From Pseudohongiella spirulinae (lineage in GTDB: Bacteria > Pseudomonadota > Gammaproteobacteria > Pseudomonadales > Pseudohongiellaceae), in contig NZ_CP013189.1 in NCBI RefSeq assembly GCF_001444425.1, positions 1,860,001 through 1,924,000 on the forward strand: a stretch of 64,000 nucleotides of DNA, given 5' to 3'. The notes beneath the pieces were generated by a model. The model worked only from the letters and a program-made list of their open reading frames with translations, ran no database searches and had not been told where the DNA came from. A program made the translations under genes and the position numbers. Of this stretch, positions 1 through 64,000 are shown one piece after another; the stretch's first letter is position 1, and every line of letters begins with the position of its first letter.

Positions 1-2
1 CC

Positions 3-203
3 AATCGCACCGGCATCGCGCCAGGGAAAACCGTGCTGGAAGTGGAAAAACGTCTGCTGCGACTGGTGCCGGCGGAATTCCTGCTGGACGCCCACCACTG
101 GCTGATTCTACACGGTCGTTATGTCTGCACAGCGCGCAAACCTCGCTGCGGCGCCTGCGTGATCTATGATCTGTGCGAATATAAAAAGAAGACTGAGGTG
201 TAA
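3..203 (+). CDS. nth: Endonuclease III, C-terminal fragment (cut by window edge)
   Basis: This is the last 66 residues of endonuclease III, the DNA glycosylase/AP lyase that removes oxidised pyrimidines. The frame opens at the left edge, so the start lies outside. The end carries the family's [4Fe-4S] cluster loop, Cys-x6-Cys-x2-Cys-x5-Cys (CTARKPRCGACVIYDLC), preceded by the DAHHWLILHGR helix. The stop at 201-203 is followed after 3 nt by the GTG of the next gene, so the two are probably cotranscribed. The cluster spacing makes this a firm call. Confidence 0.93.
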   Translation, partial: NRTGIAPGKTVLEVEKRLLRLVPAEFLLDAHHWLILHGRYVCTARKPRCGACVIYDLCEYKKKTEV

Positions 204-206
204 TCT

Positions 207-1025
207 GTGACCCTTGTCGCCAGCGTCATCATCTCAACTTACAACTCACCGGACTGGCTGGAAAAAGTCCTGCATGGCTATTTCAATCAGAACCGCAGGG
301 ACTTTGAGATCATCATCGCTGACGATGGATCAAAAGAAGATACGCGCGAACGTCTGGACTCTTTGCGTGACATCAGCCCCGTTCCGATCACCCACGTATG
401 GCAGCGCGACGACGGATTCCGCAAATGCCGCATACTCAACAAATCTGTACTCCGCGCCAACAGCGACTATCTGATCTTTACCGACGGTGACTGCATCCCG
501 CGACACGACTTCATAGACACGCAAATGCGTGCCGCAGAACCGGGCTACTTTGTCTCCGGTGGCAGTCTGCTGCTACCCATGTCGACCAGCAAGCTGATCA
601 CACCAGACGACATCAGGGAACAACGCTGTTTTGATAAGCAATGGCTCTACGCCAACGGCCTGAAACCCACCCGCAAAATCCTGCGCATAACCGCCGGCCC
701 AAAACTGGGCGCTATTCTGAATCGCTTCTCACCGGCCAACTGCAACTTCAAAGGTTCCAACGCAGCCGCCTGGAAGGCTGATGTACTCAAGGTCAACGGC
801 TTTGATGAGCGCATGGCCTACGGGGGCGAGGATCGGGAGTTTGGGGTCAGGTTGAACAACATCGGTATAAAAGCGCGCGACGTGAAGTACAGCGCGGTGC
901 TGGTTCACCTGGATCACGCCAAGGGTTACCGCGACCCGGCGCTGATGGCCTCCAACAAAGCCCTGCGCAAACGCGTCGAGCGCGAGCGCATCACTCGCAC
1001 GGAACACGGGATCGAGCAGCTTTGA
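207..1025 (+). CDS. Glycosyltransferase family 2 (GT-A)
   Basis: A 272-residue GT-A fold glycosyltransferase, probably acting on lipopolysaccharide or another cell-surface glycan in the cytoplasm. It opens with VASVIISTYNSPDWL and has the nucleotide-binding DDGS motif near residue 40, a TDGD metal-site motif near residue 93 and the C-terminal GGEDREFGVRL block typical of family 2 enzymes with a galactosyltransferase-type C-terminal segment. There is no membrane segment. The start is GTG, 3 nt after nth. The sugar donor and acceptor cannot be read from sequence. Family assignment is sure, substrate unknown. Confidence 0.85.
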   Translation: MTLVASVIISTYNSPDWLEKVLHGYFNQNRRDFEIIIADDGSKEDTRERLDSLRDISPVPITHVWQRDDGFRKCRILNKSVLRANSDYLIFTDGDCIPRHDFIDTQMRAAEPGYFVSGGSLLLPMSTSKLITPDDIREQRCFDKQWLYANGLKPTRKILRITAGPKLGAILNRFSPANCNFKGSNAAAWKADVLKVNGFDERMAYGGEDREFGVRLNNIGIKARDVKYSAVLVHLDHAKGYRDPALMASNKALRKRVERERITRTEHGIEQL

Positions 1026-1066
1026 CGCTGCGGTTAGCCTTTTGCGTTTAACGTGTGCGGGGGCCG

Positions 1067-1244
1067 CGCGGTGATGGTGGTCGGGGGCACGTCCGACCGC
1101 AGCTCCGCCACGGCTTTCCGGCGCTGCGGAACTCGACCTCGCAGCAAGCTGCTCGGGACTCAGACAGGCCTCGCGCTTTTTCGGAAAGCCGTGGCTGCGC
1201 TAAACGCGGTCTGAATGGACGTGCCCCCGACCACCATCACCGCG
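1067..1244. repeat. Composite palindromic element, variant outer arms
   Basis: Perfect 28-bp outer arms (1067-1094 against 1217-1244) enclose a second stem (CCACGGCTTTCCG against CGGAAAGCCGTGG) and the same core seen at 2652, 4480 and 40639: GCGCTGCGGAACTCG, a small hairpin (GCAGC-aa-GCTGC), then CTCAGACAGGC. The outer arms are not the usual GGGGACG units. It fills the gap between the glycosyltransferase and argG, whose 3' ends face each other, so it may also end transcription of both. Confidence 0.85.
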
Positions 1245-1349
1245 CTCACTTCGTAGTAAGCAGCGGCTAAGCAATCCTGACTGATAGTGTTGTGAATCCG
1301 CTACGGAGTGAGCGCGTTGGGCGGCCACCCCAGACGCTAAGCGCAAGAT

Positions 1350-2564
1350 TCAGATCTTGCGCCCCTTGTTGGCAGCAATACGCAAACGCAGTGCGTTGAG
1401 CTTGATGAAGCCACCGGCATCCGCCTGGTTGTACGCGCCCGCGTCATCCTCAAACGTCGCGATGTTCGCATCAAACAAAGAGTCGGCCGACTCCCGACCC
1501 ACCACTGCCACGCTGCCCTTATACAGCTTCAGACGCACCTTGCCGTTCACGTACTGCTGCGAGTAATCAATCAACGCCTGCAGTGCCTGACGCTCCGGAG
1601 AGAACCAGTAGCCGTTGTAAACCAGTGACGCATAGCGCGGCATCAGTTCATCTTTCAGGTGGGCCAGCTCACGGTCCAGTGTCACGGATTCGATGGCACG
1701 ATGACCTTTCAGCATCACCGTACCGCCGGGTGTTTCATAGCAGCCGCGAGACTTCATACCAACGTAGCGGTTCTCAACGATGTCTGCACGACCGATGCCA
1801 TTGGCACCAGCCACCTTGTTCAGGTGCGCAAGAACCGTAGCAGGTGACATTTTTTCGCCATCAACGGCAACGATGTCACCCTTTTCGTAGGTGAGTTCAA
1901 TATAAGTCGGTGTATCTGGCGCGTTTTCCGGCGAGACTGACCACAACCACATATCTTCTTCCGGTTCCGCCGCCGGGTCTTCCAGCAGATCACCTTCGTA
2001 GGAAATATGCAGCAGGTTAGCGTCCATGGAGTAAGGCGACTTGGTGCCGCGCTTTTTCTCGACCTGAATACCATGCTGGTCACAGTAGGCCAGCAGCTTG
2101 TCACGCGAGTTCAGATCCCATTCACGCCACGGAGCAATCACGCGGATACCCGGCTTAAGTGCATAGGCACCCAGCTCAAAGCGAACCTGATCGTTGCCCT
2201 TACCGGTTGCGCCGTGAGAGATGGCATCGGCGCCGGTTTCATTGGCAATTTCCACCAGACGCTTGGCAATCAGCGGACGAGCGATAGAGGTACCCAGCAG
2301 GTATTCGCCTTCATACAGCGCATTGGCTCGGAACATGGGATTGACGAAGTCGCGCACGAACTCTTCGCGCAGATCTTCTATGTAGATTTCCTTGATGCCC
2401 ATGGCCTTGGCTTTGGCGCGGGCCGGCTCCAGCTCTTCGCCCTGCCCCAGATCAGCGGTGAATGTCACCACCTCACACTGGTAGGTTTCCATCAACCACT
2501 TGGCGATGACCGAGGTATCCAGGCCGCCTGAGTAAGCCAATACCACTTTTTTGATGCCAGACAT
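1350..2564 (-). CDS. argG: Argininosuccinate synthase
   Basis: Joins citrulline and aspartate with ATP to make argininosuccinate, the penultimate step of arginine synthesis, in the cytoplasm. The 404-residue protein begins [19 protein letters not shown], with the PP-loop SGGLDTS at residues 12-18, and continues with [15 protein letters not shown] and [11 protein letters not shown], all standard for the family. I place the start at the ATG at 2564, which has GGAG at good spacing; the frame runs five codons further to a TTG but that lacks a ribosome site. Next genes in the order are motY, pyrC and rnt, an arrangement I recall from Pseudomonas. Confidence 0.97.
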
Positions 2565-2651
2565 GCTGTGCTGCTCCAAATTGAAGGGGATGAAAAAACA
2601 GGGCGGGAATTGTAGCAGATAAAAGCGCCGCGCTTAAGTCAGCTGTGGCTC

Positions 2652-2926
2652 GGGGGACGTAGACTGTCTCTGTCCCCATTTAATCGATTGGTTGGTCGCG
2701 TCTTGGTGGTGAATGCGGTGACGGTCGGCCACATCCCTGGCGGCAATTTCCGGCGCTGCAGAACTCGCCCTCGCGCGCTTCGCGGGCTCGGAGCTCAGAC
2801 AGGCTTCGCGCTTTATCGGAAATTGCCGCCAGGGATAAGCGTGGCCTGATTGACCGTCACCGCATTCACCACCAAGACGCTTGATCACTGCATGTGCCCT
2901 GGGGACAGAGACAGTCTACGTCCCCC
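2652..2926. repeat. Full-length composite REP element (275 bp)
   Basis: Outer palindromes at 2652-2677 and 2901-2926 are inverted copies of each other, here in an AGAGACAGTCTA variant. Inside is a long second stem (GCGTCTTGGTGGTGAATGCG against its complement ending near 2881) and a core with GCGCTGCAGAACTCG, a CGCG-cgctt-CGCG hairpin and CTCAGACAGGC. It is nearly identical to the element at 40639-40911. It lies between argG and motY and has no coding content; open frames across it are by-products of GC-rich repeats. Confidence 0.9.
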
Positions 2927-2935
2927 GCGCAAGGA

Positions 2936-3847
2936 TTACTCGCGGTGCAGGCGGATGGTGACGCGGCGGTTTCGGTCGCGGTCTTCGGCGCTGCGTTCCT
3001 CGCGCACGATGCGGAATTCAGGGGTGGCACCGAAAAAACGGGTATTGAACATGTTTTCATCCAGCCCGTTCTGCACCAGATAGGATTGCACGGCAAAGGC
3101 GCGGATGCGGGACAACTCCAGATTGTCGCGCGCATTACCGGCGCCGTCCGTAAACCCGTTGATTTCTGCGCGAAGCACTCTCGGATCGGCTTTGATATAG
3201 GTGATGATGTCATCGAGCTGGGCCTTCTGGGTCTCGTCCAGCTCGCGGCTGTTGACCGGCCAAAAGACGGTTGAACGTTCAATCTGATCAAAATTGACCG
3301 GCAGCAGCTCAGCGGCGCAGGCGTGGTAGTTCTGATAGGCTTCGCCGAAACGCACGGGCGACAGCCCGACGTGCACCGATTCGTTGTCGCTGAACCAGGC
3401 GCGTCGCATCAAAGTCGGCACCATACCCCGCCCCAGTTCGGCGATCAGCAGACGACTGTGTGAAGCATCCAGCGATACGGGACGCCGGCTGCGCGTCACA
3501 TCTACGTAGGCCAGATCCTTGACCGTCAGATCCTGACGCCAGACTGGCGGTTGTGACGTCAACAGCGCCTTGCCCGCCTGCATGGGGCTGTCCGGCGTCT
3601 GCAGATAAAAGCTCAGGGGTTCACCCGCGCGATGGTAAAACACCGCCATGCCAAAGCCGGGAATCTGCTGGCTGAGGCTGCATTCGAAAATGGAGCCTTC
3701 GGTGGTCCAGCCGGAGGCATCAAAGTCGGGGTAATAGGACGACACGGAGCCGGCATGCACGGATGCCGCGCACATTAATCCCGCCAGACTGGCAAGCGCC
3801 CGGCAGATGCGGGGGTGAATCGAGTCTGACGGGCGGGCAATGATCAT
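2936..3847 (-). CDS. motY: MotY-like OmpA-family protein, sodium-type flagellar motor T-ring
   Basis: An exported protein of about 303 residues with a signal peptide (hydrophobic run ALASLAGLMCAASVHA), a MotY-type N-terminal domain (ECSLSQQIPGFGMAVFYHRAG) and a C-terminal OmpA peptidoglycan-binding domain from about residue 175 (TDGAGNARDNLELSRIRA). In Vibrio and Pseudomonas MotY helps anchor stators around the flagellar basal body. Length and two-domain layout fit MotY better than a plain OmpA lipoprotein, since no lipobox Cys is present. The neighbours argG, pyrC and rnt support the call. The start is uncertain: ATG at 3847 or GTG at 3865. No other flagellar gene is in the window. Confidence 0.85.
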   Translation of the reverse strand: MIIARPSDSIHPRICRALASLAGLMCAASVHAGSVSSYYPDFDASGWTTEGSIFECSLSQQIPGFGMAVFYHRAGEPLSFYLQTPDSPMQAGKALLTSQPPVWRQDLTVKDLAYVDVTRSRRPVSLDASHSRLLIAELGRGMVPTLMRRAWFSDNESVHVGLSPVRFGEAYQNYHACAAELLPVNFDQIERSTVFWPVNSRELDETQKAQLDDIITYIKADPRVLRAEINGFTDGAGNARDNLELSRIRAFAVQSYLVQNGLDENMFNTRFFGATPEFRIVREERSAEDRDRNRRVTIRLHRE

Positions 3848-3927
3848 ACTATGTGAATCGTCCACTGAGCGGTGAATTACCGATACGTGAGTTACATCGG
3901 CGGGCCACCGGCAAACTTTAGCAGCGC

Positions 3928-3952
3928 GGGGAAGGAGGCGGCCTACGTCCCC
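3928..3952. repeat. Single REP unit, degenerate
   Basis: One GGGG-AAGGAGGCGGCCTACG-TCCCC unit lying alone upstream of the small gene pair at 4014. Two bases differ from the common form and the GGGGACG arm is damaged. No partner unit is nearby. Confidence 0.7.
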
Positions 3953-3971
3953 AGGGCAAATCTCCCGTGAC

Positions 3972-4007
3972 TAGTCTATAAACTGACCATGGATACAGTC
4001 AGGACTA
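3972..4007. promoter_or_regulatory. Interrupted palindrome, candidate operator of the 4014/4250 gene pair
   Basis: TAGTC (3972-3976) and CTGAC (3983-3987) pair with GTCAG (3998-4002) and GACTA (4003-4007), a two-part dyad that ends 6 nt before the first codon of the pair. Toxin-antitoxin operons often carry such a site for self-repression. No binding data; inferred from position and symmetry alone. Confidence 0.45.
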
Positions 4008-4013
4008 TCAAGG

Positions 4014-4253
4014 ATGATTTACCGCTATACCGAATATTTTGAAAAGCATGTGCTCCGCAAGCGTCCTTATTTGAAAAAAGAGTGGTGTGAGCATGCGCTA
4101 CGCACCCCTTGCCGGTGGGAGATTCAGGAGGGGAATCGATTTCGTTTTTTGGCTGCAATAGATGAGTTGGGAGGTCGCTACTTGCGGGTTGTGACTCTGG
4201 CCGATAAAGTGACTATTCATAATGCATTTCCGGATCGGAGGTTCAAGCCATGA
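4014..4253 (+). CDS. Small DUF4258-like protein, possible toxin partner of the DUF2283 protein
   Basis: A basic 79-residue protein beginning MIYRYTEYFEKHVLRKRP, with WCEHALRTPCRWEIQEGNR and a C-terminal LRVVTLADKVTIHNAFPDR strand. The layout resembles small DUF4258-type proteins that are paired with DUF2283 partners. The stop overlaps the next start by 4 nt (ATGA), so the two are translationally coupled. AAGG directly abuts the ATG, an odd spacing for a ribosome site. Function is unproven; a ribonuclease-like toxin is possible, but a metabolic or regulatory role cannot be excluded. Confidence 0.6.
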   Translation: MIYRYTEYFEKHVLRKRPYLKKEWCEHALRTPCRWEIQEGNRFRFLAAIDELGGRYLRVVTLADKVTIHNAFPDRRFKP

Positions 4254-4468
4254 AACTGAATTATTGCCCCGAGACAGACTCCCTGTACATTGACCTGTCT
4301 GACCGGGTCAGTGCATCGAGCCGCGAGGTCTCCGAAGGGGTTGTATTGGATTATGACGATAAAGGTGAGCTGGTTGGTATTGATATTGATAATGCCAGCC
4401 GTAAGGTCGATCTGGCCAGCCTGACCGTGAGTCGTTTGCCGGGGACGGTTGAAACTGAGGCTGCCTGA
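4250..4468 (+). CDS. DUF2283 family protein, likely antitoxin-type partner
   Basis: A 72-residue acidic protein with the DUF2283 signature: MKLNYCPETDSLYIDLSD at the start, then SREVSEGVVLDYDD and LVGIDIDNASRKVDL. It overlaps the preceding basic protein by 4 nt. Small acidic protein after a small basic one, one transcription unit and a dyad just upstream are typical of toxin-antitoxin modules, though antitoxins more often come first. The family is recognisable; the biological role is not established. Confidence 0.75.
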   Translation: MKLNYCPETDSLYIDLSDRVSASSREVSEGVVLDYDDKGELVGIDIDNASRKVDLASLTVSRLPGTVETEAA

Positions 4469-4479
4469 GGTTGTGGCGC

Positions 4480-4751
4480 GGGGGACGGAGGTGGTCTACG
4501 TCCCCAGTGCACTGGCGGTGATCAAGCGTCTTGGTGGTGAACGCGATTACGGTCAATCAGGCCACGTTTATCCCCGGCGGGAATTTCCGATAAAGCGCGA
4601 AGCCTGTCTGAGTCCGGAGCGGCGCAGCCGCGACGTCGAGTTCTGCAGCGCCGGAATTTCCCGTAAGGGATGTGGCCGAGCGGAATCCCGTTCACCACCA
4701 AGACGCGCAAACCAATCAATCAAATGGGGACGTAGACCACCTCCGTCCCCC
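4480..4751. repeat. Full-length composite REP element, core inverted (272 bp)
   Basis: Units at 4480-4505 and 4726-4751 flank a second stem (CTTGGTGGTGAACGCGATTA on the left, TTCACCACCAAGACGCG on the right) and a core in the opposite orientation to the copies at 2652 and 40639: CCGATAAAGCGCGAAGCCTG, then GTTCTGCAGCGCC. Its central hairpin is GCGGC-GCA-GCCGC, different in sequence from the other copies but still paired. It separates the DUF2283 gene from pyrC. Confidence 0.9.
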
Positions 4752-4822
4752 GCGCATCTGCCGCCAAGATGAGGTAAACTTACGCTCATCGTTACCAAGC
4801 CACCCCATCTAAGAAAGCACTT

Positions 4823-5875
4823 ATGACATCGATCACCCTGACCCGTCCGGACGACTGGCACCTGCATCTGCGCGACGAGGATGCCCTGCTGACCACCGTT
4901 CCGCACACGGCAGCCCGCTTTGCCCGCGCCATCGTCATGCCCAACCTGAAACCGCCCGTGACCAGCCTGGCAGCGGCGCAAGCCTACCGCGACCGCATTC
5001 TGGCAGCCCGACCCACCGGCAGTGACTTTCAGCCCCTGATGACTTTGTATCTGACAGATCAGTTACAACCCCAGGAAGTCGTCAACGCACATAAAGCCGG
5101 TGTCGTCACAGCGGTGAAATACTACCCGGCCGGTGCCACCACTAATTCCGACAGCGGTGTCACAGCGCTGGAGAATGTATTTCCGGTGCTGGAAGCGATG
5201 GCAGATGCCGGCATCCCGCTGCTGGTGCACGGCGAAGTGACTGATGATCATGTCGATATATTCGATCGCGAGAAAGAGTTTATCGACCGGGTGCTGAGCC
5301 GCATCATTGATCGCTTCCCGAGCCTGCGCGTAGTCATGGAGCATATCACCACGGCCGATGCCGCTGCCTTTGTGCGCGATGCCGGTGACAACGTGGCTGC
5401 CACCCTGACGCCGCAACATCTGATGTACAACCGCAACCATCTGCTGGTGGGCGGCGTGCGCCCGCACCTCTATTGCCTGCCAGTGCTGAAGCGCAATATC
5501 CACCAGCGCGCTCTTCTGGAAGCAGCCACCAGCGGCCATCCGCGCTTCTTTCTGGGCACCGACTCCGCGCCGCACGCACAGCCCACCAAGGAAACCGCCT
5601 GCGGATGTGCTGGGTGTTACAGTGCCAATGCGGCCATTGAACTGTATGCCGAGATTTTTGAGGATGCCGGCGCGCTGGATAAGCTGGAGGGGTTTGCTTC
5701 TTTCTACGGCGCCGATTTCTACAGACTGCCACGCAACACCGACACCATCACCCTGCTGAAAGAAGACTGGACTGTACCTGCCGCGTATGACTACCTGGGC
5801 ACAGCGCTGGTGCCGCTGCGGGCAGGTGAAACCTTGCGCTGGCGGCTTGCGCTGGGGACGGAGGCGGTCTCCTGA
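4823..5875 (+). CDS. pyrC: Dihydroorotase, class II
   Basis: Catalyses reversible ring closure of carbamoyl aspartate to dihydroorotate in pyrimidine synthesis, in the cytoplasm. The 350-residue length fits the E. coli-type enzyme. Zinc ligands are visible as His13-x-His15 (WHLHLRD), the carbamylated lysine Lys99 ([12 protein letters not shown]) and Asp247 (LGTDSAPH). The last codons (GTEAVS) come from a truncated REP unit that forms the gene end, so the natural C-terminus has been replaced or extended. The stop shares one base with the ATG of rnt (TGATG), implying coupling. Confidence 0.96.
5854..5872. repeat. Truncated REP unit inside the pyrC 3' end
   Basis: GGGGACGGAGGCGGTCTCC matches the left three quarters of a REP unit and is read in frame as GTEAVS just before the pyrC stop. 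The same peptide pattern would appear from any unit read in this frame, which shows that the end of pyrC is repeat-derived. Confidence 0.8.
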
Positions 5876-6519
5876 TGCATGAGCACGACGAAAATAGTCA
5901 CTCGGACAGCCCGCTGGGCAACCGTTTCCGGGGTTATCTGCCCGTGGTGGTAGACATAGAGACCGGCGGCTTCAATGCGAAGACTGATGCCATTCTGGAG
6001 ATCTCCGCCGTCATCGTTGGTATGAACCAGAAGTCCATCATGGAAATCGAGCAGACGCATTTCCACCGGGTGATTCCTTTTGAAGGCGCCAACATCGAGG
6101 AAGCCGCGTTGAAATTTACCGGCATCGATCCCTGGCACCCGCTGCGCATTGCCCGCAAGGAAAAAGACGTTTTTGAGGACCTGTTCCGGGTCATCCGCAC
6201 AGCGATGAAGGCCAATGGCTGCAAGCGTGCCATTCTGGTGGCTCACAATGCCCACTTCGATCATGGTTTTATCAATGCGGCAGCCGCCCGACACGACCTG
6301 AAACGCAACCCCTTTCACCCCTTCTCCAGCTTTGACACCGCTACTTTGAGCGGCCTGGCGTATGGGCAGACAGTGCTGGCCAGAGCCTGCGAGGCTGCCG
6401 GCATTGCCTTTGACACCAAGGCGGCTCACTCGGCCAAGTACGACGCCGAAAGAACCGCGGAGTTATTCTGCAATATTGTGAACAGGTGGCAGAAGCTGGG
6501 TGGCTGGCCGCTGGGTTGA
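5875..6519 (+). CDS. rnt: Ribonuclease T
   Basis: A DEDDh-type 3'-5' exoribonuclease that trims tRNA CCA ends and matures 3' ends of stable RNAs as a homodimer. Of 214 residues, Asp27 and Glu29 (VVDIETGG), Asp129 (HNAHFDHGF) and His185 with Asp190 ([10 protein letters not shown]) are the DEDDh catalytic set. The start overlaps the pyrC stop by one base. The stop codon lies inside a 97-bp palindrome shared with the convergent cysQ gene, so both proteins end in Leu-Gly encoded by the two arms of the same repeat. Confidence 0.96.
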
Positions 6520-6605
6520 CGGTGGTGGCGCGGGGGACGGCGGTGCGCGGGGGACGCCGTCCCCCGCGCACCGCCGTCCCCCGCGCCACCACCGTCAACC
6601 CAGCG
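6509..6605. repeat. 97-bp palindrome covering both stop codons of rnt and cysQ
   Basis: Arms 6509-6556 and 6558-6605 are perfect 48-bp reverse complements around a single centre base (6557). Each arm has two GGGGGACG blocks. The rnt stop (6517-6519) and the cysQ stop (6595-6597) sit at matching positions in the two arms. It would form a very stable hairpin in RNA from either strand and is a likely two-way terminator, although no T-run follows. Confidence 0.92.
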
Positions 6606-7350
6606 CTATGAAATCTGGATTCTCATATCCGCGCTTGCCGTAACCCAGCTCCTCACCAGCAGTATCGGTCAGCCGCCCTCCTGCTGCGCGCAAGATGGCG
6701 TGCCCGGCGGCTGTGTCCCATTCCATGGTGCGACCAAAGCGCGGATACAGGTCCGCTTCCCCGGCAGCAATCAGACACATTTTTAATGAAGAACCGGCAT
6801 TACAGACCGAGGCTACGCGCTTGTCAGCCAGGTAATCCTGCATCACAGCCGTGTCTCCATGAACCCGACTGGCGACCACCGTCAGGCCTTCAGCAGGTGC
6901 TTTGCGCGTAGTAATCTGACGGCGCCCGCTCGCCTCCGTCAGCCAGGCCCCCTGCCCGACCACGCCGGAAAACAAACGATCCAGCGCGGGCGCGTAGATC
7001 ACACCCAACACCGGCACATGGCGCACAATCAGACCAATATTAACGGTGAATTCACCCGTGCGGGATACAAACTCACGGGTACCATCCAGCGGATCAACCA
7101 GCCAGAAGCAGCCTTCCGCCTCATCTTCGCGCCCAGCCGCTGCAGCCTCCTCGGCCACAATGGGAATATCCGGCGTTAACACCCGCAAGGCCTGCTCAAT
7201 GAGCGCCTCGGCCTGGTGATCAGCATCGGTCACGGGAGAATTGTCATCCTTGCCGTAGACAGAAAAGTCTGTGGCATAGATCTGCATAATCAGCCGCCCG
7301 GCATCGCGGGCGATCTGTTCCAGCGCGGGAATCAGGTGAGCGTAGTCCAT
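6595..7350 (-). CDS. cysQ: 3'(2'),5'-bisphosphate nucleotidase CysQ
   Basis: An inositol-monophosphatase-family enzyme that hydrolyses 3'-phosphoadenosine 5'-phosphate (PAP), the by-product of PAPS use, to AMP. The 251 residues show the metal-binding EE at 68-69, DPLDGT at 86-91 and EWDTAAG near 210-216, which are the lithium-sensitive phosphatase motifs. The sulfotransferase at 18408 and the APS kinase at 37336 in the same window would make or use PAPS, so PAP disposal is relevant here. The 3' end lies in the shared palindrome described at 6509. Confidence 0.93.
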   Translation of the reverse strand: MDYAHLIPALEQIARDAGRLIMQIYATDFSVYGKDDNSPVTDADHQAEALIEQALRVLTPDIPIVAEEAAAAGREDEAEGCFWLVDPLDGTREFVSRTGEFTVNIGLIVRHVPVLGVIYAPALDRLFSGVVGQGAWLTEASGRRQITTRKAPAEGLTVVASRVHGDTAVMQDYLADKRVASVCNAGSSLKMCLIAAGEADLYPRFGRTMEWDTAAGHAILRAAGGRLTDTAGEELGYGKRGYENPDFIALG

Positions 7351-7391
7351 GCGCTGATTTTGGCATAAAAGCCGGATTGAGGCGAGGCACC

Positions 7392-7552
7392 GGGGACGGA
7401 GGCGGTCTACGTCCCCAAGGCACTGTCAGTGATCAAGCGTCTTGGTGGTGAACGCGATTACGGTCAATCAGGCCACGTTTATCCCGTTCACCACCAAGAC
7501 GCGACCAACCAATCAATCAATCAAATGGGGACGTAGACCGCCTCCGTCCCCC
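7392..7552. repeat. Core-less composite REP element (161 bp)
   Basis: Same outer units (7392-7416 and 7527-7552) and the same second stem as the 272-bp element at 4480, including GATCAAGCGTCTTGGTGG and TTCACCACCAAGACGCG, but the whole central core is missing. Sequence joins directly from CCACGTTTATCCC to GTTCACC. It looks like an internal deletion product between the stem arms. It lies between cysQ and ompW. Confidence 0.88.
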
Positions 7553-7557
7553 GCGCC

Positions 7558-8256
7558 TCAGAACATGAAGCCGACCGATAGCATATACACCCACGGATCA
7601 ATGTCCACGCTGGTCGTAATCCGCCCCAGCGCTGAGTCCAGAGAAGCATCGGTCGAGATATCGAGGCGGCGCACCGCACCGCTGATTGTCCAGGTATCAT
7701 CAAACCGGAAATCAGCGCCCACACTGGCCGACCAACCCCATGAATCATCCAGTTTCAGACGATCAGCCGCCAGCTCTGTGCGAGCCTGAGGTGACAGCTT
7801 TTCGCTGAAGAAGGTGGTGAAATTCAGACCCGCACCGGCATAAACACGCAAACGCGCTGCCGGCCCGTTAAAGTAATACAGCGCGCTGACGGTGGGCGGC
7901 AGGTGTTTGGTCGATCCAAGATCCGTAGTCATGAAATTGTACTGAGACAGCCCATCCACAGACAGATCATGTTCAAAAGGTGTGGCCGCCAACAACTCCA
8001 GCCCCAGATGATCGCTCATCATGTAGACAACATTCAGGCCAACCTGGGTGTTGTTGTTGACACCAACGCCCGTGCCTGCCAGCGGGCCAGTCGCCTGCGT
8101 GGTCAGCACCTTGCTGCTTTCATCGGGTGCAACAGTCGCCGCACCCACACGCACCAGCCAGTCGCCGGCCTGCTGCGCGGAAACGATGCCAGGCAATGTC
8201 ATCAAAGAACTCAAAGCGATAGCTGCTGATAGTCGTGCTGTGTTTGTGAATCTCAC
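7558..8256 (-). CDS. OmpW-family outer membrane beta-barrel
   Basis: A 232-residue exported protein with a cleavable signal (AAIALSSLMTLPGIVSAQQ) and an alternating beta-strand pattern ending in aromatic-rich VYMLSVGFMF, as expected for an eight-stranded OmpW barrel. OmpW proteins form hydrophobic channels in the outer membrane. I use the GTG at 8256, because AGGGAG lies upstream at good distance; the frame extends further but its upstream codons do not look like a signal. It stands alone after the core-less repeat. Confidence 0.85.
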   Translation of the reverse strand: MRFTNTARLSAAIALSSLMTLPGIVSAQQAGDWLVRVGAATVAPDESSKVLTTQATGPLAGTGVGVNNNTQVGLNVVYMMSDHLGLELLAATPFEHDLSVDGLSQYNFMTTDLGSTKHLPPTVSALYYFNGPAARLRVYAGAGLNFTTFFSEKLSPQARTELAADRLKLDDSWGWSASVGADFRFDDTWTISGAVRRLDISTDASLDSALGRITTSVDIDPWVYMLSVGFMF

Positions 8257-8382
8257 TTTATTTCTCCCTAAGTGGATGTTGGAGCTACCACTACAGACTA
8301 CCCCCACCACAGCGCACGCCTTTGATGTAAATCAGGGAAAAATCCCAGCGAAATACAGGACAGTTCAGAGACTCAAGACAGA

Positions 8383-8925
8383 TCAAGATTTATGACGCAA
8401 CAAACCCACCGCAGAGATACTGCCCCATGCAAGCTCCAGTACAAACACAGGCAGATTATCGTCAAGATACAGAATGGGCACCAGGGCATAAGCTGCCGTC
8501 ATGTTGTACCAGAGAAAGCGGCGGCGCTGGATCACCCCACTGGCAAACAGCAGGTAAGACAAGCCAAACAGTAATGTCCCTGCCCAACCCAGCAGACTCA
8601 TGCCTGTATAAAAATCAAACAGACTCCGTCCCATGCCAACGAGGCCCAGCACCACGCAGGGTGCGATCAACCACCGTTCCGACAGCTTAAAAGAGACCTG
8701 CGGCGCGTATCGCAGCACGATTGCCAGGCTGATCAGCGCCCAGAATACATTGGTTGCCGCCGCCTGCCAGGATGCAATCACAACCGAACTGAAGACCAAC
8801 ATTAAGGCGGCCAACAGATTTACAACATAATACATCCGCACGCGCGGATCATGCGTCAGTGCCAGATAAAAATGGGCAAGCAAATACGAGACAGTGCCCA
8901 GCCAGCCAATCAGAGAAACCAGCAT
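8383..8925 (-). CDS. Small inner-membrane protein with internal duplication (CBU_0592-like)
   Basis: A 180-residue membrane protein with about six hydrophobic segments. Residues 4-70 and 108-177 resemble each other: both begin L(I/L)GW(L/A)GT, both have a hydrophilic turn, and both end in a helix followed by Leu-Arg. This suggests a duplicated three-helix module similar to CBU_0592-type proteins. It ends a run of three minus-strand genes (11198 to 8383) with gaps of 4 nt or overlaps, so it is likely cotranscribed with the substrate-binding-like protein. Function unknown. Confidence 0.65.
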   Translation of the reverse strand: MLVSLIGWLGTVSYLLAHFYLALTHDPRVRMYYVVNLLAALMLVFSSVVIASWQAAATNVFWALISLAIVLRYAPQVSFKLSERWLIAPCVVLGLVGMGRSLFDFYTGMSLLGWAGTLLFGLSYLLFASGVIQRRRFLWYNMTAAYALVPILYLDDNLPVFVLELAWGSISAVGLLRHKS

Positions 8926-8929
8926 TCAA

Positions 8930-9997
8930 TCACCGGGCCGGAACAATCTGCAGATGCATGTTTTTCACATACAATTCCTTGCCGACATGCGGACCGTTTA
9001 ACACCACAACCAGACTTTCATCTGTCATTGTGCGATAGATCTGCTCGCTCGGTGAAGCCTCGCTGATCAGATCACTCCAGCGTAACACCATGGCACGGGT
9101 TCCTTGTGGAATTGCGAAATGCTGCGCAGGGTTCGTGCGCGTATTGCCGACAATCACCGGGAATCCCTCAGCAGCCACCAGCTCAACAACATCAGTCTGT
9201 AGTCGCTGTTCAAAGTCACCACTTGCCTCTATAGAAGAAATGATGCCGGCCTGCAGCAAACGTTGATGACTGATATTAAAACGCGCAATAAACTGTTCGC
9301 CCTGATCCGTTACCGGTGAAATCAAATGCAGACTGGAAATGCTGTCCAGGGCTGCAACCGGTCTCACCAATTCCATCTGATCAGGAAATTCATCCTGCAA
9401 CAGGGCACTGGCAACCGAATCAGTCATTGGCAGCAGGTCAATGGCATTGTTCAACAAGGCCCGCATGGCCTCCTGTTCGCTGGCAAAAATAATCGGATCT
9501 ATTAGTATTTCGTCCAGCTCGGCACCATAGCTGTAACCAGCAACCTGCCCGAAACGCAGTCCGGAAAAATCCGTCGTCTCATCCCGAAAATCGTGAAACT
9601 GGCGGTTGTAATACAGGCGATTACGCACTTCAAACAGCGGATCGGAAAACACCACCTGCCCTTCCCGCGACGGTGTCCTGAAATAAGGAAACGACACCAG
9701 GGAAGCGTCTTCTGCCACACGATTAAAACCGTAAGCAAAGTCAAAATACTCAAACTGTGCCGTGTAGCCCATATCATGCAACACCAGACGCACAATCCGC
9801 GCCGCACTGCCCAACCCATTGCCAGATATTGTGTTACGTGGCTCCATCACATAAGGCGGCCAAATATCAGTCAGCACTGGCAAATCCACGGTCTCTGCCG
9901 CCCGCACCGACTGTGACATGAACGTCACAAGCAGCAACAAACTGAACACCCGGGAACGTACAGCACACTCTTTACTTATGTCTTTTAAGCAGACCAT
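8930..9997 (-). CDS. Periplasmic solute-binding-like protein (family 3 type)
   Basis: About 355 residues with a Sec signal (SRVFSLLLLVTFMSQSVRA) followed by a type-3 solute-binding pattern: VLTDIWPPYVMEP at the mature start, then FPYFRTPSREGQVVFSDPLF and GQVAGYSYGAELD. Such proteins bind amino acids or act as sensor ectodomains. No ABC permease or ATPase is nearby, so it may be a stand-alone sensor or chaperone rather than a transport part. The start is taken at the ATG at 9997, overlapping the upstream gene's end by 26 nt; earlier codons in frame lie in that gene and are not convincing. Confidence 0.7.
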   Translation of the reverse strand: MVCLKDISKECAVRSRVFSLLLLVTFMSQSVRAAETVDLPVLTDIWPPYVMEPRNTISGNGLGSAARIVRLVLHDMGYTAQFEYFDFAYGFNRVAEDASLVSFPYFRTPSREGQVVFSDPLFEVRNRLYYNRQFHDFRDETTDFSGLRFGQVAGYSYGAELDEILIDPIIFASEQEAMRALLNNAIDLLPMTDSVASALLQDEFPDQMELVRPVAALDSISSLHLISPVTDQGEQFIARFNISHQRLLQAGIISSIEASGDFEQRLQTDVVELVAAEGFPVIVGNTRTNPAQHFAIPQGTRAMVLRWSDLISEASPSEQIYRTMTDESLVVVLNGPHVGKELYVKNMHLQIVPAR

Positions 9998-11198
9998 ATA
10001 CAACCACCAGAATGACGAATAACAATGCCGAACCCGACAGCAGCACATCGATCTCGCGCGAAGCAACAAAACTGAGCACCCGCGACACGCCACTGTCGGT
10101 ATAACCCAGCACCGGGCGAGATATGAATTCGCGACTGTATTGCACCAGTCCCAGCGACAACTCCATGATCGCAATCAGGGCAATCGCAGCCAGAATGACA
10201 TCTGTCAGATAGGTACTGAATTCGCGCCGACTACGATCCAACTCATTAATACGCGCACTACTGGCCTCAATCAGCCGATTGCCATTGGCCACAACATCGT
10301 CAAACTCCCAAGCCTGCATGATGCCATCAACCACCCGGCGCATGGTGCGATTCATAAAACTTTTCTGAACCCCAAACTGAATCTGCAGCATTTGCATGCG
10401 CTTTCGAGTCCGCGTTAATTCGGCTTCAGCCTTGCGGGCATTTTTTTCAAACTGAGCACTCGATAAATTCAATTGCGCCTGTCGATTCAGAATGTGCTGC
10501 ACCGCATAATAATACTGCGACAAACGCATTGCCGCGCGCAGCATGCGGGTTCGCGCCGGATCAGCGTCAACAATGACGTAGTTCAGCCAGGTCATGGAGT
10601 AATCCGTTTCGCCCGCAATCAAACGTTGCGCATCGTCGGGTCGCGCCGTATCGCACAGCCATTGCTCAAGAAACGTCTGCATCGCCGGGTCGGGCAGAGA
10701 ATCCTTGGCGATCAACACAGTACGCGCTGTCCAACTCTCATCCACAAGCGACTGAACGGTTTCCGACGCTTGCTTGTCAAGATAAGTGTCGGGGATTTGC
10801 GTGGCGGCGTCGGCCAACAGCCGGGATACGGCCGGCAGGTGCGTGACCATCAATTCACGAGCATGGCGCTGGGCAAACTCTTCGACCTGCCGCGGATCCA
10901 GGTGTTCGCGATAATTCAGACAGATCTCGACGATCGCCATGCCCACAGGAAACACATGAAAGACAATCTCGCCACGATCAACCGCCTGCCGATAAACCAC
11001 CAGGCGTGTGTCGTAATTATCTTCGTCCTTTCGATCAAAGTCAGACAAACGGCTGTTCAGGTCCCGATTCGGCACACACAGTAGCTCGTCATCCGCCGGC
11101 ATAGCGGACAGCACCTGTTGGTAGTCACGCGAGCGCGGATCCAGGCCGGGCTGCAATCGCAGTGAGGTGTGGATGGGGGTAAACGTCACAATCTGCAC
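9972..11198 (-). CDS. Unrecognised protein with coiled coil and two C-terminal membrane helices
   Basis: I do not recognise the family. The 408 residues split into a soluble N-terminal region (to about 260), a coiled coil (NARKAEAELTRTRKRMQMLQ) and two C-terminal hydrophobic segments (VILAAIALIAIMELSLGLV and LLSGSALLFVILVVVYGLL), ending LLKRHK. A large soluble part followed by a helical stalk and C-terminal helices recalls CorA or DUF155-like layouts, but I see no diagnostic motif. The start is the GTG at 11198 with AAGGA upstream. It is followed without gap by the solute-binding-like gene, so the two products may act together in the envelope. Confidence 0.6.
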   Translation of the reverse strand: MQIVTFTPIHTSLRLQPGLDPRSRDYQQVLSAMPADDELLCVPNRDLNSRLSDFDRKDEDNYDTRLVVYRQAVDRGEIVFHVFPVGMAIVEICLNYREHLDPRQVEEFAQRHARELMVTHLPAVSRLLADAATQIPDTYLDKQASETVQSLVDESWTARTVLIAKDSLPDPAMQTFLEQWLCDTARPDDAQRLIAGETDYSMTWLNYVIVDADPARTRMLRAAMRLSQYYYAVQHILNRQAQLNLSSAQFEKNARKAEAELTRTRKRMQMLQIQFGVQKSFMNRTMRRVVDGIMQAWEFDDVVANGNRLIEASSARINELDRSRREFSTYLTDVILAAIALIAIMELSLGLVQYSREFISRPVLGYTDSGVSRVLSFVASREIDVLLSGSALLFVILVVVYGLLKRHK

Positions 11199-11265
11199 AG
11201 GCTTGGTCCTTGTTGACGGATAACAGAGCTGGGCGCGAAACGCCGTTGGCAACCATAGCAGAGCA

Positions 11266-12702
11266 TCAACACTCACTCAAATTGATCGGAATGTTCACCG
11301 CCAGACCGGCTTCCGAGGTTTCTTTGTATTTGTCACTCATATCAGCCGCCGTTTGCCACATGGTGCTGATCACCGCATCCAGTGACACTTTGGCCTTGGA
11401 TGGATCGCCGAACAGTGCCAGTTGCGATGCTGTCACCGCCTTCACCGCGCCCATGGCGTTGCGTTCAATGCAGGGAATCTGCACCAGCCCGCCGACCGGG
11501 TCGCAGGTCAGGCCCAGATGATGCTCCATGGCAATTTCAGCCGCCATCATCACTTGATCGACACGGCCACCACGACAGGCCGTGAGCCCTGCTGCAGCCA
11601 TCGCCGAAGAGACACCGATCTCCGCCTGACAGCCACCCATAGCCGCTGAAATGGTTGCCCGCTTTTTAAACAGGCAGCCAATTTCTGAGGCGGTGAATAG
11701 AAACTCCCTGATCACTTCCTCGTCCGGCCTGTCCTGCTCAAACACCAGCAGATACCAGAGCACGGCGGGAATCACACCGGCAGCCCCGTTGGTCGGTGCC
11801 GTCACCACACGCCCAAAAGCCGCATTTTCCTCATTAACAGCCAGTGCAAAGCAACTCAACCAGTCGAGCGTATGAGAGAAACCTGTGCCTGACTCACGAA
11901 TCACATAGCGCCATGTGTCTTTGTTATAGTCGATATCATTATCAAGCAAGCGTCGATTGAAAGCAGCGGCGCGGCGCGTCACATGCAGATTACCCGGCAG
12001 TTCGCCATTGGCATGACAGCCACGATACAGGCACTCATACATCGCTTGCCATATCTGCATGACGGCCTGATGCGTCTCGTCTGAACCGCGCCAGGTCAAT
12101 TCATTTTTCTCTACCACCTGCGCGATAGACAAGCCGGTTTCCGAGCACCAGCGTTTAAGATCAGCGGCCGTCTCTATCGGGTGCGGCAGCTCAACAAAAT
12201 CCACCGCGCTGGTGCCCAGCTCATCGAGCCGCGACACAAAGCCGCCGCCAATCGAAAAATACACCGCATTATGATCTGTGCCATCAGCAAACTCAGCCAC
12301 AAAACGCATACCATTGGGATGCTCCGGCAAGGATTCCTGAGCGCAAAACTGCACACACTGCTGAGGGTCAAAAGCCAGCAACTGCTCGCCAGCCAGTTTA
12401 ATGGTCTTGTCATGGCGGATGGTTTGAATGGTGTCAGCCAGGCGGTCGACCGGAAAAGTCACCGGATCGGCACCCGACAGGCCCATCATGATCGCCACAT
12501 CCGTGCCGTGACCTTTGCCAGTCTTGGCCAGCGAGCCGTACAGATAGACCCGCACACTTGCCAGCGCCGCCCGAGGTGGACGCTCAGCATTCAGCTCCGC
12601 CACAAAGCGTTGCGCAGCCCGCCACGGCCCCAGTGTGTGGGAACTGCTCGGGCCGATGCCAATTTTGAACATATCCAGCACGGATATTGATTCACGGGTC
12701 AT
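11266..12702 (-). CDS. sdaA: L-serine ammonia-lyase, single-chain iron-sulfur type
   Basis: Deaminates L-serine to pyruvate and ammonia with a [4Fe-4S] cluster. The 478-residue single chain starts [20 protein letters not shown], with GPSSSHT at residues 17-23. The cluster cysteines are seen in [16 protein letters not shown] and QIPCIER. The start at 12702 has AGGGAA upstream; the frame continues 26 codons further, but those codons fall in a REP remnant and are rejected. The gap of 67 nt to the next gene is small, so readthrough into the coiled-coil gene is possible. Confidence 0.95.
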
Positions 12703-12719
12703 AGGTGTTCCCTGGTGCC

Positions 12720-12744
12720 GGGGATGGAGGCAGTCTAGGTCCCC
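12720..12744. repeat. Degenerate REP unit upstream of sdaA
   Basis: GGGGATGGAGGCAGTCTAGG followed by TCCCC, three changes from the common unit. A trace of the second stem (AAAGCGTTTTGGTGG) follows, so this is a decayed left end of a composite element. Confidence 0.7.
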
Positions 12745-12948
12745 AGCCGTTGCCATTGATAAAGCGTTTTGGTGGGGCACATCTTACTCCGACTCCCAGC
12801 CATGGTGCGAAAAAATTACGCATGCGAAAGACAACTATAGCTAACAAGCCACATCAATCAAGGCCTACAGCACCTCGCCGGCACATTGGCGCAGTTTATG
12901 CATCATTGCTTCGTGATGATGGTTAACCGCGAGACCGATGGTAGACGC

Positions 12949-12975
12949 GGGGGACGGAGGCGGTCTACGTCCCCC
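12949..12975. repeat. Single REP unit upstream of the parB-like gene
   Basis: An intact unit with an extra G and C at the ends, 36 nt before the parB-like ATG. It lies between divergent sdaA and parB-like genes, not between convergent ones, so a terminator role is unlikely here. The rest of 12745-13011 shows nothing else I can identify, apart from a GTGTG-aggg-CACAC hairpin at 12994-13007 that puts the ribosome site in its loop. Confidence 0.85.
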
Positions 12976-13011
12976 GCGCACTACCACCTGACTGTGTGAG
13001 GGCACACGGCC

Positions 13012-13944
13012 ATGAGCGCCATGCAGAGTGACAAGGCTACAAGTGAGCTGAAACGCGTCCTGAGGGTCAGCGTGGATGAGGTGCTGCCCAAACCTCAGGT
13101 GCGCAAGCAGTTTCGCAACATCGACGCCCTGGCCGAATCGCTATTGGTGGAAGGACAGCAAACACCAATCATCGTCTCACCGCGCAATCAGGCCGGAAAG
13201 TATGTTATCCAAAAAGGTGAACGTCGCTGGCGGGCCTGCATTCAGGCGGGCATCAGTCACATCGACATTATCGTCAATGAGCGTCAGCTAAGTGAGCTGG
13301 ATGAGACCGCCGGTGAGCTGATCGAAAACATTCAGCGCGAGGACCTGACGGCGCTGGAAATTGCCCACGCTCTGCAGAAATTTATCAATGAAGGCTGGAA
13401 GCAAGTCGACATCGCCAAACGACTGGGGAAATCAAGCAAATATGTGAGCGCGTATCTTGGCCTGCTCAAACTACCGCCCTGTGTACTGCAACTATACGAA
13501 CAGGGCATCTGCGCCGATACCGACACGCTGAATATTCTGCGGCAGTTACACGAACTGGATGAAAAGCGCTGCAATGACCTGTGCGTCGAAGCCGCCGGGC
13601 GAGGCATACATCGTCAGCGAGCGCGAGATGTGCTGAACGAAACATTTATTAAACTTGACTCGGCTTCACGCAACTCACCTTATGGTCGCTTATTAAAATT
13701 CGCTGAAACAACAGCGCTCAACAATCGACAAAACACCTGGCAGATTACTTCGCCGGACGACCTGCGCATTATCGTCCGTATTACCAGCGGCCCCTACAAT
13801 CGTCAACTGGGCGAGCTGCTCACCGACAGAATCTCCGACAATGCGCGCGAAGTATGGCTCAAGCTTGAGCAGGATGCCGGGCAGATACTTTGCATGAAGG
13901 CGTCTGAACTCAGAATCGTCCGTTTGGAAAAACGAGACTCGTAG
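13012..13944 (+). CDS. Orphan ParB/RepB/Spo0J-family protein
   Basis: A 310-residue ParB-like protein with an N-terminal nuclease/CTPase-type domain (IVSPRNQAGKYVIQKGERRW; GERRWRA motif at 69-75), the ENIQREDLTALEIAHAL linker and a helix-turn-helix near 132-155 (QVDIAKRLGKSSKYVSAYLG). The C-terminal third is unlike chromosomal ParB. No parA is next to it and no parS-like palindrome was found. It resembles plasmid KorB/RepB-type proteins, so it may be a remnant of an integrated element or a transcription regulator. It overlaps the convergent gene by 35 bp. Confidence 0.8.
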   Translation: MSAMQSDKATSELKRVLRVSVDEVLPKPQVRKQFRNIDALAESLLVEGQQTPIIVSPRNQAGKYVIQKGERRWRACIQAGISHIDIIVNERQLSELDETAGELIENIQREDLTALEIAHALQKFINEGWKQVDIAKRLGKSSKYVSAYLGLLKLPPCVLQLYEQGICADTDTLNILRQLHELDEKRCNDLCVEAAGRGIHRQRARDVLNETFIKLDSASRNSPYGRLLKFAETTALNNRQNTWQITSPDDLRIIVRITSGPYNRQLGELLTDRISDNAREVWLKLEQDAGQILCMKASELRIVRLEKRDS

Positions 13945-14905
13945 CCAGTCCCGTATTCAACCAGCTCAATGGATCCAGACTCGCTTTATTTCTGAACAAT
14001 CGATCTCGCTGTTCTTCATCCAGGGCATCGGCTGATTTCTGCGCCTGCATATAGGCATCTTCTGCACGGCGTTGATAGCCAAACTGCTGGTGCCATCCCG
14101 ACAGATCCAGCCAGGCCTGAGCCAGGGTAGCCTGCTCAATCTGTTCATCAGTCAGATATAGATCAATGACACCCTGCAAAGCCTGCCGCCCCTGACGATA
14201 ACCGTGACGGTCGTGCGCAGGATCATTTGCAGCCAGGCGGTGACTGCCACTATGACTGGTCTGAATACGCCCTGCCCGCGTGTCGCCAGCCCTGTGGTGA
14301 TGGGCAAACAGCCAGGACATCGCCGCCATGTCGCGCAACATTTCCGGCAGATCCGGGTAGGCTTGACCGTAGTGATCCGATGCCAGCTCAATGGCCTGTG
14401 TTGTCAACCGATAGGCCGCTTCCAGTTCTGGCAGAACGGCAGAGAGATCTGTCGAGCGATTGATTTCACCACCGTTAAAGTAGGCCAACAGGTGCCAGTG
14501 CGCACGCACCTGCGAGACTTTAATAAAGATTGGATGATCCGGCTCGTAGTGTGCCGTGTAAATACCCATGGCTGTGGACAGGTCACGGCGCAACTGGGGC
14601 CAATCCTGCTGCTTTAATCGATGCTGCAGCAGATGCTGTATGGCTGGCAGTTGACTAAGACCATAAGGCCCCTCGGCCGCACGGTAAGCCTGTACCGCTC
14701 GTTCCATCAACGTAGCTGAATCCGCATCGAGCGCCTGACGAAAAATTTCATCTGCCTCAGCAATTGACCAACCGACGCCCTGCACAAACCCCTGCTCAAG
14801 CTTTTCCGACAACGTCTGGCCATAAATTGCGGACACAGGTGATACGGCGACCACCAGCGCAATACCGAACGTTGCCAGACGACGAACGCTGGCTAAACGT
14901 GACAT
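13910..14905 (-). CDS. Exported TPR-like protein of unknown function
   Basis: A 331-residue protein with a Sec signal (LATFGIALVVAVSPVSAIYG) and a helical, Ala/Leu-rich body with paired-helix patterns (LMERAVQAYRAAEGPYG; AEDAYMQAQKSADALDEEQR) that resemble tetratricopeptide repeats. There is no catalytic motif. It is alone on the minus strand and its last 35 bp overlap the end of the parB-like gene. I cannot assign a function; a periplasmic scaffold is the most that can be suggested. Confidence 0.65.
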   Translation of the reverse strand: MSRLASVRRLATFGIALVVAVSPVSAIYGQTLSEKLEQGFVQGVGWSIAEADEIFRQALDADSATLMERAVQAYRAAEGPYGLSQLPAIQHLLQHRLKQQDWPQLRRDLSTAMGIYTAHYEPDHPIFIKVSQVRAHWHLLAYFNGGEINRSTDLSAVLPELEAAYRLTTQAIELASDHYGQAYPDLPEMLRDMAAMSWLFAHHHRAGDTRAGRIQTSHSGSHRLAANDPAHDRHGYRQGRQALQGVIDLYLTDEQIEQATLAQAWLDLSGWHQQFGYQRRAEDAYMQAQKSADALDEEQRDRLFRNKASLDPLSWLNTGLATSLVFPNGRF

Positions 14906-14996
14906 TTTGATTTCCCCTTTTCCAGTCGGGCTATTGATCTGACGCCCTATTACCCGACAGTTTGAGGATAACAGAATTTTTGGGGTTTGTGGGAGT

Positions 14997-15081
14997 GCGC
15001 GGGGGACGGAGGCGGTCTACGTCCCCCGCGTTTACGCATGCGTAAAACGCGGGGGACGTAGACCGCCTCCGTCCCCCGCGC
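14997..15081. repeat. Head-to-head pair of REP units, 85-bp near-perfect palindrome
   Basis: Units at 15001-15027 and 15051-15077 are inverted copies joined by CGTTTACGCATGCGTAAAACG, with a single unpaired A. It sits in the 392-bp space between the divergent exported protein and the TonB receptor. The remaining 15082-15312 turns AT-rich near 15180-15240 (TTTTTTATTGTTATTG, TTATAAAAG), a plausible promoter zone for the receptor operon, though no clean -35/-10 pair is visible. Confidence 0.9.
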
Positions 15082-15312
15082 CCCACCTCCGCCCTACCCG
15101 CGCACCACTCTCGCGCAAAACCCCACCCACAGCATCCAGCGTTCTGAACCCATAAGTCCTGACCGCAAAACCCCCAGACAAATTTTTTATTGTTATTGAT
15201 CAGATGCTTATAAAAGAAACTCTCAAAAAAAGCCTTCCAAAAACATGCTTGGCACGAAACCTGCTCAAGCCCCGTAGTCATCAATAATCAGTCGTCTATG
15301 AGGAACCGCTCC

Positions 15313-18300
15313 ATGCCCACACACCACAACGCCAGCAAACATCCTTTCAGACTTAACATGCTGTCTGCTGCCATTTCCGCAGCCATCTTTCCGATCAGCG
15401 GTGCAGTCAGCGCACAGCAGTCCGCCGATATGCCAACGCTGGAAGAAGTCGTTGTAACCGGATCACGTATCACACGTTTCGAAGGTGACTATGTGGCCCC
15501 CGTTCTTTCTCTGGGTACCGAACAGATGCAAGCAGCCGGTACCGTTAACGTGGAAGACTTTGTGAGCGAAGTCGGCGCACTGGTCGGCTCTACTGGCTCG
15601 TTTGAATCAGCTAGCGGCTCTAACGGTACAAGAACAGGTATCAACGCTCTGAACATGCGAAACCTGGGCACCAACCGCACATTGGTGATGGTCAACGGCC
15701 GACGCCACGTCAGCTCTATCGCCACGGGTGAGCCGTTAGTTGATACCAACACCATTCCAACTGCCTTGATTGAACGCATCGACATTCTCACCGGCGCCGC
15801 CTCCGCTGTATACGGAGCCGATGCGGTATCAGGTGCCGTGAACTTTGTCTTGAAAGATGATTTCGAAGGCTTCGACATGCGCACCCAGGCTGGCATTTCC
15901 GGCGAAGGTGATGCCGAGCAGTTTTTTGCCTCGTTCGTCTGGGGCAGCAACTTTGCTGACGGTCGCGGCAACGTGACTGCCAGCTACGAATTTCGCGGTC
16001 AAGAGTCCCTGCAGATCTTTGAACGTGATTATGGCCTGACAGGACGCCAGTACATCGTGAACAACCCGGCTGAGTATCGCCAGGCCGATGACCCCAACGT
16101 GCCAGACCGAATTGTAGCCGGCGATCGTCGCTATATCTTCACTGCTCCTGACGGACGTTACGACATCCTGGGCTTCAATACTGCAACTGGCGCCCCCCTG
16201 GCATTTGGCGATATCAAGTTGAATGCCCGCGGCCAGCCATTCGACGCAGGCAGACCAGTATCAGGTGCCACATCTTTAGGAGGTGACGGCACACCAACAG
16301 CCTTCTTTACCAGCCAGTTTCTGCCTGAGTCAGACGTACACGCCATCAACCTGAACAGCCGCTACGATCTGAGCAACAGTGCCACAGCGTTTACTGAATT
16401 GAAGTACGTCACCACTGACACCGTAAACCCACGCTCGTCATCCTTCACATCCGTGCTGGAACTGAGTATGGAGAACCCCTTTATTCCGGATTCTTTCGAC
16501 ACGGCCCTGGCCGGCATCCAGGATCCCGTGGTTAATCTGGCACGTGATGACCTGGAGCTTCGTCCGTTCAATGATATTACACGTGACACTTTCCGCGTGG
16601 TGGCCGGTGTACGTGGCGATATGACCGACTGGCTGAACTACGAGGTGTCACTGAACTACGGTCAGACTGACGTAACCTCAAGGCTGACCAACATCCGCCG
16701 AGAAGACCGCTACTTTGCTGCACTGGATGCTGTAACAGACCCCGCAACCGGCCAACCCACCTGTCGTTCCAACCTCGACCCTTCTGCTGTGCCGGCCGTG
16801 GACAATATCGTATCTTCATACAACACAGCTGTCTGGGGAGACCCAGCCAATAGCAGCTTCACTCCGGGACCGAACAGCGGTTGTGCACCGTTTAACCCCT
16901 TCTTTGACGGGACATCCGGCTACTTCACACCTGGTGCACTTGACCCTTCAAACCCCAATGCGGCTGCCATCGCCTTTATGACCGGCGGCGGCGTCCCCCT
17001 GGTGGATAACGGCGAAATCACACAAAAAGTGGCCAACGCGTTTATCGCAGGCAGCAGCTCCGGCTTCGGACTGGAATTGCCAGCCGGCCCCATCGACTTT
17101 GTGCTCGGCGGCGAATACCGTGAGGAAGAAGTCAGCAACAATGTCGACCCGATTCGCAGCAACCCCAATGGTCTCACACCGCTGAACTTTGAACGCAGCA
17201 GCGCGTCCTCATTCGACGTCGCGGAAGTGTTCACTGAACTGTCCGCTCCTGTATTCGAAGACCTGGGGCCGTTTATGCAGGCGCTGCGTTTGGACGGTGC
17301 CTATCGTTTCTCCGACTACTCAACCATTGGTCAGACCAGCGCCTTCAGTATCGGTGCCAACTGGACCCTCAACGACAGCGTAATCCTGCGCGGCTCTTTT
17401 GGACGTGCCGTACGATCACCCAACCTGAACGAGCTGTTCTCACCAGATAACGAAGGTTCATTCCGACCGGACGACCCCTGTGAACAGGCTAACCTGGGTA
17501 GCCAGTCAGCCAACACTATCGCCAACTGTGCGGCTGATCTGTCAAGGCTCGGTCTGGATCCGAACACCTTCGTATCGGCCTCGCCTGTCGGCCGCCCCGG
17601 CGTGATCGGCGGCAACCCGTCACTGCAGGAAGAAACCAGCGACACCAACACCTTTGGCTTTGTCCTGACCCCCACATTCATGCCCGGCCTGGTCGCCACA
17701 GTGGATGTCTGGGAGATCGAAATGGATCAGGGCATCCTGTATCCGAATTCAACAGAAATCGTGGAACGTTGTTACGACGCACCCAGCATGGATAACGCGT
17801 TCTGTTCCTTGTTCACTCGCGCCACGGACGGCATTGTTGGGGTCATCATCGACGTCGAGCAGCGACCGGTTAACGTCAGCCAACTGAACACCTCCGGCGT
17901 AGACTTCAGCGTGAGTTATCAGACGGACCTGGGTTTTGATCGCGGCACTTTGATGCTGGGATTCAACGGCAGCTACCTGAATGATCTGCTGGTGCAGCCC
18001 ACTGTAGCGCCACGTCAGATAGATCAGGCAGGCATGGTCACCACCTTGTTGGGACAACAGGCACCTGAGCTGGTTGCCAACTTCAGCGCCAACTGGCAGC
18101 GTGGCCCTCTGTCCGTCAACTATCGCCTGCATCATCAGAGCGAGCTGGACATCTACACCGAAGAACAGTTGGAAAGACAGCCCGATATTTCAGATTACCT
18201 GAACACAAAAAATCTGTTTGTACACGACATTCAGGCTGAATACGCATTCAACGAAGGCTTGAAAGCCTACCTGGGTGCCAACAACGTGGGTGACCGTAAA

Positions 18301-18411
18301 CCTGACGCGACCTACCTGAACACACCGGTCAGCGCACGGGGTCGGTTCGTGTATATGGGACTGTCAGCGAACTTCGCGAACATCAGAGACATCGCCAATC
18401 CGTTCCGATGA
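15313..18411 (+). CDS. TonB-dependent outer-membrane receptor, first gene of the TTQ operon
   Basis: A receptor of about 1030 residues that would import a large or scarce ligand across the outer membrane using TonB. It has a signal peptide ending in AVSAQQ, a TonB box (LEEVVVTGSRI, near 43-53), a plug domain (NMRNLGTNRTLVMVNGRRH) and a long beta-barrel ending in phenylalanine-arginine (ANPFR). The ATG at 15313 is preceded by GAGGA; another ATG is at 15298. The stop overlaps the next start (ATGA), tying it to the sulfotransferase and mau-like genes. The ligand is unknown; linkage suggests an amine-bearing compound. Confidence 0.92.
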   Translation: MPTHHNASKHPFRLNMLSAAISAAIFPISGAVSAQQSADMPTLEEVVVTGSRITRFEGDYVAPVLSLGTEQMQAAGTVNVEDFVSEVGALVGSTGSFESASGSNGTRTGINALNMRNLGTNRTLVMVNGRRHVSSIATGEPLVDTNTIPTALIERIDILTGAASAVYGADAVSGAVNFVLKDDFEGFDMRTQAGISGEGDAEQFFASFVWGSNFADGRGNVTASYEFRGQESLQIFERDYGLTGRQYIVNNPAEYRQADDPNVPDRIVAGDRRYIFTAPDGRYDILGFNTATGAPLAFGDIKLNARGQPFDAGRPVSGATSLGGDGTPTAFFTSQFLPESDVHAINLNSRYDLSNSATAFTELKYVTTDTVNPRSSSFTSVLELSMENPFIPDSFDTALAGIQDPVVNLARDDLELRPFNDITRDTFRVVAGVRGDMTDWLNYEVSLNYGQTDVTSRLTNIRREDRYFAALDAVTDPATGQPTCRSNLDPSAVPAVDNIVSSYNTAVWGDPANSSFTPGPNSGCAPFNPFFDGTSGYFTPGALDPSNPNAAAIAFMTGGGVPLVDNGEITQKVANAFIAGSSSGFGLELPAGPIDFVLGGEYREEEVSNNVDPIRSNPNGLTPLNFERSSASSFDVAEVFTELSAPVFEDLGPFMQALRLDGAYRFSDYSTIGQTSAFSIGANWTLNDSVILRGSFGRAVRSPNLNELFSPDNEGSFRPDDPCEQANLGSQSANTIANCAADLSRLGLDPNTFVSASPVGRPGVIGGNPSLQEETSDTNTFGFVLTPTFMPGLVATVDVWEIEMDQGILYPNSTEIVERCYDAPSMDNAFCSLFTRATDGIVGVIIDVEQRPVNVSQLNTSGVDFSVSYQTDLGFDRGTLMLGFNGSYLNDLLVQPTVAPRQIDQAGMVTTLLGQQAPELVANFSANWQRGPLSVNYRLHHQSELDIYTEEQLERQPDISDYLNTKNLFVHDIQAEYAFNEGLKAYLGANNVGDRKPDATYLNTPVSARGRFVYMGLSANFANIRDIANPFR

Positions 18412-19949
18412 AGGTCGCCATGAAGCAGTACCCGAGGCAATTCAGTCAGCAACAACTCAGAGGGGCGGCCACGACGGCCGCCCGTCTGCGTGACTGGCCC
18501 GAACTGGCGCGCATCGCAGACAACTGGGCCGCGATTGATCCGTCGTGTGTCGAAGCATGGCAGCACTTGTCACGCGCCTGGTTTGAACAGTCCTGCTTTG
18601 CTGAAGCAATCACTGCCTTTAATCAGGTTCTGCAACTGGAGCCGGACAATCACTCTCACCACATCAGCACCGCCCGACTGGCCATGGCCGCCCAGGACTA
18701 CGCGCTCGCCAGACATCACCTGTCGATTGCCGAATCCGCCCAACCGCAGTCCGGCGAAGTCTGCTACGCGCTAAGCCGGCTTCACTACCTGACTGGTGAA
18801 CTGGAACTGTCCGAACATTACTGCCTGCAAACCATCAAAACCAGACCGGATTTCCCGCCTGCCTACGTCAATCTTGGCATGTTGCGCGAAGGCAATCTGG
18901 AGGATGATCACGTGCAGACCATCATCCGACTGTTTAACGACACTCGCGTCCACCCTGAATACCGTACCATGCTGGGTTTCACCCTGGGTGATGCACTCGA
19001 CAGACGCGAACAGACCCAGGCGGCCTTTGATGCCTGGCAACAGGCCAACGAAGTCAATCGGGCCATTTCCGAGCAGGAAGGGTTCAAATATCAACCGGAG
19101 CAACAGGAAACCGAACTGCAATTGCTGAAAGAGATTTTCGCCACGCCCATCACATCGGACTGGCTGGCAGAACGCAACCCAGACCGGGCGCTGCCAATCT
19201 TCGTGCTGGGCATGCCACGTTCAGGCAGCACCCTGGTTGAATCCGTACTGGCCTCACACAGCGATGTCAGCGGTGGCGGGGAACTGCCTGGATTGCAGAT
19301 CATCTATGAAGAAATCATGCAAACGGCCCGGCAACAGGGAACGGCGGTCGCCAGACACCTGATCAGTACCCGTGCCGGCGCCTGGCGTGAACAATACCTG
19401 CACGCTCTGCCTGATGGCCAGTCCGCACGCTGGGTGGTCGATAAACAGCCACTGAATTTCCGCCTGATAGGCCTTATCAGAATCCTGTTTCCGGAATCTC
19501 CGGTGATTTATACCCAGCGTGACGCTGTCGAAACGGGATTCTCCATCTGGCGGCACAAATTCGCTAAAAACTGGCCCTGTGCGCATCGCCTGCCCGACAT
19601 CGGACACTTTCTGGCGTTGCACGCCGCCACCATGGACATGTGGCAGCAGCAATCAGAACAGTTGATTCATATCGTGAAACACGAAGACATGGTTCAACAA
19701 CCTGAAACTGTTATCAAAAATCTCCTGAAGCACTGCTCGCTGCAAGAACAGAGCGATTGCTTTTCACCACACAAATCTAAACGTGCAGTGGCCACTTTCA
19801 GCGCCGTTCAGGTAAAAAAACCGATATCAGCGAAATATCTTGACCGATCATCCCGTTACGCGAACAATCTGGTTGAGCTTAACCAGGCTTTGCGTGACGT
19901 TCCAACTCAACACAGTCATTTCAACAAGCAAAAATGGGGTATCAAATGA
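18408..19949 (+). CDS. TPR-containing sulfotransferase
   Basis: A 513-residue two-part protein. Residues 1-230 carry tetratricopeptide-like helix pairs (AEAITAFNQVLQLEPDN), and residues 262-500 a PAPS-dependent sulfotransferase domain with the 5'-phosphosulfate loop GMPRSGSTLVES at 268 and a DKQPLNFR region. There is no signal peptide, so it acts in the cytoplasm. It overlaps both neighbours by 4 nt, TonB receptor before and mauB-like gene after. This places sulfate transfer in the same transcript as amine oxidation, an unusual pairing. The acceptor may be a tyrosine or a small molecule. Confidence 0.88.
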   Translation: MKVAMKQYPRQFSQQQLRGAATTAARLRDWPELARIADNWAAIDPSCVEAWQHLSRAWFEQSCFAEAITAFNQVLQLEPDNHSHHISTARLAMAAQDYALARHHLSIAESAQPQSGEVCYALSRLHYLTGELELSEHYCLQTIKTRPDFPPAYVNLGMLREGNLEDDHVQTIIRLFNDTRVHPEYRTMLGFTLGDALDRREQTQAAFDAWQQANEVNRAISEQEGFKYQPEQQETELQLLKEIFATPITSDWLAERNPDRALPIFVLGMPRSGSTLVESVLASHSDVSGGGELPGLQIIYEEIMQTARQQGTAVARHLISTRAGAWREQYLHALPDGQSARWVVDKQPLNFRLIGLIRILFPESPVIYTQRDAVETGFSIWRHKFAKNWPCAHRLPDIGHFLALHAATMDMWQQQSEQLIHIVKHEDMVQQPETVIKNLLKHCSLQEQSDCFSPHKSKRAVATFSAVQVKKPISAKYLDRSSRYANNLVELNQALRDVPTQHSHFNKQKWGIK

Positions 19950-21091
19950 AGAAAAAAATACTTGCTGTGATGGCGTCACTGGCTCTCAGTGGGGCCGCGA
20001 ACGCGCAGTGGGACAGCGTCGTTGGTGACGTCGGCATTCTGGAGGAAATTGACCATCACTGGGTTACCGCCAACCGCGGCAACACCATTTACATGGTCAA
20101 TACCGAAACCGGAAAAGTGGGCGCTTCACTGGCGGTATCCAATTTTACCCCGGCAATCGCCCCGCATATGGAAGAAGGACGCATCTACACCTACGGCAGC
20201 TACTATAGCCGTGGCCTGTATGGTGATCGCACAGACCTGTTTATGGTCTACGATGCGCAAACTGCCAGCCCAATTGCCGAACTGGAATTACCACAGATGC
20301 CCGCCGGCATCGGTCACCCCGGCATGATGGGGTTGATCAACCAGAAGTATGTGGGACTGTGGAACATTTCCCCGGCTACCTCAGTGAGCATCGTTGATGT
20401 GGAAAACATGCGCTTTGTCGGTGAGGTGTCAATGCCGAGCTGCTCAGGCATCTATCCGGAGGGCCAGGGCTGGATCTCCATCTGCGGTGACGGCACAGCG
20501 CTCTATATTGAACTGAACAACACCGGACAGGTGGCGCGCCGCATTCAGAGCCGCGCTTTCTTTGATGTCTTCGACGACTTCGTCTGGGATTACTCGGTGC
20601 CTGCCGCCGATGGCTGGATGTTCATGTCCGTTGACGGTTTTTTGCGCAAAGTGACTCTGAATGGCGACACGTTAAACGTATCAGAACCTTTTGACATCAA
20701 CCCGGATACTAACGGCATGGTCGATGTTAACGGTGTCGCCTTTCCTAATGACGATCACTGGCGCATTGTCGGCAGTCAGCCCTTCGCCTGGCACGACAGC
20801 GAAGCGTTGCTGGCCACTGTGATGCGCGATGGCGGTGGTCGCGAGTATTTCGATAAATACGGCACCGAAATCTGGGTCTACAACATGCGCACCGGCAACC
20901 GCGGCGTTCGCATCAAGCTGGATGATGGCGTCACCGCACGCGGTGTCCTGCTGACTCCCGGCCCTGACCCCATGCTGGTCATCAACACCAGCGAAGGAAT
21001 GGAGATTCGCGAGCCCCGCACCGGCGTGCTGAAGCACACCCTGCCTAACGCCAGCGGCACCATCCAGGCACTGTATGAGGGGATGCGCTAA
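19946..21091 (+). CDS. mauB: TTQ amine dehydrogenase, large (beta-propeller) subunit
   Basis: A 381-residue exported protein (signal MKKKILAVMASLALSGAANA) with the repeated blade pattern of the methylamine/aromatic amine dehydrogenase heavy chain, for example NTIYMVNTETGKVGASLAVS, PHMEEGRIYTYGSYYSRGLY and GTEIWVYNMRTGNRGVRI. The heavy chain shields the TTQ light chain and shapes the amine channel in the periplasm. The ATG at 19946 overlaps the sulfotransferase stop (ATGA); TGGGG lies just upstream. The following mauE-, mauD- and mauA-like genes confirm the call. Whether the substrate is methylamine cannot be told. Confidence 0.88.
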   Translation: MKKKILAVMASLALSGAANAQWDSVVGDVGILEEIDHHWVTANRGNTIYMVNTETGKVGASLAVSNFTPAIAPHMEEGRIYTYGSYYSRGLYGDRTDLFMVYDAQTASPIAELELPQMPAGIGHPGMMGLINQKYVGLWNISPATSVSIVDVENMRFVGEVSMPSCSGIYPEGQGWISICGDGTALYIELNNTGQVARRIQSRAFFDVFDDFVWDYSVPAADGWMFMSVDGFLRKVTLNGDTLNVSEPFDINPDTNGMVDVNGVAFPNDDHWRIVGSQPFAWHDSEALLATVMRDGGGREYFDKYGTEIWVYNMRTGNRGVRIKLDDGVTARGVLLTPGPDPMLVINTSEGMEIREPRTGVLKHTLPNASGTIQALYEGMR

Positions 21092-21615
21092 TGATTGATC
21101 CCCTGATCACCATTGTGATTGCCACCTCGCTGGCCATCCTGTTTCTGCTGGCAGCCCGGCACAAGCTCAGCGCTCCGCTGCGCTTTAAAGCCCAACTGTC
21201 TGCCTATCAACTGGTACCCGACAATCTGCTGTCGCCGGTGACACGGGTACTACCCTGGATCGAAATCGTGATTGCCCTGAGCATGCTGTTTGCCGTGTCA
21301 CGACCCTTTGGCGGCATCGCCGCGGCGCTGCTGTTAAGCGCCTATGCGGTGGCCATGGCCATCAATCTGCGTCGTGGACGATCGGCTATCGACTGTGGCT
21401 GCGGTGATACACCGCAACCGCTGTCCTCCTGGCTGGTGCTGCGCAACCTGATACTGGCATTTGGCGCTTTGCTAATGCTGGTTCCGGTTGCCACACGCTC
21501 ATTGAACATGCTCGACATGTTATTTGCTCTGCTGTTTGTTGTGCTGTGTTCGCTCAGCTACACGATGATGGAGCACCTTTCCCGCAATCACAACTTGTTA
21601 ACCCATAAGGAGTAA
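21091..21615 (+). CDS. mauE: MauE-like membrane protein
   Basis: A 174-residue integral membrane protein with four to five hydrophobic segments and the cysteine motif DCGCGD (Cys102, Cys104) between helices. MauE is needed for stable light-chain production and is thought to help form its disulfides, relaying electrons to or from MauD. The start shares a base with the mauB stop (TAATG), and mauD follows after 5 nt. The Cys motif and gene order make this a confident assignment within the DoxX/MauE group. Confidence 0.88.
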   Translation: MIDPLITIVIATSLAILFLLAARHKLSAPLRFKAQLSAYQLVPDNLLSPVTRVLPWIEIVIALSMLFAVSRPFGGIAAALLLSAYAVAMAINLRRGRSAIDCGCGDTPQPLSSWLVLRNLILAFGALLMLVPVATRSLNMLDMLFALLFVVLCSLSYTMMEHLSRNHNLLTHKE

Positions 21616-21620
21616 GAGCC

Positions 21621-22241
21621 ATGAGTAACGCATTGGCTGCAGTATTAGTTTTATTGACCCTGGTTGTTCTGGTTCTGGTATTCGCTGTGATTGCGCTGGC
21701 CCGACAGATCGGCATTCTGCATACCCGCCTGGCTCCGGCCGGCGCCCTGATGACCACATCCGGCCCCAAGCTGGGTGAAAAAATCTCCAACATGTCCATT
21801 CCGGATATTCACGGCAAGCCCGTTGAGATTGGTGCGACTGGTGGCAACGCACTGGCTGGCAAAGCCCAGCTGCTGTTGTTTGTTTCACCCAGCTGCCCCA
21901 TCTGTAAAGAGCTGGTGCCAACCGCCAAGAGCATGGCCCGCAGTGAGAACGTCTCACTGATTTTTGGCAGCGACGGTGGCCAGGCCGATCAGCATCTTGC
22001 CTACATCGACAAGATGGATCTGAAAAAATACCCCTATATCGTCTCTCTGGAACTGGGCATGCGCTTTGAAGTCGCCAAGTTGCCCTATGCCGTACTGATC
22101 GACGATCAGGGCGTGCTGCGCTCCAAAGGGCTGGTCAACAGCCGCGAACATCTGGAGTCACTGGTGCACGCCATGCAGAGCGGGTACGAGTCAATTCAGG
22201 ATTACATGGTTAAAAACGGTCATCTGGAGGAGCAGGCGTAA
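21621..22241 (+). CDS. mauD: MauD-like membrane-anchored thioredoxin
   Basis: A 206-residue protein with one N-terminal membrane helix (AVLVLLTLVVLVLVFAVIAL) and a periplasmic thioredoxin-fold domain with the redox motif Cys92-Pro-Ile-Cys95 (FVSPSCPICKEL). The cis-proline region KLPYAVLIDDQG is present. MauD is thought to make or reshuffle the many disulfides of the TTQ light chain. It overlaps the mauA start by one base (TAATG). GGAG precedes the ATG. Confidence 0.9.
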   Translation: MSNALAAVLVLLTLVVLVLVFAVIALARQIGILHTRLAPAGALMTTSGPKLGEKISNMSIPDIHGKPVEIGATGGNALAGKAQLLLFVSPSCPICKELVPTAKSMARSENVSLIFGSDGGQADQHLAYIDKMDLKKYPYIVSLELGMRFEVAKLPYAVLIDDQGVLRSKGLVNSREHLESLVHAMQSGYESIQDYMVKNGHLEEQA

Positions 22242-22846
22242 TGAGCAACCGTCAGGAATTAATTTCACAACTGTTCAAGGATCTGGATTCGGTCACCACT
22301 GGTGCCATCCGCTTCCTCGCGGCGCGGACTTCGCGGCGCTCCTTCCTGGGCCGTTTTGGCGTGTTCATGGCCGGCATGGGTGCTATTCCCCTGCTGCCCA
22401 TGGCGCGCGCGTCGGCCCAGACATCGTCGCCCACCCCCTTCCCGCCGCCCACAGATCTGCCAGAGGTCAATGGCGTCGCGGATATCGAAGAGATGGGTGA
22501 CATCAATTCATGTGAGTACTGGCGCTATTGTGCGATGAGCGGCTCGCTGTGTTCCTGCTGTGGTGGCACCATGACCACCTGTCCGCCGGGATCGGAAACC
22601 GCCACGGTGGCCTGGGTTGGCTCCTGCTTTAACCCTACCGACGGCAGAAACTACCTGATCTCCTACAACGACTGCTGTGGCAAAGGCAGTTGTGGTTGCG
22701 GATGTTCGCGTTCAGAGGGCGACCGGCCGGTGTACTTCCCGTCCAAGTCCAATGCCATTCTGTGGTGTTTCGGTGCCAACAGCCACGCGTATCACTGCAC
22801 ACTGGCTCTGGTGATTGGTCATGGCGATAATAACGTTCTTCGCTGA
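22241..22846 (+). CDS. mauA: TTQ amine dehydrogenase small subunit (quinone-bearing chain)
   Basis: A 201-residue light chain. A twin-arginine signal (SRRSFLG, 31-37) suggests folded export. The mature part is cysteine-rich (14 Cys) and closely follows methylamine dehydrogenase: CEYWRYCAMSGSLCSCCGG, FNPTDGRNYLISYNDCC and LWCFGANSHAYHC. The two tryptophans that should form TTQ are Trp125 (VAWVGSC) and Trp175 (ILWCFG), 50 residues apart. Asp144 matches the catalytic Asp76 of Paracoccus. The position of Asp32, however, is Ser100 (CAMSGS instead of CAIDGF), which is unusual. It overlaps the MauG-like gene by 26 nt. Confidence 0.92.
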   Translation: MSNRQELISQLFKDLDSVTTGAIRFLAARTSRRSFLGRFGVFMAGMGAIPLLPMARASAQTSSPTPFPPPTDLPEVNGVADIEEMGDINSCEYWRYCAMSGSLCSCCGGTMTTCPPGSETATVAWVGSCFNPTDGRNYLISYNDCCGKGSCGCGCSRSEGDRPVYFPSKSNAILWCFGANSHAYHCTLALVIGHGDNNVLR

Positions 22847-24494
22847 TCTGCGAACCGGCCTGGCCGGTCTGACACTCGCTTTCGCTGCGGCGACGGCGAG
22901 TGCCTCACCGGAGCCTTCCTCGCCCCAGTACAACTATTTGCTGCACTGCGGCGGTTGTCACATTGAGGATGGCTCCGGGATGACCGGTGTCGTGCCCGAT
23001 CTGAATGAGCACATGGGATTCTTTGCCAGTTTCCCGGAAGGACGTGCCTATCTGATCAGGGTGCCAGGTTCCGCACACTCACCACTGCGCGATGAGCAGT
23101 TGGCTGAGGTGTTAAACTGGATGCTGGAAACATTTGCTGCTGGTGATTCGCCACAGCCCTATACGGCCGAGGAAATCACGGCCAACCGGCGTATTCCGAT
23201 GTACGATGCGCCCGGCACGCGCAAGGAGCTGCTGCAGCTGCTTGACGATGCCCAGGCATCGGTATCCGCTGAGCCTGCCGGGGGACTGTCCCCCGAAGCA
23301 GGCCAGTTGCCTGCGATTGACACACCGTCACCGGTTCCGACCGCGGCGGTGTCAGCGTCTTCTGCCAGCCCTGCCGCGCCCCTTAGCGCGGCGCAGCTGG
23401 AAGCCTTTGGCATGGCCCTGTTTTTTGATACCTCTTTGTCACGTCACAATAATCAGTCCTGTGCCAGTTGCCATGATCCGGCACGGGCTTTTTCTGATGC
23501 CAGGCCCGCCGCCATGATGGCCGGCGCCTCGATTGGCTCAGACAATCTGAGCATCGGTCAACGCAATGCACCGGCTCTGACCTATATTGGTTTCACACCA
23601 GATTTATCGCTTAACGATTCACACAGTATTGTTTCCGGCAGTCTGTTGACCAGAGCTGTTGAGCCAGCACCAGCCGATTCGGTGCGTGGCGGATTTTTCT
23701 GGGATGGCCGCGAGCCGACCCTGGAAGCGCAGGTATTGACGCCGTTTATCAATCAGAAAGAAATGGCGCTGACAGACCTGCAGGAGCTGGTCGCACGCGT
23801 CGGCAACAGTGCCCACTACCAGAATTATCTGCGTGATGCGCGCGCCCCTGAACAGGTGCTGACGCGCGTCGCCAATGCATTAGCCGCCTATCTGCGAAGC
23901 GATGCCCTGAATTCATTTGACTCGCGCTACGATCGTTATCTGCGCGGCGAGTACACCCCTACCCGTGAAGAGATGATCGGCATGGGACTGTTTTTTGCGC
24001 CAGGCTTTACAAGCTGTGCCACCTGTCACCAGTCAGAAGCAAGTGGTTATGCCGAACGTGAGTTATTCACCAACCACCGCTATGAGAATATTGGTTCACC
24101 ACTTAATACCGTGTTGCTGAGCCGCAATGGCCTGGGTGCCGATTATCGGGACACCGGGCTGGCCGCCAATCCGACAGTTGCTAAGGCCTTTGCAGCCGAT
24201 GAGCTGGCCGGTCGTATCAAGGTGCCCAGTCTACGCAATGTCGCCGTCACCGGGCCTTATATGCACAACGGCGTGTTTACTGAGCTATCGACGTTGATGG
24301 CCTTTTATAACCATTTCAATGAAACCGGCCACGGTGGGCGCATCAACCCGGAAACCGGCGAGCCCTGGGCGGCTGCCAATGTGCCTGACAGCATTGTTCG
24401 GCAGAAGCTGGAGAGTGGGTTCCCGCTGAATCCGCGGCAAATCAAGGCGCTGACGGCATTTCTGCATATGCTGACGGATGCGCGTTATGAGTGA
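22821..24494 (+). CDS. Cytochrome c domain fused to MauG-like di-haem enzyme
   Basis: A 557-residue exported protein with three haem c sites. Residues 25-125 form a small cytochrome domain (CGGCH at 43-47); a Pro/Ser/Ala-rich linker follows (about 145-190); the rest is a di-haem cytochrome c peroxidase/MauG domain with CASCH at 214-218 and CATCH at 399-403 and the VPSLRNVAVTGPYMHNGVF block. MauG completes TTQ by oxidising the light-chain precursor, and its place directly after mauA supports that role. The extra cytochrome could act as the electron acceptor or donor. No mauF or separate amicyanin gene is present. The start ATG at 22821 has a weak ribosome site, consistent with coupling. Confidence 0.87.
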   Translation: MAIITFFADLRTGLAGLTLAFAAATASASPEPSSPQYNYLLHCGGCHIEDGSGMTGVVPDLNEHMGFFASFPEGRAYLIRVPGSAHSPLRDEQLAEVLNWMLETFAAGDSPQPYTAEEITANRRIPMYDAPGTRKELLQLLDDAQASVSAEPAGGLSPEAGQLPAIDTPSPVPTAAVSASSASPAAPLSAAQLEAFGMALFFDTSLSRHNNQSCASCHDPARAFSDARPAAMMAGASIGSDNLSIGQRNAPALTYIGFTPDLSLNDSHSIVSGSLLTRAVEPAPADSVRGGFFWDGREPTLEAQVLTPFINQKEMALTDLQELVARVGNSAHYQNYLRDARAPEQVLTRVANALAAYLRSDALNSFDSRYDRYLRGEYTPTREEMIGMGLFFAPGFTSCATCHQSEASGYAERELFTNHRYENIGSPLNTVLLSRNGLGADYRDTGLAANPTVAKAFAADELAGRIKVPSLRNVAVTGPYMHNGVFTELSTLMAFYNHFNETGHGGRINPETGEPWAAANVPDSIVRQKLESGFPLNPRQIKALTAFLHMLTDARYE

Positions 24495-24510
24495 GGCTGG
24501 GGGCTGGTGG

Positions 24511-24642
24511 TGACGCGGGGGACGGTGGTAGTGACGCGGGGGACGGTGGTAGTGCGCTGGGGACGGAGGCGGTCTACGTCCCCACGCTTGGGGACGTAGA
24601 CCGCCTCCGTCCCCAGCGCACTACCACCGTCCCCCGCGTCAC
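24511..24642. repeat. 54-bp perfect inverted repeat with tandem REP-like flanks
   Basis: Arms 24531-24584 and 24589-24642 are exact reverse complements around a 4-nt loop (CGCT). Each arm has one full REP unit plus a GTGACGCGGGGGACGGTGG block. A 21-nt direct repeat (24511-24531 and 24532-24552) lies on the left side. Placed 16 nt after the MauG-like stop, it is a candidate terminator of the TTQ operon. The rest of 24643-24775 holds only the dyad at 24731. Confidence 0.92.
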
Positions 24643-24730
24643 CACCCGTCACCAGCGCCTCACTTCAGCAATTTTGTTCATCTTCATCTATAACAAAGAA
24701 AACCAGTATTGCTGAGAACGCGTAATTTGC

Positions 24731-24747
24731 GTACACTTCCCGTGTAC
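24731..24747. promoter_or_regulatory. Dyad operator candidate upstream of the antitoxin
   Basis: GTACAC-ttccc-GTGTAC, a perfect 6-bp dyad 28 nt upstream of the antitoxin start. The location and symmetry fit a self-repression site for a Phd/YefM-type antitoxin. Inferred only. Confidence 0.5.
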
Positions 24748-24775
24748 ACAATTTAAGTCCTCAGTGAGAATCAAG

Positions 24776-25012
24776 GTGCAGAAAATTAACGTTCGAGAAA
24801 CACGCGAGAGACTGTCAGCCCTGCTGGACGCAGTAGAAGCCGGTGAGGAAATCATTATTCTTCGCCACGGAAAACCTGTGGCCAGATTGACCACTCCTCA
24901 GTCAGACAATGTCTGTTTTCCGGACCGGACTGCGCTGCGCGCATCTTTACCGGCAGCCACAGTGGATGCCACGACACTAATCAGAACTCTCAGGGACGAA
25001 GAACGCTACTGA
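24776..25012 (+). CDS. Phd/YefM-type antitoxin
   Basis: A 78-residue antitoxin with the typical opening VQKINVRETRERLSALLDAV and the conserved AGEEIIILRHGKPVARL strand, which binds DNA as a dimer; the C-terminal tail (TTLIRTLRDEERY) would wrap the toxin. Two GTG starts are possible, 24764 and 24776; I prefer the second because family members begin there. The stop shares a base with the toxin ATG (TGATG). Confidence 0.87.
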   Translation: MQKINVRETRERLSALLDAVEAGEEIIILRHGKPVARLTTPQSDNVCFPDRTALRASLPAATVDATTLIRTLRDEERY

Positions 25013-25434
25013 TGTTCTATTTTGACACCAGCGCCCTGCTGCCCTACTACAGGCAGGAAGCGGCCAGCGAACGGGTGCAGGCGCTGCTGATGTCTCAGCA
25101 GCAGCCCGTCCTGATCAGCCACCTGACACAGGTCGAAGTTGCCAGTGCACTGTCGCGCTGGATACGCATGGGCGAACTGACCGAATCGCAAGCCAATCGA
25201 ATTGAATCAACGTTCAGTGATGATATCAGGCAAAAACGCTTTGTCAGGACGTCGATAGAGGCGGCCGACTACGAGCGTGCGACTCACTGGATAAGCATGT
25301 ATAACACACGGCTGCGAACATTGGACGCTCTGCACCTGGCTTGCGCGGAGCGAAACCGGGCATGTCTGATAAGCCAGGATAAAGCGCTAGTTAAAGCCGC
25401 ATTGTTTTTGGGGCTTGAGGCAAGAATAGCGTAA
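25012..25434 (+). CDS. PIN-domain (VapC-type) toxin
   Basis: A 140-residue PIN ribonuclease. Acidic active-site residues are visible in YFDTSALL (Asp5), THLTQVEVASAL-like region (Glu near 42) and RTLDALHLACAE (Asp near 104). VapC toxins cleave tRNA or rRNA to halt translation. It is coupled to the upstream Phd-type antitoxin, giving a complete module. The target RNA cannot be told. Confidence 0.9.
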   Translation: MFYFDTSALLPYYRQEAASERVQALLMSQQQPVLISHLTQVEVASALSRWIRMGELTESQANRIESTFSDDIRQKRFVRTSIEAADYERATHWISMYNTRLRTLDALHLACAERNRACLISQDKALVKAALFLGLEARIA

Positions 25435-25443
25435 AGTGGGAAC

Positions 25444-26316
25444 CTACCGCCCCAAAACAGGCGCAGCAGCTTCAGCCATCTGACTATTGTTATGCGCAGC
25501 ACCCGCCACAGTCTGTAACTGCCAGGCAAAAGGAACATTCATACGAGCGGCCAACGACATCGCCTGCTGATAAAATGCCTGACCACGAGCGAACCGATGC
25601 GCACCCTGAGCATTAGCTTCTGGCGTCACCCGCAATGAAGGGTGTGCCGGATCTGTATCCTCCTCCCCCAACAGAACGGTGACATGACGCCCCAGCAACG
25701 GTGTCAGACTCATCGCGTCGATACCACTCGATCGCAGACCGTAGGGAAATTCAACTGACGCATCAGGCATCGTATACCATCCCGCATTGGCGACAATTGC
25801 CAGCTCAACTTTGGCAGCGGGCTTGTACAACAGAAAACGATGCGCATATTGCGCACCTGCTGAGTGCCCATAAAGTCGATAGTTTTCCCGATTTGATCCC
25901 AACTCACTGGCCACATGCTCGAAGATCGGATCCAACGCTGAATAACTCCAAATAGACTCCGGATTCATTGCGCCGCTCGCATCAAAGACATTCCCCAGAT
26001 TGTAGCCAGCTGCGCCCGGAAAATCGGCGTCACTGAACTCCGGTACCAGTAACACAAAATCGTATTCATGCGCATACTCACGCCACTCGGCGTAATAACG
26101 GTCAGCATCGCGGCCGACCCCGTGCATTACAAATACAATCGGCATGTCTGCATGAAAATTATCCGGCAGTTCATACCATACCCGCAGTTCAGGTCCACTC
26201 CAGTCTGAAAACTCAAAATGCGGGACATCGTCTGCCGACAAATCTGCGCGAGCTGAAAAACACGCGCACAACAGACTGAGAATCAGCAATCTTCGAATTA
26301 TCAAAACACACATCAC
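25444..26316 (-). CDS. Exported alpha/beta hydrolase (PHB depolymerase-like)
   Basis: A 290-residue secreted hydrolase: signal peptide (LLILSLLCACFSARA), oxyanion-hole segment FVMHGVGRDADRYY, nucleophile Ser152 in GHSAG and a likely catalytic His in AGAAHN near 273. The layout resembles poly(3-hydroxybutyrate) depolymerase and feruloyl-esterase-type enzymes. Its start overlaps the ggt stop by 4 nt, so both are made from one message. The substrate is unknown; with a peptidase-like neighbour an ester- or amide-bond substrate in the periplasm is plausible. Confidence 0.78.
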   Translation of the reverse strand: MMCVLIIRRLLILSLLCACFSARADLSADDVPHFEFSDWSGPELRVWYELPDNFHADMPIVFVMHGVGRDADRYYAEWREYAHEYDFVLLVPEFSDADFPGAAGYNLGNVFDASGAMNPESIWSYSALDPIFEHVASELGSNRENYRLYGHSAGAQYAHRFLLYKPAAKVELAIVANAGWYTMPDASVEFPYGLRSSGIDAMSLTPLLGRHVTVLLGEEDTDPAHPSLRVTPEANAQGAHRFARGQAFYQQAMSLAARMNVPFAWQLQTVAGAAHNNSQMAEAAAPVLGR

Positions 26317-27950
26317 TCATCACCTTTCCGATAAGCCGTCTGCGCAGTTCCATCACGCCGGGGGTCAGCTGCACCACGCCAGCCCTCCTCTTCACGCGCT
26401 ATAGCGTGTACACCCCCGAAGTAAGGATCGTAAAATCCATCGGCAACACCAAACTGAGGTCGACGCAGAATCAGCTGACGCTGCGCCAGACCCTGCAGCA
26501 TATCCACCGACAGTTCGGTGCGCTCCATATAGGCAGCCCGGGCGGCCACAGCATGCACCCGAGGCGCAGCTACCGCGTCCACAATATTCGCCTTGCCTTC
26601 AGCCCAGCGGCTGACAACCTGCACAACGGCTGAAATGATACGTGCACTGCCAGGACTGCCCAGTACCAGATCTACCTTACCATCGCGTGACAAAATCGTC
26701 GCAGCCATGGACGAATAAGGCATCTCGAATTCCCTTAAAGCAAACGGGCTGTCCTCATCATCCAGCCTGAAACCCTGCATGTAATTGTTATACAGAAACC
26801 CATAATCCGGATTGGCAACCCCGGCGCCAAAATAACTGTCAATACTTTGCGTTACCGATACGGCCATCCCGTTAGCGTCGACAACAGAGAAATGCGTAGT
26901 CTCGCCGCCAATTTCGCGCTGCCACGCCGCCAGCAGATCCTGCGCGGTGCGCATGGACACTTTTTCTGCCATCTGATCACTATAATCATAGAAACTCAAT
27001 TCCGGCGCCTGCTGACGAGAACGGTGTCCCAGATACAGCGCATCCAGCATGGCCAGATCAAACGCGTCCTGCTCATCGGGCAACGCGTCGCTGTGTGAGG
27101 CCTGCAGCACATTCAACATCTGCAATGCTACCCAGCCGCCAAACGGAGGTGGCAAGCTGGCCACATCATAACCACGAAAACGGCTGAACAATGGCTCCAC
27201 CACCTCTGGGTCAGGAAAATTACGCAAGTCCTCAGCAGTAATCCAGCCACCGTTGGCGGCCATATCGCGAGCGATCGAGTCGGCTATCTCTCCTGTGTAG
27301 AAATCATCCGCGCCATGCTCTGCCAGACGTCGCAGCAGGAGAGCTGTTTTGTGTTGAAATACCCGGTCACCAATCTGGTAATCCTTGCCGTCAGCCCGGA
27401 TAAATATTTCCGCTGCCGTACTCTGCCCGCGCAATACATTGCCGTAATATCGAAATGCCCGCTCACGGAACGGCCCCACTTCAAAACCGTTCTCAGCTAT
27501 ATCAATGGCAGGCTGCACCAGTTCCCGCCAGTCGACTGCGCCGCTGCCATACTGGCGATATGCAAAATCCAGCACTCGAGGTGTAGAAGGTACTGTGGAT
27601 GCGGTGTATCCCAATCGCAATTGATCTCGGGTGACGTTGTCAGGAATCTCACGCGGTGACCAAGAGGTGCCATTTATCACAAAAGGTGCGTTGCCATCGC
27701 CCGGATGCACCAGCATCACTGTTTGTCCGGCCACGCCTGAACCAGCCGGCTCACTCACGCCCAATGCCAGGGATACGGCCACTGCTGCGTCGATGGCATT
27801 GCCACCCTGTTCCAGAACGGCAATACCAGCCGCCGTGGCCTCAGGCGTAGCCGAAGAAACGACGCCGGCGAAATGCTGATCGGCTGAAGCATGAAATACG
27901 TTCACTGATAGAGTAAGACTTACCAAAAGCGCGGATACTTTGAAATTCAC
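26313..27950 (-). CDS. ggt: Gamma-glutamyltransferase
   Basis: A periplasmic enzyme that cleaves gamma-glutamyl bonds (glutathione and related peptides) and matures by self-cleavage. Signal peptide (VSALLVSLTLSVNVFHASA), then GGNAIDAAVAVSLALGV typical of the large chain. The self-cleavage point and nucleophile Thr-Thr-His (GETTHFSVVD) lie near residue 351. The GTG at 27950 has AGAGGAG 7 nt upstream; the frame goes on to a TTG at 27974, which has no such site. About 545 residues, close to the family norm. Confidence 0.92.
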   Translation of the reverse strand: MNFKVSALLVSLTLSVNVFHASADQHFAGVVSSATPEATAAGIAVLEQGGNAIDAAVAVSLALGVSEPAGSGVAGQTVMLVHPGDGNAPFVINGTSWSPREIPDNVTRDQLRLGYTASTVPSTPRVLDFAYRQYGSGAVDWRELVQPAIDIAENGFEVGPFRERAFRYYGNVLRGQSTAAEIFIRADGKDYQIGDRVFQHKTALLLRRLAEHGADDFYTGEIADSIARDMAANGGWITAEDLRNFPDPEVVEPLFSRFRGYDVASLPPPFGGWVALQMLNVLQASHSDALPDEQDAFDLAMLDALYLGHRSRQQAPELSFYDYSDQMAEKVSMRTAQDLLAAWQREIGGETTHFSVVDANGMAVSVTQSIDSYFGAGVANPDYGFLYNNYMQGFRLDDEDSPFALREFEMPYSSMAATILSRDGKVDLVLGSPGSARIISAVVQVVSRWAEGKANIVDAVAAPRVHAVAARAAYMERTELSVDMLQGLAQRQLILRRPQFGVADGFYDPYFGGVHAIAREEEGWRGAADPRRDGTAQTAYRKGDE

Positions 27951-27964
27951 ACGATTACTCCTCT

Positions 27965-27995
27965 TTAACAACAAAACGGCGAACCAGGTTCGCCG
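27965..27995 (-). terminator. Stem-loop with T-rich tail after the TonB receptor
   Basis: On the minus strand CGGCGAA-cctgg-TTCGCCG is followed by TTTTGTTGTT. It lies 21 nt past the receptor stop and just before the ggt ribosome site, so it probably separates or dampens transcription between them. Confidence 0.7.
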
Positions 27996-28016
27996 CTTGT
28001 CTTCATTGCTGTGACA

Positions 28017-30833
28017 TCAGAACTGCTTTTCCACACCCAACCACCAGACACGTCCGTAAGAGTTATGCAAGGCTTGATAGAAACCGTTACCCACATCAGC
28101 GAATGGCGGTTCCTCATCGGATAAATTACGAATACCAGCACTGATATTGGTACCGTTCAACATATCATCGCGGCCAACAAACTCATAACCGACACTCCAG
28201 TCGAACGTTGTCCATGTGTCTACATCCCAATAAACGCGATTCAGATTGCTGTCGACTGTGCCACTGACGCCACTGGCTATCGTGTTGTACAGACCGGTGC
28301 TATACACACTGCCAACATAACGGGCAGACAGATTACTGCGCCAATTGTTTTTCATCCAGGCAATACTGCCACTGGCACGCCATTCCGGATTTCCCGCACG
28401 GCGCACAAAGTCAGTCGTTACCGGTCCGGCCTGCTGTTCAAACCGGCTCAATTTACTGACATCAGTGCGTAAACGGAACTGCCCCACCTGTCCAGCATCA
28501 AATGAATACTGTACGGAAGCATCCCAGCCCTCTACTTTGCGCACATCCGCATTGATATATTGACTGATGATATTGGTGGTCGGGCCCACAGGCGTGCGCT
28601 GATCATCAGGATTTGCGGCATTCCAGGCGTCAAACAGGGCAATATCCTGAGCCGTCGGTGCAGCTCTGACTACATTGGGGTTAGAGCCAAACTGAGCCTC
28701 AACATCCAGTTCATAACCTTCACCCAGCAATACCACCACATTACGCTGCTCGATTTCCCAGGCATCAAACGTCACCATCAGGCCGTCCAGTGCGCCGGCT
28801 GGCTGAAAGACAAATCCCATCGACACCGTATCAGTGTGCTCTGGCTTCAGATCATTATTGCCCAATCGAGACGTTGTGCGGTAAAGCGCACCTGTATCAA
28901 TGTCCAGACCCGTCACATCAGCACGCAACGGATCTTCCACGTTCAGAATGCGGCGGATGATATCACCTTGATTCATCTGCGGCAGGTTTGGTGCGCGGAA
29001 GCCCTTGGAGTACGACGCACGCAGGCTCAGCATATCCAGCGGAGAATAGTACGCACTGATTTTGGGCTTGAACGTATCGCCCGCATCAGAAAAGTCCTCG
29101 TAACGACCAGCCAGTTGCAACTCAAGATCACTTGTTAGAGGCACTACGAACTCGGCATAAGCAGAGACCACTGTGCGACTTGCAGAAGAGTCACGTGTCG
29201 CTGAAACACCGACGACATCACTTTCGTCAAAGATACCGTTAACATCGTAGGGCATTGAGCCGTCCTGGCGTGGATCACGATCATCCAGATAGGTTTCGCG
29301 GCGCCACTCCAGGCCCAATGCCGTACCTACATCGCCAGCAGGCAGACTGAACAAATCAGATTTGGTGAACTTGGCATCCCATGACGCCAATGTGCTTTCC
29401 GATTTCTGGATACTGGAAATACGGACTGTATTCAGGATATCTTCACTGTTAGCACCCGGTCCACCAAAAATATTAAACGAGTCAGGTGTCGTCTTTGCCA
29501 GCGACTGAGACAGTAAAGTCTTGGACATACGATTGAATTCTTCATCGTCAGCAGACGCCGCCGAATACCAGATGGCTGATTCCCAGTCCCAACCATTAAA
29601 TTCACCCGACAGACCTGTCAGCACACGGTAAGAATCCTGCTCCACCTTAATGACCCGGGCACCCATTTCAGTGGGACGGTAGCGCGTCAACAGCACATCA
29701 GACCCGGTAGGATTGTAGTAATTGGTCGATGGGACAATAATGTAGGCCAGGCCACTGTCCAGCGGACCCGACGCGCGCTGGGTTTTTGAGTCTGAACTGT
29801 AGTAAGTCAACTCAGAGAAAGAGTTAATGCCATTATCCAGATCATGACTCAAGGTCAGCATCAGGTTGCTGCGCTCTGTATCCGGCGTTATCTGAACCTC
29901 TTCGTTAAAATTGAATCGCTGGCTGCCAACTCCCGTGCCTATCTGCAGCGCCTGATTAACATGACGACTGCCAGTGGATACAAAACGGCCCTGACTGTTC
30001 AGAGACCCCAGCTGGAACACCGAGTAGGGAGTGACAGATGACAGGTTATTCAGTTGGGAATCGTCACGCCATTCTTCCGGGATAGAGGGATTACCGCGCC
30101 GATCCAGATTGCTATAGAGCGTATCCAGCTCAGAAATCATCACCCCTGTGCGGTCATAATGGGTCGCAAAAAATCCCAGATGCGTTCGCCCGCCGTTTAT
30201 CGACACGCCGCCTTTGGCCGTTAATGTGGTTTCGTCGTAGCTGGTATTCTCGCTGCCACCATACTTCACTGATGCGCTGAAGCCTTCGTACTGCTCCGTC
30301 AGTGCCATGTTGACCACACCACCAGTGGCATCTGCACCGTAAAGAGCGGATGCACCATCACGCAGCACCTCAATACGTGATACCGCAGAAGATGGGATAC
30401 TATTGACGTTATACAGAATCGAGGGCACTCCGTTCTTACTTTCAAAGGTCGGGTGCACCACCATACGGCGGCCATTAAGCAGCGTCAGCGTATTGCCTGT
30501 TCCCAGACTGCGCAGATTGACACCAGCCACATCACCACGCGCCCCATTGGTACCCGTATTGGAATCCTGAAATTCAAAATCGCCGATGGAAGGAATGTGG
30601 CTAAGTAGATCCTGCATATTGGTAGCACCCAGTGCCTCAATCTGATCCGCACCCATGACAGTGACCGGCAAGGCGTCTTCGGACAGGCCCTGCACTCGAC
30701 TGCCTACGGTGATGATCTCCTCGACATCGGTCATTGCCTCGGGTGCAGGCGTCTGAGCCATGGCCATCGATGAGGCCAACATCGCAGTGAGTGACGAGGC
30801 TGTCGTAATACTTCTAAATATGATCCGCTTCAT
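28017..30833 (-). CDS. TonB-dependent outer-membrane receptor
   Basis: A 938-residue receptor with signal peptide (AMLASSMAMAQ), TonB box region (VEEIITVGSRVQG), plug (LRSLGTGNTLTLLNGRRMVV; EVLRDGASALYGADATGG) and a barrel ending WLGVEKQF with the expected terminal aromatic. GGAGG precedes the ATG at good distance. Upstream of ggt and the hydrolase on the same strand and close to a peptide or amino acid catabolic operon, it is a candidate importer of peptides or gamma-glutamyl compounds. The ligand is unproven. Confidence 0.93.
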   Translation of the reverse strand: MKRIIFRSITTASSLTAMLASSMAMAQTPAPEAMTDVEEIITVGSRVQGLSEDALPVTVMGADQIEALGATNMQDLLSHIPSIGDFEFQDSNTGTNGARGDVAGVNLRSLGTGNTLTLLNGRRMVVHPTFESKNGVPSILYNVNSIPSSAVSRIEVLRDGASALYGADATGGVVNMALTEQYEGFSASVKYGGSENTSYDETTLTAKGGVSINGGRTHLGFFATHYDRTGVMISELDTLYSNLDRRGNPSIPEEWRDDSQLNNLSSVTPYSVFQLGSLNSQGRFVSTGSRHVNQALQIGTGVGSQRFNFNEEVQITPDTERSNLMLTLSHDLDNGINSFSELTYYSSDSKTQRASGPLDSGLAYIIVPSTNYYNPTGSDVLLTRYRPTEMGARVIKVEQDSYRVLTGLSGEFNGWDWESAIWYSAASADDEEFNRMSKTLLSQSLAKTTPDSFNIFGGPGANSEDILNTVRISSIQKSESTLASWDAKFTKSDLFSLPAGDVGTALGLEWRRETYLDDRDPRQDGSMPYDVNGIFDESDVVGVSATRDSSASRTVVSAYAEFVVPLTSDLELQLAGRYEDFSDAGDTFKPKISAYYSPLDMLSLRASYSKGFRAPNLPQMNQGDIIRRILNVEDPLRADVTGLDIDTGALYRTTSRLGNNDLKPEHTDTVSMGFVFQPAGALDGLMVTFDAWEIEQRNVVVLLGEGYELDVEAQFGSNPNVVRAAPTAQDIALFDAWNAANPDDQRTPVGPTTNIISQYINADVRKVEGWDASVQYSFDAGQVGQFRLRTDVSKLSRFEQQAGPVTTDFVRRAGNPEWRASGSIAWMKNNWRSNLSARYVGSVYSTGLYNTIASGVSGTVDSNLNRVYWDVDTWTTFDWSVGYEFVGRDDMLNGTNISAGIRNLSDEEPPFADVGNGFYQALHNSYGRVWWLGVEKQF

Positions 30834-30956
30834 GTTGTTTTTGCCTCCGGCGCTTATTTGACAGAATTGTGATACGCCCGAGTTAAACAGATGAAATTAC
30901 CAAGGTCAATACAAATCATGTTTCCATAATTTATACTTATATATCACCGTAATTTA

Positions 30957-31898
30957 CTAATGCTCATTTTTAAGGACCACTATTTCATCAATCGCCGCTT
31001 TCACACAATCGACAAAATAGCGCATGGGGTATGACAGGCTACGTCGCTGAGAAAAGACTGCCGTGACAGGCAGATCCGGCGCATCAGGCAAAGGCAGAGC
31101 GTGAATACCCGACTGATCTGCAAAGTTGGACACCCCGTTAATCGCCAGACGATCCAGGATGGCAAAACCAATCTCATTGTTAACCAAAGACGCCGCCATA
31201 TGGTGGTCGTGAACCCGGACAATGTTGTTGGGCGACACACCCGTGGCCAACCAGGCGTTACGGGCCCGCTGCCCCAGGGGTTCATTCTCATAGAGCTCAA
31301 TGAAGGGCCACTCCCGTATGACGCTCAAATCAATGGGAGTGTCGCGACGATAATCTTTAGGCAACCGACCCAGCCAGCGCCGCGGCAGCGCGCAGAACAC
31401 CGGGATATCGGCCAGTTTGATGGAAGAGATACCTTCCAGACCATCGCCGCCAAAGGTGAACCCCATGTGATACGCGGTTGGTCGCTCATCAAGATTCGAC
31501 AAAATCACTGGCGAGTGCTCCGAAGAGATATCAAAAGTAAATCGCTTGTGATGCTCCTGAAAAATGGTGATCGCCAACGGCAATACCCGCTGACAGATGG
31601 CCGGGGTGGCCGCTACTCGAATATGTCCGGCCGCACCGTCTTTCAGGCGATCGCACAGGCCCCGCACGGCCACCAGCGAATCATGCGCCCGATTAACCTC
31701 CTCAAACAGAATCCTGGCCTCTGCCGTCGGCGTGAGACGCCCCCCACTTCGAACAAACAGTGGAAAGCCAATCTCTTCTTCCATCTGCTGAATGCTTGAT
31801 GTTACTGACGGCTGCGACACAGACAGGTTGCGGGCAGCCTGTGTGACCGTGCCCGCAGTCATCACCGCATGAAACACCTCCAATTGCCTGAATCGCAT
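30957..31898 (-). CDS. LysR-family transcription regulator
   Basis: A 313-residue LysR regulator with an N-terminal winged helix (MRFRQLEVFHAVMTAGTVTQ; LSVSQPSVTSSIQQMEEEIG) and a periplasmic-binding-type effector domain. The ATG at 31898 has a strong AGGAGG ribosome site; upstream codons in the frame are rejected. It is divergent from the aminotransferase operon, 135 bp apart, the classic LysR arrangement, so it probably controls that operon in answer to a substrate such as a beta-amino or keto acid. Confidence 0.93.
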   Translation of the reverse strand: MRFRQLEVFHAVMTAGTVTQAARNLSVSQPSVTSSIQQMEEEIGFPLFVRSGGRLTPTAEARILFEEVNRAHDSLVAVRGLCDRLKDGAAGHIRVAATPAICQRVLPLAITIFQEHHKRFTFDISSEHSPVILSNLDERPTAYHMGFTFGGDGLEGISSIKLADIPVFCALPRRWLGRLPKDYRRDTPIDLSVIREWPFIELYENEPLGQRARNAWLATGVSPNNIVRVHDHHMAASLVNNEIGFAILDRLAINGVSNFADQSGIHALPLPDAPDLPVTAVFSQRRSLSYPMRYFVDCVKAAIDEIVVLKNEH

Positions 31899-31940
31899 AA
31901 GCGCCTCCTGTTTTTCATAAACATAATCTAATGTTATAGG

Positions 31941-31951
31941 TATTGCAAATA
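31941..31951. promoter_or_regulatory. Possible LysR binding site in the divergent promoter
   Basis: TATTGCAAATA is a near-symmetrical AT-rich site of the T-N11-A kind, placed 43 nt before the LysR start and 82 nt before the aminotransferase start. The surrounding 31899-32033 is AT-rich and must hold both promoters. Weak evidence from position and symmetry. Confidence 0.35.
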
Positions 31952-32033
31952 ATACAATTTGACTTATGTACCAAAAAGCCCAACCATAGGCCAAAACATA
32001 AATAGCAACATTTCATTCTCTGAACAGGCCAAT

Positions 32034-33389
32034 ATGTCCCAGGTATTTTACAGATCTCCCAAAACCCGCTATCCCATGGTTCAGCGTGCGGATGGCGTCT
32101 ACCTTTATGACCAGCACAACAAAGCCTACCTGGATGGCAGCGGCGGTGCGGCAGTCTCCTGCCTGGGTTACAACCACCCGCAGATTATCCGGGCCATCAA
32201 GGCACAACTGGACAAAGTACCCTTTGCCCACTCGGCTTTTTTCACCAATGAGCCGCAGGAAGAGCTGGCACAGCGCCTGGCTGATCGATTTCCGCAGGTC
32301 GGCGCCCGCGTCTATTTTTTATCAGGCGGCTCGGAAGCTAATGAAACCGCATTGAAGCTGGTCCGTCAGTACTGGCTGGCCAAAGGCTGCTCCAGCAAAT
32401 ACAAGATCATCAGCCGCCAGCAAAGCTACCACGGCAACACTCTGGGGGCGTTGTCTGTGAGCGGCAATGTTCAGCGCCGCAAGACCTATGGCCCCATGCT
32501 GCAGGACTGGCCACGCATCATGCCCTGCTACAGCTATCGACACCAGCGCGAAGACGAATCGGACGCGCAGTTTGCACAGCGGGCCGCCAACGCCCTAGAA
32601 CAGGCCATCCTGGAAGCCGGGCCGGAAACAGTTGCTGCCTTTATTGCCGAACCTATTGTCGGCGCCACACTGGGTGTGGTTTTGCCTGCCACTGACTACT
32701 TCCGACGCATACGGGAGATCTGCGATCAGTACCAGGTGTTACTGATTCTGGACGAGGTCATGTGCGGCGCCGGTCGCAGCGGTCATTATTTTGCTTTTGA
32801 ACAGGAAAACGTCGTTCCTGATGTTGTCACTCTGGCTAAAGGACTGGGCGGCGGTTATCAGCCGCTGGGCGCCTGTATCTGCCGGCAAGACATACACGAC
32901 ACCATCGTCGATGCTTGTGGCAGTTTCGCTCATGGTCACACTTATATCGGGCACGCGACGGCCTGCGCGGCCGGTGTCGCGGTCATGGACGTGCTGGAGC
33001 AGCAGAATCTGCTGGACCGGGTGCAAAGCAGCGGAAAACTCATTCGCAATGCATTACGAACGCAACTGGCCGAACACCCGTATGTCGGAGATATTCGCGG
33101 CAGCGGCCTTTTTATCGGTATCGAACTGGTCAGTGATCGCACCTCGCGACGCGCTCCGGCCAACAGCGCCGCGCTCGCCTCGACCTTGAAGCAGCGCGCC
33201 ATGGATACCGGCCTGATCATCTACCCCGGCCACGGCAGCGTGGATGGCTCGAATGGTACCCACATCCTGCTGGCACCTCCGTTCATTTATCAGGATCAGC
33301 ATATTGACGAGCTGCTCAGCAAACTGAGCTCAGTGCTTGACCATAACGAACTCAAATCGATGGTGACCCATGACAACACAATCGCCTGA
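32034..33389 (+). CDS. Class III PLP aminotransferase
   Basis: A 451-residue omega- or beta-amino acid aminotransferase. PLP-binding marks are LILDEVMCGAGRSG (Asp near 239) and Lys269 in TLAKGLGGGYQPLGA; GGSEANETALKLVRQYW fits the family's cofactor-phosphate region. The ATG at 32034 matches the family start MSQVFYRSPK; codons upstream lie in the promoter region and are rejected. It overlaps the next gene by 20 nt. Given the enzymes that follow, the product is likely a beta-keto acid from a beta-amino acid. Confidence 0.88.
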   Translation: MSQVFYRSPKTRYPMVQRADGVYLYDQHNKAYLDGSGGAAVSCLGYNHPQIIRAIKAQLDKVPFAHSAFFTNEPQEELAQRLADRFPQVGARVYFLSGGSEANETALKLVRQYWLAKGCSSKYKIISRQQSYHGNTLGALSVSGNVQRRKTYGPMLQDWPRIMPCYSYRHQREDESDAQFAQRAANALEQAILEAGPETVAAFIAEPIVGATLGVVLPATDYFRRIREICDQYQVLLILDEVMCGAGRSGHYFAFEQENVVPDVVTLAKGLGGGYQPLGACICRQDIHDTIVDACGSFAHGHTYIGHATACAAGVAVMDVLEQQNLLDRVQSSGKLIRNALRTQLAEHPYVGDIRGSGLFIGIELVSDRTSRRAPANSAALASTLKQRAMDTGLIIYPGHGSVDGSNGTHILLAPPFIYQDQHIDELLSKLSSVLDHNELKSMVTHDNTIA

Positions 33390-34203
33390 CAGGCTGATGA
33401 TCATGTGTGCCCCCAACGGCGCACGCAAGACCCGCGCAGATCACCCTCAGCTGCCCATCGGCCCCGAACAACTGGCAGATTGCGCAGCCGATATTTTGCA
33501 GGCTGGTGCCAGCGTGCTACACCTGCATGTACGTGACGATAGTGGTAAACACAGTCTGAGTCCCGAGCGCTATCGCCAGGCTATCGCTGCGATCAGAAAA
33601 ACCGTAGGTGACGACCTCGTAATTCAGGTCACTACAGAAGCGGTCGGCATCTACACCCGGGAGCAGCAGATTCAGATAGTGAAGGAACTGAAACCGGAAG
33701 CCGTCTCACTGGCCCTGCGTGAACTGTGCCCGGATGAAGACAGCGTTGCTCACAGTGCTGCATTTTTTGAGTGGTGCCGCCAGCAAGGTATCTGGGCTCA
33801 ATATATTTTGTATTCAGCCCAGGAAGTATCACGCTTTATTGAGCTTCACGCACGGGGCGTGTTCGGACCCGGGCCGGTATCAGTATTATTCGTACTGGGC
33901 CGCTACAGTCAGGATCTGAGGGGCGATCCGCAGGAACTACAGGCCTTTATCAATGCCTGGGATACTCGCTGTGGCAACTGGGCCTGCTGCTGTTTCGGCG
34001 CCACCGAGCATCAGTCCATGCTGGTGGCTGCACGCGCCGGAGGGCATGTCAGGCTTGGTTTTGAAAACAATCTTTATCGTTCCGATGGCAGTTTGGCGGA
34101 GGATAACGCCCAGTTGTTGAATGACTTTGTCAGCCAGCTGACTTCATCAGGGCGCCCCCTGGCTAATGCCGATGATATACGCCAGCACTTTTTCCCGACA
34201 TGA
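33370..34203 (+). CDS. Beta-keto acid cleavage enzyme (BKACE, DUF849)
   Basis: A 277-residue BKACE: it condenses a beta-keto acid with acetyl-CoA and splits it to acetoacetate and a new acyl-CoA, using zinc. The metal-binding His51-x-His53 (LHLHVRD) and the family blocks MIMCAPNGARKTRADHPQLP, GPGPVSVLFVLGRY and VRLGFENNLYRSDG are clear. It overlaps the genes on both sides (20 and 4 nt). The next gene would consume the acetoacetate produced, which strongly supports the reaction type. The acyl group is not known. Confidence 0.92.
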   Translation: MTTQSPDRLMIMCAPNGARKTRADHPQLPIGPEQLADCAADILQAGASVLHLHVRDDSGKHSLSPERYRQAIAAIRKTVGDDLVIQVTTEAVGIYTREQQIQIVKELKPEAVSLALRELCPDEDSVAHSAAFFEWCRQQGIWAQYILYSAQEVSRFIELHARGVFGPGPVSVLFVLGRYSQDLRGDPQELQAFINAWDTRCGNWACCCFGATEHQSMLVAARAGGHVRLGFENNLYRSDGSLAEDNAQLLNDFVSQLTSSGRPLANADDIRQHFFPT

Positions 34204-36149
34204 AACTAAAACAACTGACCCCTGCCAGGTTTGACTGGCATCACACTCCAGCAACTGACTGCCACATGCTCGACTTTGCCAGGCAAGTGCAGCAAGAGCC
34301 TATTGACAGCTACGAACAACTGCACCACTGGTCAGTCACTGAGCGCGAGGCGTTTTGGCAGGCATGCATGGAGCAGACCGGCGTCATCACACAGCAGCGT
34401 GGAAGCCAGGTTCTGAACCGGGGCGAGCAGATATGGCAGGATCAATGGTTCGCGGATACCACACTGAACTATGCCGAGAATCTGCTACGATTCAGGGACA
34501 CGCACACAGCGCTCATCTTCTGCGATGAGCTTGGCCACCGTCAACGTATCAGTTATCACCAATTGCGACAGCAGGTCGCCAGACTGTCAGTCTGGCTGCA
34601 GGAACAGGGCGTGCAAACAGGCGACCGGGTCGCTGGCTTCACAGCTAATCGCATCGAGACAGTCATTGCCATGCTGGCCAGCACGGCGTTGGGCGCGGTC
34701 TGGACAAGTTGTTCACCAGACTTTGGTTTCAATGGTGTGATCGACCGATTCAGTCAAACAGAACCAGTCATACTGTTTGCTGTATCCAGCCACTGTTACG
34801 CTGGAAAAATCCATCAGCACCAGGAGAATCTTAAAAAATTATGTCTCCAGCTACCCTCAGTGCGCCACCTGGTGCTGCTACCGGAGATCTATCAGCAAGA
34901 AAAAGTGACAATTGATGCGGCTTGTGCTGTAACTGAGTGGACGCAGGCGTTGACAAGACCAGCAGGCAGTATTGCCTTTAAGGCAGTGCCATTCAATCAC
35001 CCTCTCTTTATCATGTACTCTTCCGGTACCACTGGCGCCCCCAAGTGCATCACGCACGGGCACGGTGGCACCCTGCTGCAGCATCGTAAAGAGCACCATT
35101 TGCACCTGAACTTGAAACGAGAGGATGTGCTGTTTTACTTTACAACCTGCGGATGGATGATGTGGAACTGGCTGATCAGCGGCCTCGCATCAGGCGCAAC
35201 GCTGGTACTTTATGACGGCTCTCCGTTCCATCCACAGCCGTCCATTTTGTTTGACCTTGCCGACTCACTGGGTATCAGTATTTTTGGTACATCAGCGCGC
35301 TACCTGGCATCAGCTGAACAGGCCAAACTGAACCCTCTTCGGTCTCACCGGCTGTCACGGCTGCACACTGTACTGTCGACCGGTTCACCGCTCAGTGAGA
35401 GCAGCTTCGACTATGTACATCAACAGATCAGTCCGACCGCGGCTATTCAGTCCATGTCTGGCGGCACTGATATTCTGTCCTGCTTTGTACTGGGCTGTCC
35501 GCTGCTACCGGTGTATCGCGGCCAAATCCAGTGCGCCGGCCTGGGCATGGATGTGGCGGTATTTAATGACTCAGGAAAGCAGGTCATCGAAGAGCAAGGT
35601 GAGCTGGTGTGCCGACAGTCTTTTCCCAGTATGCCGGTTGGCTTCTGGAACGATGACCAGCAGAGAAAGTATCGTGCGGCCTACTTCGAACGTTTTCCAA
35701 ACTTCTGGTGTCAGGGTGATTTGGCCGAACAATCTGACTCCGGCTCATGGGTGATTCATGGTCGCTCTGATACTGTATTGAATCCGGGCGGGGTGCGTAT
35801 CGGAACGGCAGAACTCTATCGACAACTTGAAGGCCTTTATCCGGTGCGAGATGCTGTTGCTGTGGGCCAACAATGGCAGGGAGATGTGCGTATCGTCTTA
35901 TTCGTGCAACTGGCGGACAATGTGCCACTTGACGACCTGCTGATCGCCCGTATCAAGCAAGCTATCCGTCAGGGTGCTTCACCGCGTCACGTTCCGGCGC
36001 TGATTTGTCAGGTCAAGAACATACCGCGCACACTGAATGGCAAACTGGCGGAAGTAGCGGTACGTGATACGATTCATGGCAAGACGGTTGCAAACAAGGC
36101 TGCTCTGTTGAATCCGGAGGCACTAACGGAATATGAGAACCTCGTATAA
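34200..36149 (+). CDS. Acetoacetyl-CoA synthetase
   Basis: A 649-residue adenylate-forming ligase that activates acetoacetate to acetoacetyl-CoA. The AMP-binding P-loop SSGTTGAPK lies near 278, the family-specific WMMWNWLISGLASGA region near 325, SGGTDILSCF near 423 and the C-terminal lysine motif IPRTLNGKLAE near 610. Acetoacetyl-CoA synthetase is preferred over acetyl-CoA synthetase because of the N-terminal block and the SGGTDI motif. It completes a route from beta-keto acid to acetoacetyl-CoA. The start overlaps the BKACE stop by 4 nt. Confidence 0.92.
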   Translation: MKLKQLTPARFDWHHTPATDCHMLDFARQVQQEPIDSYEQLHHWSVTEREAFWQACMEQTGVITQQRGSQVLNRGEQIWQDQWFADTTLNYAENLLRFRDTHTALIFCDELGHRQRISYHQLRQQVARLSVWLQEQGVQTGDRVAGFTANRIETVIAMLASTALGAVWTSCSPDFGFNGVIDRFSQTEPVILFAVSSHCYAGKIHQHQENLKKLCLQLPSVRHLVLLPEIYQQEKVTIDAACAVTEWTQALTRPAGSIAFKAVPFNHPLFIMYSSGTTGAPKCITHGHGGTLLQHRKEHHLHLNLKREDVLFYFTTCGWMMWNWLISGLASGATLVLYDGSPFHPQPSILFDLADSLGISIFGTSARYLASAEQAKLNPLRSHRLSRLHTVLSTGSPLSESSFDYVHQQISPTAAIQSMSGGTDILSCFVLGCPLLPVYRGQIQCAGLGMDVAVFNDSGKQVIEEQGELVCRQSFPSMPVGFWNDDQQRKYRAAYFERFPNFWCQGDLAEQSDSGSWVIHGRSDTVLNPGGVRIGTAELYRQLEGLYPVRDAVAVGQQWQGDVRIVLFVQLADNVPLDDLLIARIKQAIRQGASPRHVPALICQVKNIPRTLNGKLAEVAVRDTIHGKTVANKAALLNPEALTEYENLV

Positions 36150-37296
36150 AGGACTGTTGTTTGTCGCCCTGCTACTGCTGGCGGCATGCCATGACCAACC
36201 GTCAGGTAATATATCGACCGATGTGTGCCGGTTCGACACGGTACACTTCGTCCGTGACTTTGCCGGCGCCCGTCTGAATCATTGCGAACAACTTGATGAA
36301 CATCACTACCAACTGCGTATTGACCCAGCATTTACACCGGTCAACCCCAGTGCCTGGTATGCTTTTCAGGTTATCAGTGATACAAAACAATCTCTTCAGA
36401 TTACGTTGAGTGCCAGCGCAGGATTTGCCCGCTACGCTCCCAAGGCCAGTCGTGATGGAGTCAACTGGCACACACTGGAGTTTGAGGCTGATGAGGCTGA
36501 TATGCAGTTTAATCTGCAGACTGATGGCAACACACTGTATGTTGCGGGGCAACCTCTGATTGTTGATGCGCATTACGCTCGGTGGCTGAACAGACATGCC
36601 ACCCAGCCGGACATACAACTGTTAGAGCTGGGCGTCAGTGAACAGGGTCGGGCAATACAGGCGCTCCAAAGCCTGGCAACCGAGCAAAGCGACGACAAGT
36701 CGTGGCTGCTCTTGATCGGCCGACAGCATCCACCAGAAGTGACGGGGGCAATGGCGTTTTTTACATTTTCTGATCAAGTCTTAAGTGATACATCTCTGGC
36801 ACAACAGTTCCGGGCTGAGTACAATCTGCTCATCATTCCTAACGTCAATCCAGACGGTGTGGCCGCGGGCAACTGGCGACATAACAGCCGTGGCATGGAC
36901 CTGAATCGCGACTGGCATGCCTTGAGTCAGGCCGAAACGCGGGCCGTTGCTGCAGCGTTAGCGGAGCGCGTGCAATCACCCGAGGAGCTTGTATTTGCGC
37001 TGGATTTTCACTCGACGAATCGGAATGTTTACTACACCATGCCCGACAATAAAGATCGCCACAATCCGCAGCTGACCAACGACTGGTTGACCGAAACTGA
37101 TCGGCGGCTCCCGGATTATAATCTGGAAGCTGTGCCCGGCGACAATCCGGGCGGTGGCGTATTCAAGCAGTTCATCGCGGATGTCTACCAGACTCACGCC
37201 GTCACCTATGAGGTGGGGGACAACACTGACCCGGATGAAATCGAGCTGACGGCAAAAACGGCGGCTACTGTGCTGATGGAGCAGCTTTTGTGGTAG
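36133..37296 (+). CDS. M14-family zinc carboxypeptidase, lipoprotein
   Basis: A 387-residue lipoprotein (lipobox LLLAAC at residue 20) with a cytosolic-carboxypeptidase-like N-terminal beta domain and an M14 domain. Zinc-site residues are seen in IGRQHPPEVTG (His, Glu) and a later His in FALDFHSTNR; RGMDLNRDW holds the substrate-binding Asn-Arg and EVGDNTD likely holds the general base Glu. It overlaps the ligase by 17 nt. It could release C-terminal amino acids in the periplasm to feed the operon. The gene's last codons (W, stop) lie inside a REP repeat. Confidence 0.85.
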   Translation: MRTSYKGLLFVALLLLAACHDQPSGNISTDVCRFDTVHFVRDFAGARLNHCEQLDEHHYQLRIDPAFTPVNPSAWYAFQVISDTKQSLQITLSASAGFARYAPKASRDGVNWHTLEFEADEADMQFNLQTDGNTLYVAGQPLIVDAHYARWLNRHATQPDIQLLELGVSEQGRAIQALQSLATEQSDDKSWLLLIGRQHPPEVTGAMAFFTFSDQVLSDTSLAQQFRAEYNLLIIPNVNPDGVAAGNWRHNSRGMDLNRDWHALSQAETRAVAAALAERVQSPEELVFALDFHSTNRNVYYTMPDNKDRHNPQLTNDWLTETDRRLPDYNLEAVPGDNPGGGVFKQFIADVYQTHAVTYEVGDNTDPDEIELTAKTAATVLMEQLLW

Positions 37297-37357
37297 TGCG
37301 CTGGGGACGGAGGCGCACTACCACCGTCCCCCGCGTCACCACCCGTCCCCAGCATCC
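37291..37357. repeat. REP-like repeat joining convergent genes
   Basis: TGGTAGTGCGC (37291-37301) and GCGCACTACCA (37313-37323) form an 11-bp stem around TGGGGACGGAG, followed by further ACCGTCCCCCGCG and CCCGTCCCC blocks. It holds the stop of the M14 gene (37294-37296) on one strand and the end of cysC (37336 onward) on the other. Confidence 0.8.
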
Positions 37358-37932
37358 CCCAACAACAACTCCACCACCCGTGCAGCACTCCGCTCAGGCG
37401 TCTCATGTTCAGTTTTGATCACCAGCGCAGGTGCCTCAGGCGCTTCATAGGGCGAATCAATGCCCGTAAAGTGCCTGATCTCCCCTCTTCGGGCTTTGGC
37501 ATACAGGCCCTTCACGTCACGCCGTTCGGCGACCGCCAACGGGGCATCCACATAAATCTCGAAAAAACGGTCAGCGCCGATGCTCTGGCGTGCGGCTTCG
37601 CGCTCGGCTTTGAAGGGTGAGATGAATGCGGCCAGCACAATCAGGCCCGCATCGGTCATCAGGGCGGCCACCTCTGCAACGCGGCGGATGTTTTCCACCC
37701 GGTCAGCATCGCTAAAACCAAGATCGGCGCACAGGCCGCGTCGCACATTATCGCCGTCCAGCAGATAGGTGTGGCGCCCCATGGCCAGCAGCTGCTGTTC
37801 AACCAGATTGGCGATGGTTGACTTGCCGGCGCCCGACAGACCGGTGAACCACAGCACGGCAGGCGTCTGCTGTTTCATGGCTGCCCGATCGGCCAATGTG
37901 ACCGAAAAAGTCTGCTGGTGGATATTGTTCAT
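37336..37932 (-). CDS. cysC: Adenylylsulfate (APS) kinase
   Basis: Phosphorylates adenosine 5'-phosphosulfate to PAPS, the donor used by sulfotransferases such as the one at 18408. The 198 residues have the P-loop GLSGAGKST near 35, the DGDNVRRGL motif, [13 protein letters not shown] and [16 protein letters not shown], all diagnostic. The ATG at 37932 is used; upstream codons overlap a wrecked AbiE gene. The C-terminus GDAGDGW is encoded by REP sequence. The gene is not linked to cysDN here, which suggests it may serve sulfate modification rather than assimilation. Confidence 0.93.
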
Positions 37933-38009
37933 TATGATATGACCCGTTTTAGCTTTCGAATATTTGTCCAGACTACAGCTCTTGGCAGGGAAACGCTCAT
38001 AACCTGCAT

Positions 38010-38434
38010 GCATCGATCAGAATTAGCCAGCAATTTGCTGGCCGCCATGTCAACCACTGTCAGAGTGGGCACTCCGCACACATTGTCATCCCCCCCAGAG
38101 GTATCCAAGCCTATCCTCACTTCCCGAATAATCTCAAACTTGATTGGCACATCAAAGACATTAACTATGGTTCTTATGCCATATTGATCAGGGTGAACAG
38201 TCATTGCCATACCTAGCGCTTGTAAAACTGAAAGATAGGCACCACAGGTGACCGATAACTCACCTTTCTCTATTCGATGGACATTCGATGGACAGTGACA
38301 CGCGACATATCAACGGACTCGGCGAGTGCCGTCGCGCTGACGCCGAGCGCCTTGCGTCTGGTACGTATCTGCCTGCCAATCTCTCTGGCGCGGAACTTAA
38401 TATCAGAGGTCACTGCCGGAGATTTCGAGGGCAT
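38010..38434 (-). pseudogene. Wrecked AbiE-type toxin-antitoxin system (HTH + nucleotidyltransferase remnants)
   Basis: From the ATG at 38434 an Xre-type antitoxin starts (RAREIGRQIRTRRKALGVSA, DMSRVTVHR) but hits a stop at 38270-38272 because ATTCGATGGAC is duplicated in tandem (38272-38282, 38283-38293). Removing one 11-bp copy restores HRIEKGELSVTCGAYLSVL, as in intact relatives. The frame then runs straight into MTVHPDQYGIRT, VPIKFEIIREVRI and [15 protein letters not shown], the middle of the AbiEii/AbiGii nucleotidyltransferase toxin, so the antitoxin end and toxin start are also deleted. The toxin's C-terminus is missing too. Non-functional. Confidence 0.82.
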
Positions 38435-38466
38435 AGCCGTTCTCGTTTAGAAATACAATGATTCTC

Positions 38467-38486
38467 ATGGTATACAAAAATACCAT
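38467..38486. promoter_or_regulatory. Dyad operator of the dead AbiE-like system
   Basis: ATGGTAT-acaaaa-ATACCAT, a perfect 7-bp dyad 33 nt upstream of the broken HTH gene. Likely the old self-repression site. The sequence 38487-38617 between it and the PIN gene shows nothing I recognise. Confidence 0.5.
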
Positions 38487-38617
38487 ATTGCCAATAATGA
38501 GAAACACAATAGCGTATTAATGTGCCAGAGGACGCGGTGGAGCACTCAGTACAGGAGAGCGCTTCCCCGCGCAGTTCCACACTCGGCAATATCAAGGGTG
38601 ATCTACTGATGGCCCTG

Positions 38618-39022
38618 CTATTTAAACGGATTCACCAGACGCATCGCACCATTAAACTGCTGTCCGCTCTGCATATCCTCCGAGTAAAGTACGTCACAGT
38701 CGGCGTGCATCGCAGCAGCAACAATCATGGCATCGTAAACACTCAGACTATAACGTGTTGCCAGCAGCCGCCCCTGTCGATGAACCTCCTGGGTCAGCGG
38801 TACAACCTGCAGCAGGCGCTCCATCAGATCAAGTACATGGTTGACCTCTTGCCAGGAGTACAGCAATTTTCGTCGCAGCACATGTGTCAACTCGTTCAGT
38901 ACCTGCACACTGACTATACCACCCGCCGCTATAAGCGCTTCCGCCGTGTCAGCTTTGCGTGAGTCAGCAGAATGCAAGTAGAGAAGCACATTGGTATCAA
39001 GAAAGCTACGCTCCTCGCTCAT
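38618..39022 (-). CDS. PIN-domain toxin (VapC-like)
   Basis: A 134-residue PIN protein starting MSEERSFLDTNVLLYLHSAD (active-site Asp9), with Glu in VQVLNELTHVL and Asp in LSVYDAMIVAAAMHADCDVL, plus SEDMQSG near the end. It follows an AbrB-type antitoxin, overlapping it by 17 nt; the ATG at 39022 has GGGATG upstream. Together they form a complete toxin-antitoxin pair. Target unknown. Confidence 0.88.
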   Translation of the reverse strand: MSEERSFLDTNVLLYLHSADSRKADTAEALIAAGGIVSVQVLNELTHVLRRKLLYSWQEVNHVLDLMERLLQVVPLTQEVHRQGRLLATRYSLSVYDAMIVAAAMHADCDVLYSEDMQSGQQFNGAMRLVNPFK

Positions 39023-39242
39023 TGGCATCATCCCTGTCAAAAATAAAATCAGCGGGCAGGCGGCCACGATAAGCCTTCAGTTGAGCCATAAGCTCATCAC
39101 GGGAGGGCTGCCGCCGGATTTCAAACGTCCTTGTGCCCGCCACAACGACTTCAATGTCGTCACCTTCTTTAAGCTGTAATACCTCAGACACTGAGGCAGG
39201 GATGCGAATGGCCAGACTGTTACCCCATTTTGATACCTGCAT
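39006..39242 (-). CDS. AbrB/MazE-type antitoxin
   Basis: A 78-residue swapped-hairpin DNA-binding protein: MQVSKWGNSLAIRIPASVSE and LQLKEGDDIEVVV are the AbrB/SpoVT signature; the C-terminal DELMAQLKAYRGRLPADF would bind the PIN toxin. The ATG at 39242 with GAGAG upstream is preferred over an ATG 33 nt earlier. It likely represses its own promoter. Confidence 0.88.
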   Translation of the reverse strand: MQVSKWGNSLAIRIPASVSEVLQLKEGDDIEVVVAGTRTFEIRRQPSRDELMAQLKAYRGRLPADFIFDRDDANERGA

Positions 39243-39400
39243 AATAAAACTCTCAATCCGATGGATATACATCAATATAAATGTCTATCATAAAGTATCA
39301 TGGAGTCACAAAACTTTATAGACCACCGCGCAGAATATTGCCCTTGTTTCCGTTGTCGGCAGGCTTATAGACCCCCATTGTGGCGCTTGATAGAATCGCC

Positions 39401-39425
39401 GGGGACGGAGGCGGTCTACGTCCCC
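39401..39425. repeat. Single REP unit upstream of ugd
   Basis: An exact copy of the common unit, 39 nt before the ugd start and following the AT-rich promoter region of the AbrB/PIN pair. No partner nearby. Confidence 0.88.
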
Positions 39426-39464
39426 AGCGCACGACCACTGGCCTAACTGAAAAAGGACGTCACC

Positions 39465-40631
39465 ATGAACATCACCATCGCCGGCACCGGCTACGTTGGC
39501 CTCTCAAACGCCGTGCTGCTGGCCCAGCACAATCAGGTCATTGCGCTGGATATCGTTAAGGACAAAGTGGACATGATCAATCGGCGCGAGAGCCCGATCG
39601 TGGACACCGAGTTGCAGGACTACCTGGCCAACAAGCCTCTGAATCTGACAGCGACACTGGACAAGCAGCAGGCCTACGCCAATGCCGACTTCGTCATCAT
39701 CGCCACCCCGACCGACTACGACCCGCAGACCAACTACTTCAACACTCGCACTGTGGAAGCGGTGATTCAGGATGTGATGGCCATCAACCCGAAGGCGGTG
39801 ATGGTGATCAAGTCCACGGTGCCGGTGGGTTTTACCAAAGAGGCGCGCGAGCGGTTTAACACACCCAATCTGATGTTCAGCCCGGAGTTTCTGCGCGAAG
39901 GCCGTGCGCTGTATGACAATCTGTATCCCTCGCGCATCATCGTCGGCGAGCAGTCAGCCCGTGCGCAGCAGTTTGCTGAGCTGCTACAGCAAGGCGCGAT
40001 CAAACAGGATGTGCCGGTGCTGTTTACCGATGCGACTGAAGCCGAGGCCATCAAGCTGTTCAGCAATACCTACCTGGCGATGCGAGTGGCCTATTTTAAC
40101 GAGCTGGACAGTTATGCCGCTGTGCATGGCCTGGACACCCGGCAGATCATCAACGGCGTGAGTCTGGATCCGCGCATTGGCAATCACTACAACAACCCCT
40201 CGTTCGGTTATGGTGGTTACTGCCTGCCCAAGGACACCAAACAGCTGCTGGCCAACTACGACGATGTGCCGCAGAACCTGATCCGCGCCATTGTTGATTC
40301 CAACCGTTCGCGCAAGGATTTTATTGCCGATGACATCATCCGCCGGCAGCCCAAAATCGTCGGCGTCTACCGCCTGATCATGAAGGCTGGCTCCGACAAC
40401 TTCCGTGCCTCCAGCGTGCAGGGCGTGATGAAGCGTATCAAGGCCAAGGGCATCGAGGTGGTGGTGTATGAGCCGGAGCTTAAGGAGGAGGATTTCTTCC
40501 GCTCGCGGGTGATCCGTGATCTGGAAGCGTTCAAGCAGATGAGTGATGTGATTATCGCGAATCGGATGGTGGATGCGCTGGAGGATGTGTGGGGGAAGGT
40601 GTATACCCGCGACCTGTTTGGGGGAGATTGA
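39465..40631 (+). CDS. ugd: UDP-glucose 6-dehydrogenase
   Basis: Oxidises UDP-glucose to UDP-glucuronate with two NAD. The 388 residues match the short E. coli-type enzyme: NAD site [44 protein letters not shown] and catalytic Cys253 in [14 protein letters not shown]. The product is the substrate of the epimerase at 45196, so the two would supply UDP-glucuronate and UDP-galacturonate to the polysaccharide genes downstream. GGAC is just before the ATG; no clear ribosome site is stronger. Confidence 0.96.
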
Positions 40632-40638
40632 GTTGCGC

Positions 40639-40911
40639 GGGGGACGGAGGCGGTCTACGTCCCCATTTACTTGATTTGTTGGTCGCGTCTTGGTGGTGAA
40701 TGCGGTGACGGTCGGCCACATCCCTGACGGCAATTTCCGGCGCTGCAGAACTCGCCCTCGCGCGCTACGCGGGCTCGGAGCTCAGACAGGCTTCGCGCTT
40801 TATCGGAAATTGCCGCCAGGGATAAGCGTGACCTGATTGACCGTCACCGCATTCACCACCAAGACGCTTGATCACGGACAGTGGACGGGGACGTAGACCG
40901 CCTCCGTCCCC
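40639..40911. repeat. Full-length composite REP element (273 bp)
   Basis: Units at 40639-40664 and 40887-40911 enclose a second stem and core that are almost identical to the element at 2652-2926 (for instance GGCGCTGCAGAACTCG and GAGCTCAGACAGGC). The apical hairpin has CGCG-cgcta-CGCG, one loop base different. It lies between the convergent ugd and the FAH-family gene. Confidence 0.92.
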
Positions 40912-40924
40912 AGCGTCACAACCC

Positions 40925-42094
40925 TCAACGATTGCGGTAAGTCCTTGTCGGCGGCAGCTGTGAACCGGACAGGTCGTCCGGCACACTGGTTTCGCGCACC
41001 ACGCGGTGGGTCAGCGTGCCGATGCCCTCGATGCTGGCGCTGATGGTTTCGCCGTCGATCAGGTAGCCGGAACCGGTGGCGCGCTCGACGCGGCCAGAGC
41101 CGGTGCCGCCGGAGGTGCCGCTTTGCAGCACGTCGCCGGGGAACAGGGTGATCAGTGAGGAGGCGTACTCAATCAGCTCGGGGATGTTGTGGATCATGTC
41201 CCCTGCTCTGGCTTCCTGTACAGTCACGCCATCAACCACGGTGATCTGGTGCAGACGCTCCATGGGGTCGCCGTAGAATTCCTTGGGTACAATCCAGGGG
41301 CCGTGTGGTGCAAAGGTGTCGTGGCCCTTGCCAACAAACCAGTCCTGGCCAGAGCTGAAACCACCCGGTGGGCGGCCACCGCGGTCGGAAATATCCATGG
41401 CCACCATGTAACCAAATACGTGGTCATAGGCGCGGTGTGCAGAGATGTACTTGCCGGAGCGACCAAACACGATGGCCATTTCCACTTCATATTCAATCTC
41501 GTCACGGCCATAGGGCATGATCACATCTTCGCCATCACCGATCACTGCGCCGCGGGTCGGCTTCAGAAACAGGTACGGCACCCCGCGGTTTTCCTGGCGT
41601 TGACGGGTCCGCTCGCGCAATTGTTCCTCCGTGCAGCCCTCACAGGCGTGGGTATAAAAGTTCACAGCGGCATTCATGATCTTACTGGGGTATTGAATGG
41701 GCGCGCGGATATCCACATCGGCAACGCGGTGGATGAAACCCGGCAGATTATTGCCCTGCAGCTGTCCGGACTCCGCCAGCCAGTTCACGATCTCATAAAC
41801 GCGGTACTTCAGGCCATATTCGTAGCCTTCGATCAGACCCAGCACATCGTCGGGCATGGCTACCGGTGGATATTGCGGCATCAGTTCCAGCGCCTTATTA
41901 GCCTGCACAATATCCACAATCAGTGAATCGTCGCGCATCACCAGGCCGGAGAACTGCTCGTAATTGACGGCAAAGGTGCCGACCTTAAAAGGCTCGGCGG
42001 GCAAGATATCAGGCTGGGCCAGAACACGGGCCGGCGCACCAAGCAGCATCGCCACGACCACGAGGGCCAGACTGAACAGGGTTGTTCTTCTCAT
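40925..42094 (-). CDS. Exported fumarylacetoacetate hydrolase-family protein
   Basis: A 389-residue protein with a signal peptide (FSLALVVVAMLLGAPARVLA) and a C-terminal FAH domain: metal-site Glu residues in DEIEYEVEMAIVFGR, then GYMVAMDISDRGG and LFPGDVLQSGTSGGTGSGRV. FAH enzymes hydrolyse or decarboxylate beta-keto acids and are normally cytoplasmic, so export is odd. GGGAG precedes the ATG at 42094. Substrate unknown. Next gene upstream is a truncated, Tat-exported amino acid oxidase-like gene on the same strand. Confidence 0.83.
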   Translation of the reverse strand: MRRTTLFSLALVVVAMLLGAPARVLAQPDILPAEPFKVGTFAVNYEQFSGLVMRDDSLIVDIVQANKALELMPQYPPVAMPDDVLGLIEGYEYGLKYRVYEIVNWLAESGQLQGNNLPGFIHRVADVDIRAPIQYPSKIMNAAVNFYTHACEGCTEEQLRERTRQRQENRGVPYLFLKPTRGAVIGDGEDVIMPYGRDEIEYEVEMAIVFGRSGKYISAHRAYDHVFGYMVAMDISDRGGRPPGGFSSGQDWFVGKGHDTFAPHGPWIVPKEFYGDPMERLHQITVVDGVTVQEARAGDMIHNIPELIEYASSLITLFPGDVLQSGTSGGTGSGRVERATGSGYLIDGETISASIEGIGTLTHRVVRETSVPDDLSGSQLPPTRTYRNR

Positions 42095-42171
42095 TGATTG
42101 ACTCCCTACAAAGCTTGTCATTATTGTTGTTTGTTGCCGAGGGTCACGTTAAACCTAAATGAGGATTCTGT

Positions 42172-42891
42172 CTACTGGGCGCTGGGGACGGTGGTGGTGC
42201 GCGGGGGACGGTGGTGGTGCTCGGGGGTGCGAGGCGAGCCAGGCGGCCGATCGGACAGACTATACATGTCGCGCCACTCAATCGGATGGCTGTCGACACC
42301 CAGATAGGACTGAAAGCGCCGGAACGAATACCTGGCCATCTGCTCCCATTGACTGGCAAATGCCGGTGCATGCTGAGCACTGACAATGCGCGAATCCGGC
42401 GTAAATGAGCCGGTCGCCCGATGCGAAGACACATACGGCGGGCGCTCTTTGGCATAAATGGTGACCCGATAGCCAGCCTCCTGCGCCACCAGCGCTGTAG
42501 TCAGGCCGATTGCACCACAGCCAATGACTGCGAGCTCCCGTCGTCCATGGGCGGCGGCCAACTGCACGGCCATGCGACCCGTGCCCCAGGACAAAGACCA
42601 GCCACTGCCGCCATGCCCATAGTTATGCACAACGTTTTTGCGGCCGATGCGCTCATCCTGAATGCGCGGCCCCTGCAGTCGAAAGGGGCGCGTACAGACG
42701 TTCATCTCGATGATGCGATCAGGCGTGGCGATAATCGGCGCGAGCCCCCGGGAGCTGCTCAGCATATGCGCACTAGTGTCAGGTGTCGCATTTTCCTGGC
42801 TGGCGGGCGCAGGCTGTGCCGACAAAGCGGACTGAATCGGCACGGTGCCCAGTAAGGCAGCAGCGCCTTTCAGAAAGTTGCGTCTTTGCAT
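42172..42891 (-). pseudogene. Tat-exported FAD-dependent D-amino acid oxidase-like gene, 3' end lost to a repeat
   Basis: Starts with a twin-arginine signal (MQRRNFLKGAAALLGTVPIQ), then VVHNYGHGGSGWSLSWG and an FAD Rossmann motif VIGCGAIGLTTALVAQEAGY. The order, glycine-rich block before the Rossmann motif, occurs in some exported relatives of D-amino acid oxidase. After about residue 215 the frame reads PEHHHRPPRTTTVPSAQ, which is REP sequence, and stops. The substrate-binding C-terminal part, well over 100 residues in relatives, is missing, so it is probably inactive. Confidence 0.72.
42183..42226. repeat. Tandem REP-like blocks ending the truncated oxidase
   Basis: GGGGACGGTGGTGGTGCGC is followed directly by a near copy GGGGACGGTGGTGGTGCTC and a third GGGGG. 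The direct repeats lie over the 3' end of the truncated oxidase gene. Confidence 0.75.
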
Positions 42892-43143
42892 GTGGAGACG
42901 TCTCTGTTGTTTTTATAAGGAGAGCACTTTGATGCAGATGAGGCAGGCTGTCAACGGGCACGACACGTCGCCAGGCGGATCGACACCTGTGGTTGTCGGC
43001 GCAGTTTCTGCCACCCGCTCTGTCGCCCGGCCCGATACAGCCGCGCCTACAGCTTCCATGAGATAACCTACGACCATATTTTTGAAAGTATTCGCGATGC
43101 CTGGGAAAACGAATCAGACGGCATAAAGGAACGTCTGATCGCA

Positions 43144-43983
43144 ATGGGTGTCAGCAGCGGACTGGTCCAGACCCTCACCCGCCTGGCCCAGTCCGGCACC
43201 GGTGACGGCTTTTTTCGCACTCATGTACTCGATGTCATATTCTACCGATTCTTCCCTACAGTGCGCGACCCCGTTCGCACATACGTCGCCAAATCCATCA
43301 CTGAAGCACTCGAAAAGCACCGCAGCTCAAACGCCGGCCCGGTCAAATGGTCCATTATCGGGCACTCACTGGGCACCGCCGTCACCCACGACACGCTTCA
43401 CCTGATGTTCGCCAGCTCCCCCTCGGCTGATATTCCTCCGCTCAGCGTCCGCAACTTTTCACTGCACACTTACCTGGCCTGCGCCAATGTTTCGCGCATC
43501 CTCAGCAAAGGCAATGAAATACCCGTTTACAACTCACGCGTGCGACCAGCCATGACACCTTCGCGCGATGCAGTAATGCGTTATTTTCTCAACGCCTGGA
43601 ACATGTTTGACCCCTTCACCCGCCCCTCGCGTTTTGAGCCGAGTCACTCCTGGCTGGATGCCGCCACCCAGGCAGCACGGCACAGCCGCTTTCAGGACAT
43701 CAAGACCACCGAAATCCGGCAGAAAAATGTACACGCACTGGAGCACTACCTGGAGAATCCGGCCGTACACATTCCCTTCTTCCGCGCCACCTGCGACAAC
43801 ATGAGCATCGTCAGCAAAGCCGAGCAGATCAAGGCGCAACAGACCTACCGCAAGGCTGTCATTGACGCCCACCTGGAAGGTGAAGCAGAGGAGCTACGAC
43901 AGTTGATCGAACGGCACGGCGGAGAACTGCAGGACCTGCTGAGCATGGGTTATTCATTCCACAAAATGCTGGAGACACTGTGA
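43144..43983 (+). CDS. Lipase/esterase-like protein, probably 5'-damaged
   Basis: 279 residues with an alpha/beta-hydrolase nucleophile motif (SIIGHSLGTAVTHDTLHLMF, Ser in GHSLG). No signal peptide is seen from this ATG. The same frame stays open for about 70 codons upstream, with YSRAYSFHEITYDHIFESIR just before, but has no start codon. A good ribosome site (AAGGAG) and ATG (42931) lie in another frame that ends at 43066, so a frameshift near 43000-43060 probably broke the N-terminus. It is coupled by ATGA to the next gene. Confidence 0.6.
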   Translation: MGVSSGLVQTLTRLAQSGTGDGFFRTHVLDVIFYRFFPTVRDPVRTYVAKSITEALEKHRSSNAGPVKWSIIGHSLGTAVTHDTLHLMFASSPSADIPPLSVRNFSLHTYLACANVSRILSKGNEIPVYNSRVRPAMTPSRDAVMRYFLNAWNMFDPFTRPSRFEPSHSWLDAATQAARHSRFQDIKTTEIRQKNVHALEHYLENPAVHIPFFRATCDNMSIVSKAEQIKAQQTYRKAVIDAHLEGEAEELRQLIERHGGELQDLLSMGYSFHKMLETL

Positions 43984-45188
43984 TGAACACACGCCTCAGA
44001 GGAAAAAGCCTGCACGCCATCAGCGCTCTGATCAGCGCCTTCATCATGAGCCTGAGTCTGCTGGTAACCACCACTGCCATCGCCTGCGAGACACCCACCG
44101 GTGCCAACGTCGACGCAATCTTCGATGGGATCCAGGTCAATCTGCGCGGTTGTTATGGCGAGGACAATGACAGAAGCGAGCTGACCCTGTGGGTCAGGCA
44201 GGAATTGCGCAAGGCCGAGATCCCCTCTACCGGGAGGCTGGAAGAAAGTCACTTGCAGGCAGTGGAGGCCATCGTGCAACGCCTGGCCAATACCGTCTCC
44301 AGCGAGGCTATTCGCCTGGAAAACGCCAATCTGGCGGGCGCGTCGGCCGTACGCACTGTCGCAGAGCGGCTGCGCGGCGAAGCCCCGTCACAGACCACCG
44401 ATGCCTTACGGCAGGCGCGTGACAGCGACGGCGGCTGGCAGTTCGCACTGGAGGAAGACCGTTACGGCCCAAGCGTCAATAACGTACCGCTACTGCAGCC
44501 AATCAACACCATACTGACTCCCAACTGTCAGGCACAGCCCGCCTCGGACGGTTGCCAGCAGGCTACCGAAAGTCTGGAACAGTTGCTGCGCGTAGCCAAC
44601 CTGATGCAGCAAGTCAATCAGCGGGCAGATCGCACCCTGGGCATCAACCTGCATGCCTTCCAGCGCAACAATGTCATGTGGGATCTGTACAGCAACGAGG
44701 CCCGCGTTCAGTATCCCTGGGAAATGCTCCTGAACGGTCATCTGTATCAAAGCGATATCCGGCAGCGTGAGCGCACATCCGGCCGCGAACTGGCACTGGT
44801 CGATCGCATCCCGCCCGAACGTCAGATCATCCTGCTGCACCCCAGCATCGGCATGGAATATGTAGATGAAGCCAGCGACGGCAGCCGCTTCGAACCCGCT
44901 GTGGTGATGGAATGGATCGGTTTCAATACCTGGAAATTCGCTGGAAGTGGCACGGATGTGCGCATGAGGCGGCCGCTGGGCGTGTCACTGATCACAACCT
45001 ACTCCGACCGCGATGGCAGCAAAAACGTGGGCCATGGCCTGGCGCTGCACTGGAACAACAAGCTGACAACCGGCCTGAGCTGGCGTAGCGACGGCGACAT
45101 CGGTGTGTTTATCAGCATCGGCCTGGCCGACCGTTTCAGCAGCGAGAAAAGCCGACTGGAGAAGGTACTGGGCTGGCTGGGGCGGTAG
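43980..45188 (+). CDS. Unrecognised exported protein coupled to the lipase-like gene
   Basis: A 402-residue protein with a signal peptide (ISAFIMSLSLLVTTTAIA). A helical middle (SLEQLLRVANLMQQVNQRAD) is followed by a strand-rich C-terminal region (FNTWKFAGSGTDVRMRRPLG; GLSWRSDGDIGVFISIGLAD), which could be a small outer-membrane or periplasmic barrel. No family recognised. Its start overlaps the lipase-like gene's stop (ATGA), so the two likely work together. It ends 7 nt before the convergent epimerase gene. Confidence 0.6.
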   Translation: MMNTRLRGKSLHAISALISAFIMSLSLLVTTTAIACETPTGANVDAIFDGIQVNLRGCYGEDNDRSELTLWVRQELRKAEIPSTGRLEESHLQAVEAIVQRLANTVSSEAIRLENANLAGASAVRTVAERLRGEAPSQTTDALRQARDSDGGWQFALEEDRYGPSVNNVPLLQPINTILTPNCQAQPASDGCQQATESLEQLLRVANLMQQVNQRADRTLGINLHAFQRNNVMWDLYSNEARVQYPWEMLLNGHLYQSDIRQRERTSGRELALVDRIPPERQIILLHPSIGMEYVDEASDGSRFEPAVVMEWIGFNTWKFAGSGTDVRMRRPLGVSLITTYSDRDGSKNVGHGLALHWNNKLTTGLSWRSDGDIGVFISIGLADRFSSEKSRLEKVLGWLGR

Positions 45189-45195
45189 CTGCGCC

Positions 45196-46248
45196 TCAAA
45201 CCCCAAAAAACTCCCGGTACCACCGTACAAAGTTATCAATGCCCTGCTGCACCGGCGTCGCCGGCTTATAACCCATATCCTCCACCAGGTCCGACACATC
45301 AGCAAAGGTCGCCGGCACATCGCCGGCCTGCAGCGGCAGGAACTCTTTTTGCACTGGCACACCCAGCGCCTTTTCGATGGCGTCGATAAAATCCAGCAGC
45401 TTCACGGGGTTGTTGTTGCCGATGTTGTAGATCTTGAACGGAGCCGATGAACTGCCGGGGTTGGGTTCAGCCCCGGACCACGCTTTGTCAGCCGAGGCCG
45501 GGTTATCGATCACGCGCACCACGCCCTCGATGATGTCATCAATGTAGGTGAAGTCGCGCAGCATGTTGCCGTGGTTGAACACCTTGATGGGCTCGCCGGC
45601 CAGCGCGGCTTTGGTGAACAAAAACAGCGCCATGTCAGGCCTGCCCCACGGCCCGTAGACGGTGAAAAAGCGCAGGCCGGTGGTGCGGATGCCAAACAGG
45701 TGCGAGTAGGTGTGCGCCATCAGCTCGTTCGACTTTTTGCTGGCGGCGTACAGGCTGATGGGGTGATCCACGTTGTGGGTGGTGGCAAACGGAAGCGTCT
45801 CGTTCAGGCCGTAGACGGACGAGCTGGAGGCGTAAGACAGGTTCTGCACGCCGTGGTGCCGACAGGCCTCCAGAATATTGATGAAACCGACGATATTGGA
45901 GTCGATATAGGCCTGGGGGTTGGTCAGTGAGTAACGCACACCGGCCTGAGCGGCCAGGTTGCATACCGCATCGAATTCTTCGGCCGCAAACAGCGCATTC
46001 AGCGCGGATTTGTCTTCCATCTGCAGCTTGATAAAATGGTAGTTGGGCAGGGTCTGTGACACCTGCAACTTGCCGTATTCCATAGCATGGCGGCTGATGC
46101 CCGCCCGATCCAGGCGCCCATATTTAACTTTTACATCATAATAGTCGTTAATGCTGTCCAGCCCGACCACGTCATCGCCGCGTGCTGCCAGCCGTTGGAC
46201 CAGATGCGCACCAATAAACCCGGCCGCGCCGGTCACCAGAATTTTCAT
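45196..46248 (-). CDS. UDP-glucuronate 4-epimerase (GalE-like SDR)
   Basis: A 350-residue extended short-chain dehydrogenase: NAD site VTGAAGFIGAHLVQRL, YASSSSVYGLNETLP and active-site Tyr-x3-Lys (YAASKKSNELMAH). The LDSINDYYDVKVKYGRLDR block and the FTVYGPWGRPDMALFLF region are typical of UDP-glucuronate 4-epimerases, which make UDP-galacturonate for capsule and O-antigen. AGGGAA precedes the ATG. It works directly downstream of Ugd (39465). Confidence 0.93.
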   Translation of the reverse strand: MKILVTGAAGFIGAHLVQRLAARGDDVVGLDSINDYYDVKVKYGRLDRAGISRHAMEYGKLQVSQTLPNYHFIKLQMEDKSALNALFAAEEFDAVCNLAAQAGVRYSLTNPQAYIDSNIVGFINILEACRHHGVQNLSYASSSSVYGLNETLPFATTHNVDHPISLYAASKKSNELMAHTYSHLFGIRTTGLRFFTVYGPWGRPDMALFLFTKAALAGEPIKVFNHGNMLRDFTYIDDIIEGVVRVIDNPASADKAWSGAEPNPGSSSAPFKIYNIGNNNPVKLLDFIDAIEKALGVPVQKEFLPLQAGDVPATFADVSDLVEDMGYKPATPVQQGIDNFVRWYREFFGV

Positions 46249-46409
46249 ACTGCTTCATTCCCTGAGAGAAAACCAGAGCAGCAGTTTAGCGCGGGTCGGT
46301 GACGTTTTGCACCTGTTGCGCGTGCGGGTCATGCGACCCAGCGGGCTAATAGTCGGCAGGTTTTTGCGCTACAATCCCGGCTCACGAAACAGACTTGACA
46401 AAAAAACGC

Positions 46410-47186
46410 ATGTCGCTCAACGATCTGATCAACGAACATTTTTACGCGGACAGTGCCACGCACGAGCGCACGCGTGTGGCCTGGGTCATTGGCGTCACCC
46501 TGCTCTGCGTTGTAGCCTCTCTACTGATCACCTACACCGCACTTGCCGTCACTAACTCGCCAATGCTGCCCGTCATATTTGTTATCGCAGCGCTGGCACC
46601 CGGGATCATCGCGCCAATTACCACATGGATCATCATCGGCGCCATCATCAAGGTGACGCGACTCGAGGAGCTGCATCGCCATCAGGCAACATACGACGAT
46701 CTGAGCGGTCTGCTCACACGGCGCGCCTTTCTGGAACGTTGTGAGGCGCTGCTGCGCCTGAGTGTGCGCAACAATCAGCCATTTACGCTGACCACGCTCG
46801 ACCTGGACAAGTTCAAACGTATCAACGATGAATTCGGCCACGGCGCGGGCGACGAAGTGATCAAAACATTCTCGCAGATCGCGCTGAATGTGCTCCGCAA
46901 TGCCGATCTGGCAGGACGTCTGGGAGGAGAGGAGTTTGCAATTGCGTTGCTGGGCAGTAACCCGGCTGACGCCAGGCAGGTCATGGAACGCCTGCGGCGT
47001 GATGTGGAAGCCTCCAGCATTGAGTACTTCGGGAAGCAGATATCGGTGACCGTCAGTATTGGCATTGCCAGTACCGAGGGAAGGGTTAATCCGACACTGG
47101 AGGGACTATTGAGGCATTCTGACGCAGCCCTGTATCAGGCCAAGGATCAAGGCAGGAATCGGATTGAGCTGGCAGGGTATACCTAA
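46410..47186 (+). CDS. Membrane diguanylate cyclase (GGDEF)
   Basis: A 258-residue protein with two N-terminal membrane helices (AWVIGVTLLCVVASLLITYT and IFVIAALAPGIIAPITTWII), a short linker and a GGDEF domain. The active site is GGEEF at 172-176 and an inhibitory RxxD site (RNAD, 163-166) stands five residues before it, so both catalysis and product inhibition by cyclic di-GMP are expected. The ATG at 46410 is chosen over a TTG 15 nt earlier. Next to polysaccharide genes, it may control exopolysaccharide or motility. Confidence 0.92.
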   Translation: MSLNDLINEHFYADSATHERTRVAWVIGVTLLCVVASLLITYTALAVTNSPMLPVIFVIAALAPGIIAPITTWIIIGAIIKVTRLEELHRHQATYDDLSGLLTRRAFLERCEALLRLSVRNNQPFTLTTLDLDKFKRINDEFGHGAGDEVIKTFSQIALNVLRNADLAGRLGGEEFAIALLGSNPADARQVMERLRRDVEASSIEYFGKQISVTVSIGIASTEGRVNPTLEGLLRHSDAALYQAKDQGRNRIELAGYT

Positions 47187-47188
47187 TT

Positions 47189-47214
47189 GGGGACGTAGAC
47201 CGCCTCCGTCCCCC
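47189..47214. repeat. Single REP unit between convergent GGDEF and DUF2235 genes
   Basis: A full reverse-oriented unit 3 nt after the GGDEF stop and 7 nt before the DUF2235 stop. It nearly fills the 34-bp gap between two convergent genes, again fitting a two-way terminator site. Confidence 0.9.
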
Positions 47215-47220
47215 GATCAA

Positions 47221-48222
47221 TTACCACGGCGCCTCATCCGGCCGGCTAACCGCCCGCCAGCGCTGCCAGGCCGACAGATGCACAGCCTCGCCCGGCACGC
47301 CAGTGCCGACTGCTCTCGGGCGAGGCCCACCGGCCAGGGGTGTGCGATACAGCATGGATAGTGAATCGCGAAGTTCACCAAAGACATCGGGATCGATGCG
47401 CCGCTTAACATAACTCTGGTTCAATGCCAGGCCATGTGACTCTGCCCTGGACAACATCCACTGCAGCGCAATGTCTGACAGCCCCGCGCAGGCGTAACCT
47501 CCGCCAATGTTGGAATGCACGCCGGCAAACCACATCTGCTGCACGGTTTGCACGGTGGGCGGCACCGGATGCTGCCAGAGCGAGGGCGTAAAAGCCGCGC
47601 GCTGCTCGTTGAGTGCCAGGGCGTGGTAAGCATGTCGGATATTGGCGCCGAGACGCACATTGTGGAACCCATGTCGACGGCGCGTGACCTGGCCCAAGGG
47701 TCCACGCGTGGGCAGCCCCATGGCACCCACGGTATCCCAAACGCCCAGCATGTCGACGGTGCCTGGCCGGCAATGATGCTCGTGAACAAAGCGCGCCCCC
47801 ATCCGCCCGCGCTTGTCCGGATCGCGCTCGCGGTAGATGCGGCAAGCCTCATCGGCCAGCGACTGGGCAGCACCCTCGCCCGGGCCGATACCACAGATTG
47901 CCAACATGCCCGCCAGGCTGCGCGCCGTATAGGCCCCACGACTAAAGCCAAACAAATACACCCGGTCACCCGGCCGGTAATGTCGGCTCAGCCACAGCCA
48001 GCCATCACGCACATTGGCAAACAGTCCGCGCCCGGCTGCCCCGCCCCACAGCCTGTCCAGCCGCCCTACCGTCCCTACTCCTGTGTCGTAATACTTGAGC
48101 AGGCCCGCACCCGACTGCAGGGCCCGCAAGAGCTTCACCACGTTGGTGGGCACCTGGCGATCACGATCCATCTGATCGGGTGTGTTCCAGGTGCCATCAA
48201 AGCCCATCACAAGTTTACGCAT
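47221..48222 (-). CDS. DUF2235 alpha/beta-hydrolase (Tle-like phospholipase domain)
   Basis: A 333-residue protein with the DUF2235 fold: MRKLVMGFDGTWN at the start, nucleophile Ser94 in FGFSRGAYTARSLAGM, then DMLGVWDTVGAMGLP (likely catalytic Asp) and a His in GVHSNIGGGY. Some members are type VI secretion phospholipase effectors, but no secretion gene, PAAR/VgrG or immunity gene is adjacent. The final residues (RPDEAPW) lie close to the REP unit. The region 48223-48458 after its start shows no recognisable feature. Confidence 0.82.
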   Translation of the reverse strand: MRKLVMGFDGTWNTPDQMDRDRQVPTNVVKLLRALQSGAGLLKYYDTGVGTVGRLDRLWGGAAGRGLFANVRDGWLWLSRHYRPGDRVYLFGFSRGAYTARSLAGMLAICGIGPGEGAAQSLADEACRIYRERDPDKRGRMGARFVHEHHCRPGTVDMLGVWDTVGAMGLPTRGPLGQVTRRRHGFHNVRLGANIRHAYHALALNEQRAAFTPSLWQHPVPPTVQTVQQMWFAGVHSNIGGGYACAGLSDIALQWMLSRAESHGLALNQSYVKRRIDPDVFGELRDSLSMLYRTPLAGGPRPRAVGTGVPGEAVHLSAWQRWRAVSRPDEAPW

Positions 48223-48458
48223 CTTCTTTTTTGCTTCCAGCTGCTGTTCTACTTGGTTTATAGACCATGGCTGGCGGTTTTGCGCAAATTTTTAGGATTT
48301 CCAAACCCCCTGCAGGCCATCTGCAACGGCAAAGCAGTCATGCACACATCAAAATTCTATAGAAATGTGGGTGTTACAAGCTAAGGCGATCAATTTAAGT
48401 AAGTGTGTGATAAAGTTGGCTCAGTCCTTTGAGCAGCACGAAATTCGACCCCCAGCAC

Positions 48459-50222
48459 ATGCATCAACCAACTCTCGTCACAGCCCTGCTGGACATCAAT
48501 CGCAGCCAGATAAACCCGCGATTTCGCCGCAAGTGGCATGCCTATGAACGAAGTCTGAAGCGACTTTGTCAGCTCGATCTGCCGTTTCACATTCACGCCG
48601 CGCCGGCCATGCACGCCAAAATCCTGCGCTGGCGGCAGGGCAGACAAACCAGACTGTATGCTCTGAACCATGAACAATTGCGGCAGTCGCCTCACTTCGA
48701 AAGCATTCAGCGTATCCGTACGTCCGGGGCGTGGCTGTCTCAGGCAGAGTGGTTGACTAACTCACCCATGGCAACGCTGGAGCTGTATGTCCCGCTGGTC
48801 AACAGCAAAATGCGCTGGCTGGCACAAGCAGCAGAACAGTCAAATGACAATAACGACAACTTCATCTGGATCGATGCCGGCATCCATATGCACCTCTACC
48901 CCGGCGAACATCAGCTGGTAAACGAAGCATTTTTTCAGCAATTCATACGCGAGCCCAGCAAACTGCGCATGTTGGCAAAACCCTATGAGAAGAATACAGA
49001 GGTGCATGGTTTCGATCGCGGCGCCCTGGCCAACTACTGCCAAACTGACTTCGTTGACCGTTGCTGTAAAGGTGGCATATTCGGAGGTGGCAGCAGTATC
49101 GTTCAGACCATGGCAGAGCACTTTAGTCAGTTGCTCGGCGAGACAATTGCCGCAGGCCATCTCGGTACAGAAGAATGTATCCTCACCGCCCTCTCGTATC
49201 GTTATCCCACACAAACAGACACGACGCTGATTCAGCAAGCTGGCGTTAAAGGTCTGTTCAGCGAACGCACGCCCTGGCACAGCGTCAGACGCCTGCGACA
49301 TCCAAAGACAACTTTCAGGGCGCTGAAACGACGTGTCCTGAGTCAATGGACAGCCTGGCGCCATAACGCACAGCTTAAGAGGATTCTTCAGGAACCGCCA
49401 TTAACCGGCTTGGGCCGTGACGAATTTGACCTGCACATCCTGCTGTGCGCCCGTGATGTGGTCAACGGCTTATGGGCACTTAACAGCTTCCTGCGCTACA
49501 GCGAGCTTCGACCACGGCTGATAATTCATGATGACGGCAGCTTAAGTCAGGAACATCAGCAGCGACTGTTGCAGCATTTTCCCGAGGCTCGCATCATTCC
49601 CTTTGAACAGGCAAACCAGGATATGTCGGCAGCGCTGGCGAATTATCCGAATGCCTATCGCTACCGAATCACCGAATACAGCTGGCCGGCCATCAAACTT
49701 CTGGATTTTGCCTGGTACTCTCGTGAACGCGCGTTCATGGTGCTGGATGCTGACGTACTGTTTTTCAAAAAACCCAAAGAAATCATTGAAGCCATCCGGC
49801 AGAACAAAGGCTTCTACATGAGCGACTGGCAAGACGCCTATACCTGGCCGCTCGAACGATGGCCTGCGGTACTTGGCACTCGTGGCATCAGTAAGGTCAA
49901 TGTAGGTTTGTTCTATCTACCCGACGGTGGTCTGTACGATATTGGCTTCGTCGAACAATGCCTGGGGGCATACTACCAGCGCCAGCCCTGCCCCAGACTT
50001 GTCTGGTTGGAACAGACAGTTTGGGCCGCCCTGTTTGCAACGCTGGGTGAGACCATGAAACGACTACCGGACACCTACCAGATCTCGACGAAGCAGGCAT
50101 TAAGTGCCAGGACCTGCAGCCACCATTATGTTAACGACAGTCACCTGGCACGGCTTGATTTCCTGGGCCAGGGTGTACCACACCTGATTCGCAACAGATT
50201 TCTGTCAGCGGGTGCAGCATGA
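48459..50222 (+). CDS. Two-domain surface-glycan protein: HtrL/YibB-like plus glycosyltransferase
   Basis: A 587-residue cytoplasmic protein. The N-terminal half (TLVTALLDINRSQ; FIWIDAGIHMHLYPGEHQ; GGIFGGGSS) resembles HtrL/YibB-type proteins found in LPS and capsule loci. The C-terminal half (from about 320, LHILLCARDVVNGLWALN; RAFMVLDADVLFFKKPKE with a DxD) looks like a GT-A glycosyltransferase. The ATG at 48459 is used; a TTG 30 nt earlier is less likely. It overlaps the next gene by 4 nt and begins a long polysaccharide operon. Confidence 0.7.
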   Translation: MHQPTLVTALLDINRSQINPRFRRKWHAYERSLKRLCQLDLPFHIHAAPAMHAKILRWRQGRQTRLYALNHEQLRQSPHFESIQRIRTSGAWLSQAEWLTNSPMATLELYVPLVNSKMRWLAQAAEQSNDNNDNFIWIDAGIHMHLYPGEHQLVNEAFFQQFIREPSKLRMLAKPYEKNTEVHGFDRGALANYCQTDFVDRCCKGGIFGGGSSIVQTMAEHFSQLLGETIAAGHLGTEECILTALSYRYPTQTDTTLIQQAGVKGLFSERTPWHSVRRLRHPKTTFRALKRRVLSQWTAWRHNAQLKRILQEPPLTGLGRDEFDLHILLCARDVVNGLWALNSFLRYSELRPRLIIHDDGSLSQEHQQRLLQHFPEARIIPFEQANQDMSAALANYPNAYRYRITEYSWPAIKLLDFAWYSRERAFMVLDADVLFFKKPKEIIEAIRQNKGFYMSDWQDAYTWPLERWPAVLGTRGISKVNVGLFYLPDGGLYDIGFVEQCLGAYYQRQPCPRLVWLEQTVWAALFATLGETMKRLPDTYQISTKQALSARTCSHHYVNDSHLARLDFLGQGVPHLIRNRFLSAGAA

Positions 50223-51064
50223 TACCGATTTCCCTGTTGATACTTAGCTGGCAGTCCCACCAGACCCTGATAGCCACATTGGAAAGTTATCGTGAAAACG
50301 GTCTGCTGGATATCACAGATGACAAGCTAATCTTCTTTCAGCAGATGTCGGCCAAAGACATTCGCATCGCCAAGCGTTATGGTCTTCAGTACTACGGAGC
50401 TGGACACAACATCGGCATTGGTGCGGCCTACCGATTTTTGGCAGAACGTGCACGCCACCCCTACATTCTTTACTTACAAAACGACTTTCGACTTATTCAC
50501 GATCTGCGACAGGACATCTCAGAACTGACCGATGGTATTGACCTGCTTAGCCGGTATGATATTGATGTCGTGCTCTACCGCAGCCGCAGCCGCCCGGGCG
50601 AGCCCAACTGGGCGACCGACAATGTGCGCGGCAATGAGCAAGCCTGGCAAAGTCATCTGTTCAACAGCCTCTACTGGCTGGATCATCCGGAGCAGGTATA
50701 TCCGGACAAAATTCAGCGCAACACGGACAAACCGCAATTCCTGCAAACCACCGCGCGCCACATGAACTACACCGACAATCCGGCGCTATATCGTCGGGAC
50801 TGGCTGCTTGCAACGCTAGGTGATTATTTTACAGCCAACGATCCCCACGACATTACGTGGCCTGAACGGGTTATTCAACCCTGGTGGCAAACGCAGGACT
50901 TTCGCATTGCCCAGGCTGAAGGTCTGTTTGAACACGTTCGCCTGGATCGTGGCGACTGGCGGCGAAAGCTGCTGATGTGGCCAGTGCCGCTGCTAAAGGC
51001 CACTGGCCTGTATGATCGCTTACGGACTCTGCCTGTTGTTCAATCGCTCAAGGATAAACTGTGA
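50219..51064 (+). CDS. GT2-like glycosyltransferase
   Basis: A 281-residue protein with a GT-A beginning (ISLLILSWQSHQTLIATLES), HNIGIGAAYRFLAE and the metal-site-like ILYLQNDFRLIHD around residue 83. It lacks a strong DDGS motif, so it is a divergent member. It overlaps genes on both sides by 4 nt. It presumably adds a sugar to the polysaccharide repeat; donor unknown. Confidence 0.7.
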   Translation: MIPISLLILSWQSHQTLIATLESYRENGLLDITDDKLIFFQQMSAKDIRIAKRYGLQYYGAGHNIGIGAAYRFLAERARHPYILYLQNDFRLIHDLRQDISELTDGIDLLSRYDIDVVLYRSRSRPGEPNWATDNVRGNEQAWQSHLFNSLYWLDHPEQVYPDKIQRNTDKPQFLQTTARHMNYTDNPALYRRDWLLATLGDYFTANDPHDITWPERVIQPWWQTQDFRIAQAEGLFEHVRLDRGDWRRKLLMWPVPLLKATGLYDRLRTLPVVQSLKDKL

Positions 51065-52869
51065 GCATGTGGAAAGACATTCGAAGCCTCTGGTCCATGC
51101 TTTCCCCGGCGCAGCACCGACAGATCATCATGCTGCAGGGGCTGATTCTGACGATGGCACTAGTGGAAGTGATTGGGGTGGCATCCATACTGCCCTTTAT
51201 GACCATCGTCAGCAACCCGGACGTACTGAGTGGCGAGACATTTCTGGCACAACTGTATCAGGCCAGTGGTGCCACTTCGCACGATATATTTTTGTTCTGG
51301 TCGGGTGTCGCAGTGCTTGGCCTGCTTGCTCTCAGTAGCCTCACCAGCATCCTCACGTCCTGGCATATCATTCACACAGGCCAGCGCCTGGGCGCCGATC
51401 TGAGCATCAGACTGTATCAACATTATCTGCTGCAGCCCTGGCTGTTTCACTCCACGCACCATAGCGCCACCTTGACCAATCATATCGCTGGTGAATGTCA
51501 TCGCGTGATGTCACAGATTATCAACCCCCTACTGCAGCTGAATGCCCGGATAGCGACCTCAACGCTGTTGCTGGTGACCGTCTTTCTGGTCAACCCCGTA
51601 GCAGCTGCGATCGGCGCGGTAGCTTTTTTCTCCATCTACGCGGTTTTGTTCATGACTGTCCGCCGACGCCTGTCACATATCGGCGAGCAGACCAGTGCTG
51701 CCGGCCGACGGCGGTATCGTCTTATGACCGAAGGCTTCGGTGCTATCAAGGAATTAATGCTGCTTGGGCGCCAGCCACAGTTTATCGCTGATTACACTGA
51801 CAGTGCACATGACCTGGCGCGTCAGCAAGGCAACATGAACGCGCTCGCGCAATTACCCCGCTATCTGGTTGAACTGACCGCATTTGGTGCTGTCATTATG
51901 CTGGTGCTTTATTTATTGCGCGCCGACAACGGTGACAGCAGCACACTGTTGCCACTGTTATCTCTTTACGCGCTGGCCGGATTTAAATTGTTGCCGGCTT
52001 TTCAGCAGATATACGCGAGCCTGGCGCAGATTCGAGGAAACCTGCCGGCGTTTCATGCTATTAAAGAGGATCTTGAAATCTCGCAACAAACGCAGCTCCC
52101 TCAGACTGTGGCAACAGAAGCCGTGAGGCCTCAACAGCAGATCGCCCTGGAGAAAGTCAGCTTCACCTATCCTGGCAAATCAGAGCCAGCGCTGAATCAG
52201 ATTTCGCTGAGCATTCCGGTCAACCACTCCGCTGCCTTCGTCGGGCCTTCGGGCGCAGGCAAATCGACGTGCGTGGATATGATTCTCGGTATGCTGCCCC
52301 CGGACAGCGGAAAGCTGACTGTTGATGACCAGACTATCAGTGACCACAACCGCAGGGCCTGGCAAAACAGTATTGGATACGTACCACAATCCATTTATCT
52401 GGCAGATGCCAGCATCCGTGACAATATCGCGTTGGGCCTCAGCAGGGGAGATATTGATGAAGAGCGTCTTGAGCGAGCGGCAGCACTGGCGCACATCAAC
52501 GAATTTGTTGACCAGCTCCCCGACGGACTCAACACACTGGTTGGCGAGCGCGGCGTGCAGTTATCAGGCGGCCAGCGCCAGCGTATTGGCATCGCACGCG
52601 CCCTGTATCATGACCCCGCCGTGGTCGTGCTGGACGAAGCCACCAGTGCACTGGACACGATCAGTGAACGCCATATCATGGATGCCATTGCGGATATGCG
52701 ACAACAAAAAACCGTCATCATAATCGCCCACCGCCTAAGCACTATCCAACACTGTGATACGATTTTTGTGATTGATCATGGGCACTTGGTGGGCACTGGA
52801 ACGTTTGCTGAGCTAAGCCACAAGAACGGAATTTTTCAGACACTGGTCAGTCACTCTGAATTTTCATGA
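51061..52869 (+). CDS. ABC transporter/flippase, PglK-like (fused membrane and ATPase domains)
   Basis: A 602-residue half-transporter with six helices and one ATPase domain. Walker A is GPSGAGKST (about 394), the signature LSGGQRQRIGIARAL (about 501) and Walker B VVVLDEATSALD (about 521). The start LMALVEVIGVASILPFMTIV-like region recalls PglK, which flips lipid-linked oligosaccharides. It is coupled to glycosyltransferases before and after (overlaps of 4 nt), so it probably flips the repeat unit or a lipid-linked sugar. The start is the GTG at 51061, or the ATG at 51067. Confidence 0.88.
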   Translation: MSMWKDIRSLWSMLSPAQHRQIIMLQGLILTMALVEVIGVASILPFMTIVSNPDVLSGETFLAQLYQASGATSHDIFLFWSGVAVLGLLALSSLTSILTSWHIIHTGQRLGADLSIRLYQHYLLQPWLFHSTHHSATLTNHIAGECHRVMSQIINPLLQLNARIATSTLLLVTVFLVNPVAAAIGAVAFFSIYAVLFMTVRRRLSHIGEQTSAAGRRRYRLMTEGFGAIKELMLLGRQPQFIADYTDSAHDLARQQGNMNALAQLPRYLVELTAFGAVIMLVLYLLRADNGDSSTLLPLLSLYALAGFKLLPAFQQIYASLAQIRGNLPAFHAIKEDLEISQQTQLPQTVATEAVRPQQQIALEKVSFTYPGKSEPALNQISLSIPVNHSAAFVGPSGAGKSTCVDMILGMLPPDSGKLTVDDQTISDHNRRAWQNSIGYVPQSIYLADASIRDNIALGLSRGDIDEERLERAAALAHINEFVDQLPDGLNTLVGERGVQLSGGQRQRIGIARALYHDPAVVVLDEATSALDTISERHIMDAIADMRQQKTVIIIAHRLSTIQHCDTIFVIDHGHLVGTGTFAELSHKNGIFQTLVSHSEFS

Positions 52870-54527
52870 TTAAAACACATCAGTTATCACTAATTGGCGC
52901 ACCAATTTTTGTATTTACAACATATCTTTGCGTGGCTGTCTGGCTGCTGTTAACCGGCCACCCGCACGAAGACGCCTATATTCTTAACACCTACGCCCGA
53001 AACCTGGCAGATGGTTATGGCATCAGCTATTTTGCAGGTGGAGCGCCTGCAGAAGGCGCTACCGATTTCCTTTGGATGCTACTGCTGGCAATGGCTGAGC
53101 GCGTCGGAATTGATGGTGCCCTGTTTGCACACATTCTGAATGGTGCCGGCTTATCCATAATTACCGGACTTGCCGTCAAACTGTCCGGAGCAACGATGGC
53201 GGGCTGGCGGCAAGCGGGATCAGTTGCTTTGCTGGTTCTTCTCATCACGACATCTCAAGTCACCCAGGCCGCATTGGCTGGCTTCAGCACGGGATTTTAC
53301 TGTGGTGCTATTGCCCTGCTCTTTTATCTGCTTTATCGCCCGGCGGGAGTTCACCTGGTCTATATACCGATGTTGGGTCTTGTCACCGGGTTGATAAGAC
53401 CCGACGGGGTGATCATAGGGATCACCGCAACGCTGATTGGTGCAATCATGAGCCGGCAAACTGCCTGTATGCGCCGCTATCTCTATGTTTCGGGCGCTTG
53501 TCTGTGTCTGGGTATCATCTATTTTGTCTGGCGCATTCAATACTTTGGATACTGGTTACCCTTGCCGCTGATAGTAAAAAGTGCCGATGCACAGGTCCTG
53601 CCCGGCCTCGCCGGACACGTGGACTGGGCGGCTCGCAATTTCTATCTGGGCGCTGCTGCGTTGACGGTTTTTCTGTTGAGTAACCACCGATGGCGGTTGT
53701 TAACAGCATCGTTGCCGGTTGGCGTACTGCTGATAGCCTTGCTGTTCGCCAATCAGTCGCAGAATATCGCCGATCGCTTTCAGGCACCGGCAACAACCGT
53801 GTTGATTCTTTGGTGCGCGATTTATCTGGGGGCGTTGATATCCCGGCATTCCAAGGCCATTGAGTATTGGAACCGAGCAACATATGCGAGCATAGTTGCG
53901 ATGCTTGTACTGGCTGTCAATCAGGCTGCACAGGCGAGCGTCGCCCGGGTGTCCTATCTCCGGGAACATGAGTACATAAACTCGTTTCCCTATTTTCTGT
54001 CGTACGCCACCTCGTCCCAGACCCGGTTTGCCATCACCGAGGCCGGCAGATTTAGCTTCTGGCTACCCGGACAAAAGTTTGATCTGATTGGCCTCAATAC
54101 ACCAGAATTTGCACTGACACAGGTGACTCCGGAGAGCCTTGCGGCGCTGCGTGCCGACCTGTACTTTGCGCACCTCGCCGGAAGTGCCGATTTTTCCTCA
54201 TACTGCCAACAGAATGTCTGTGAGCTCACCCGAACGCAGATCGAGAGCAGCCTGACTCCCGACAGCGACGCATGGCAGCATGCCAGAAATCCCGTATTCC
54301 GCGCGCCTCGCGCAGTGTTGTCACACTATCTGCACAACAGCGACAGTTACAGGGCATATGTTGTCCGTTACAACAAGGGATATCACCACCTTTACCTGCT
54401 GAATATTCATGGTCAACTGGCACAGTCAGCATTGGAGTCGGCACTCACGCTGAGTTTCCAAGCTGAAGGCAGACTTTCCTATTGGGACTTGCGCCGCGCC
54501 TCGAAGCTGGACAGCGGACTACCGTAG
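52866..54527 (+). CDS. GT-C-type membrane glycosyltransferase
   Basis: A 553-residue polytopic protein with about 11 hydrophobic segments. Near the start HEDAYILNTYARNLADGYG and GAPAEGATDFLWMLLLA form the acidic loop and FLWxLLLA motif of GT-C enzymes that use polyprenyl-phosphate sugars on the outer face. The C-terminal 150 residues are soluble. It may decorate the polysaccharide after flipping by the ABC protein. Its last 49 bp overlap the convergent glycosyltransferase gene. Confidence 0.75.
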   Translation: MIKTHQLSLIGAPIFVFTTYLCVAVWLLLTGHPHEDAYILNTYARNLADGYGISYFAGGAPAEGATDFLWMLLLAMAERVGIDGALFAHILNGAGLSIITGLAVKLSGATMAGWRQAGSVALLVLLITTSQVTQAALAGFSTGFYCGAIALLFYLLYRPAGVHLVYIPMLGLVTGLIRPDGVIIGITATLIGAIMSRQTACMRRYLYVSGACLCLGIIYFVWRIQYFGYWLPLPLIVKSADAQVLPGLAGHVDWAARNFYLGAAALTVFLLSNHRWRLLTASLPVGVLLIALLFANQSQNIADRFQAPATTVLILWCAIYLGALISRHSKAIEYWNRATYASIVAMLVLAVNQAAQASVARVSYLREHEYINSFPYFLSYATSSQTRFAITEAGRFSFWLPGQKFDLIGLNTPEFALTQVTPESLAALRADLYFAHLAGSADFSSYCQQNVCELTRTQIESSLTPDSDAWQHARNPVFRAPRAVLSHYLHNSDSYRAYVVRYNKGYHHLYLLNIHGQLAQSALESALTLSFQAEGRLSYWDLRRASKLDSGLP

Positions 54528-55414
54528 TGCTTGATCATCTTCTCAATAGCTAAATCATTGCCGCCATGCTGCGGGTTGTTCTGGTCGGACAGTGCTACGC
54601 CATTTGCATCCGCGCCGGGCCAGCTGAACCGGCGTGTTGACCGAGGAGTCCGGCGAATGCGGTAGCCGCGCATCAAGGCATGCCAGGTAAACCAGACATC
54701 ATCCTGCAAGGGGCAAAGTTGCACCGCCAGCTCATAATCGCATGCCTCGGGCCCGAGACTGACCGGCGGAAACCAGACACCACCATGGCCAATAATGAAA
54801 CCACGACAAGACACAGCACCCGGATCCATTGCAGGCCACTGTCGATAGGTTGACACTCTCCCCTGCTCATCACACCAATACCGCCCAAAATGACAAACCA
54901 CCTCATTCTCTGAGGGGGCATCGAGCAACGATTCCAGCCAGTTCGGTGCCTGATACATGTCGTCGTCAACGATTACGTGATTCACGTCAAAGCCAAAGGT
55001 CTGTAAAGCCGGGATCAGCTTTTTATACGACTTAAGATCTTCTACGTAACGAATGTCCAGACCGCGCATCTGAAGTTTTAATACCGCATCAGGCAATTCA
55101 GACTTGTGTTCGTGGGCAATCCAGAGAATCAGATGATCCGGCCTAACGGTCTGGCGCAAAAGACACTGCAGCGTCAGTGCAAGACACCAGAATCTTGGCG
55201 GATGGCTGGTCAGAGAAACCACTAGCGGGGTTGTGAGATGATGCGGCCTGGACTTGATCCGCGACAGCGCCGGGTATCTGGAGAGCAAAGGCATCCAGGC
55301 GCGCAAACCAAGATACAACACGTATCGACGGAGCCCGTGCTGAGCGGACCACAGGGCGCGCAGGCCCGGCACACGTTGAAGGCGCTGGCGCCAACCCTTA
55401 GCTACCAGGGCCAT
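54479..55414 (-). CDS. GT-A glycosyltransferase
   Basis: A 311-residue enzyme: PLVVSLTSHPPRFWCLALTL, YVEDLKSYKKLIPALQTFGF and the DDD metal motif in VNHVIVDDDMYQAPNW near 147. Similar proteins occur in LPS and capsule clusters. It overlaps the GT-C gene by 49 bp at its 3' end and the ATP-grasp gene by 13 bp at its 5' end, so it is coupled with the latter. Confidence 0.78.
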   Translation of the reverse strand: MALVAKGWRQRLQRVPGLRALWSAQHGLRRYVLYLGLRAWMPLLSRYPALSRIKSRPHHLTTPLVVSLTSHPPRFWCLALTLQCLLRQTVRPDHLILWIAHEHKSELPDAVLKLQMRGLDIRYVEDLKSYKKLIPALQTFGFDVNHVIVDDDMYQAPNWLESLLDAPSENEVVCHFGRYWCDEQGRVSTYRQWPAMDPGAVSCRGFIIGHGGVWFPPVSLGPEACDYELAVQLCPLQDDVWFTWHALMRGYRIRRTPRSTRRFSWPGADANGVALSDQNNPQHGGNDLAIEKMIKHYGSPLSSFEARRKSQ

Positions 55415-56403
55415 CGACGCGTGTGGCCGGGGAATTCAGCACAGACCAGGTCCCTGACCTTGGTGCGGTCCAAGTGGATAAGTTTACCCAACTCAATATT
55501 TCCCTCTGATTGGTACATGCCGTTAAGCGGCGTAAAGGTCATTTCGCCAACGACAATCCGGCCCGGCAAGTTATACAGGTCGACACGCACGTACTGGAAT
55601 CCGCGTGACATGGCCTCGGCCACGTCCAACAGTGCCTGCCAGTTAGCCGGACGCTTGAATTCAAAAACACTGGTCATGTGTTGATCAAAATTCAACCCCA
55701 TTACCTTACCATCGCGATCGGTAATAACCTCTTTTGTATGGCGACCCCGATCGAATATATATTGCAGCCAAAGCACCTGACCATCGGAGCAGTGAAACTT
55801 GTAATCCGGTGGTGGCGCCCCGCCAACAAACGGCAGCAATTCTTCGGCAAACACCTGCTTGGGGATGGGCCAGTACTGCCATTCCCCGCCGCTTTTACCA
55901 AATGTCCGGCTAATCGCGCGATTCAGACGAGACTCATAGTGTTTTGCAGGAAAATCATTTTTGTTGTGGACAAAATAGACCGATCCGGAGTCGTGGTTAG
56001 CCTTTAGCACAAACTGTCCTGGCAGGCTGGCGATGTCGACATCCCGGTAACTCGCGCCTTGGGACAGCGTAGTTGCTACAAACCCGGCTCCAAGGCGTTG
56101 GCCCACAATTTGTTTGAGTGCCAGCTTGTCGGTTAGTGCGACCATTCGAGAATCCTGCCCGAACAGCTTCAGCCACTGTATTTTATCGTTAAACGATTGA
56201 CCTGCAATCAGGTCGGGGAAGGGAATCTGGTTAACCCAGCAGGCCTGATGAATGGTATGGAACAGAAAAAAATGTCGCTGGGACAGTGCCAGGCATGAAC
56301 AATCGCTTTGCCATTTGCTGTTTAACTGGTGTCTAATCGCGAACTGAAACTGGGTTTTACGGGTGACGGTTCGAGCTTTTCTCAGGATTTTTTTGTACAG
56401 CAC
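55402..56403 (-). CDS. TupA-like ATP-grasp protein
   Basis: A 333-residue ATP-grasp ligase of the TupA-like type: DKLALKQIVGQRLG, FVLKANHDSGSVYFV, ELLPFVGGAPPPDYKFHC and FQYVRVDLYNLPGRIVVGEM mark the ATP- and metal-binding region. Relatives in surface-polysaccharide loci attach amino acids or make glutamyl links on teichuronopeptides. It precedes and overlaps the glycosyltransferase at 54479. Substrate unknown. Confidence 0.82.
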   Translation of the reverse strand: MLYKKILRKARTVTRKTQFQFAIRHQLNSKWQSDCSCLALSQRHFFLFHTIHQACWVNQIPFPDLIAGQSFNDKIQWLKLFGQDSRMVALTDKLALKQIVGQRLGAGFVATTLSQGASYRDVDIASLPGQFVLKANHDSGSVYFVHNKNDFPAKHYESRLNRAISRTFGKSGGEWQYWPIPKQVFAEELLPFVGGAPPPDYKFHCSDGQVLWLQYIFDRGRHTKEVITDRDGKVMGLNFDQHMTSVFEFKRPANWQALLDVAEAMSRGFQYVRVDLYNLPGRIVVGEMTFTPLNGMYQSEGNIELGKLIHLDRTKVRDLVCAEFPGHTRRWPW

Positions 56404-56473
56404 TTAATCACTTACATCTGGTCAGGCAAACCAGCTTTATACCGTCAGTGACTTTATCAGGTCAATCAGATTC

Positions 56474-56862
56474 ATGCACACTATCAAACTTTCCTACTAT
56501 CAAAAACCTCAATCACCCAATTTTGGCGACGATCTGTCGCCGAAACTGGTGCAACATATTACCGGCCGTCAGGTGGTCCAAGCTGACCATGCAGATGCCG
56601 ATTTGTTTGCTATTGGTAGCATTCTGGGGTTCTGGGATTCACGAAAAAAAGCAGTCATCCGCTCGTTAAAGGCGTACTGCCCGGCCAAAAACCACTGGCC
56701 ATATGGGGCGCAGGACTGATTCGGCCCAAACGCATGGTATTGCCGTACTGCAAAGTCCTGGCACTGCGGGGACGGCTTAGCCAACAATATGCAGGACTGG
56801 GTGATCAAAACATACTGCTGGGCGACCCAGGCATCCTCGCCAGAGATCTGGTCGGCCTGTGA
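56474..56862 (+). pseudogene. Polysaccharide pyruvyl transferase, frameshifted and truncated by an insertion
   Basis: The first frame reads IKLSYYQKPQSPNFGDDLSP and LFAIGSILGFWDSRKKAV, the N-terminus of a pyruvyl transferase of the ExoV type. After about 56675 the homology moves to another frame: LPGQKPLAIWGAGLIRPKRM and ALRGRLSQQYAG, GDPGILARDL, then a stop at 56860. The C-terminal half is absent because an IS3-type end starts here. Both a frameshift and an insertion have killed the gene; ketal pyruvate is probably no longer added by this route. Confidence 0.82.
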
Positions 56863-57062
56863 CCTTACCCCAAAAACTAGAACCATGACCTTGATAAGAT
56901 TTCCAGTTAACCTTATGGGGTGGAAATCTCAATATGAAGCCACCATACAAAGAAGAGCAAATCATCAAGGCCATCAAAGAGCATGAGGCTGGAGCCAAAG
57001 TACCCGATATCTGTCGGCGACTGAATATCAGTAGCGGGGTGACGTTGTTTTACCACTACTGT
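56860..57062 (+). mobile_element. IS3-family remnant: left end and start of transposase OrfA
   Basis: TGACCTTACCCCAAAAAC looks like an IS3-type terminal repeat, starting at the pyruvyltransferase break. From 56934 comes MKPPYKEEQIIKAIKEHEAG and KVPDICRRLNISSG, the N-terminal helix-turn-helix of an IS3-type OrfA, cut off near 57050. No OrfB and no right end follow. Dead fragment. Confidence 0.78.
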
Positions 57063-57065
57063 CAA

Positions 57066-57107
57066 TGGCCAATAATTTTGACCCACTTGGGTCATTTTAA
57101 TTGGCCA
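57066..57107. repeat. Nested palindrome resembling an IS21-family end
   Basis: TGGCCAAT (57066-57073) pairs with ATTGGCCA (57100-57107), and inside TGACCCA (57079-57085) pairs with TGGGTCA (57088-57094). Sequences of this sort occur at IS21-family ends. It lies at the cut edge of the IS3 remnant, so two elements probably met here. Tentative. Confidence 0.45.
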
Positions 57108-57195
57108 TTAACAGCAGGCAGGTCCACGATATTCAATACGAACTGCTGTCACTGCCGCTGTATCTGGTGGAGCGGCTGCCGGCACTCACCCAATT

Positions 57196-57221
57196 GGGGA
57201 CGTAGACCGCCTCCGTCCCCC
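57196..57221. repeat. Single REP unit upstream of manC
   Basis: Reverse-oriented unit ending in CGCGC, followed by TACAAT at 57226, a good -10 match. The unit would thus lie just upstream of, or within, the manC promoter. Confidence 0.85.
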
Positions 57222-57266
57222 GCGCTACAATCAGCGGCACAAACAGCAACAGGAGCTCCACACGAC

Positions 57267-58337
57267 ATGCAGGTCATCCCCGTCATCCTCTCCGGCGGCG
57301 CCGGCACACGGCTCTGGCCGCTGTCGCGCAAGCACTACCCCAAGCAGTTTCACAGGCTGACCGGTGGCGAGCATACCCTGCTGCAGGAAACCGCCCTGCG
57401 CGTGCAGCACCTGGCCGCCCCCATTGTGGTGTGCAATGAGGATCACCGCTTTATGCTGGCCGAGCAGTTGCACAGCATTGGCATTAAACCCGCTGCCATC
57501 CTGCTGGAGCCCGAGGCCAAAAACACCGCCCCGGCCATCGCACTGGCGGCCATCAAAGCGCTGCAAATTGACCCACAGGCTATCATCGCCGTCTTCCCGG
57601 CCGATCATGTGATCCGCGACCAGCACGCCTTTCAGCAGGCCCTGGACATCGCCGCGCAGGCCGCCGCCACCGGCAACGAACTAATCACCTTTGGCATAGT
57701 ACCCACATCCCCCGAAACCGGCTACGGCTACATAGAAACCACTGAGGGGGACGGAGGCCTGGCTCCGTCCCCCGCGCAATCTACCACCTCCGTCAAACGC
57801 TTCACAGAAAAGCCAAACAAAGCCACCGCCGAACAATACCTATCCTCCGGCAAACACCTCTGGAACAGCGGCATGTTTGTCTTCAAAGCCGCCGCCTACC
57901 TGGACGCCCTGCAGCACAGCGCCCCGGCCATCGTTGAACACTGCCAGGCCGCCATGGGCGCCGCCAAAGACGATCTGGACTTTATCCGGGTGGATGCCCA
58001 GGCTTTTGCCGGCTGCCCCAGCGACTCGATTGATTATGCGGTGATGGAAAAAGCCGACAATGTGCGCGTGGTGCCGCTGGATGCGGGCTGGAGTGATATT
58101 GGCGGCTGGCGGGCCATCTGGGAGATTCTGGAAAAAGATGCCAGCCGCACCGCCAGCATTGGTGATGTGATCAATATCAACACCCACAACACGCTGGTGC
58201 ATAACGACAACAAAAACAAACTGGTGGTGACGATCGGGCTGGATGATCTGGTGGTGCGGCAGGTTGAGGTAGGAAGCGAGAGCTATCAGGGCGAGACTGA
58301 TATTGTACGGTTCGAGGATACGTTTGGGCGGGTTTAG
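57267..58337 (+). CDS. manC: Mannose-1-phosphate guanylyltransferase, short form with REP insertion
   Basis: Makes GDP-mannose from mannose 1-phosphate and GTP for polysaccharide synthesis. The 356 residues contain the pyrophosphorylase motif GGAGTRLWPLSRKHYPKQF (10-28), VFPADHVI, ETGYGYIE, FTEKPNKATAEQYL and GWSDIGGW, but no C-terminal isomerase domain, so it is the short form. Residues 160-172 (EGDGGLAPSPAQ) are encoded by a REP-type hairpin inserted in frame, in a loop just before VKRFTEKP. The ATG at 57267 has AGGAG 11 nt upstream; earlier codons run through a repeat and IS debris. Confidence 0.92.
   Translation: MQVIPVILSGGAGTRLWPLSRKHYPKQFHRLTGGEHTLLQETALRVQHLAAPIVVCNEDHRFMLAEQLHSIGIKPAAILLEPEAKNTAPAIALAAIKALQIDPQAIIAVFPADHVIRDQHAFQQALDIAAQAAATGNELITFGIVPTSPETGYGYIETTEGDGGLAPSPAQSTTSVKRFTEKPNKATAEQYLSSGKHLWNSGMFVFKAAAYLDALQHSAPAIVEHCQAAMGAAKDDLDFIRVDAQAFAGCPSDSIDYAVMEKADNVRVVPLDAGWSDIGGWRAIWEILEKDASRTASIGDVININTHNTLVHNDNKNKLVVTIGLDDLVVRQVEVGSESYQGETDIVRFEDTFGRV
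57746..57773. repeat. REP-type hairpin inside the manC coding sequence
   Basis: GGGGGACGGAG (57746-57756) pairs with CTCCGTCCCCC (57763-57773) around GCCTGG. The centre is shorter than in intergenic units, which keeps the insertion in frame. It encodes a Gly/Pro-rich loop of about 12 residues. Confidence 0.88.
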
Positions 58338-58400
58338 AAAAATATTTAAAAATTTTGAAAAAAATTGGAAATGATGAAAAACGCCAACTATAAACAAAGT

Positions 58401-58482
58401 GTAGCCTGACACTAATGAGCGATATGACGGCTTCGACAACCACTGGCCGGGGGCCAGTCTGAGTTCATTAGTGTTGGGTTAC
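58401..58482. repeat. attC-like imperfect inverted repeat at the composition boundary
   Basis: GTAGCCTGACACTAATGA (58401-58418) pairs with TCATTAGTGTTGGGTTAC (58465-58482), 15 of 18 bases, around a second perfect hairpin ACTGGCC-GGG-GGCCAGT (58442-58458). The right end GTTGGGT fits the integron core GTTRRRY and the left GCCTGAC is one base off its partner, so it resembles an attC site. No integrase is present. The flanking 58338-58400 and 58483-58554 are AT-rich and hold nothing else I recognise. Confidence 0.45.
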
Positions 58483-58554
58483 GCGCAACTTAGATTCTCA
58501 TTGGGAATAGCATCCCCACATGGAAATCAAACAATAATGTAGGCAAATTGTTGA

Positions 58555-59277
58555 ATGAAACACCAGCACCGGATCAAGTTAGCTGACTCACTCAGCTTTA
58601 ATAATATTCTAAAGTCAATAACGAAAGGCTCATCTGAACCGATATTAGTCACTTTCGTAAATCCATTTTCGTATTACGATATAAATGACGATAAAGCACT
58701 CTGTGAGAAATTCGACTATTTTTTTTCAGACGGTTCTCTATTAACAATCCTCCACAACCTCCTAAACTCAACAAAGATAGATAGAGTTAGCTTTGATTAC
58801 TCATCGGTAGCTGGCGTCACGCTGCAGCATGCACAAAGTGAAGGATTAACCGTTGCCTTTATTGGAGCAACAGAGCCAGAAATACAAAAAGCTGTTGCAA
58901 ACATTCAGAATCGATACCCCAACCTTAAGATTGTCTATGTTAGAAATGGTTACATTCGTACCGACAAAGAAGAAAATCAAGTGATGCTGGAATTAATAGA
59001 AAAGGGTGCGGATATACTGATATGCGGTATGGGTGCGCCACGCCAGGAGAATTTTCTGGTGCGCGCAAAAAAAGCAGGTGTACCGTCTAAGGTCATGTTT
59101 ACTTGCGGTGGATTTCTCACCCAAACAGCCCTAAAAGACGACTACTACCATCCGTTCGTTAAAAAATTTGGGGTCCGATGGCTGCAGCGTGCTATTCTAC
59201 ACGCTCACGTTAGAAAACGAATTCTGTTAGATTATCCCAAATTCACAGCCCGATTTATAAGAGAATACTTTAGTTAG
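58555..59277 (+). CDS. WecG/TagA/CpsF-family glycosyltransferase
   Basis: A 240-residue GT26 enzyme, which usually adds the second sugar (for example ManNAc-uronate) to a lipid-linked primer. Diagnostic parts are VTFVNPFSYYDINDD, FFSDGSLLTILHN, VAFIGATEPEIQKAV, ILICGMGAPRQENFLVRA and the final FGVRWLQRAILH. It is the first gene of the AT-rich segment. It ends one base before galE. Confidence 0.9.
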   Translation: MKHQHRIKLADSLSFNNILKSITKGSSEPILVTFVNPFSYYDINDDKALCEKFDYFFSDGSLLTILHNLLNSTKIDRVSFDYSSVAGVTLQHAQSEGLTVAFIGATEPEIQKAVANIQNRYPNLKIVYVRNGYIRTDKEENQVMLELIEKGADILICGMGAPRQENFLVRAKKAGVPSKVMFTCGGFLTQTALKDDYYHPFVKKFGVRWLQRAILHAHVRKRILLDYPKFTARFIREYFS

Positions 59278-59278
59278 C

Positions 59279-60283
59279 ATGAAAGTACTAGTAACCGGTG
59301 GGGCTGGGTACGTCGGCTCTCATCTAGTTGAACTTCTAAAGTTAAGCAACTTCACCATCCATATCCTGGACGACCTATCAACAGGGCATCTTTGGGCGTG
59401 CCAAGATTGTCCTTTGATTCAAGTTGACCTAACAAATCGTGCTGCGGTGCTAAGTATTCTAGCGGAAGGAAAATATGATGCAGTGTTTCACTTTGCTGCT
59501 AAATCAATAGTCAGTGAATCTGCTACAAATCCTTCGATTTACTACAACACGAATGTAATCGGATCTATCAATCTGCTTGACGCGATGATAAACGCCGGCA
59601 CACGCAACTTGATATTCTCATCAACGGCTGCAGTTTACGGCACCCCCATAACTAATGAGAATATAGATGAACAACACCCAACTAATCCGATAAACACTTA
59701 CGGGCGCTCCAAGCTAATGATCGAGCAAATCATAAAAGACTATTGTGATGCATATCAGTTAAACTCAATCGTGTTTAGATACTTTAATGCAGCCGGAGCG
59801 TCTCCATCTGGAAAAATTGGAGAATTACACAGCCCAGAAACCCACCTAATACCAAACATACTCAAGAGCATTAGAAATGAAAGCCCGCTAAGCGTATTCG
59901 GAGACGACTACAACACCCACGATGGAACTTGTATTCGAGACTACATACATGTGGTGGATTTGGCATTTGCCCATAAGTTAGCTCTACAATTCTTGAAAAA
60001 GAACCCAGGCTTCAACGCATTCAATTTAGGGACAGAAACCGGGTCAAGCGTAATGCAGGTGATAAACGTCTGCGAAAAGTTACTAGTGGTAAAAGCCGAG
60101 ATCAGAATAGCAGATCGAAGGCCAGGAGACCCAGAAAGACTTGTCGCGACGAACCAAAAAGCATGTTCGCAGCTTAACTGGAGACCATCAAATAGCTCAC
60201 TTGAAACTATAATTAACTCAGCGTGGCGTTGGGAAAAACTATTGAAAGAAACAAAGATGCGAAAATCAGATCATTTTCAATAA
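59279..60283 (+). CDS. galE: UDP-glucose 4-epimerase
   Basis: A 334-residue GalE: NAD site VTGGAGYVGSHLVELL, FHFAAKSIVSESATNP, the catalytic Ser-Thr-Ala and Tyr-x3-Lys (FSSTAAVYG; YGRSKLMIEQII) and FRYFNAAGASP. It supplies UDP-galactose for the polysaccharide. The final NWRPSNSSLETIINSAWRWE is the usual family end. AT-rich codon use matches its neighbours at 58555 and 60314 and not the earlier genes. Confidence 0.95.
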   Translation: MKVLVTGGAGYVGSHLVELLKLSNFTIHILDDLSTGHLWACQDCPLIQVDLTNRAAVLSILAEGKYDAVFHFAAKSIVSESATNPSIYYNTNVIGSINLLDAMINAGTRNLIFSSTAAVYGTPITNENIDEQHPTNPINTYGRSKLMIEQIIKDYCDAYQLNSIVFRYFNAAGASPSGKIGELHSPETHLIPNILKSIRNESPLSVFGDDYNTHDGTCIRDYIHVVDLAFAHKLALQFLKKNPGFNAFNLGTETGSSVMQVINVCEKLLVVKAEIRIADRRPGDPERLVATNQKACSQLNWRPSNSSLETIINSAWRWEKLLKETKMRKSDHFQ

Positions 60284-60313
60284 TTAAGTAGCGATAACAA
60301 AATGTAAAGTTCC

Positions 60314-61636
60314 ATGACGAACCTATCCGCAATACAGATTATCCCGAGCATCAAAATTCACGGCTCGCGTATTTCGAACTTAGCAATCCATAAGTATATA
60401 TGGATCTATTTAACATTTTTTCCCGTTTTACCAGGGATATTAGGTGCCAACCTGGCACAGCAGTTGATGCACGTAATATTTTTACCAGCCTGCTTGATAC
60501 TTATCATTTATAAAGCAAAATTCATTGATAAGAGAACCATATTATATGGGACCGCAATAGTCTGCGCGATTATGTTTTTCTACAGTATTACCGCCATCAC
60601 TATGACAGCAATGCTAACCGTTCGTGACATAACAGACATAGTTCGACCTGGCATATACTTTATGTACTTTATATTGCCATTGTGTGTTCATCTCAATTTT
60701 GATGAATTCACAAAACTAATTGAATTTTTAAAAAAATTAATCGTAGTACAGTTGATATTCTCACTTTTCATATACTTTCCAATTCTTTGGCCAATAGTCG
60801 ACATCTTTAAAGGTCGTCCTAGCGACGACATGGCACTACACTTTTACCGCTGGAGTGGAACATACGGATTCCCCTCGGATTTTTCATTCTTACTATCGTT
60901 TTATATCTTCTTTTACATCTCTCTTATTCAAATAAAAGGTAAACTCCCAGCACGAGAGCTCATAATTTTCGGGTGCTGCGCGGTCGCACTATACATGACC
61001 TTCAGCAGAGGTGGAATATTCGCAACTGTCGGAATATTGATAATCCAACTAATAGCTACAGGATTAATAGCTAGAATTAAAGTATTAGTGATGTCTATAA
61101 CTCTTACACTTTTCATGATTGGATACTTTAGCTCAAACAGCTCAGAAAACTATGGAATATACACAGAGTACTTGACATCAGTATTCACACAAGACATTGA
61201 TTCATCAGCAAGCCACAGAATACGAGAGCTTGAACTGGCAAGAGATTCCGCATTGAGAAATCCACCTTTAGGAATCGGGCCTGCTCGAGTCGAGATTGCA
61301 TCACAAATTTCAGTAATTGAATCTTTTTATGGTTACCACCTAATCAAGTGGGGAATTGCCGGTTTACTGTTTATGTTAGCTATAAAACTAACGATAACTC
61401 GTCATTCAATTTCGTTTTACAAAAAATATAAAGTCCACGAATCAACACACGAAGTTTCGGCATTCGCTCTCGCTGTAGCACTTATAACAATGTCTGAAAT
61501 ACTGCTATTCGGACTATCGTCTGCAATTACTGATAGGCTAAAAACATTACCCACATACTATCTATTTGTCGGGTATGTTTTCATGCTAAAAGCACAAACA
61601 AATTCGTTGAGAGTTATCCTGAAACACTCTCAATGA
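60314..61636 (+). CDS. Wzy-like O-antigen polymerase/ligase
   Basis: A 440-residue membrane protein with about 10-11 helices and a periplasmic loop, the pattern of Wzy polymerases and WaaL ligases. The RDSALRNPPLGIGPARVE segment after a long loop matches the family's signature (NPxxGxG). It would join repeat units in the periplasm. Its last 23 bp overlap the convergent glycosyltransferase gene. Confidence 0.8.
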   Translation: MTNLSAIQIIPSIKIHGSRISNLAIHKYIWIYLTFFPVLPGILGANLAQQLMHVIFLPACLILIIYKAKFIDKRTILYGTAIVCAIMFFYSITAITMTAMLTVRDITDIVRPGIYFMYFILPLCVHLNFDEFTKLIEFLKKLIVVQLIFSLFIYFPILWPIVDIFKGRPSDDMALHFYRWSGTYGFPSDFSFLLSFYIFFYISLIQIKGKLPARELIIFGCCAVALYMTFSRGGIFATVGILIIQLIATGLIARIKVLVMSITLTLFMIGYFSSNSSENYGIYTEYLTSVFTQDIDSSASHRIRELELARDSALRNPPLGIGPARVEIASQISVIESFYGYHLIKWGIAGLLFMLAIKLTITRHSISFYKKYKVHESTHEVSAFALAVALITMSEILLFGLSSAITDRLKTLPTYYLFVGYVFMLKAQTNSLRVILKHSQ

Positions 61637-62699
61637 CATCAATGTATCCTTCCACCATTGCAGATATTGAAAACATTTTCGATCGTTCGCGTAATTGGCA
61701 CTTAATCTCTTGGGCAACTCCGTGTTGTGAGGTAACTCGCACAATCTCTGATGCCCAAAGTGTTGAGTCGAAGGGCAATCTAATACCAGCACCCCCTAAG
61801 ACCTCTCTTGTTATCTCTATATTTGATGCGATCACGGGAACACCGCGCTGCATTCCTTCTAATAGAGTTCGGCCAAAGCCTTCGTATCTAGAGGGGAACA
61901 GCAATACATCTATTGAGCCCAAGAATTTGTGAACTTGCTCTTGAGAAACGTCGCCAAGGAACTTGACTTTATCACTAACACCCATAGCTTCTGCCTTTTC
62001 GACGAGCATATCTTTACTAGGCCCACTCCCTACGAAAACCAAAGTTGCAGAGTCTAACTTGGAGCAAACCTCAATCAAAAACTCGGGATTCTTTTGAAAC
62101 GCCAATCTACCAATAAAACCCATCACTATCCCATCGATAGGTAACCCCAGCATCTTCTTTGCTAGATGCTTGTCTAGCGAAGCCTTCGCAGGCTCCGGCA
62201 GTCCATTCCAAACGACTTTGAATTTTTTCTTATACGAGTCAGGATAATGACTGTAGGAGTTTGAAACCTCGTGTGATACAGCTATATTTGCTCCGTACAA
62301 ACACGTTGAGCCCACGATCATCTCCAATTTACCCATAAGCCATGATTGACTTGACTGAGGGTTTCGCTGCGTGGCGATTGTAACTATGTTAGGAGAAAAA
62401 ACTTTAAACATAGCTAAAAATACGTTAGCCAGCGGATGAAAGCCAATAACAACATCAGGCTTTACCTCGCGCACAACTTTCAAAGCACGAAAAAACGCAA
62501 ATATTGCACGTGCAAAAGCCAAATTACCAAGATTCGCAAACACTTTATCGAAACACAAGTCTGAAGGTAAAGATGGGTCTCTAAAGATAGCCCAGGCGTA
62601 AGAAATGTGCCCCCTCATATCAAACTCATCACGCAATAAAATTGCATTCAGTTCTGCGCCGCCAGTTCCGGAATAGGTAACGAGTGTAATGATCTTCAT
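61614..62699 (-). CDS. Glycosyltransferase family 4 (GT-B)
   Basis: A 361-residue GT-B enzyme: GTGGAELNAILLRDEF near the start, FIGRLAFQKNPEFLIEVC mid-chain and the nucleotide-sugar site LLFPSRYEGFGRTLLEGMQ. The ATG at 62699 (MKIITLVTYSG) is preferred over an ATG 15 nt earlier. Cytoplasmic. It lies on the opposite strand to galE and wzy-like genes and shares 23 bp with the latter. Confidence 0.9.
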   Translation of the reverse strand: MKIITLVTYSGTGGAELNAILLRDEFDMRGHISYAWAIFRDPSLPSDLCFDKVFANLGNLAFARAIFAFFRALKVVREVKPDVVIGFHPLANVFLAMFKVFSPNIVTIATQRNPQSSQSWLMGKLEMIVGSTCLYGANIAVSHEVSNSYSHYPDSYKKKFKVVWNGLPEPAKASLDKHLAKKMLGLPIDGIVMGFIGRLAFQKNPEFLIEVCSKLDSATLVFVGSGPSKDMLVEKAEAMGVSDKVKFLGDVSQEQVHKFLGSIDVLLFPSRYEGFGRTLLEGMQRGVPVIASNIEITREVLGGAGIRLPFDSTLWASEIVRVTSQHGVAQEIKCQLRERSKMFSISAMVEGYIDVIESVSG

Positions 62700-62763
62700 T
62701 ATATATATTGCCAATCAGTCATTCTTACTTGAATTGCGTAAACCATTAAACCAGGTAGAAACT

Positions 62764-63738
62764 CTACTCTCCCACAATATCCTGCAAGAGAACACGAAAA
62801 CCTCTAATTGAAAAGTAGTCACCTACAACAAATGAACATGTGACCTGAAACAGTCTTGGTAAAAAAGGCCTTGTTCGTATTTTCAAATGCTTCTCCAAAA
62901 AAAATAATTCCTTGACTGTAGATTCTCTGAACTCCAGAAGCCTCTTCGTATCCAAAATTGATCTCTTTGCGAGCACTAAATCTAACCTACTCAGAATTAG
63001 CTTGTTCTTAAGTATGCGCGATTTCTCTTCTTCATGGCTATTTGACCCAAATATAACCTTAAAGTAATAGGGAAATAGGTCTAAGTAAGATATACGCTGA
63101 GGATTGTTAAAAATCACATTTGACGTATTACTTGAATGGCGTCGATAATATTGGAGTACTTTTTTATCTATAATTCTAGTGTTTAGTCCAATTCCAAATC
63201 TTACTAACCACCCATCATGCGAACCGAAGTCGTCTGGTATTGGTAAACATATGTTTAAAAGCTCACGGCGCACACAAATGCAACAGCCCATGACAAAACT
63301 AGTGTCTGACAATCCAGCCGATCTAATTTGTCCAAGTTTGGTAATATTAACAGGCACTAGGGCCTCATTGGTAAACTGAGCATCATTCATGAACAACAAA
63401 GTGTCTGGATTATCTAACACTCTGGACAGCATATGTTCAATTTTATCTGAAAACCAAACATCATCCTGGTCACTCAAAAAAACCAAATCACCTTTGGACT
63501 CAAGCAATGCCTTATTAAAGTTGGCACTATACCCTGAATTTTCTCTGTTTCTAATCAGCCTGACATCGAATGGTGCGTTAACCGAAAACTCCTCTATAAT
63601 TTTGCAAGTATCATCCTTAGACGCATCGTCAGAGACTACTAGTTCATGAGGCAACCTGGTTTGTAGCAAGAAACTATTCAGCTGCTCCTGAAGATACTTA
63701 GAACCATTGTATGTAGCCATTACTATCGAGATCTTCAT
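62764..63738 (-). CDS. Glycosyltransferase family 2, rhamnosyl-type
   Basis: A 324-residue GT-A enzyme: ISIVMATYNGSKYLQEQLNS, VVSDDASKDDTCKIIEEF and FLSDQDDVWFSDKIEHML, a block common in rhamnosyltransferase-like members. It is 2 nt from the preceding gene (63741) on the same strand, so the two are coupled. Donor unknown. Confidence 0.9.
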   Translation of the reverse strand: MKISIVMATYNGSKYLQEQLNSFLLQTRLPHELVVSDDASKDDTCKIIEEFSVNAPFDVRLIRNRENSGYSANFNKALLESKGDLVFLSDQDDVWFSDKIEHMLSRVLDNPDTLLFMNDAQFTNEALVPVNITKLGQIRSAGLSDTSFVMGCCICVRRELLNICLPIPDDFGSHDGWLVRFGIGLNTRIIDKKVLQYYRRHSSNTSNVIFNNPQRISYLDLFPYYFKVIFGSNSHEEEKSRILKNKLILSRLDLVLAKRSILDTKRLLEFRESTVKELFFLEKHLKIRTRPFLPRLFQVTCSFVVGDYFSIRGFRVLLQDIVGE

Positions 63739-63740
63739 TT

Positions 63741-64000
63741 TTAGCCTTTTGAGACTTTAATCCCATTTAATCTGTGAACCACCTTACTTCTGATCACGTT
63801 GGCATGCTTAAACAGAACGTGGAAGCATGCGAAAGGGGCGTAAATGAGAAACCATAGAACTCCATCTCTAGATCTAGGTCTCAGTAATTTATATAGCTCA
63901 CTATACCTACGATCATGCTTGTGAGGTGAAATCAAAAATGTAGCTTTATATTTTCGATAACTCTGGTCGAATAAGTAAACACTCGGATTTGTCTTCCAAA
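63741..64000 (-). CDS. C-terminal part of a gene that runs off the right edge
   Basis: The frame is open to the right edge and ends at 63741: VYLFDQSYRKYKATFLISPH, KHDRRYSELYKLLRPRSRD and FLIYAPFACFHVLFKHANVI. At least 86 residues, with a basic stretch and a hydrophobic segment near the end. By position (just before a glycosyltransferase, coupled by 2 nt) a glycosyltransferase is likely, but no motif in the visible part proves it. Confidence 0.5.
   Translation of the reverse strand, partial: WKTNPSVYLFDQSYRKYKATFLISPHKHDRRYSELYKLLRPRSRDGVLWFLIYAPFACFHVLFKHANVIRSKVVHRLNGIKVSKG

Follow-up and report, generated by a model that had tools for sequence, protein, structure and literature searches.

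A TonB Receptor and a Sulfotransferase Joined to a TTQ Amine Dehydrogenase Operon in Pseudohongiella spirulinae

Gene Block and Surroundings

In the marine-type bacterium Pseudohongiella spirulinae, a TonB-dependent receptor (TBDR) and a TPR-sulfotransferase (ST) precede the genes of a TTQ amine dehydrogenase, and this pair is a module that joins the mau module, not a standard mau part. The window, that is, the whole stretch of DNA analysed, comprises 64,000 nucleotides of contig NZ_CP013189.1. Open reading frames, together with Pfam and NCBIfam assignments, confirm the tight row described in an earlier sequence-only reading: seven genes on the same strand, spanning 15298 (or 15313) to 24494, with gaps of at most 5 nt and otherwise overlaps (Table 1). 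For the receptor, the start at 15313, behind GAGGAA, is as good as that at 15298. A promoter and terminator scan found no sigma-70-like promoters or terminators beyond chance level inside the block.

Table 1. Genes of the block and neighbouring genes of interest in the window.
Feature	Position	Strand	Spacing	Basis or remark
TonB-dependent receptor (TBDR, P0001), ~1037 aa	15298..18411, alternative start 15313	+		Plug and barrel Pfam matches; orthologues
TPR-sulfotransferase (ST, P0002)	18408..19949	+	overlap with TBDR 4 nt	Pfam, fold, invariant residues
mauB/aauB-like TTQ dehydrogenase heavy chain	19934..21091	+	overlap with ST 16 nt	Pfam, alignments
mauE, membrane redox-associated accessory protein	21091..21615	+	overlap with mauB-like gene 1 nt	PF07291, 5.6e-28
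mauD, thioredoxin-like accessory protein	21621..22241	+	gap after mauE 5 nt	TIGR02661
mauA, TTQ dehydrogenase light chain	22241..22846	+	overlap with mauD 1 nt	PF02975 (Me-amine-dh_L), 2e-46; alignments
Cytochrome c–MauG fusion (P0007)	ATG 22821 or TTG 22815 to 24494	+	overlap with mauA 26 or 32 nt	
Stand-alone APS kinase (PAPS supply)	37336..38013	-		Orthologues adjoin the TBDR–ST pair or follow MauG in other species
Inositol-monophosphatase-family gene, CysQ-like (putative PAP removal)	6595..7350	-		L117, L160 and L037 have orthologues close to the block
UDP-glucose dehydrogenase	39465..40631	+		With APS kinase, marks the site of the TBDR–ST pair in relatives

A gamma-glutamyltransferase gene (26313–27974), whose family also occurs near the block in L160 and, between ST and mauB, in L161, was considered as an amine-releasing step and rejected. 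Identity between the window gene and those of L160 and L161 is only 27–30%, and several such genes occur in most genomes.

TTQ Dehydrogenase and Its Substrate

The light chain (157.5 bits in Pfam, cut-off 25) has a twin-arginine-like leader, and its nearest PDB entry is MADH. In the alignments, its Trp125, Trp175 and Asp144 fall on W57, W108 and D76 of MADH, which we take to be the TTQ tryptophans and the catalytic Asp, and the cross-link between the two tryptophans is predicted. The heavy chain (PF06433, Me-amine-dh_H; 2e-13, 50.5 bits, cut-off 21) is nearer in the PDB to AADH (6e-21) than to MADH (7e-11). Both subunits score below the NCBI equivalog cut-offs for MADH (TIGR02658 and TIGR02659), with 51.7 against 454.45 bits for the heavy chain and 176.7 against 196.85 bits for the light chain. 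MauD, with 192 bits, lies above its cut-off of 188.6.

Heavy-chain Phe71 occupies the position of MADH Phe55, and a Phe stands there in all the aligned Pseudohongiella heavy chains, although neither in P. aeruginosa AauB nor in Novosphingobium. In MADH, a Phe at this position presumably points to small amines. Its conservation thus favours an active site that takes a small amine, and activity on aromatic amines would be disfavoured; the enzyme may be an ordinary amine dehydrogenase. The larger amine-bearing ligand proposed in the sequence-only reading does not fit this residue, unless the ligand is cut first.

The gene order mauBEDA followed by a cytochrome c is shared with the aau clusters, for example that on plasmid RW109 of P. 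aeruginosa (L195; aauB-mauE-mauD-aauA-cyt c-cyt c), which likewise have neither mauF nor amicyanin. The block differs from them in having MauG, fused to the cytochrome, a TBDR–ST pair upstream, and the Phe just discussed. With the mau cluster of Paracoccus (L196; mauFBEDA, amicyanin, mauJ, mauG, napG, napH) it shares homologues of mauB, E, D, A and mauG, but none of mauF, amicyanin, mauJ, napG or napH.

Cytochrome c–MauG Fusion

According to the sequence-only reading, mau clusters normally carry mauF and an amicyanin or cytochrome gene. All ORFs of the block could be assigned, none of them to mauF or amicyanin, but the cytochrome is not missing: it is fused N-terminally to MauG and was overlooked together with its CxxCH motif, the third of the protein. 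P0007 carries these motifs at residues 45–49 (CGGCH), 216–220 (CASCH) and 401–405 (CATCH), which correspond to an N-terminal cytochrome c domain and a two-haem MauG domain (CCP_MauG, 2.9e-39). In G045, G162, G205 and L036, each half is encoded by a gene of its own, and in congeners a cytochrome c gene lies between mauA and mauG.

Besides the two c-haems, the MauG domain keeps Y482, W296, P310 and E316, which align with the Tyr294 ligand, Trp93, Pro107 and Glu113 of MauG. Trp199 of MauG, which serves electron transfer to preMADH, is absent, WNC being replaced by TSC next to a three-residue insertion, and no Trp occupies this position in any aligned MauG of Pseudohongiella or L036. P0007 scores 85.9 bits with the NCBIfam MauG model (TIGR03791), below the cut-off of 443.85, although this model is not discriminating within the family, in which other di-haem proteins outscore real MauG.

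Receptor

The receptor matches both the TonB barrel (PF00593, 1.7e-26) and the Plug (PF07715, 1.1e-14) above cut-off. Its orthologues are 66–75% identical and, among 391 genomes of the order, occur only in Pseudohongiella. An AlphaFold model (six orthologues) reached a pLDDT of 32, too poor for use.

A receptor in such an operon might supply the enzyme system with a nutrient instead of a substrate: the three-haem cytochrome c–MauG would need iron or haem, or the cargo might be another metal. The enzyme would then be an ordinary small-alkylamine dehydrogenase. The conserved Phe of the heavy chain is in line with this proposal, and so are the closest solved receptors, those for colicin I, B12, enterobactin and haem, though the match covers the plug region only. 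However, we think that it is somewhat unlikely. The receptor (1037 aa) is far larger than the matched ones (594–777 aa) and shows no barrel similarity to them, the genes found adjoining the block include none for siderophores, haem or metals, and, to our knowledge, most cytochrome-rich operons do without a dedicated receptor.

Linkage in Other Genomes

Receptor and ST are inseparable in all 13 Pseudohongiella genomes that have them. In seven genomes (that of the window, G111, G184, G393, G394, G397 and L036) mauBEDA follows immediately downstream of the pair, in the same block order, with several different flanks and with mau always downstream of ST on its strand. Moreover, pair and mau genes are both present in 12 Pseudohongiella genomes and both missing in G398 and G399, the sole exception being G392, which is 72% complete. 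The wiring of receptor and ST into the amine operon, as first claimed, is thus borne out by these genomes, but not by the five or six other congeners in which the pair lies elsewhere, unlinked from mau. Co-occurrence of the parts likewise stops at this group: no ST was found near any of about 93 mau clusters outside it, and the link does not extend beyond Pseudohongiella and a single related MAG. Since nearly all other mau clusters lack the pair and it lies elsewhere in those congeners, it is not a standard mau part, and the dehydrogenase therefore does not need it.

The neighbourhood could also be coincidental, the pair having an unrelated job (e.g., in surface polysaccharide, with UDP-glucose dehydrogenase and APS kinase) and a rearrangement having brought it beside mau; the palindromic repeats on either side of the block (15002/15055 and 24559/24593) may have mediated this move. 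Besides these repeats and the unlinked congeners, the discordant gene trees of TBDR and mau speak for such a history, as do the relatives that keep the pair next to APS kinase, UDP-glucose dehydrogenase and an epimerase. Nevertheless, we consider coincidence unlikely, given the identical order amid different flanks in several lineages, the shared presence and absence, and the two overlaps that tie receptor, ST and mauB together in the window. The junctions at which mau genes directly follow ST differ, lying before a 2OG-Fe oxygenase in G111 (ST and oxygenase being neighbours in G205 and G391) and before APS kinase in G393 and G184, which speaks for the link. Furthermore, on three Novosphingobium plasmids (L197, L198, L199) receptors unrelated to P0001 stand on the same strand beside mauBEDA, those of L197 and L198 (~790 aa) being related to it by superfamily only, although no ST accompanies them. 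A recurrent link between receptors and amine dehydrogenases is thus credible. Catechol-pathway genes occur near the pNL2 cluster of Novosphingobium.

Sulfotransferase

The ST combines a Sulfotransfer_3 domain (PF13469, 3.8e-30, 106 bits) with N-terminal TPRs and has no signal peptide. It carries the PAPS motif GMPRSGST at residues 268–275 and an invariant Glu292 within the catalytic-Glu region. Its fold is nearest to TPST1/2 (Z 18.8–19.5, against 14.9 for small-molecule STs). With TPSTs and bacterial TPR-sulfotransferases it shares this fold (Z 19.5), the P-loop motif and the Glu, whereas it differs from TPSTs in its ~19–20% identity, its cytosolic location, its TPRs and its constant place, in this genus, beside a TonB receptor. 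All 20 P0002-like STs of Pseudohongiella adjoin a TBDR, including a second, unrelated pair, so the ST goes with receptors. This pairing is no universal rule, since only four of 24 loci of TPR-sulfotransferases in the order generally lie next to receptors.

Either the ligand or a partner protein had been suggested as the target of sulfation. The partner is favoured, because the fold is nearest to protein-tyrosine sulfotransferases; on this structural comparison, a protein is a more likely substrate of the ST than the amine, and a protein tyrosine would be a candidate target. A scan of the cluster proteins gave no convincing TPST-type site with an acidic tyrosine environment and no conserved Tyr in a strongly acidic context. 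Sulfation of the amine or its oxidation product, which the common operon of ST, receptor and dehydrogenase and the nearby APS kinase might suggest, seems improbable to us: the ST is cytosolic whereas the amine is oxidised in the periplasm, from its TPR domain and fold one would expect it to act on proteins or peptides, and it pairs with receptors away from mau too.

A TonB transporter (MbnT), a sulfotransferase (MbnS) and a MauG-like di-haem enzyme (MbnH) can also occur together in methanobactin operons (PMC3621798), and the best NCBIfam E-value of P0007 is to the MbnH family, but a metallophore system with these three protein kinds is hardly conceivable here: the block has no MbnB gene (the only PF05114 gene of the genome lies more than 1 Mb away, at G000:C1:2935614) and encodes real TTQ dehydrogenase subunits instead, the MauG domain scores 262 bits against MauG and 88 against the di-haem enzyme 6e1c, and the ST best matches PF13469, with TPRs, whereas MbnS was reported as PF00685 (PMC3621798).

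Proposed Mechanism and Perspectives

We tentatively think, at somewhat less than an even chance, that two modules work together in this operon. In the first, which is of the aau/mau kind, MauB and MauA would form a TTQ amine dehydrogenase in the periplasm. Matured by MauE/MauD and MauG, this enzyme would oxidise an amine to aldehyde and ammonia and pass the electrons to the cytochrome c fused to MauG, the probable acceptor. The second would consist of the receptor in the outer membrane and the TPST-like sulfotransferase that belongs to it in the cytosol. The receptor may bring the amine, or an amine-bearing compound that releases it in the periplasm, to the dehydrogenase, while the ST, with PAPS from the nearby APS kinase, would sulfate not the amine but a protein or peptide belonging to the receptor system, either a partner or the receptor itself prior to its export.

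The conserved order with differing flanks, the shared presence and absence, the constant receptor–ST pairing, the TPST-like fold, the flanking APS kinases, the Novosphingobium receptors, and the conserved TTQ and most MauG residues favour this two-module arrangement. Against it stand the unlinked congeners, the roughly 93 clusters without the pair, the narrow range of the link, the Phe that points to small amines, for which no TonB receptor is needed, and the lack of convincing acidic TPST-type tyrosine sites in the scan. A more specific version, a dedicated route from outer membrane to periplasm in which tyrosine sulfation by its own cytosolic TPR-sulfotransferase controls a TonB receptor that delivers an amine-bearing compound to a TTQ dehydrogenase with a MauG-fused acceptor cytochrome, is doubtful. 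Our literature searches found no paper in which sulfotransferase, TonB receptor and amine dehydrogenase come together. If the specific version held, it would provide the first TonB-fed TTQ system and the first sulfated TonB receptor that we know of.

These findings suggest repeated recruitment of TonB receptors as feeders of TTQ amine dehydrogenases. The natural cytochrome c–MauG fusion lets the making of TTQ be studied when the hopping tryptophan of MauG is missing. Moreover, the sulfotransferase, in Pseudohongiella always found with a TonB receptor, offers a genetically tractable case for the role of many bacterial TPR-sulfotransferases.

Gene Row and Surroundings

The genome (G000) is a single contig of 3.35 Mb, in which the window corresponds to G000:C1:1860001-1924000. 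Seven plus-strand genes follow one another there with overlaps or with gaps of at most 5 nt, encoding a TonB receptor (TBDR), a TPR-sulfotransferase (ST), MauB, MauE, MauD, MauA and a MauG homologue. All of them exceed their Pfam cut-offs except MauD, which exceeds its NCBIfam equivalog cut-off instead. The tight same-strand row described by the sequence-only reading is confirmed by these matches and by the ORF coordinates, and the interpretation attached to it is, overall, supported in part.

A 22-bp element, GACGTAGACCGCCTCCGTCCCC, often arranged in inverted pairs, occurs 15 times in the window against 0 copies expected. Its pairs lie on both sides of the block and also beside the UDP-glucose dehydrogenase gene, and no exact copy was found in 20 kb from elsewhere in the genome (L134). 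The element may have mediated rearrangement.

Coordinates of features in the window and, where a locus number is given, in the loci compared
Feature	Position	Strand	Remark
TBDR-ST-mauBEDA-MauG block	15298/15313-24494	+	
Copies of GACGTAGACCGCCTCCGTCCCC	15002-15076, 24559-24614, 3928, 4481, 4729, 7392, 7530, 12950, 39401, 40640, 40890, 47192, 57199		
CysQ-like gene	6595-7350		inositol-phosphatase family; function inferred
Probable toxin-antitoxin pair	24775-25434		short frame with antitoxin-like start directly before the PIN-domain gene
PIN-domain gene	25012-25434		just behind MauG
Gene row adjoining the block	25444-30833	-	comprises the next three features
290-aa protein	25444-26316	-	no Pfam match; overlaps the gamma-glutamyltransferase gene by 4 nt
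Gamma-glutamyltransferase	26313-27974	-	
Second TonB receptor	28017-30833	-	
Genes for a class III aminotransferase, a beta-keto acid cleavage enzyme, an acyl-CoA synthetase and an M14 peptidase, with a LysR regulator in divergent orientation	30957-37296		resembles a catabolic operon for amino acids or amines, close to mau
Stand-alone APS kinase	37336-38013		
2OG-Fe(II) oxygenase (PF13759)	L115:5143-5811, L153:11144-11812, L156:11309-11983		conserved directly behind TBDR-ST, or behind mau if inserted

Dehydrogenase and MauG Fusion

Among solved structures, the light chain best matches those of methylamine dehydrogenase (MADH, 1.8e-50; aromatic amine dehydrogenase, AADH, 2e-38), and the diverged heavy chain is nearer to AADH (6e-21) than to MADH (7e-11). 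By alignment, the light chain retains tryptophans W125 and W175 of the TTQ cofactor, the catalytic-base Asp D144 and the Tyr and Thr of YHCT, with the Asp of CDYWR changed to Glu, and its leader carries a twin-arginine-like motif, SRRSFLGR. Since both subunits fall below the NCBI methylamine-dehydrogenase equivalog cut-offs, we think that the enzyme should not bear that name. The layout, with cytochrome c after mauBEDA and neither mauF nor amicyanin, matches the aau cluster on P. aeruginosa plasmid RW109 (L195) and not the Paracoccus mau cluster (L196). Phe55 restricts MADH to small amines. In a low-identity alignment, heavy-chain Phe71 falls on this position, which is Phe in every aligned Pseudohongiella heavy chain, unlike in AauB and the Novosphingobium heavy chains; where a larger amine ligand had been proposed, this residue would favour a small-amine substrate.

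The last gene of the block encodes a fusion that the sequence-only reading missed: its N-terminal part is a cytochrome c domain (CGGCH motif, residues 45-49), followed by a MauG domain that carries two haem motifs (216-220, 401-405). In G045, G162, G205, L038 and L036, a related MAG, each half has a gene of its own, in the matching order mauA-cytc-mauG, so that the window and five congeners have a true gene fusion. The MauG domain reaches 262 bits against P. denitrificans MauG, compared with at most 146 bits against other di-haem enzymes, and has equivalents of MauG Tyr294, Trp93, Pro107 and Glu113. Trp199, which in MauG carries electrons to the MADH precursor, is not conserved: WNC is replaced by TSC plus a 3-residue insertion, and none of the aligned Pseudohongiella MauG sequences has Trp there. 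The PDB entries matched include MauG chains with K or E replacing Trp199. Clusters outside the group (L041-L113, L119-L133) contain mauBEDA and usually a cytochrome, with no MauG-domain match above 150 bits. Most of these aau-type mauBEDA-cytc clusters are without a MauG-domain gene within the stretch compared.

Receptor-Sulfotransferase Pair and Sulfate Supply

TBDR orthologues (66-75% identity) are present in 13 of the 15 Pseudohongiella genomes, and a search of 391 genomes of the order at E < 1e-150 found none in any other genus. The same 13 genomes have ST orthologues (48-54%), directly downstream of the receptor in every case, and a second, distant ST of the genus always adjoins a TonB receptor of another kind (L134, L147-L152). 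Every one of the 20 ST matches within the genus adjoins a receptor, as against 4 among the 24 best ST loci from elsewhere; ST therefore goes with receptors. One other genus of the order, with at least two mauA genes per genome, has tandem TPR-sulfotransferase genes (L165, L166), the closest outside Pseudohongiella (35-37%).

Of two APS kinase matches in the genome, one lies within a 655-aa frame, probably CysNC, and the other stands alone in the window. Orthologues of this stand-alone gene immediately follow MauG in G184 and, after 7 nt, in G393; the one in G394 is a short distance away, and those in G045, G392 and G396 are close to an unlinked pair. G184, G393 and G394 have an orthologue of the CysQ-like gene in the vicinity of the block. 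The positions of both genes support a putative working PAPS-dependent ST in the neighbourhood.

Linkage of the Pair to the mau Genes

TBDR-ST-mauBEDA-MauG has the same order and strand in seven genomes (the window's, G111, G184, G393, G394, G397 and L036), with a gamma-glutamyltransferase gene inserted between ST and mauB in G393. Flanking genes vary from the window to G111, to the G184/G393/G394/G397 group and to L036, so conserved synteny alone does not account for the block. TBDR, ST and mauA are all present in 12 of the 15 related genomes compared, a weak statistical sample; G398 and G399 have orthologues of none of them, and G392, 72% complete, has the pair with mauA absent.

The mau genes of G111 are placed after ST and before a 2OG-Fe(II) oxygenase gene. 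That oxygenase gene adjoins ST in G205 and G391, whose pair is sister to that of G111 (tree support 1.00). In G393 and G184 the mau genes have ST on one side and the APS kinase gene on the other. At 37-40 kb, the window has orthologues of this APS kinase and of the UDP-glucose dehydrogenase, without the pair. Because the junctions differ (G111 from G205/G391, G393/G184 from G045/G396/G392, and the window), we think that the pair and mau came together or separated several times, mau lying downstream of ST in each case. The mauBEDA and TBDR trees disagree. On three Novosphingobium plasmids, TonB receptors unrelated to that of the block adjoin mauBEDA on the same strand.

The earlier claim that receptor and ST are part of the mau block holds in part. 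The shared order, the varied flanks, the shared presence or absence, the repeated placement of mau downstream of ST and the Novosphingobium receptors argue for it. Against it, the pair lies away from mau in G045, G162, G205, G391, G396 and probably G395, whose contig ends at ST, and beyond Pseudohongiella and L036 none of 93 loci, some of them short (L041-L113, L119-L133, L195-L199), has an ST near mau.

Proposed Function

In the best-supported, still tentative reading, the receptor would carry a ligand into the periplasm, the TTQ dehydrogenase would oxidise the amine, and electrons would pass to cytochrome c, tethered to MauG in this lineage; ST, in the cytoplasm, would modify one of the proteins of the receptor system prior to its export. 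We infer the uptake step from gene linkage and repeated recruitment, and the sulfation step from the fold, location and pairing of ST.

It is rather unlikely that the receptor serves iron or haem supply instead. A merely coincidental neighbourhood of pair and mau genes is also unlikely. Sulfation of the ligand by ST is improbable. In fold comparison, tyrosylprotein sulfotransferases come closest to the catalytic domain (Z 18.8-19.5), followed by small-molecule sulfotransferases (Z 14.9), and ahead of this domain lies an N-terminal TPR superhelix of the peptide-binding kind, a combination that favours a protein or peptide substrate; ST has no signal peptide. Methanobactin operons also combine a TonB transporter, a sulfotransferase and a MauG-like enzyme (PMC3621798); such a system was set aside, as no MbnB gene is nearby and the MauG domain resembles MauG rather than MbnH.

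A literature search found no paper with the combination, the fusion or a receptor-sulfotransferase/TTQ dehydrogenase coupling. Each part of the block belongs to a known kind. What is new, to our knowledge, is how they are combined, the cytochrome c-MauG fusion, and the loose coupling, seen repeatedly, between the pair and a TTQ dehydrogenase.
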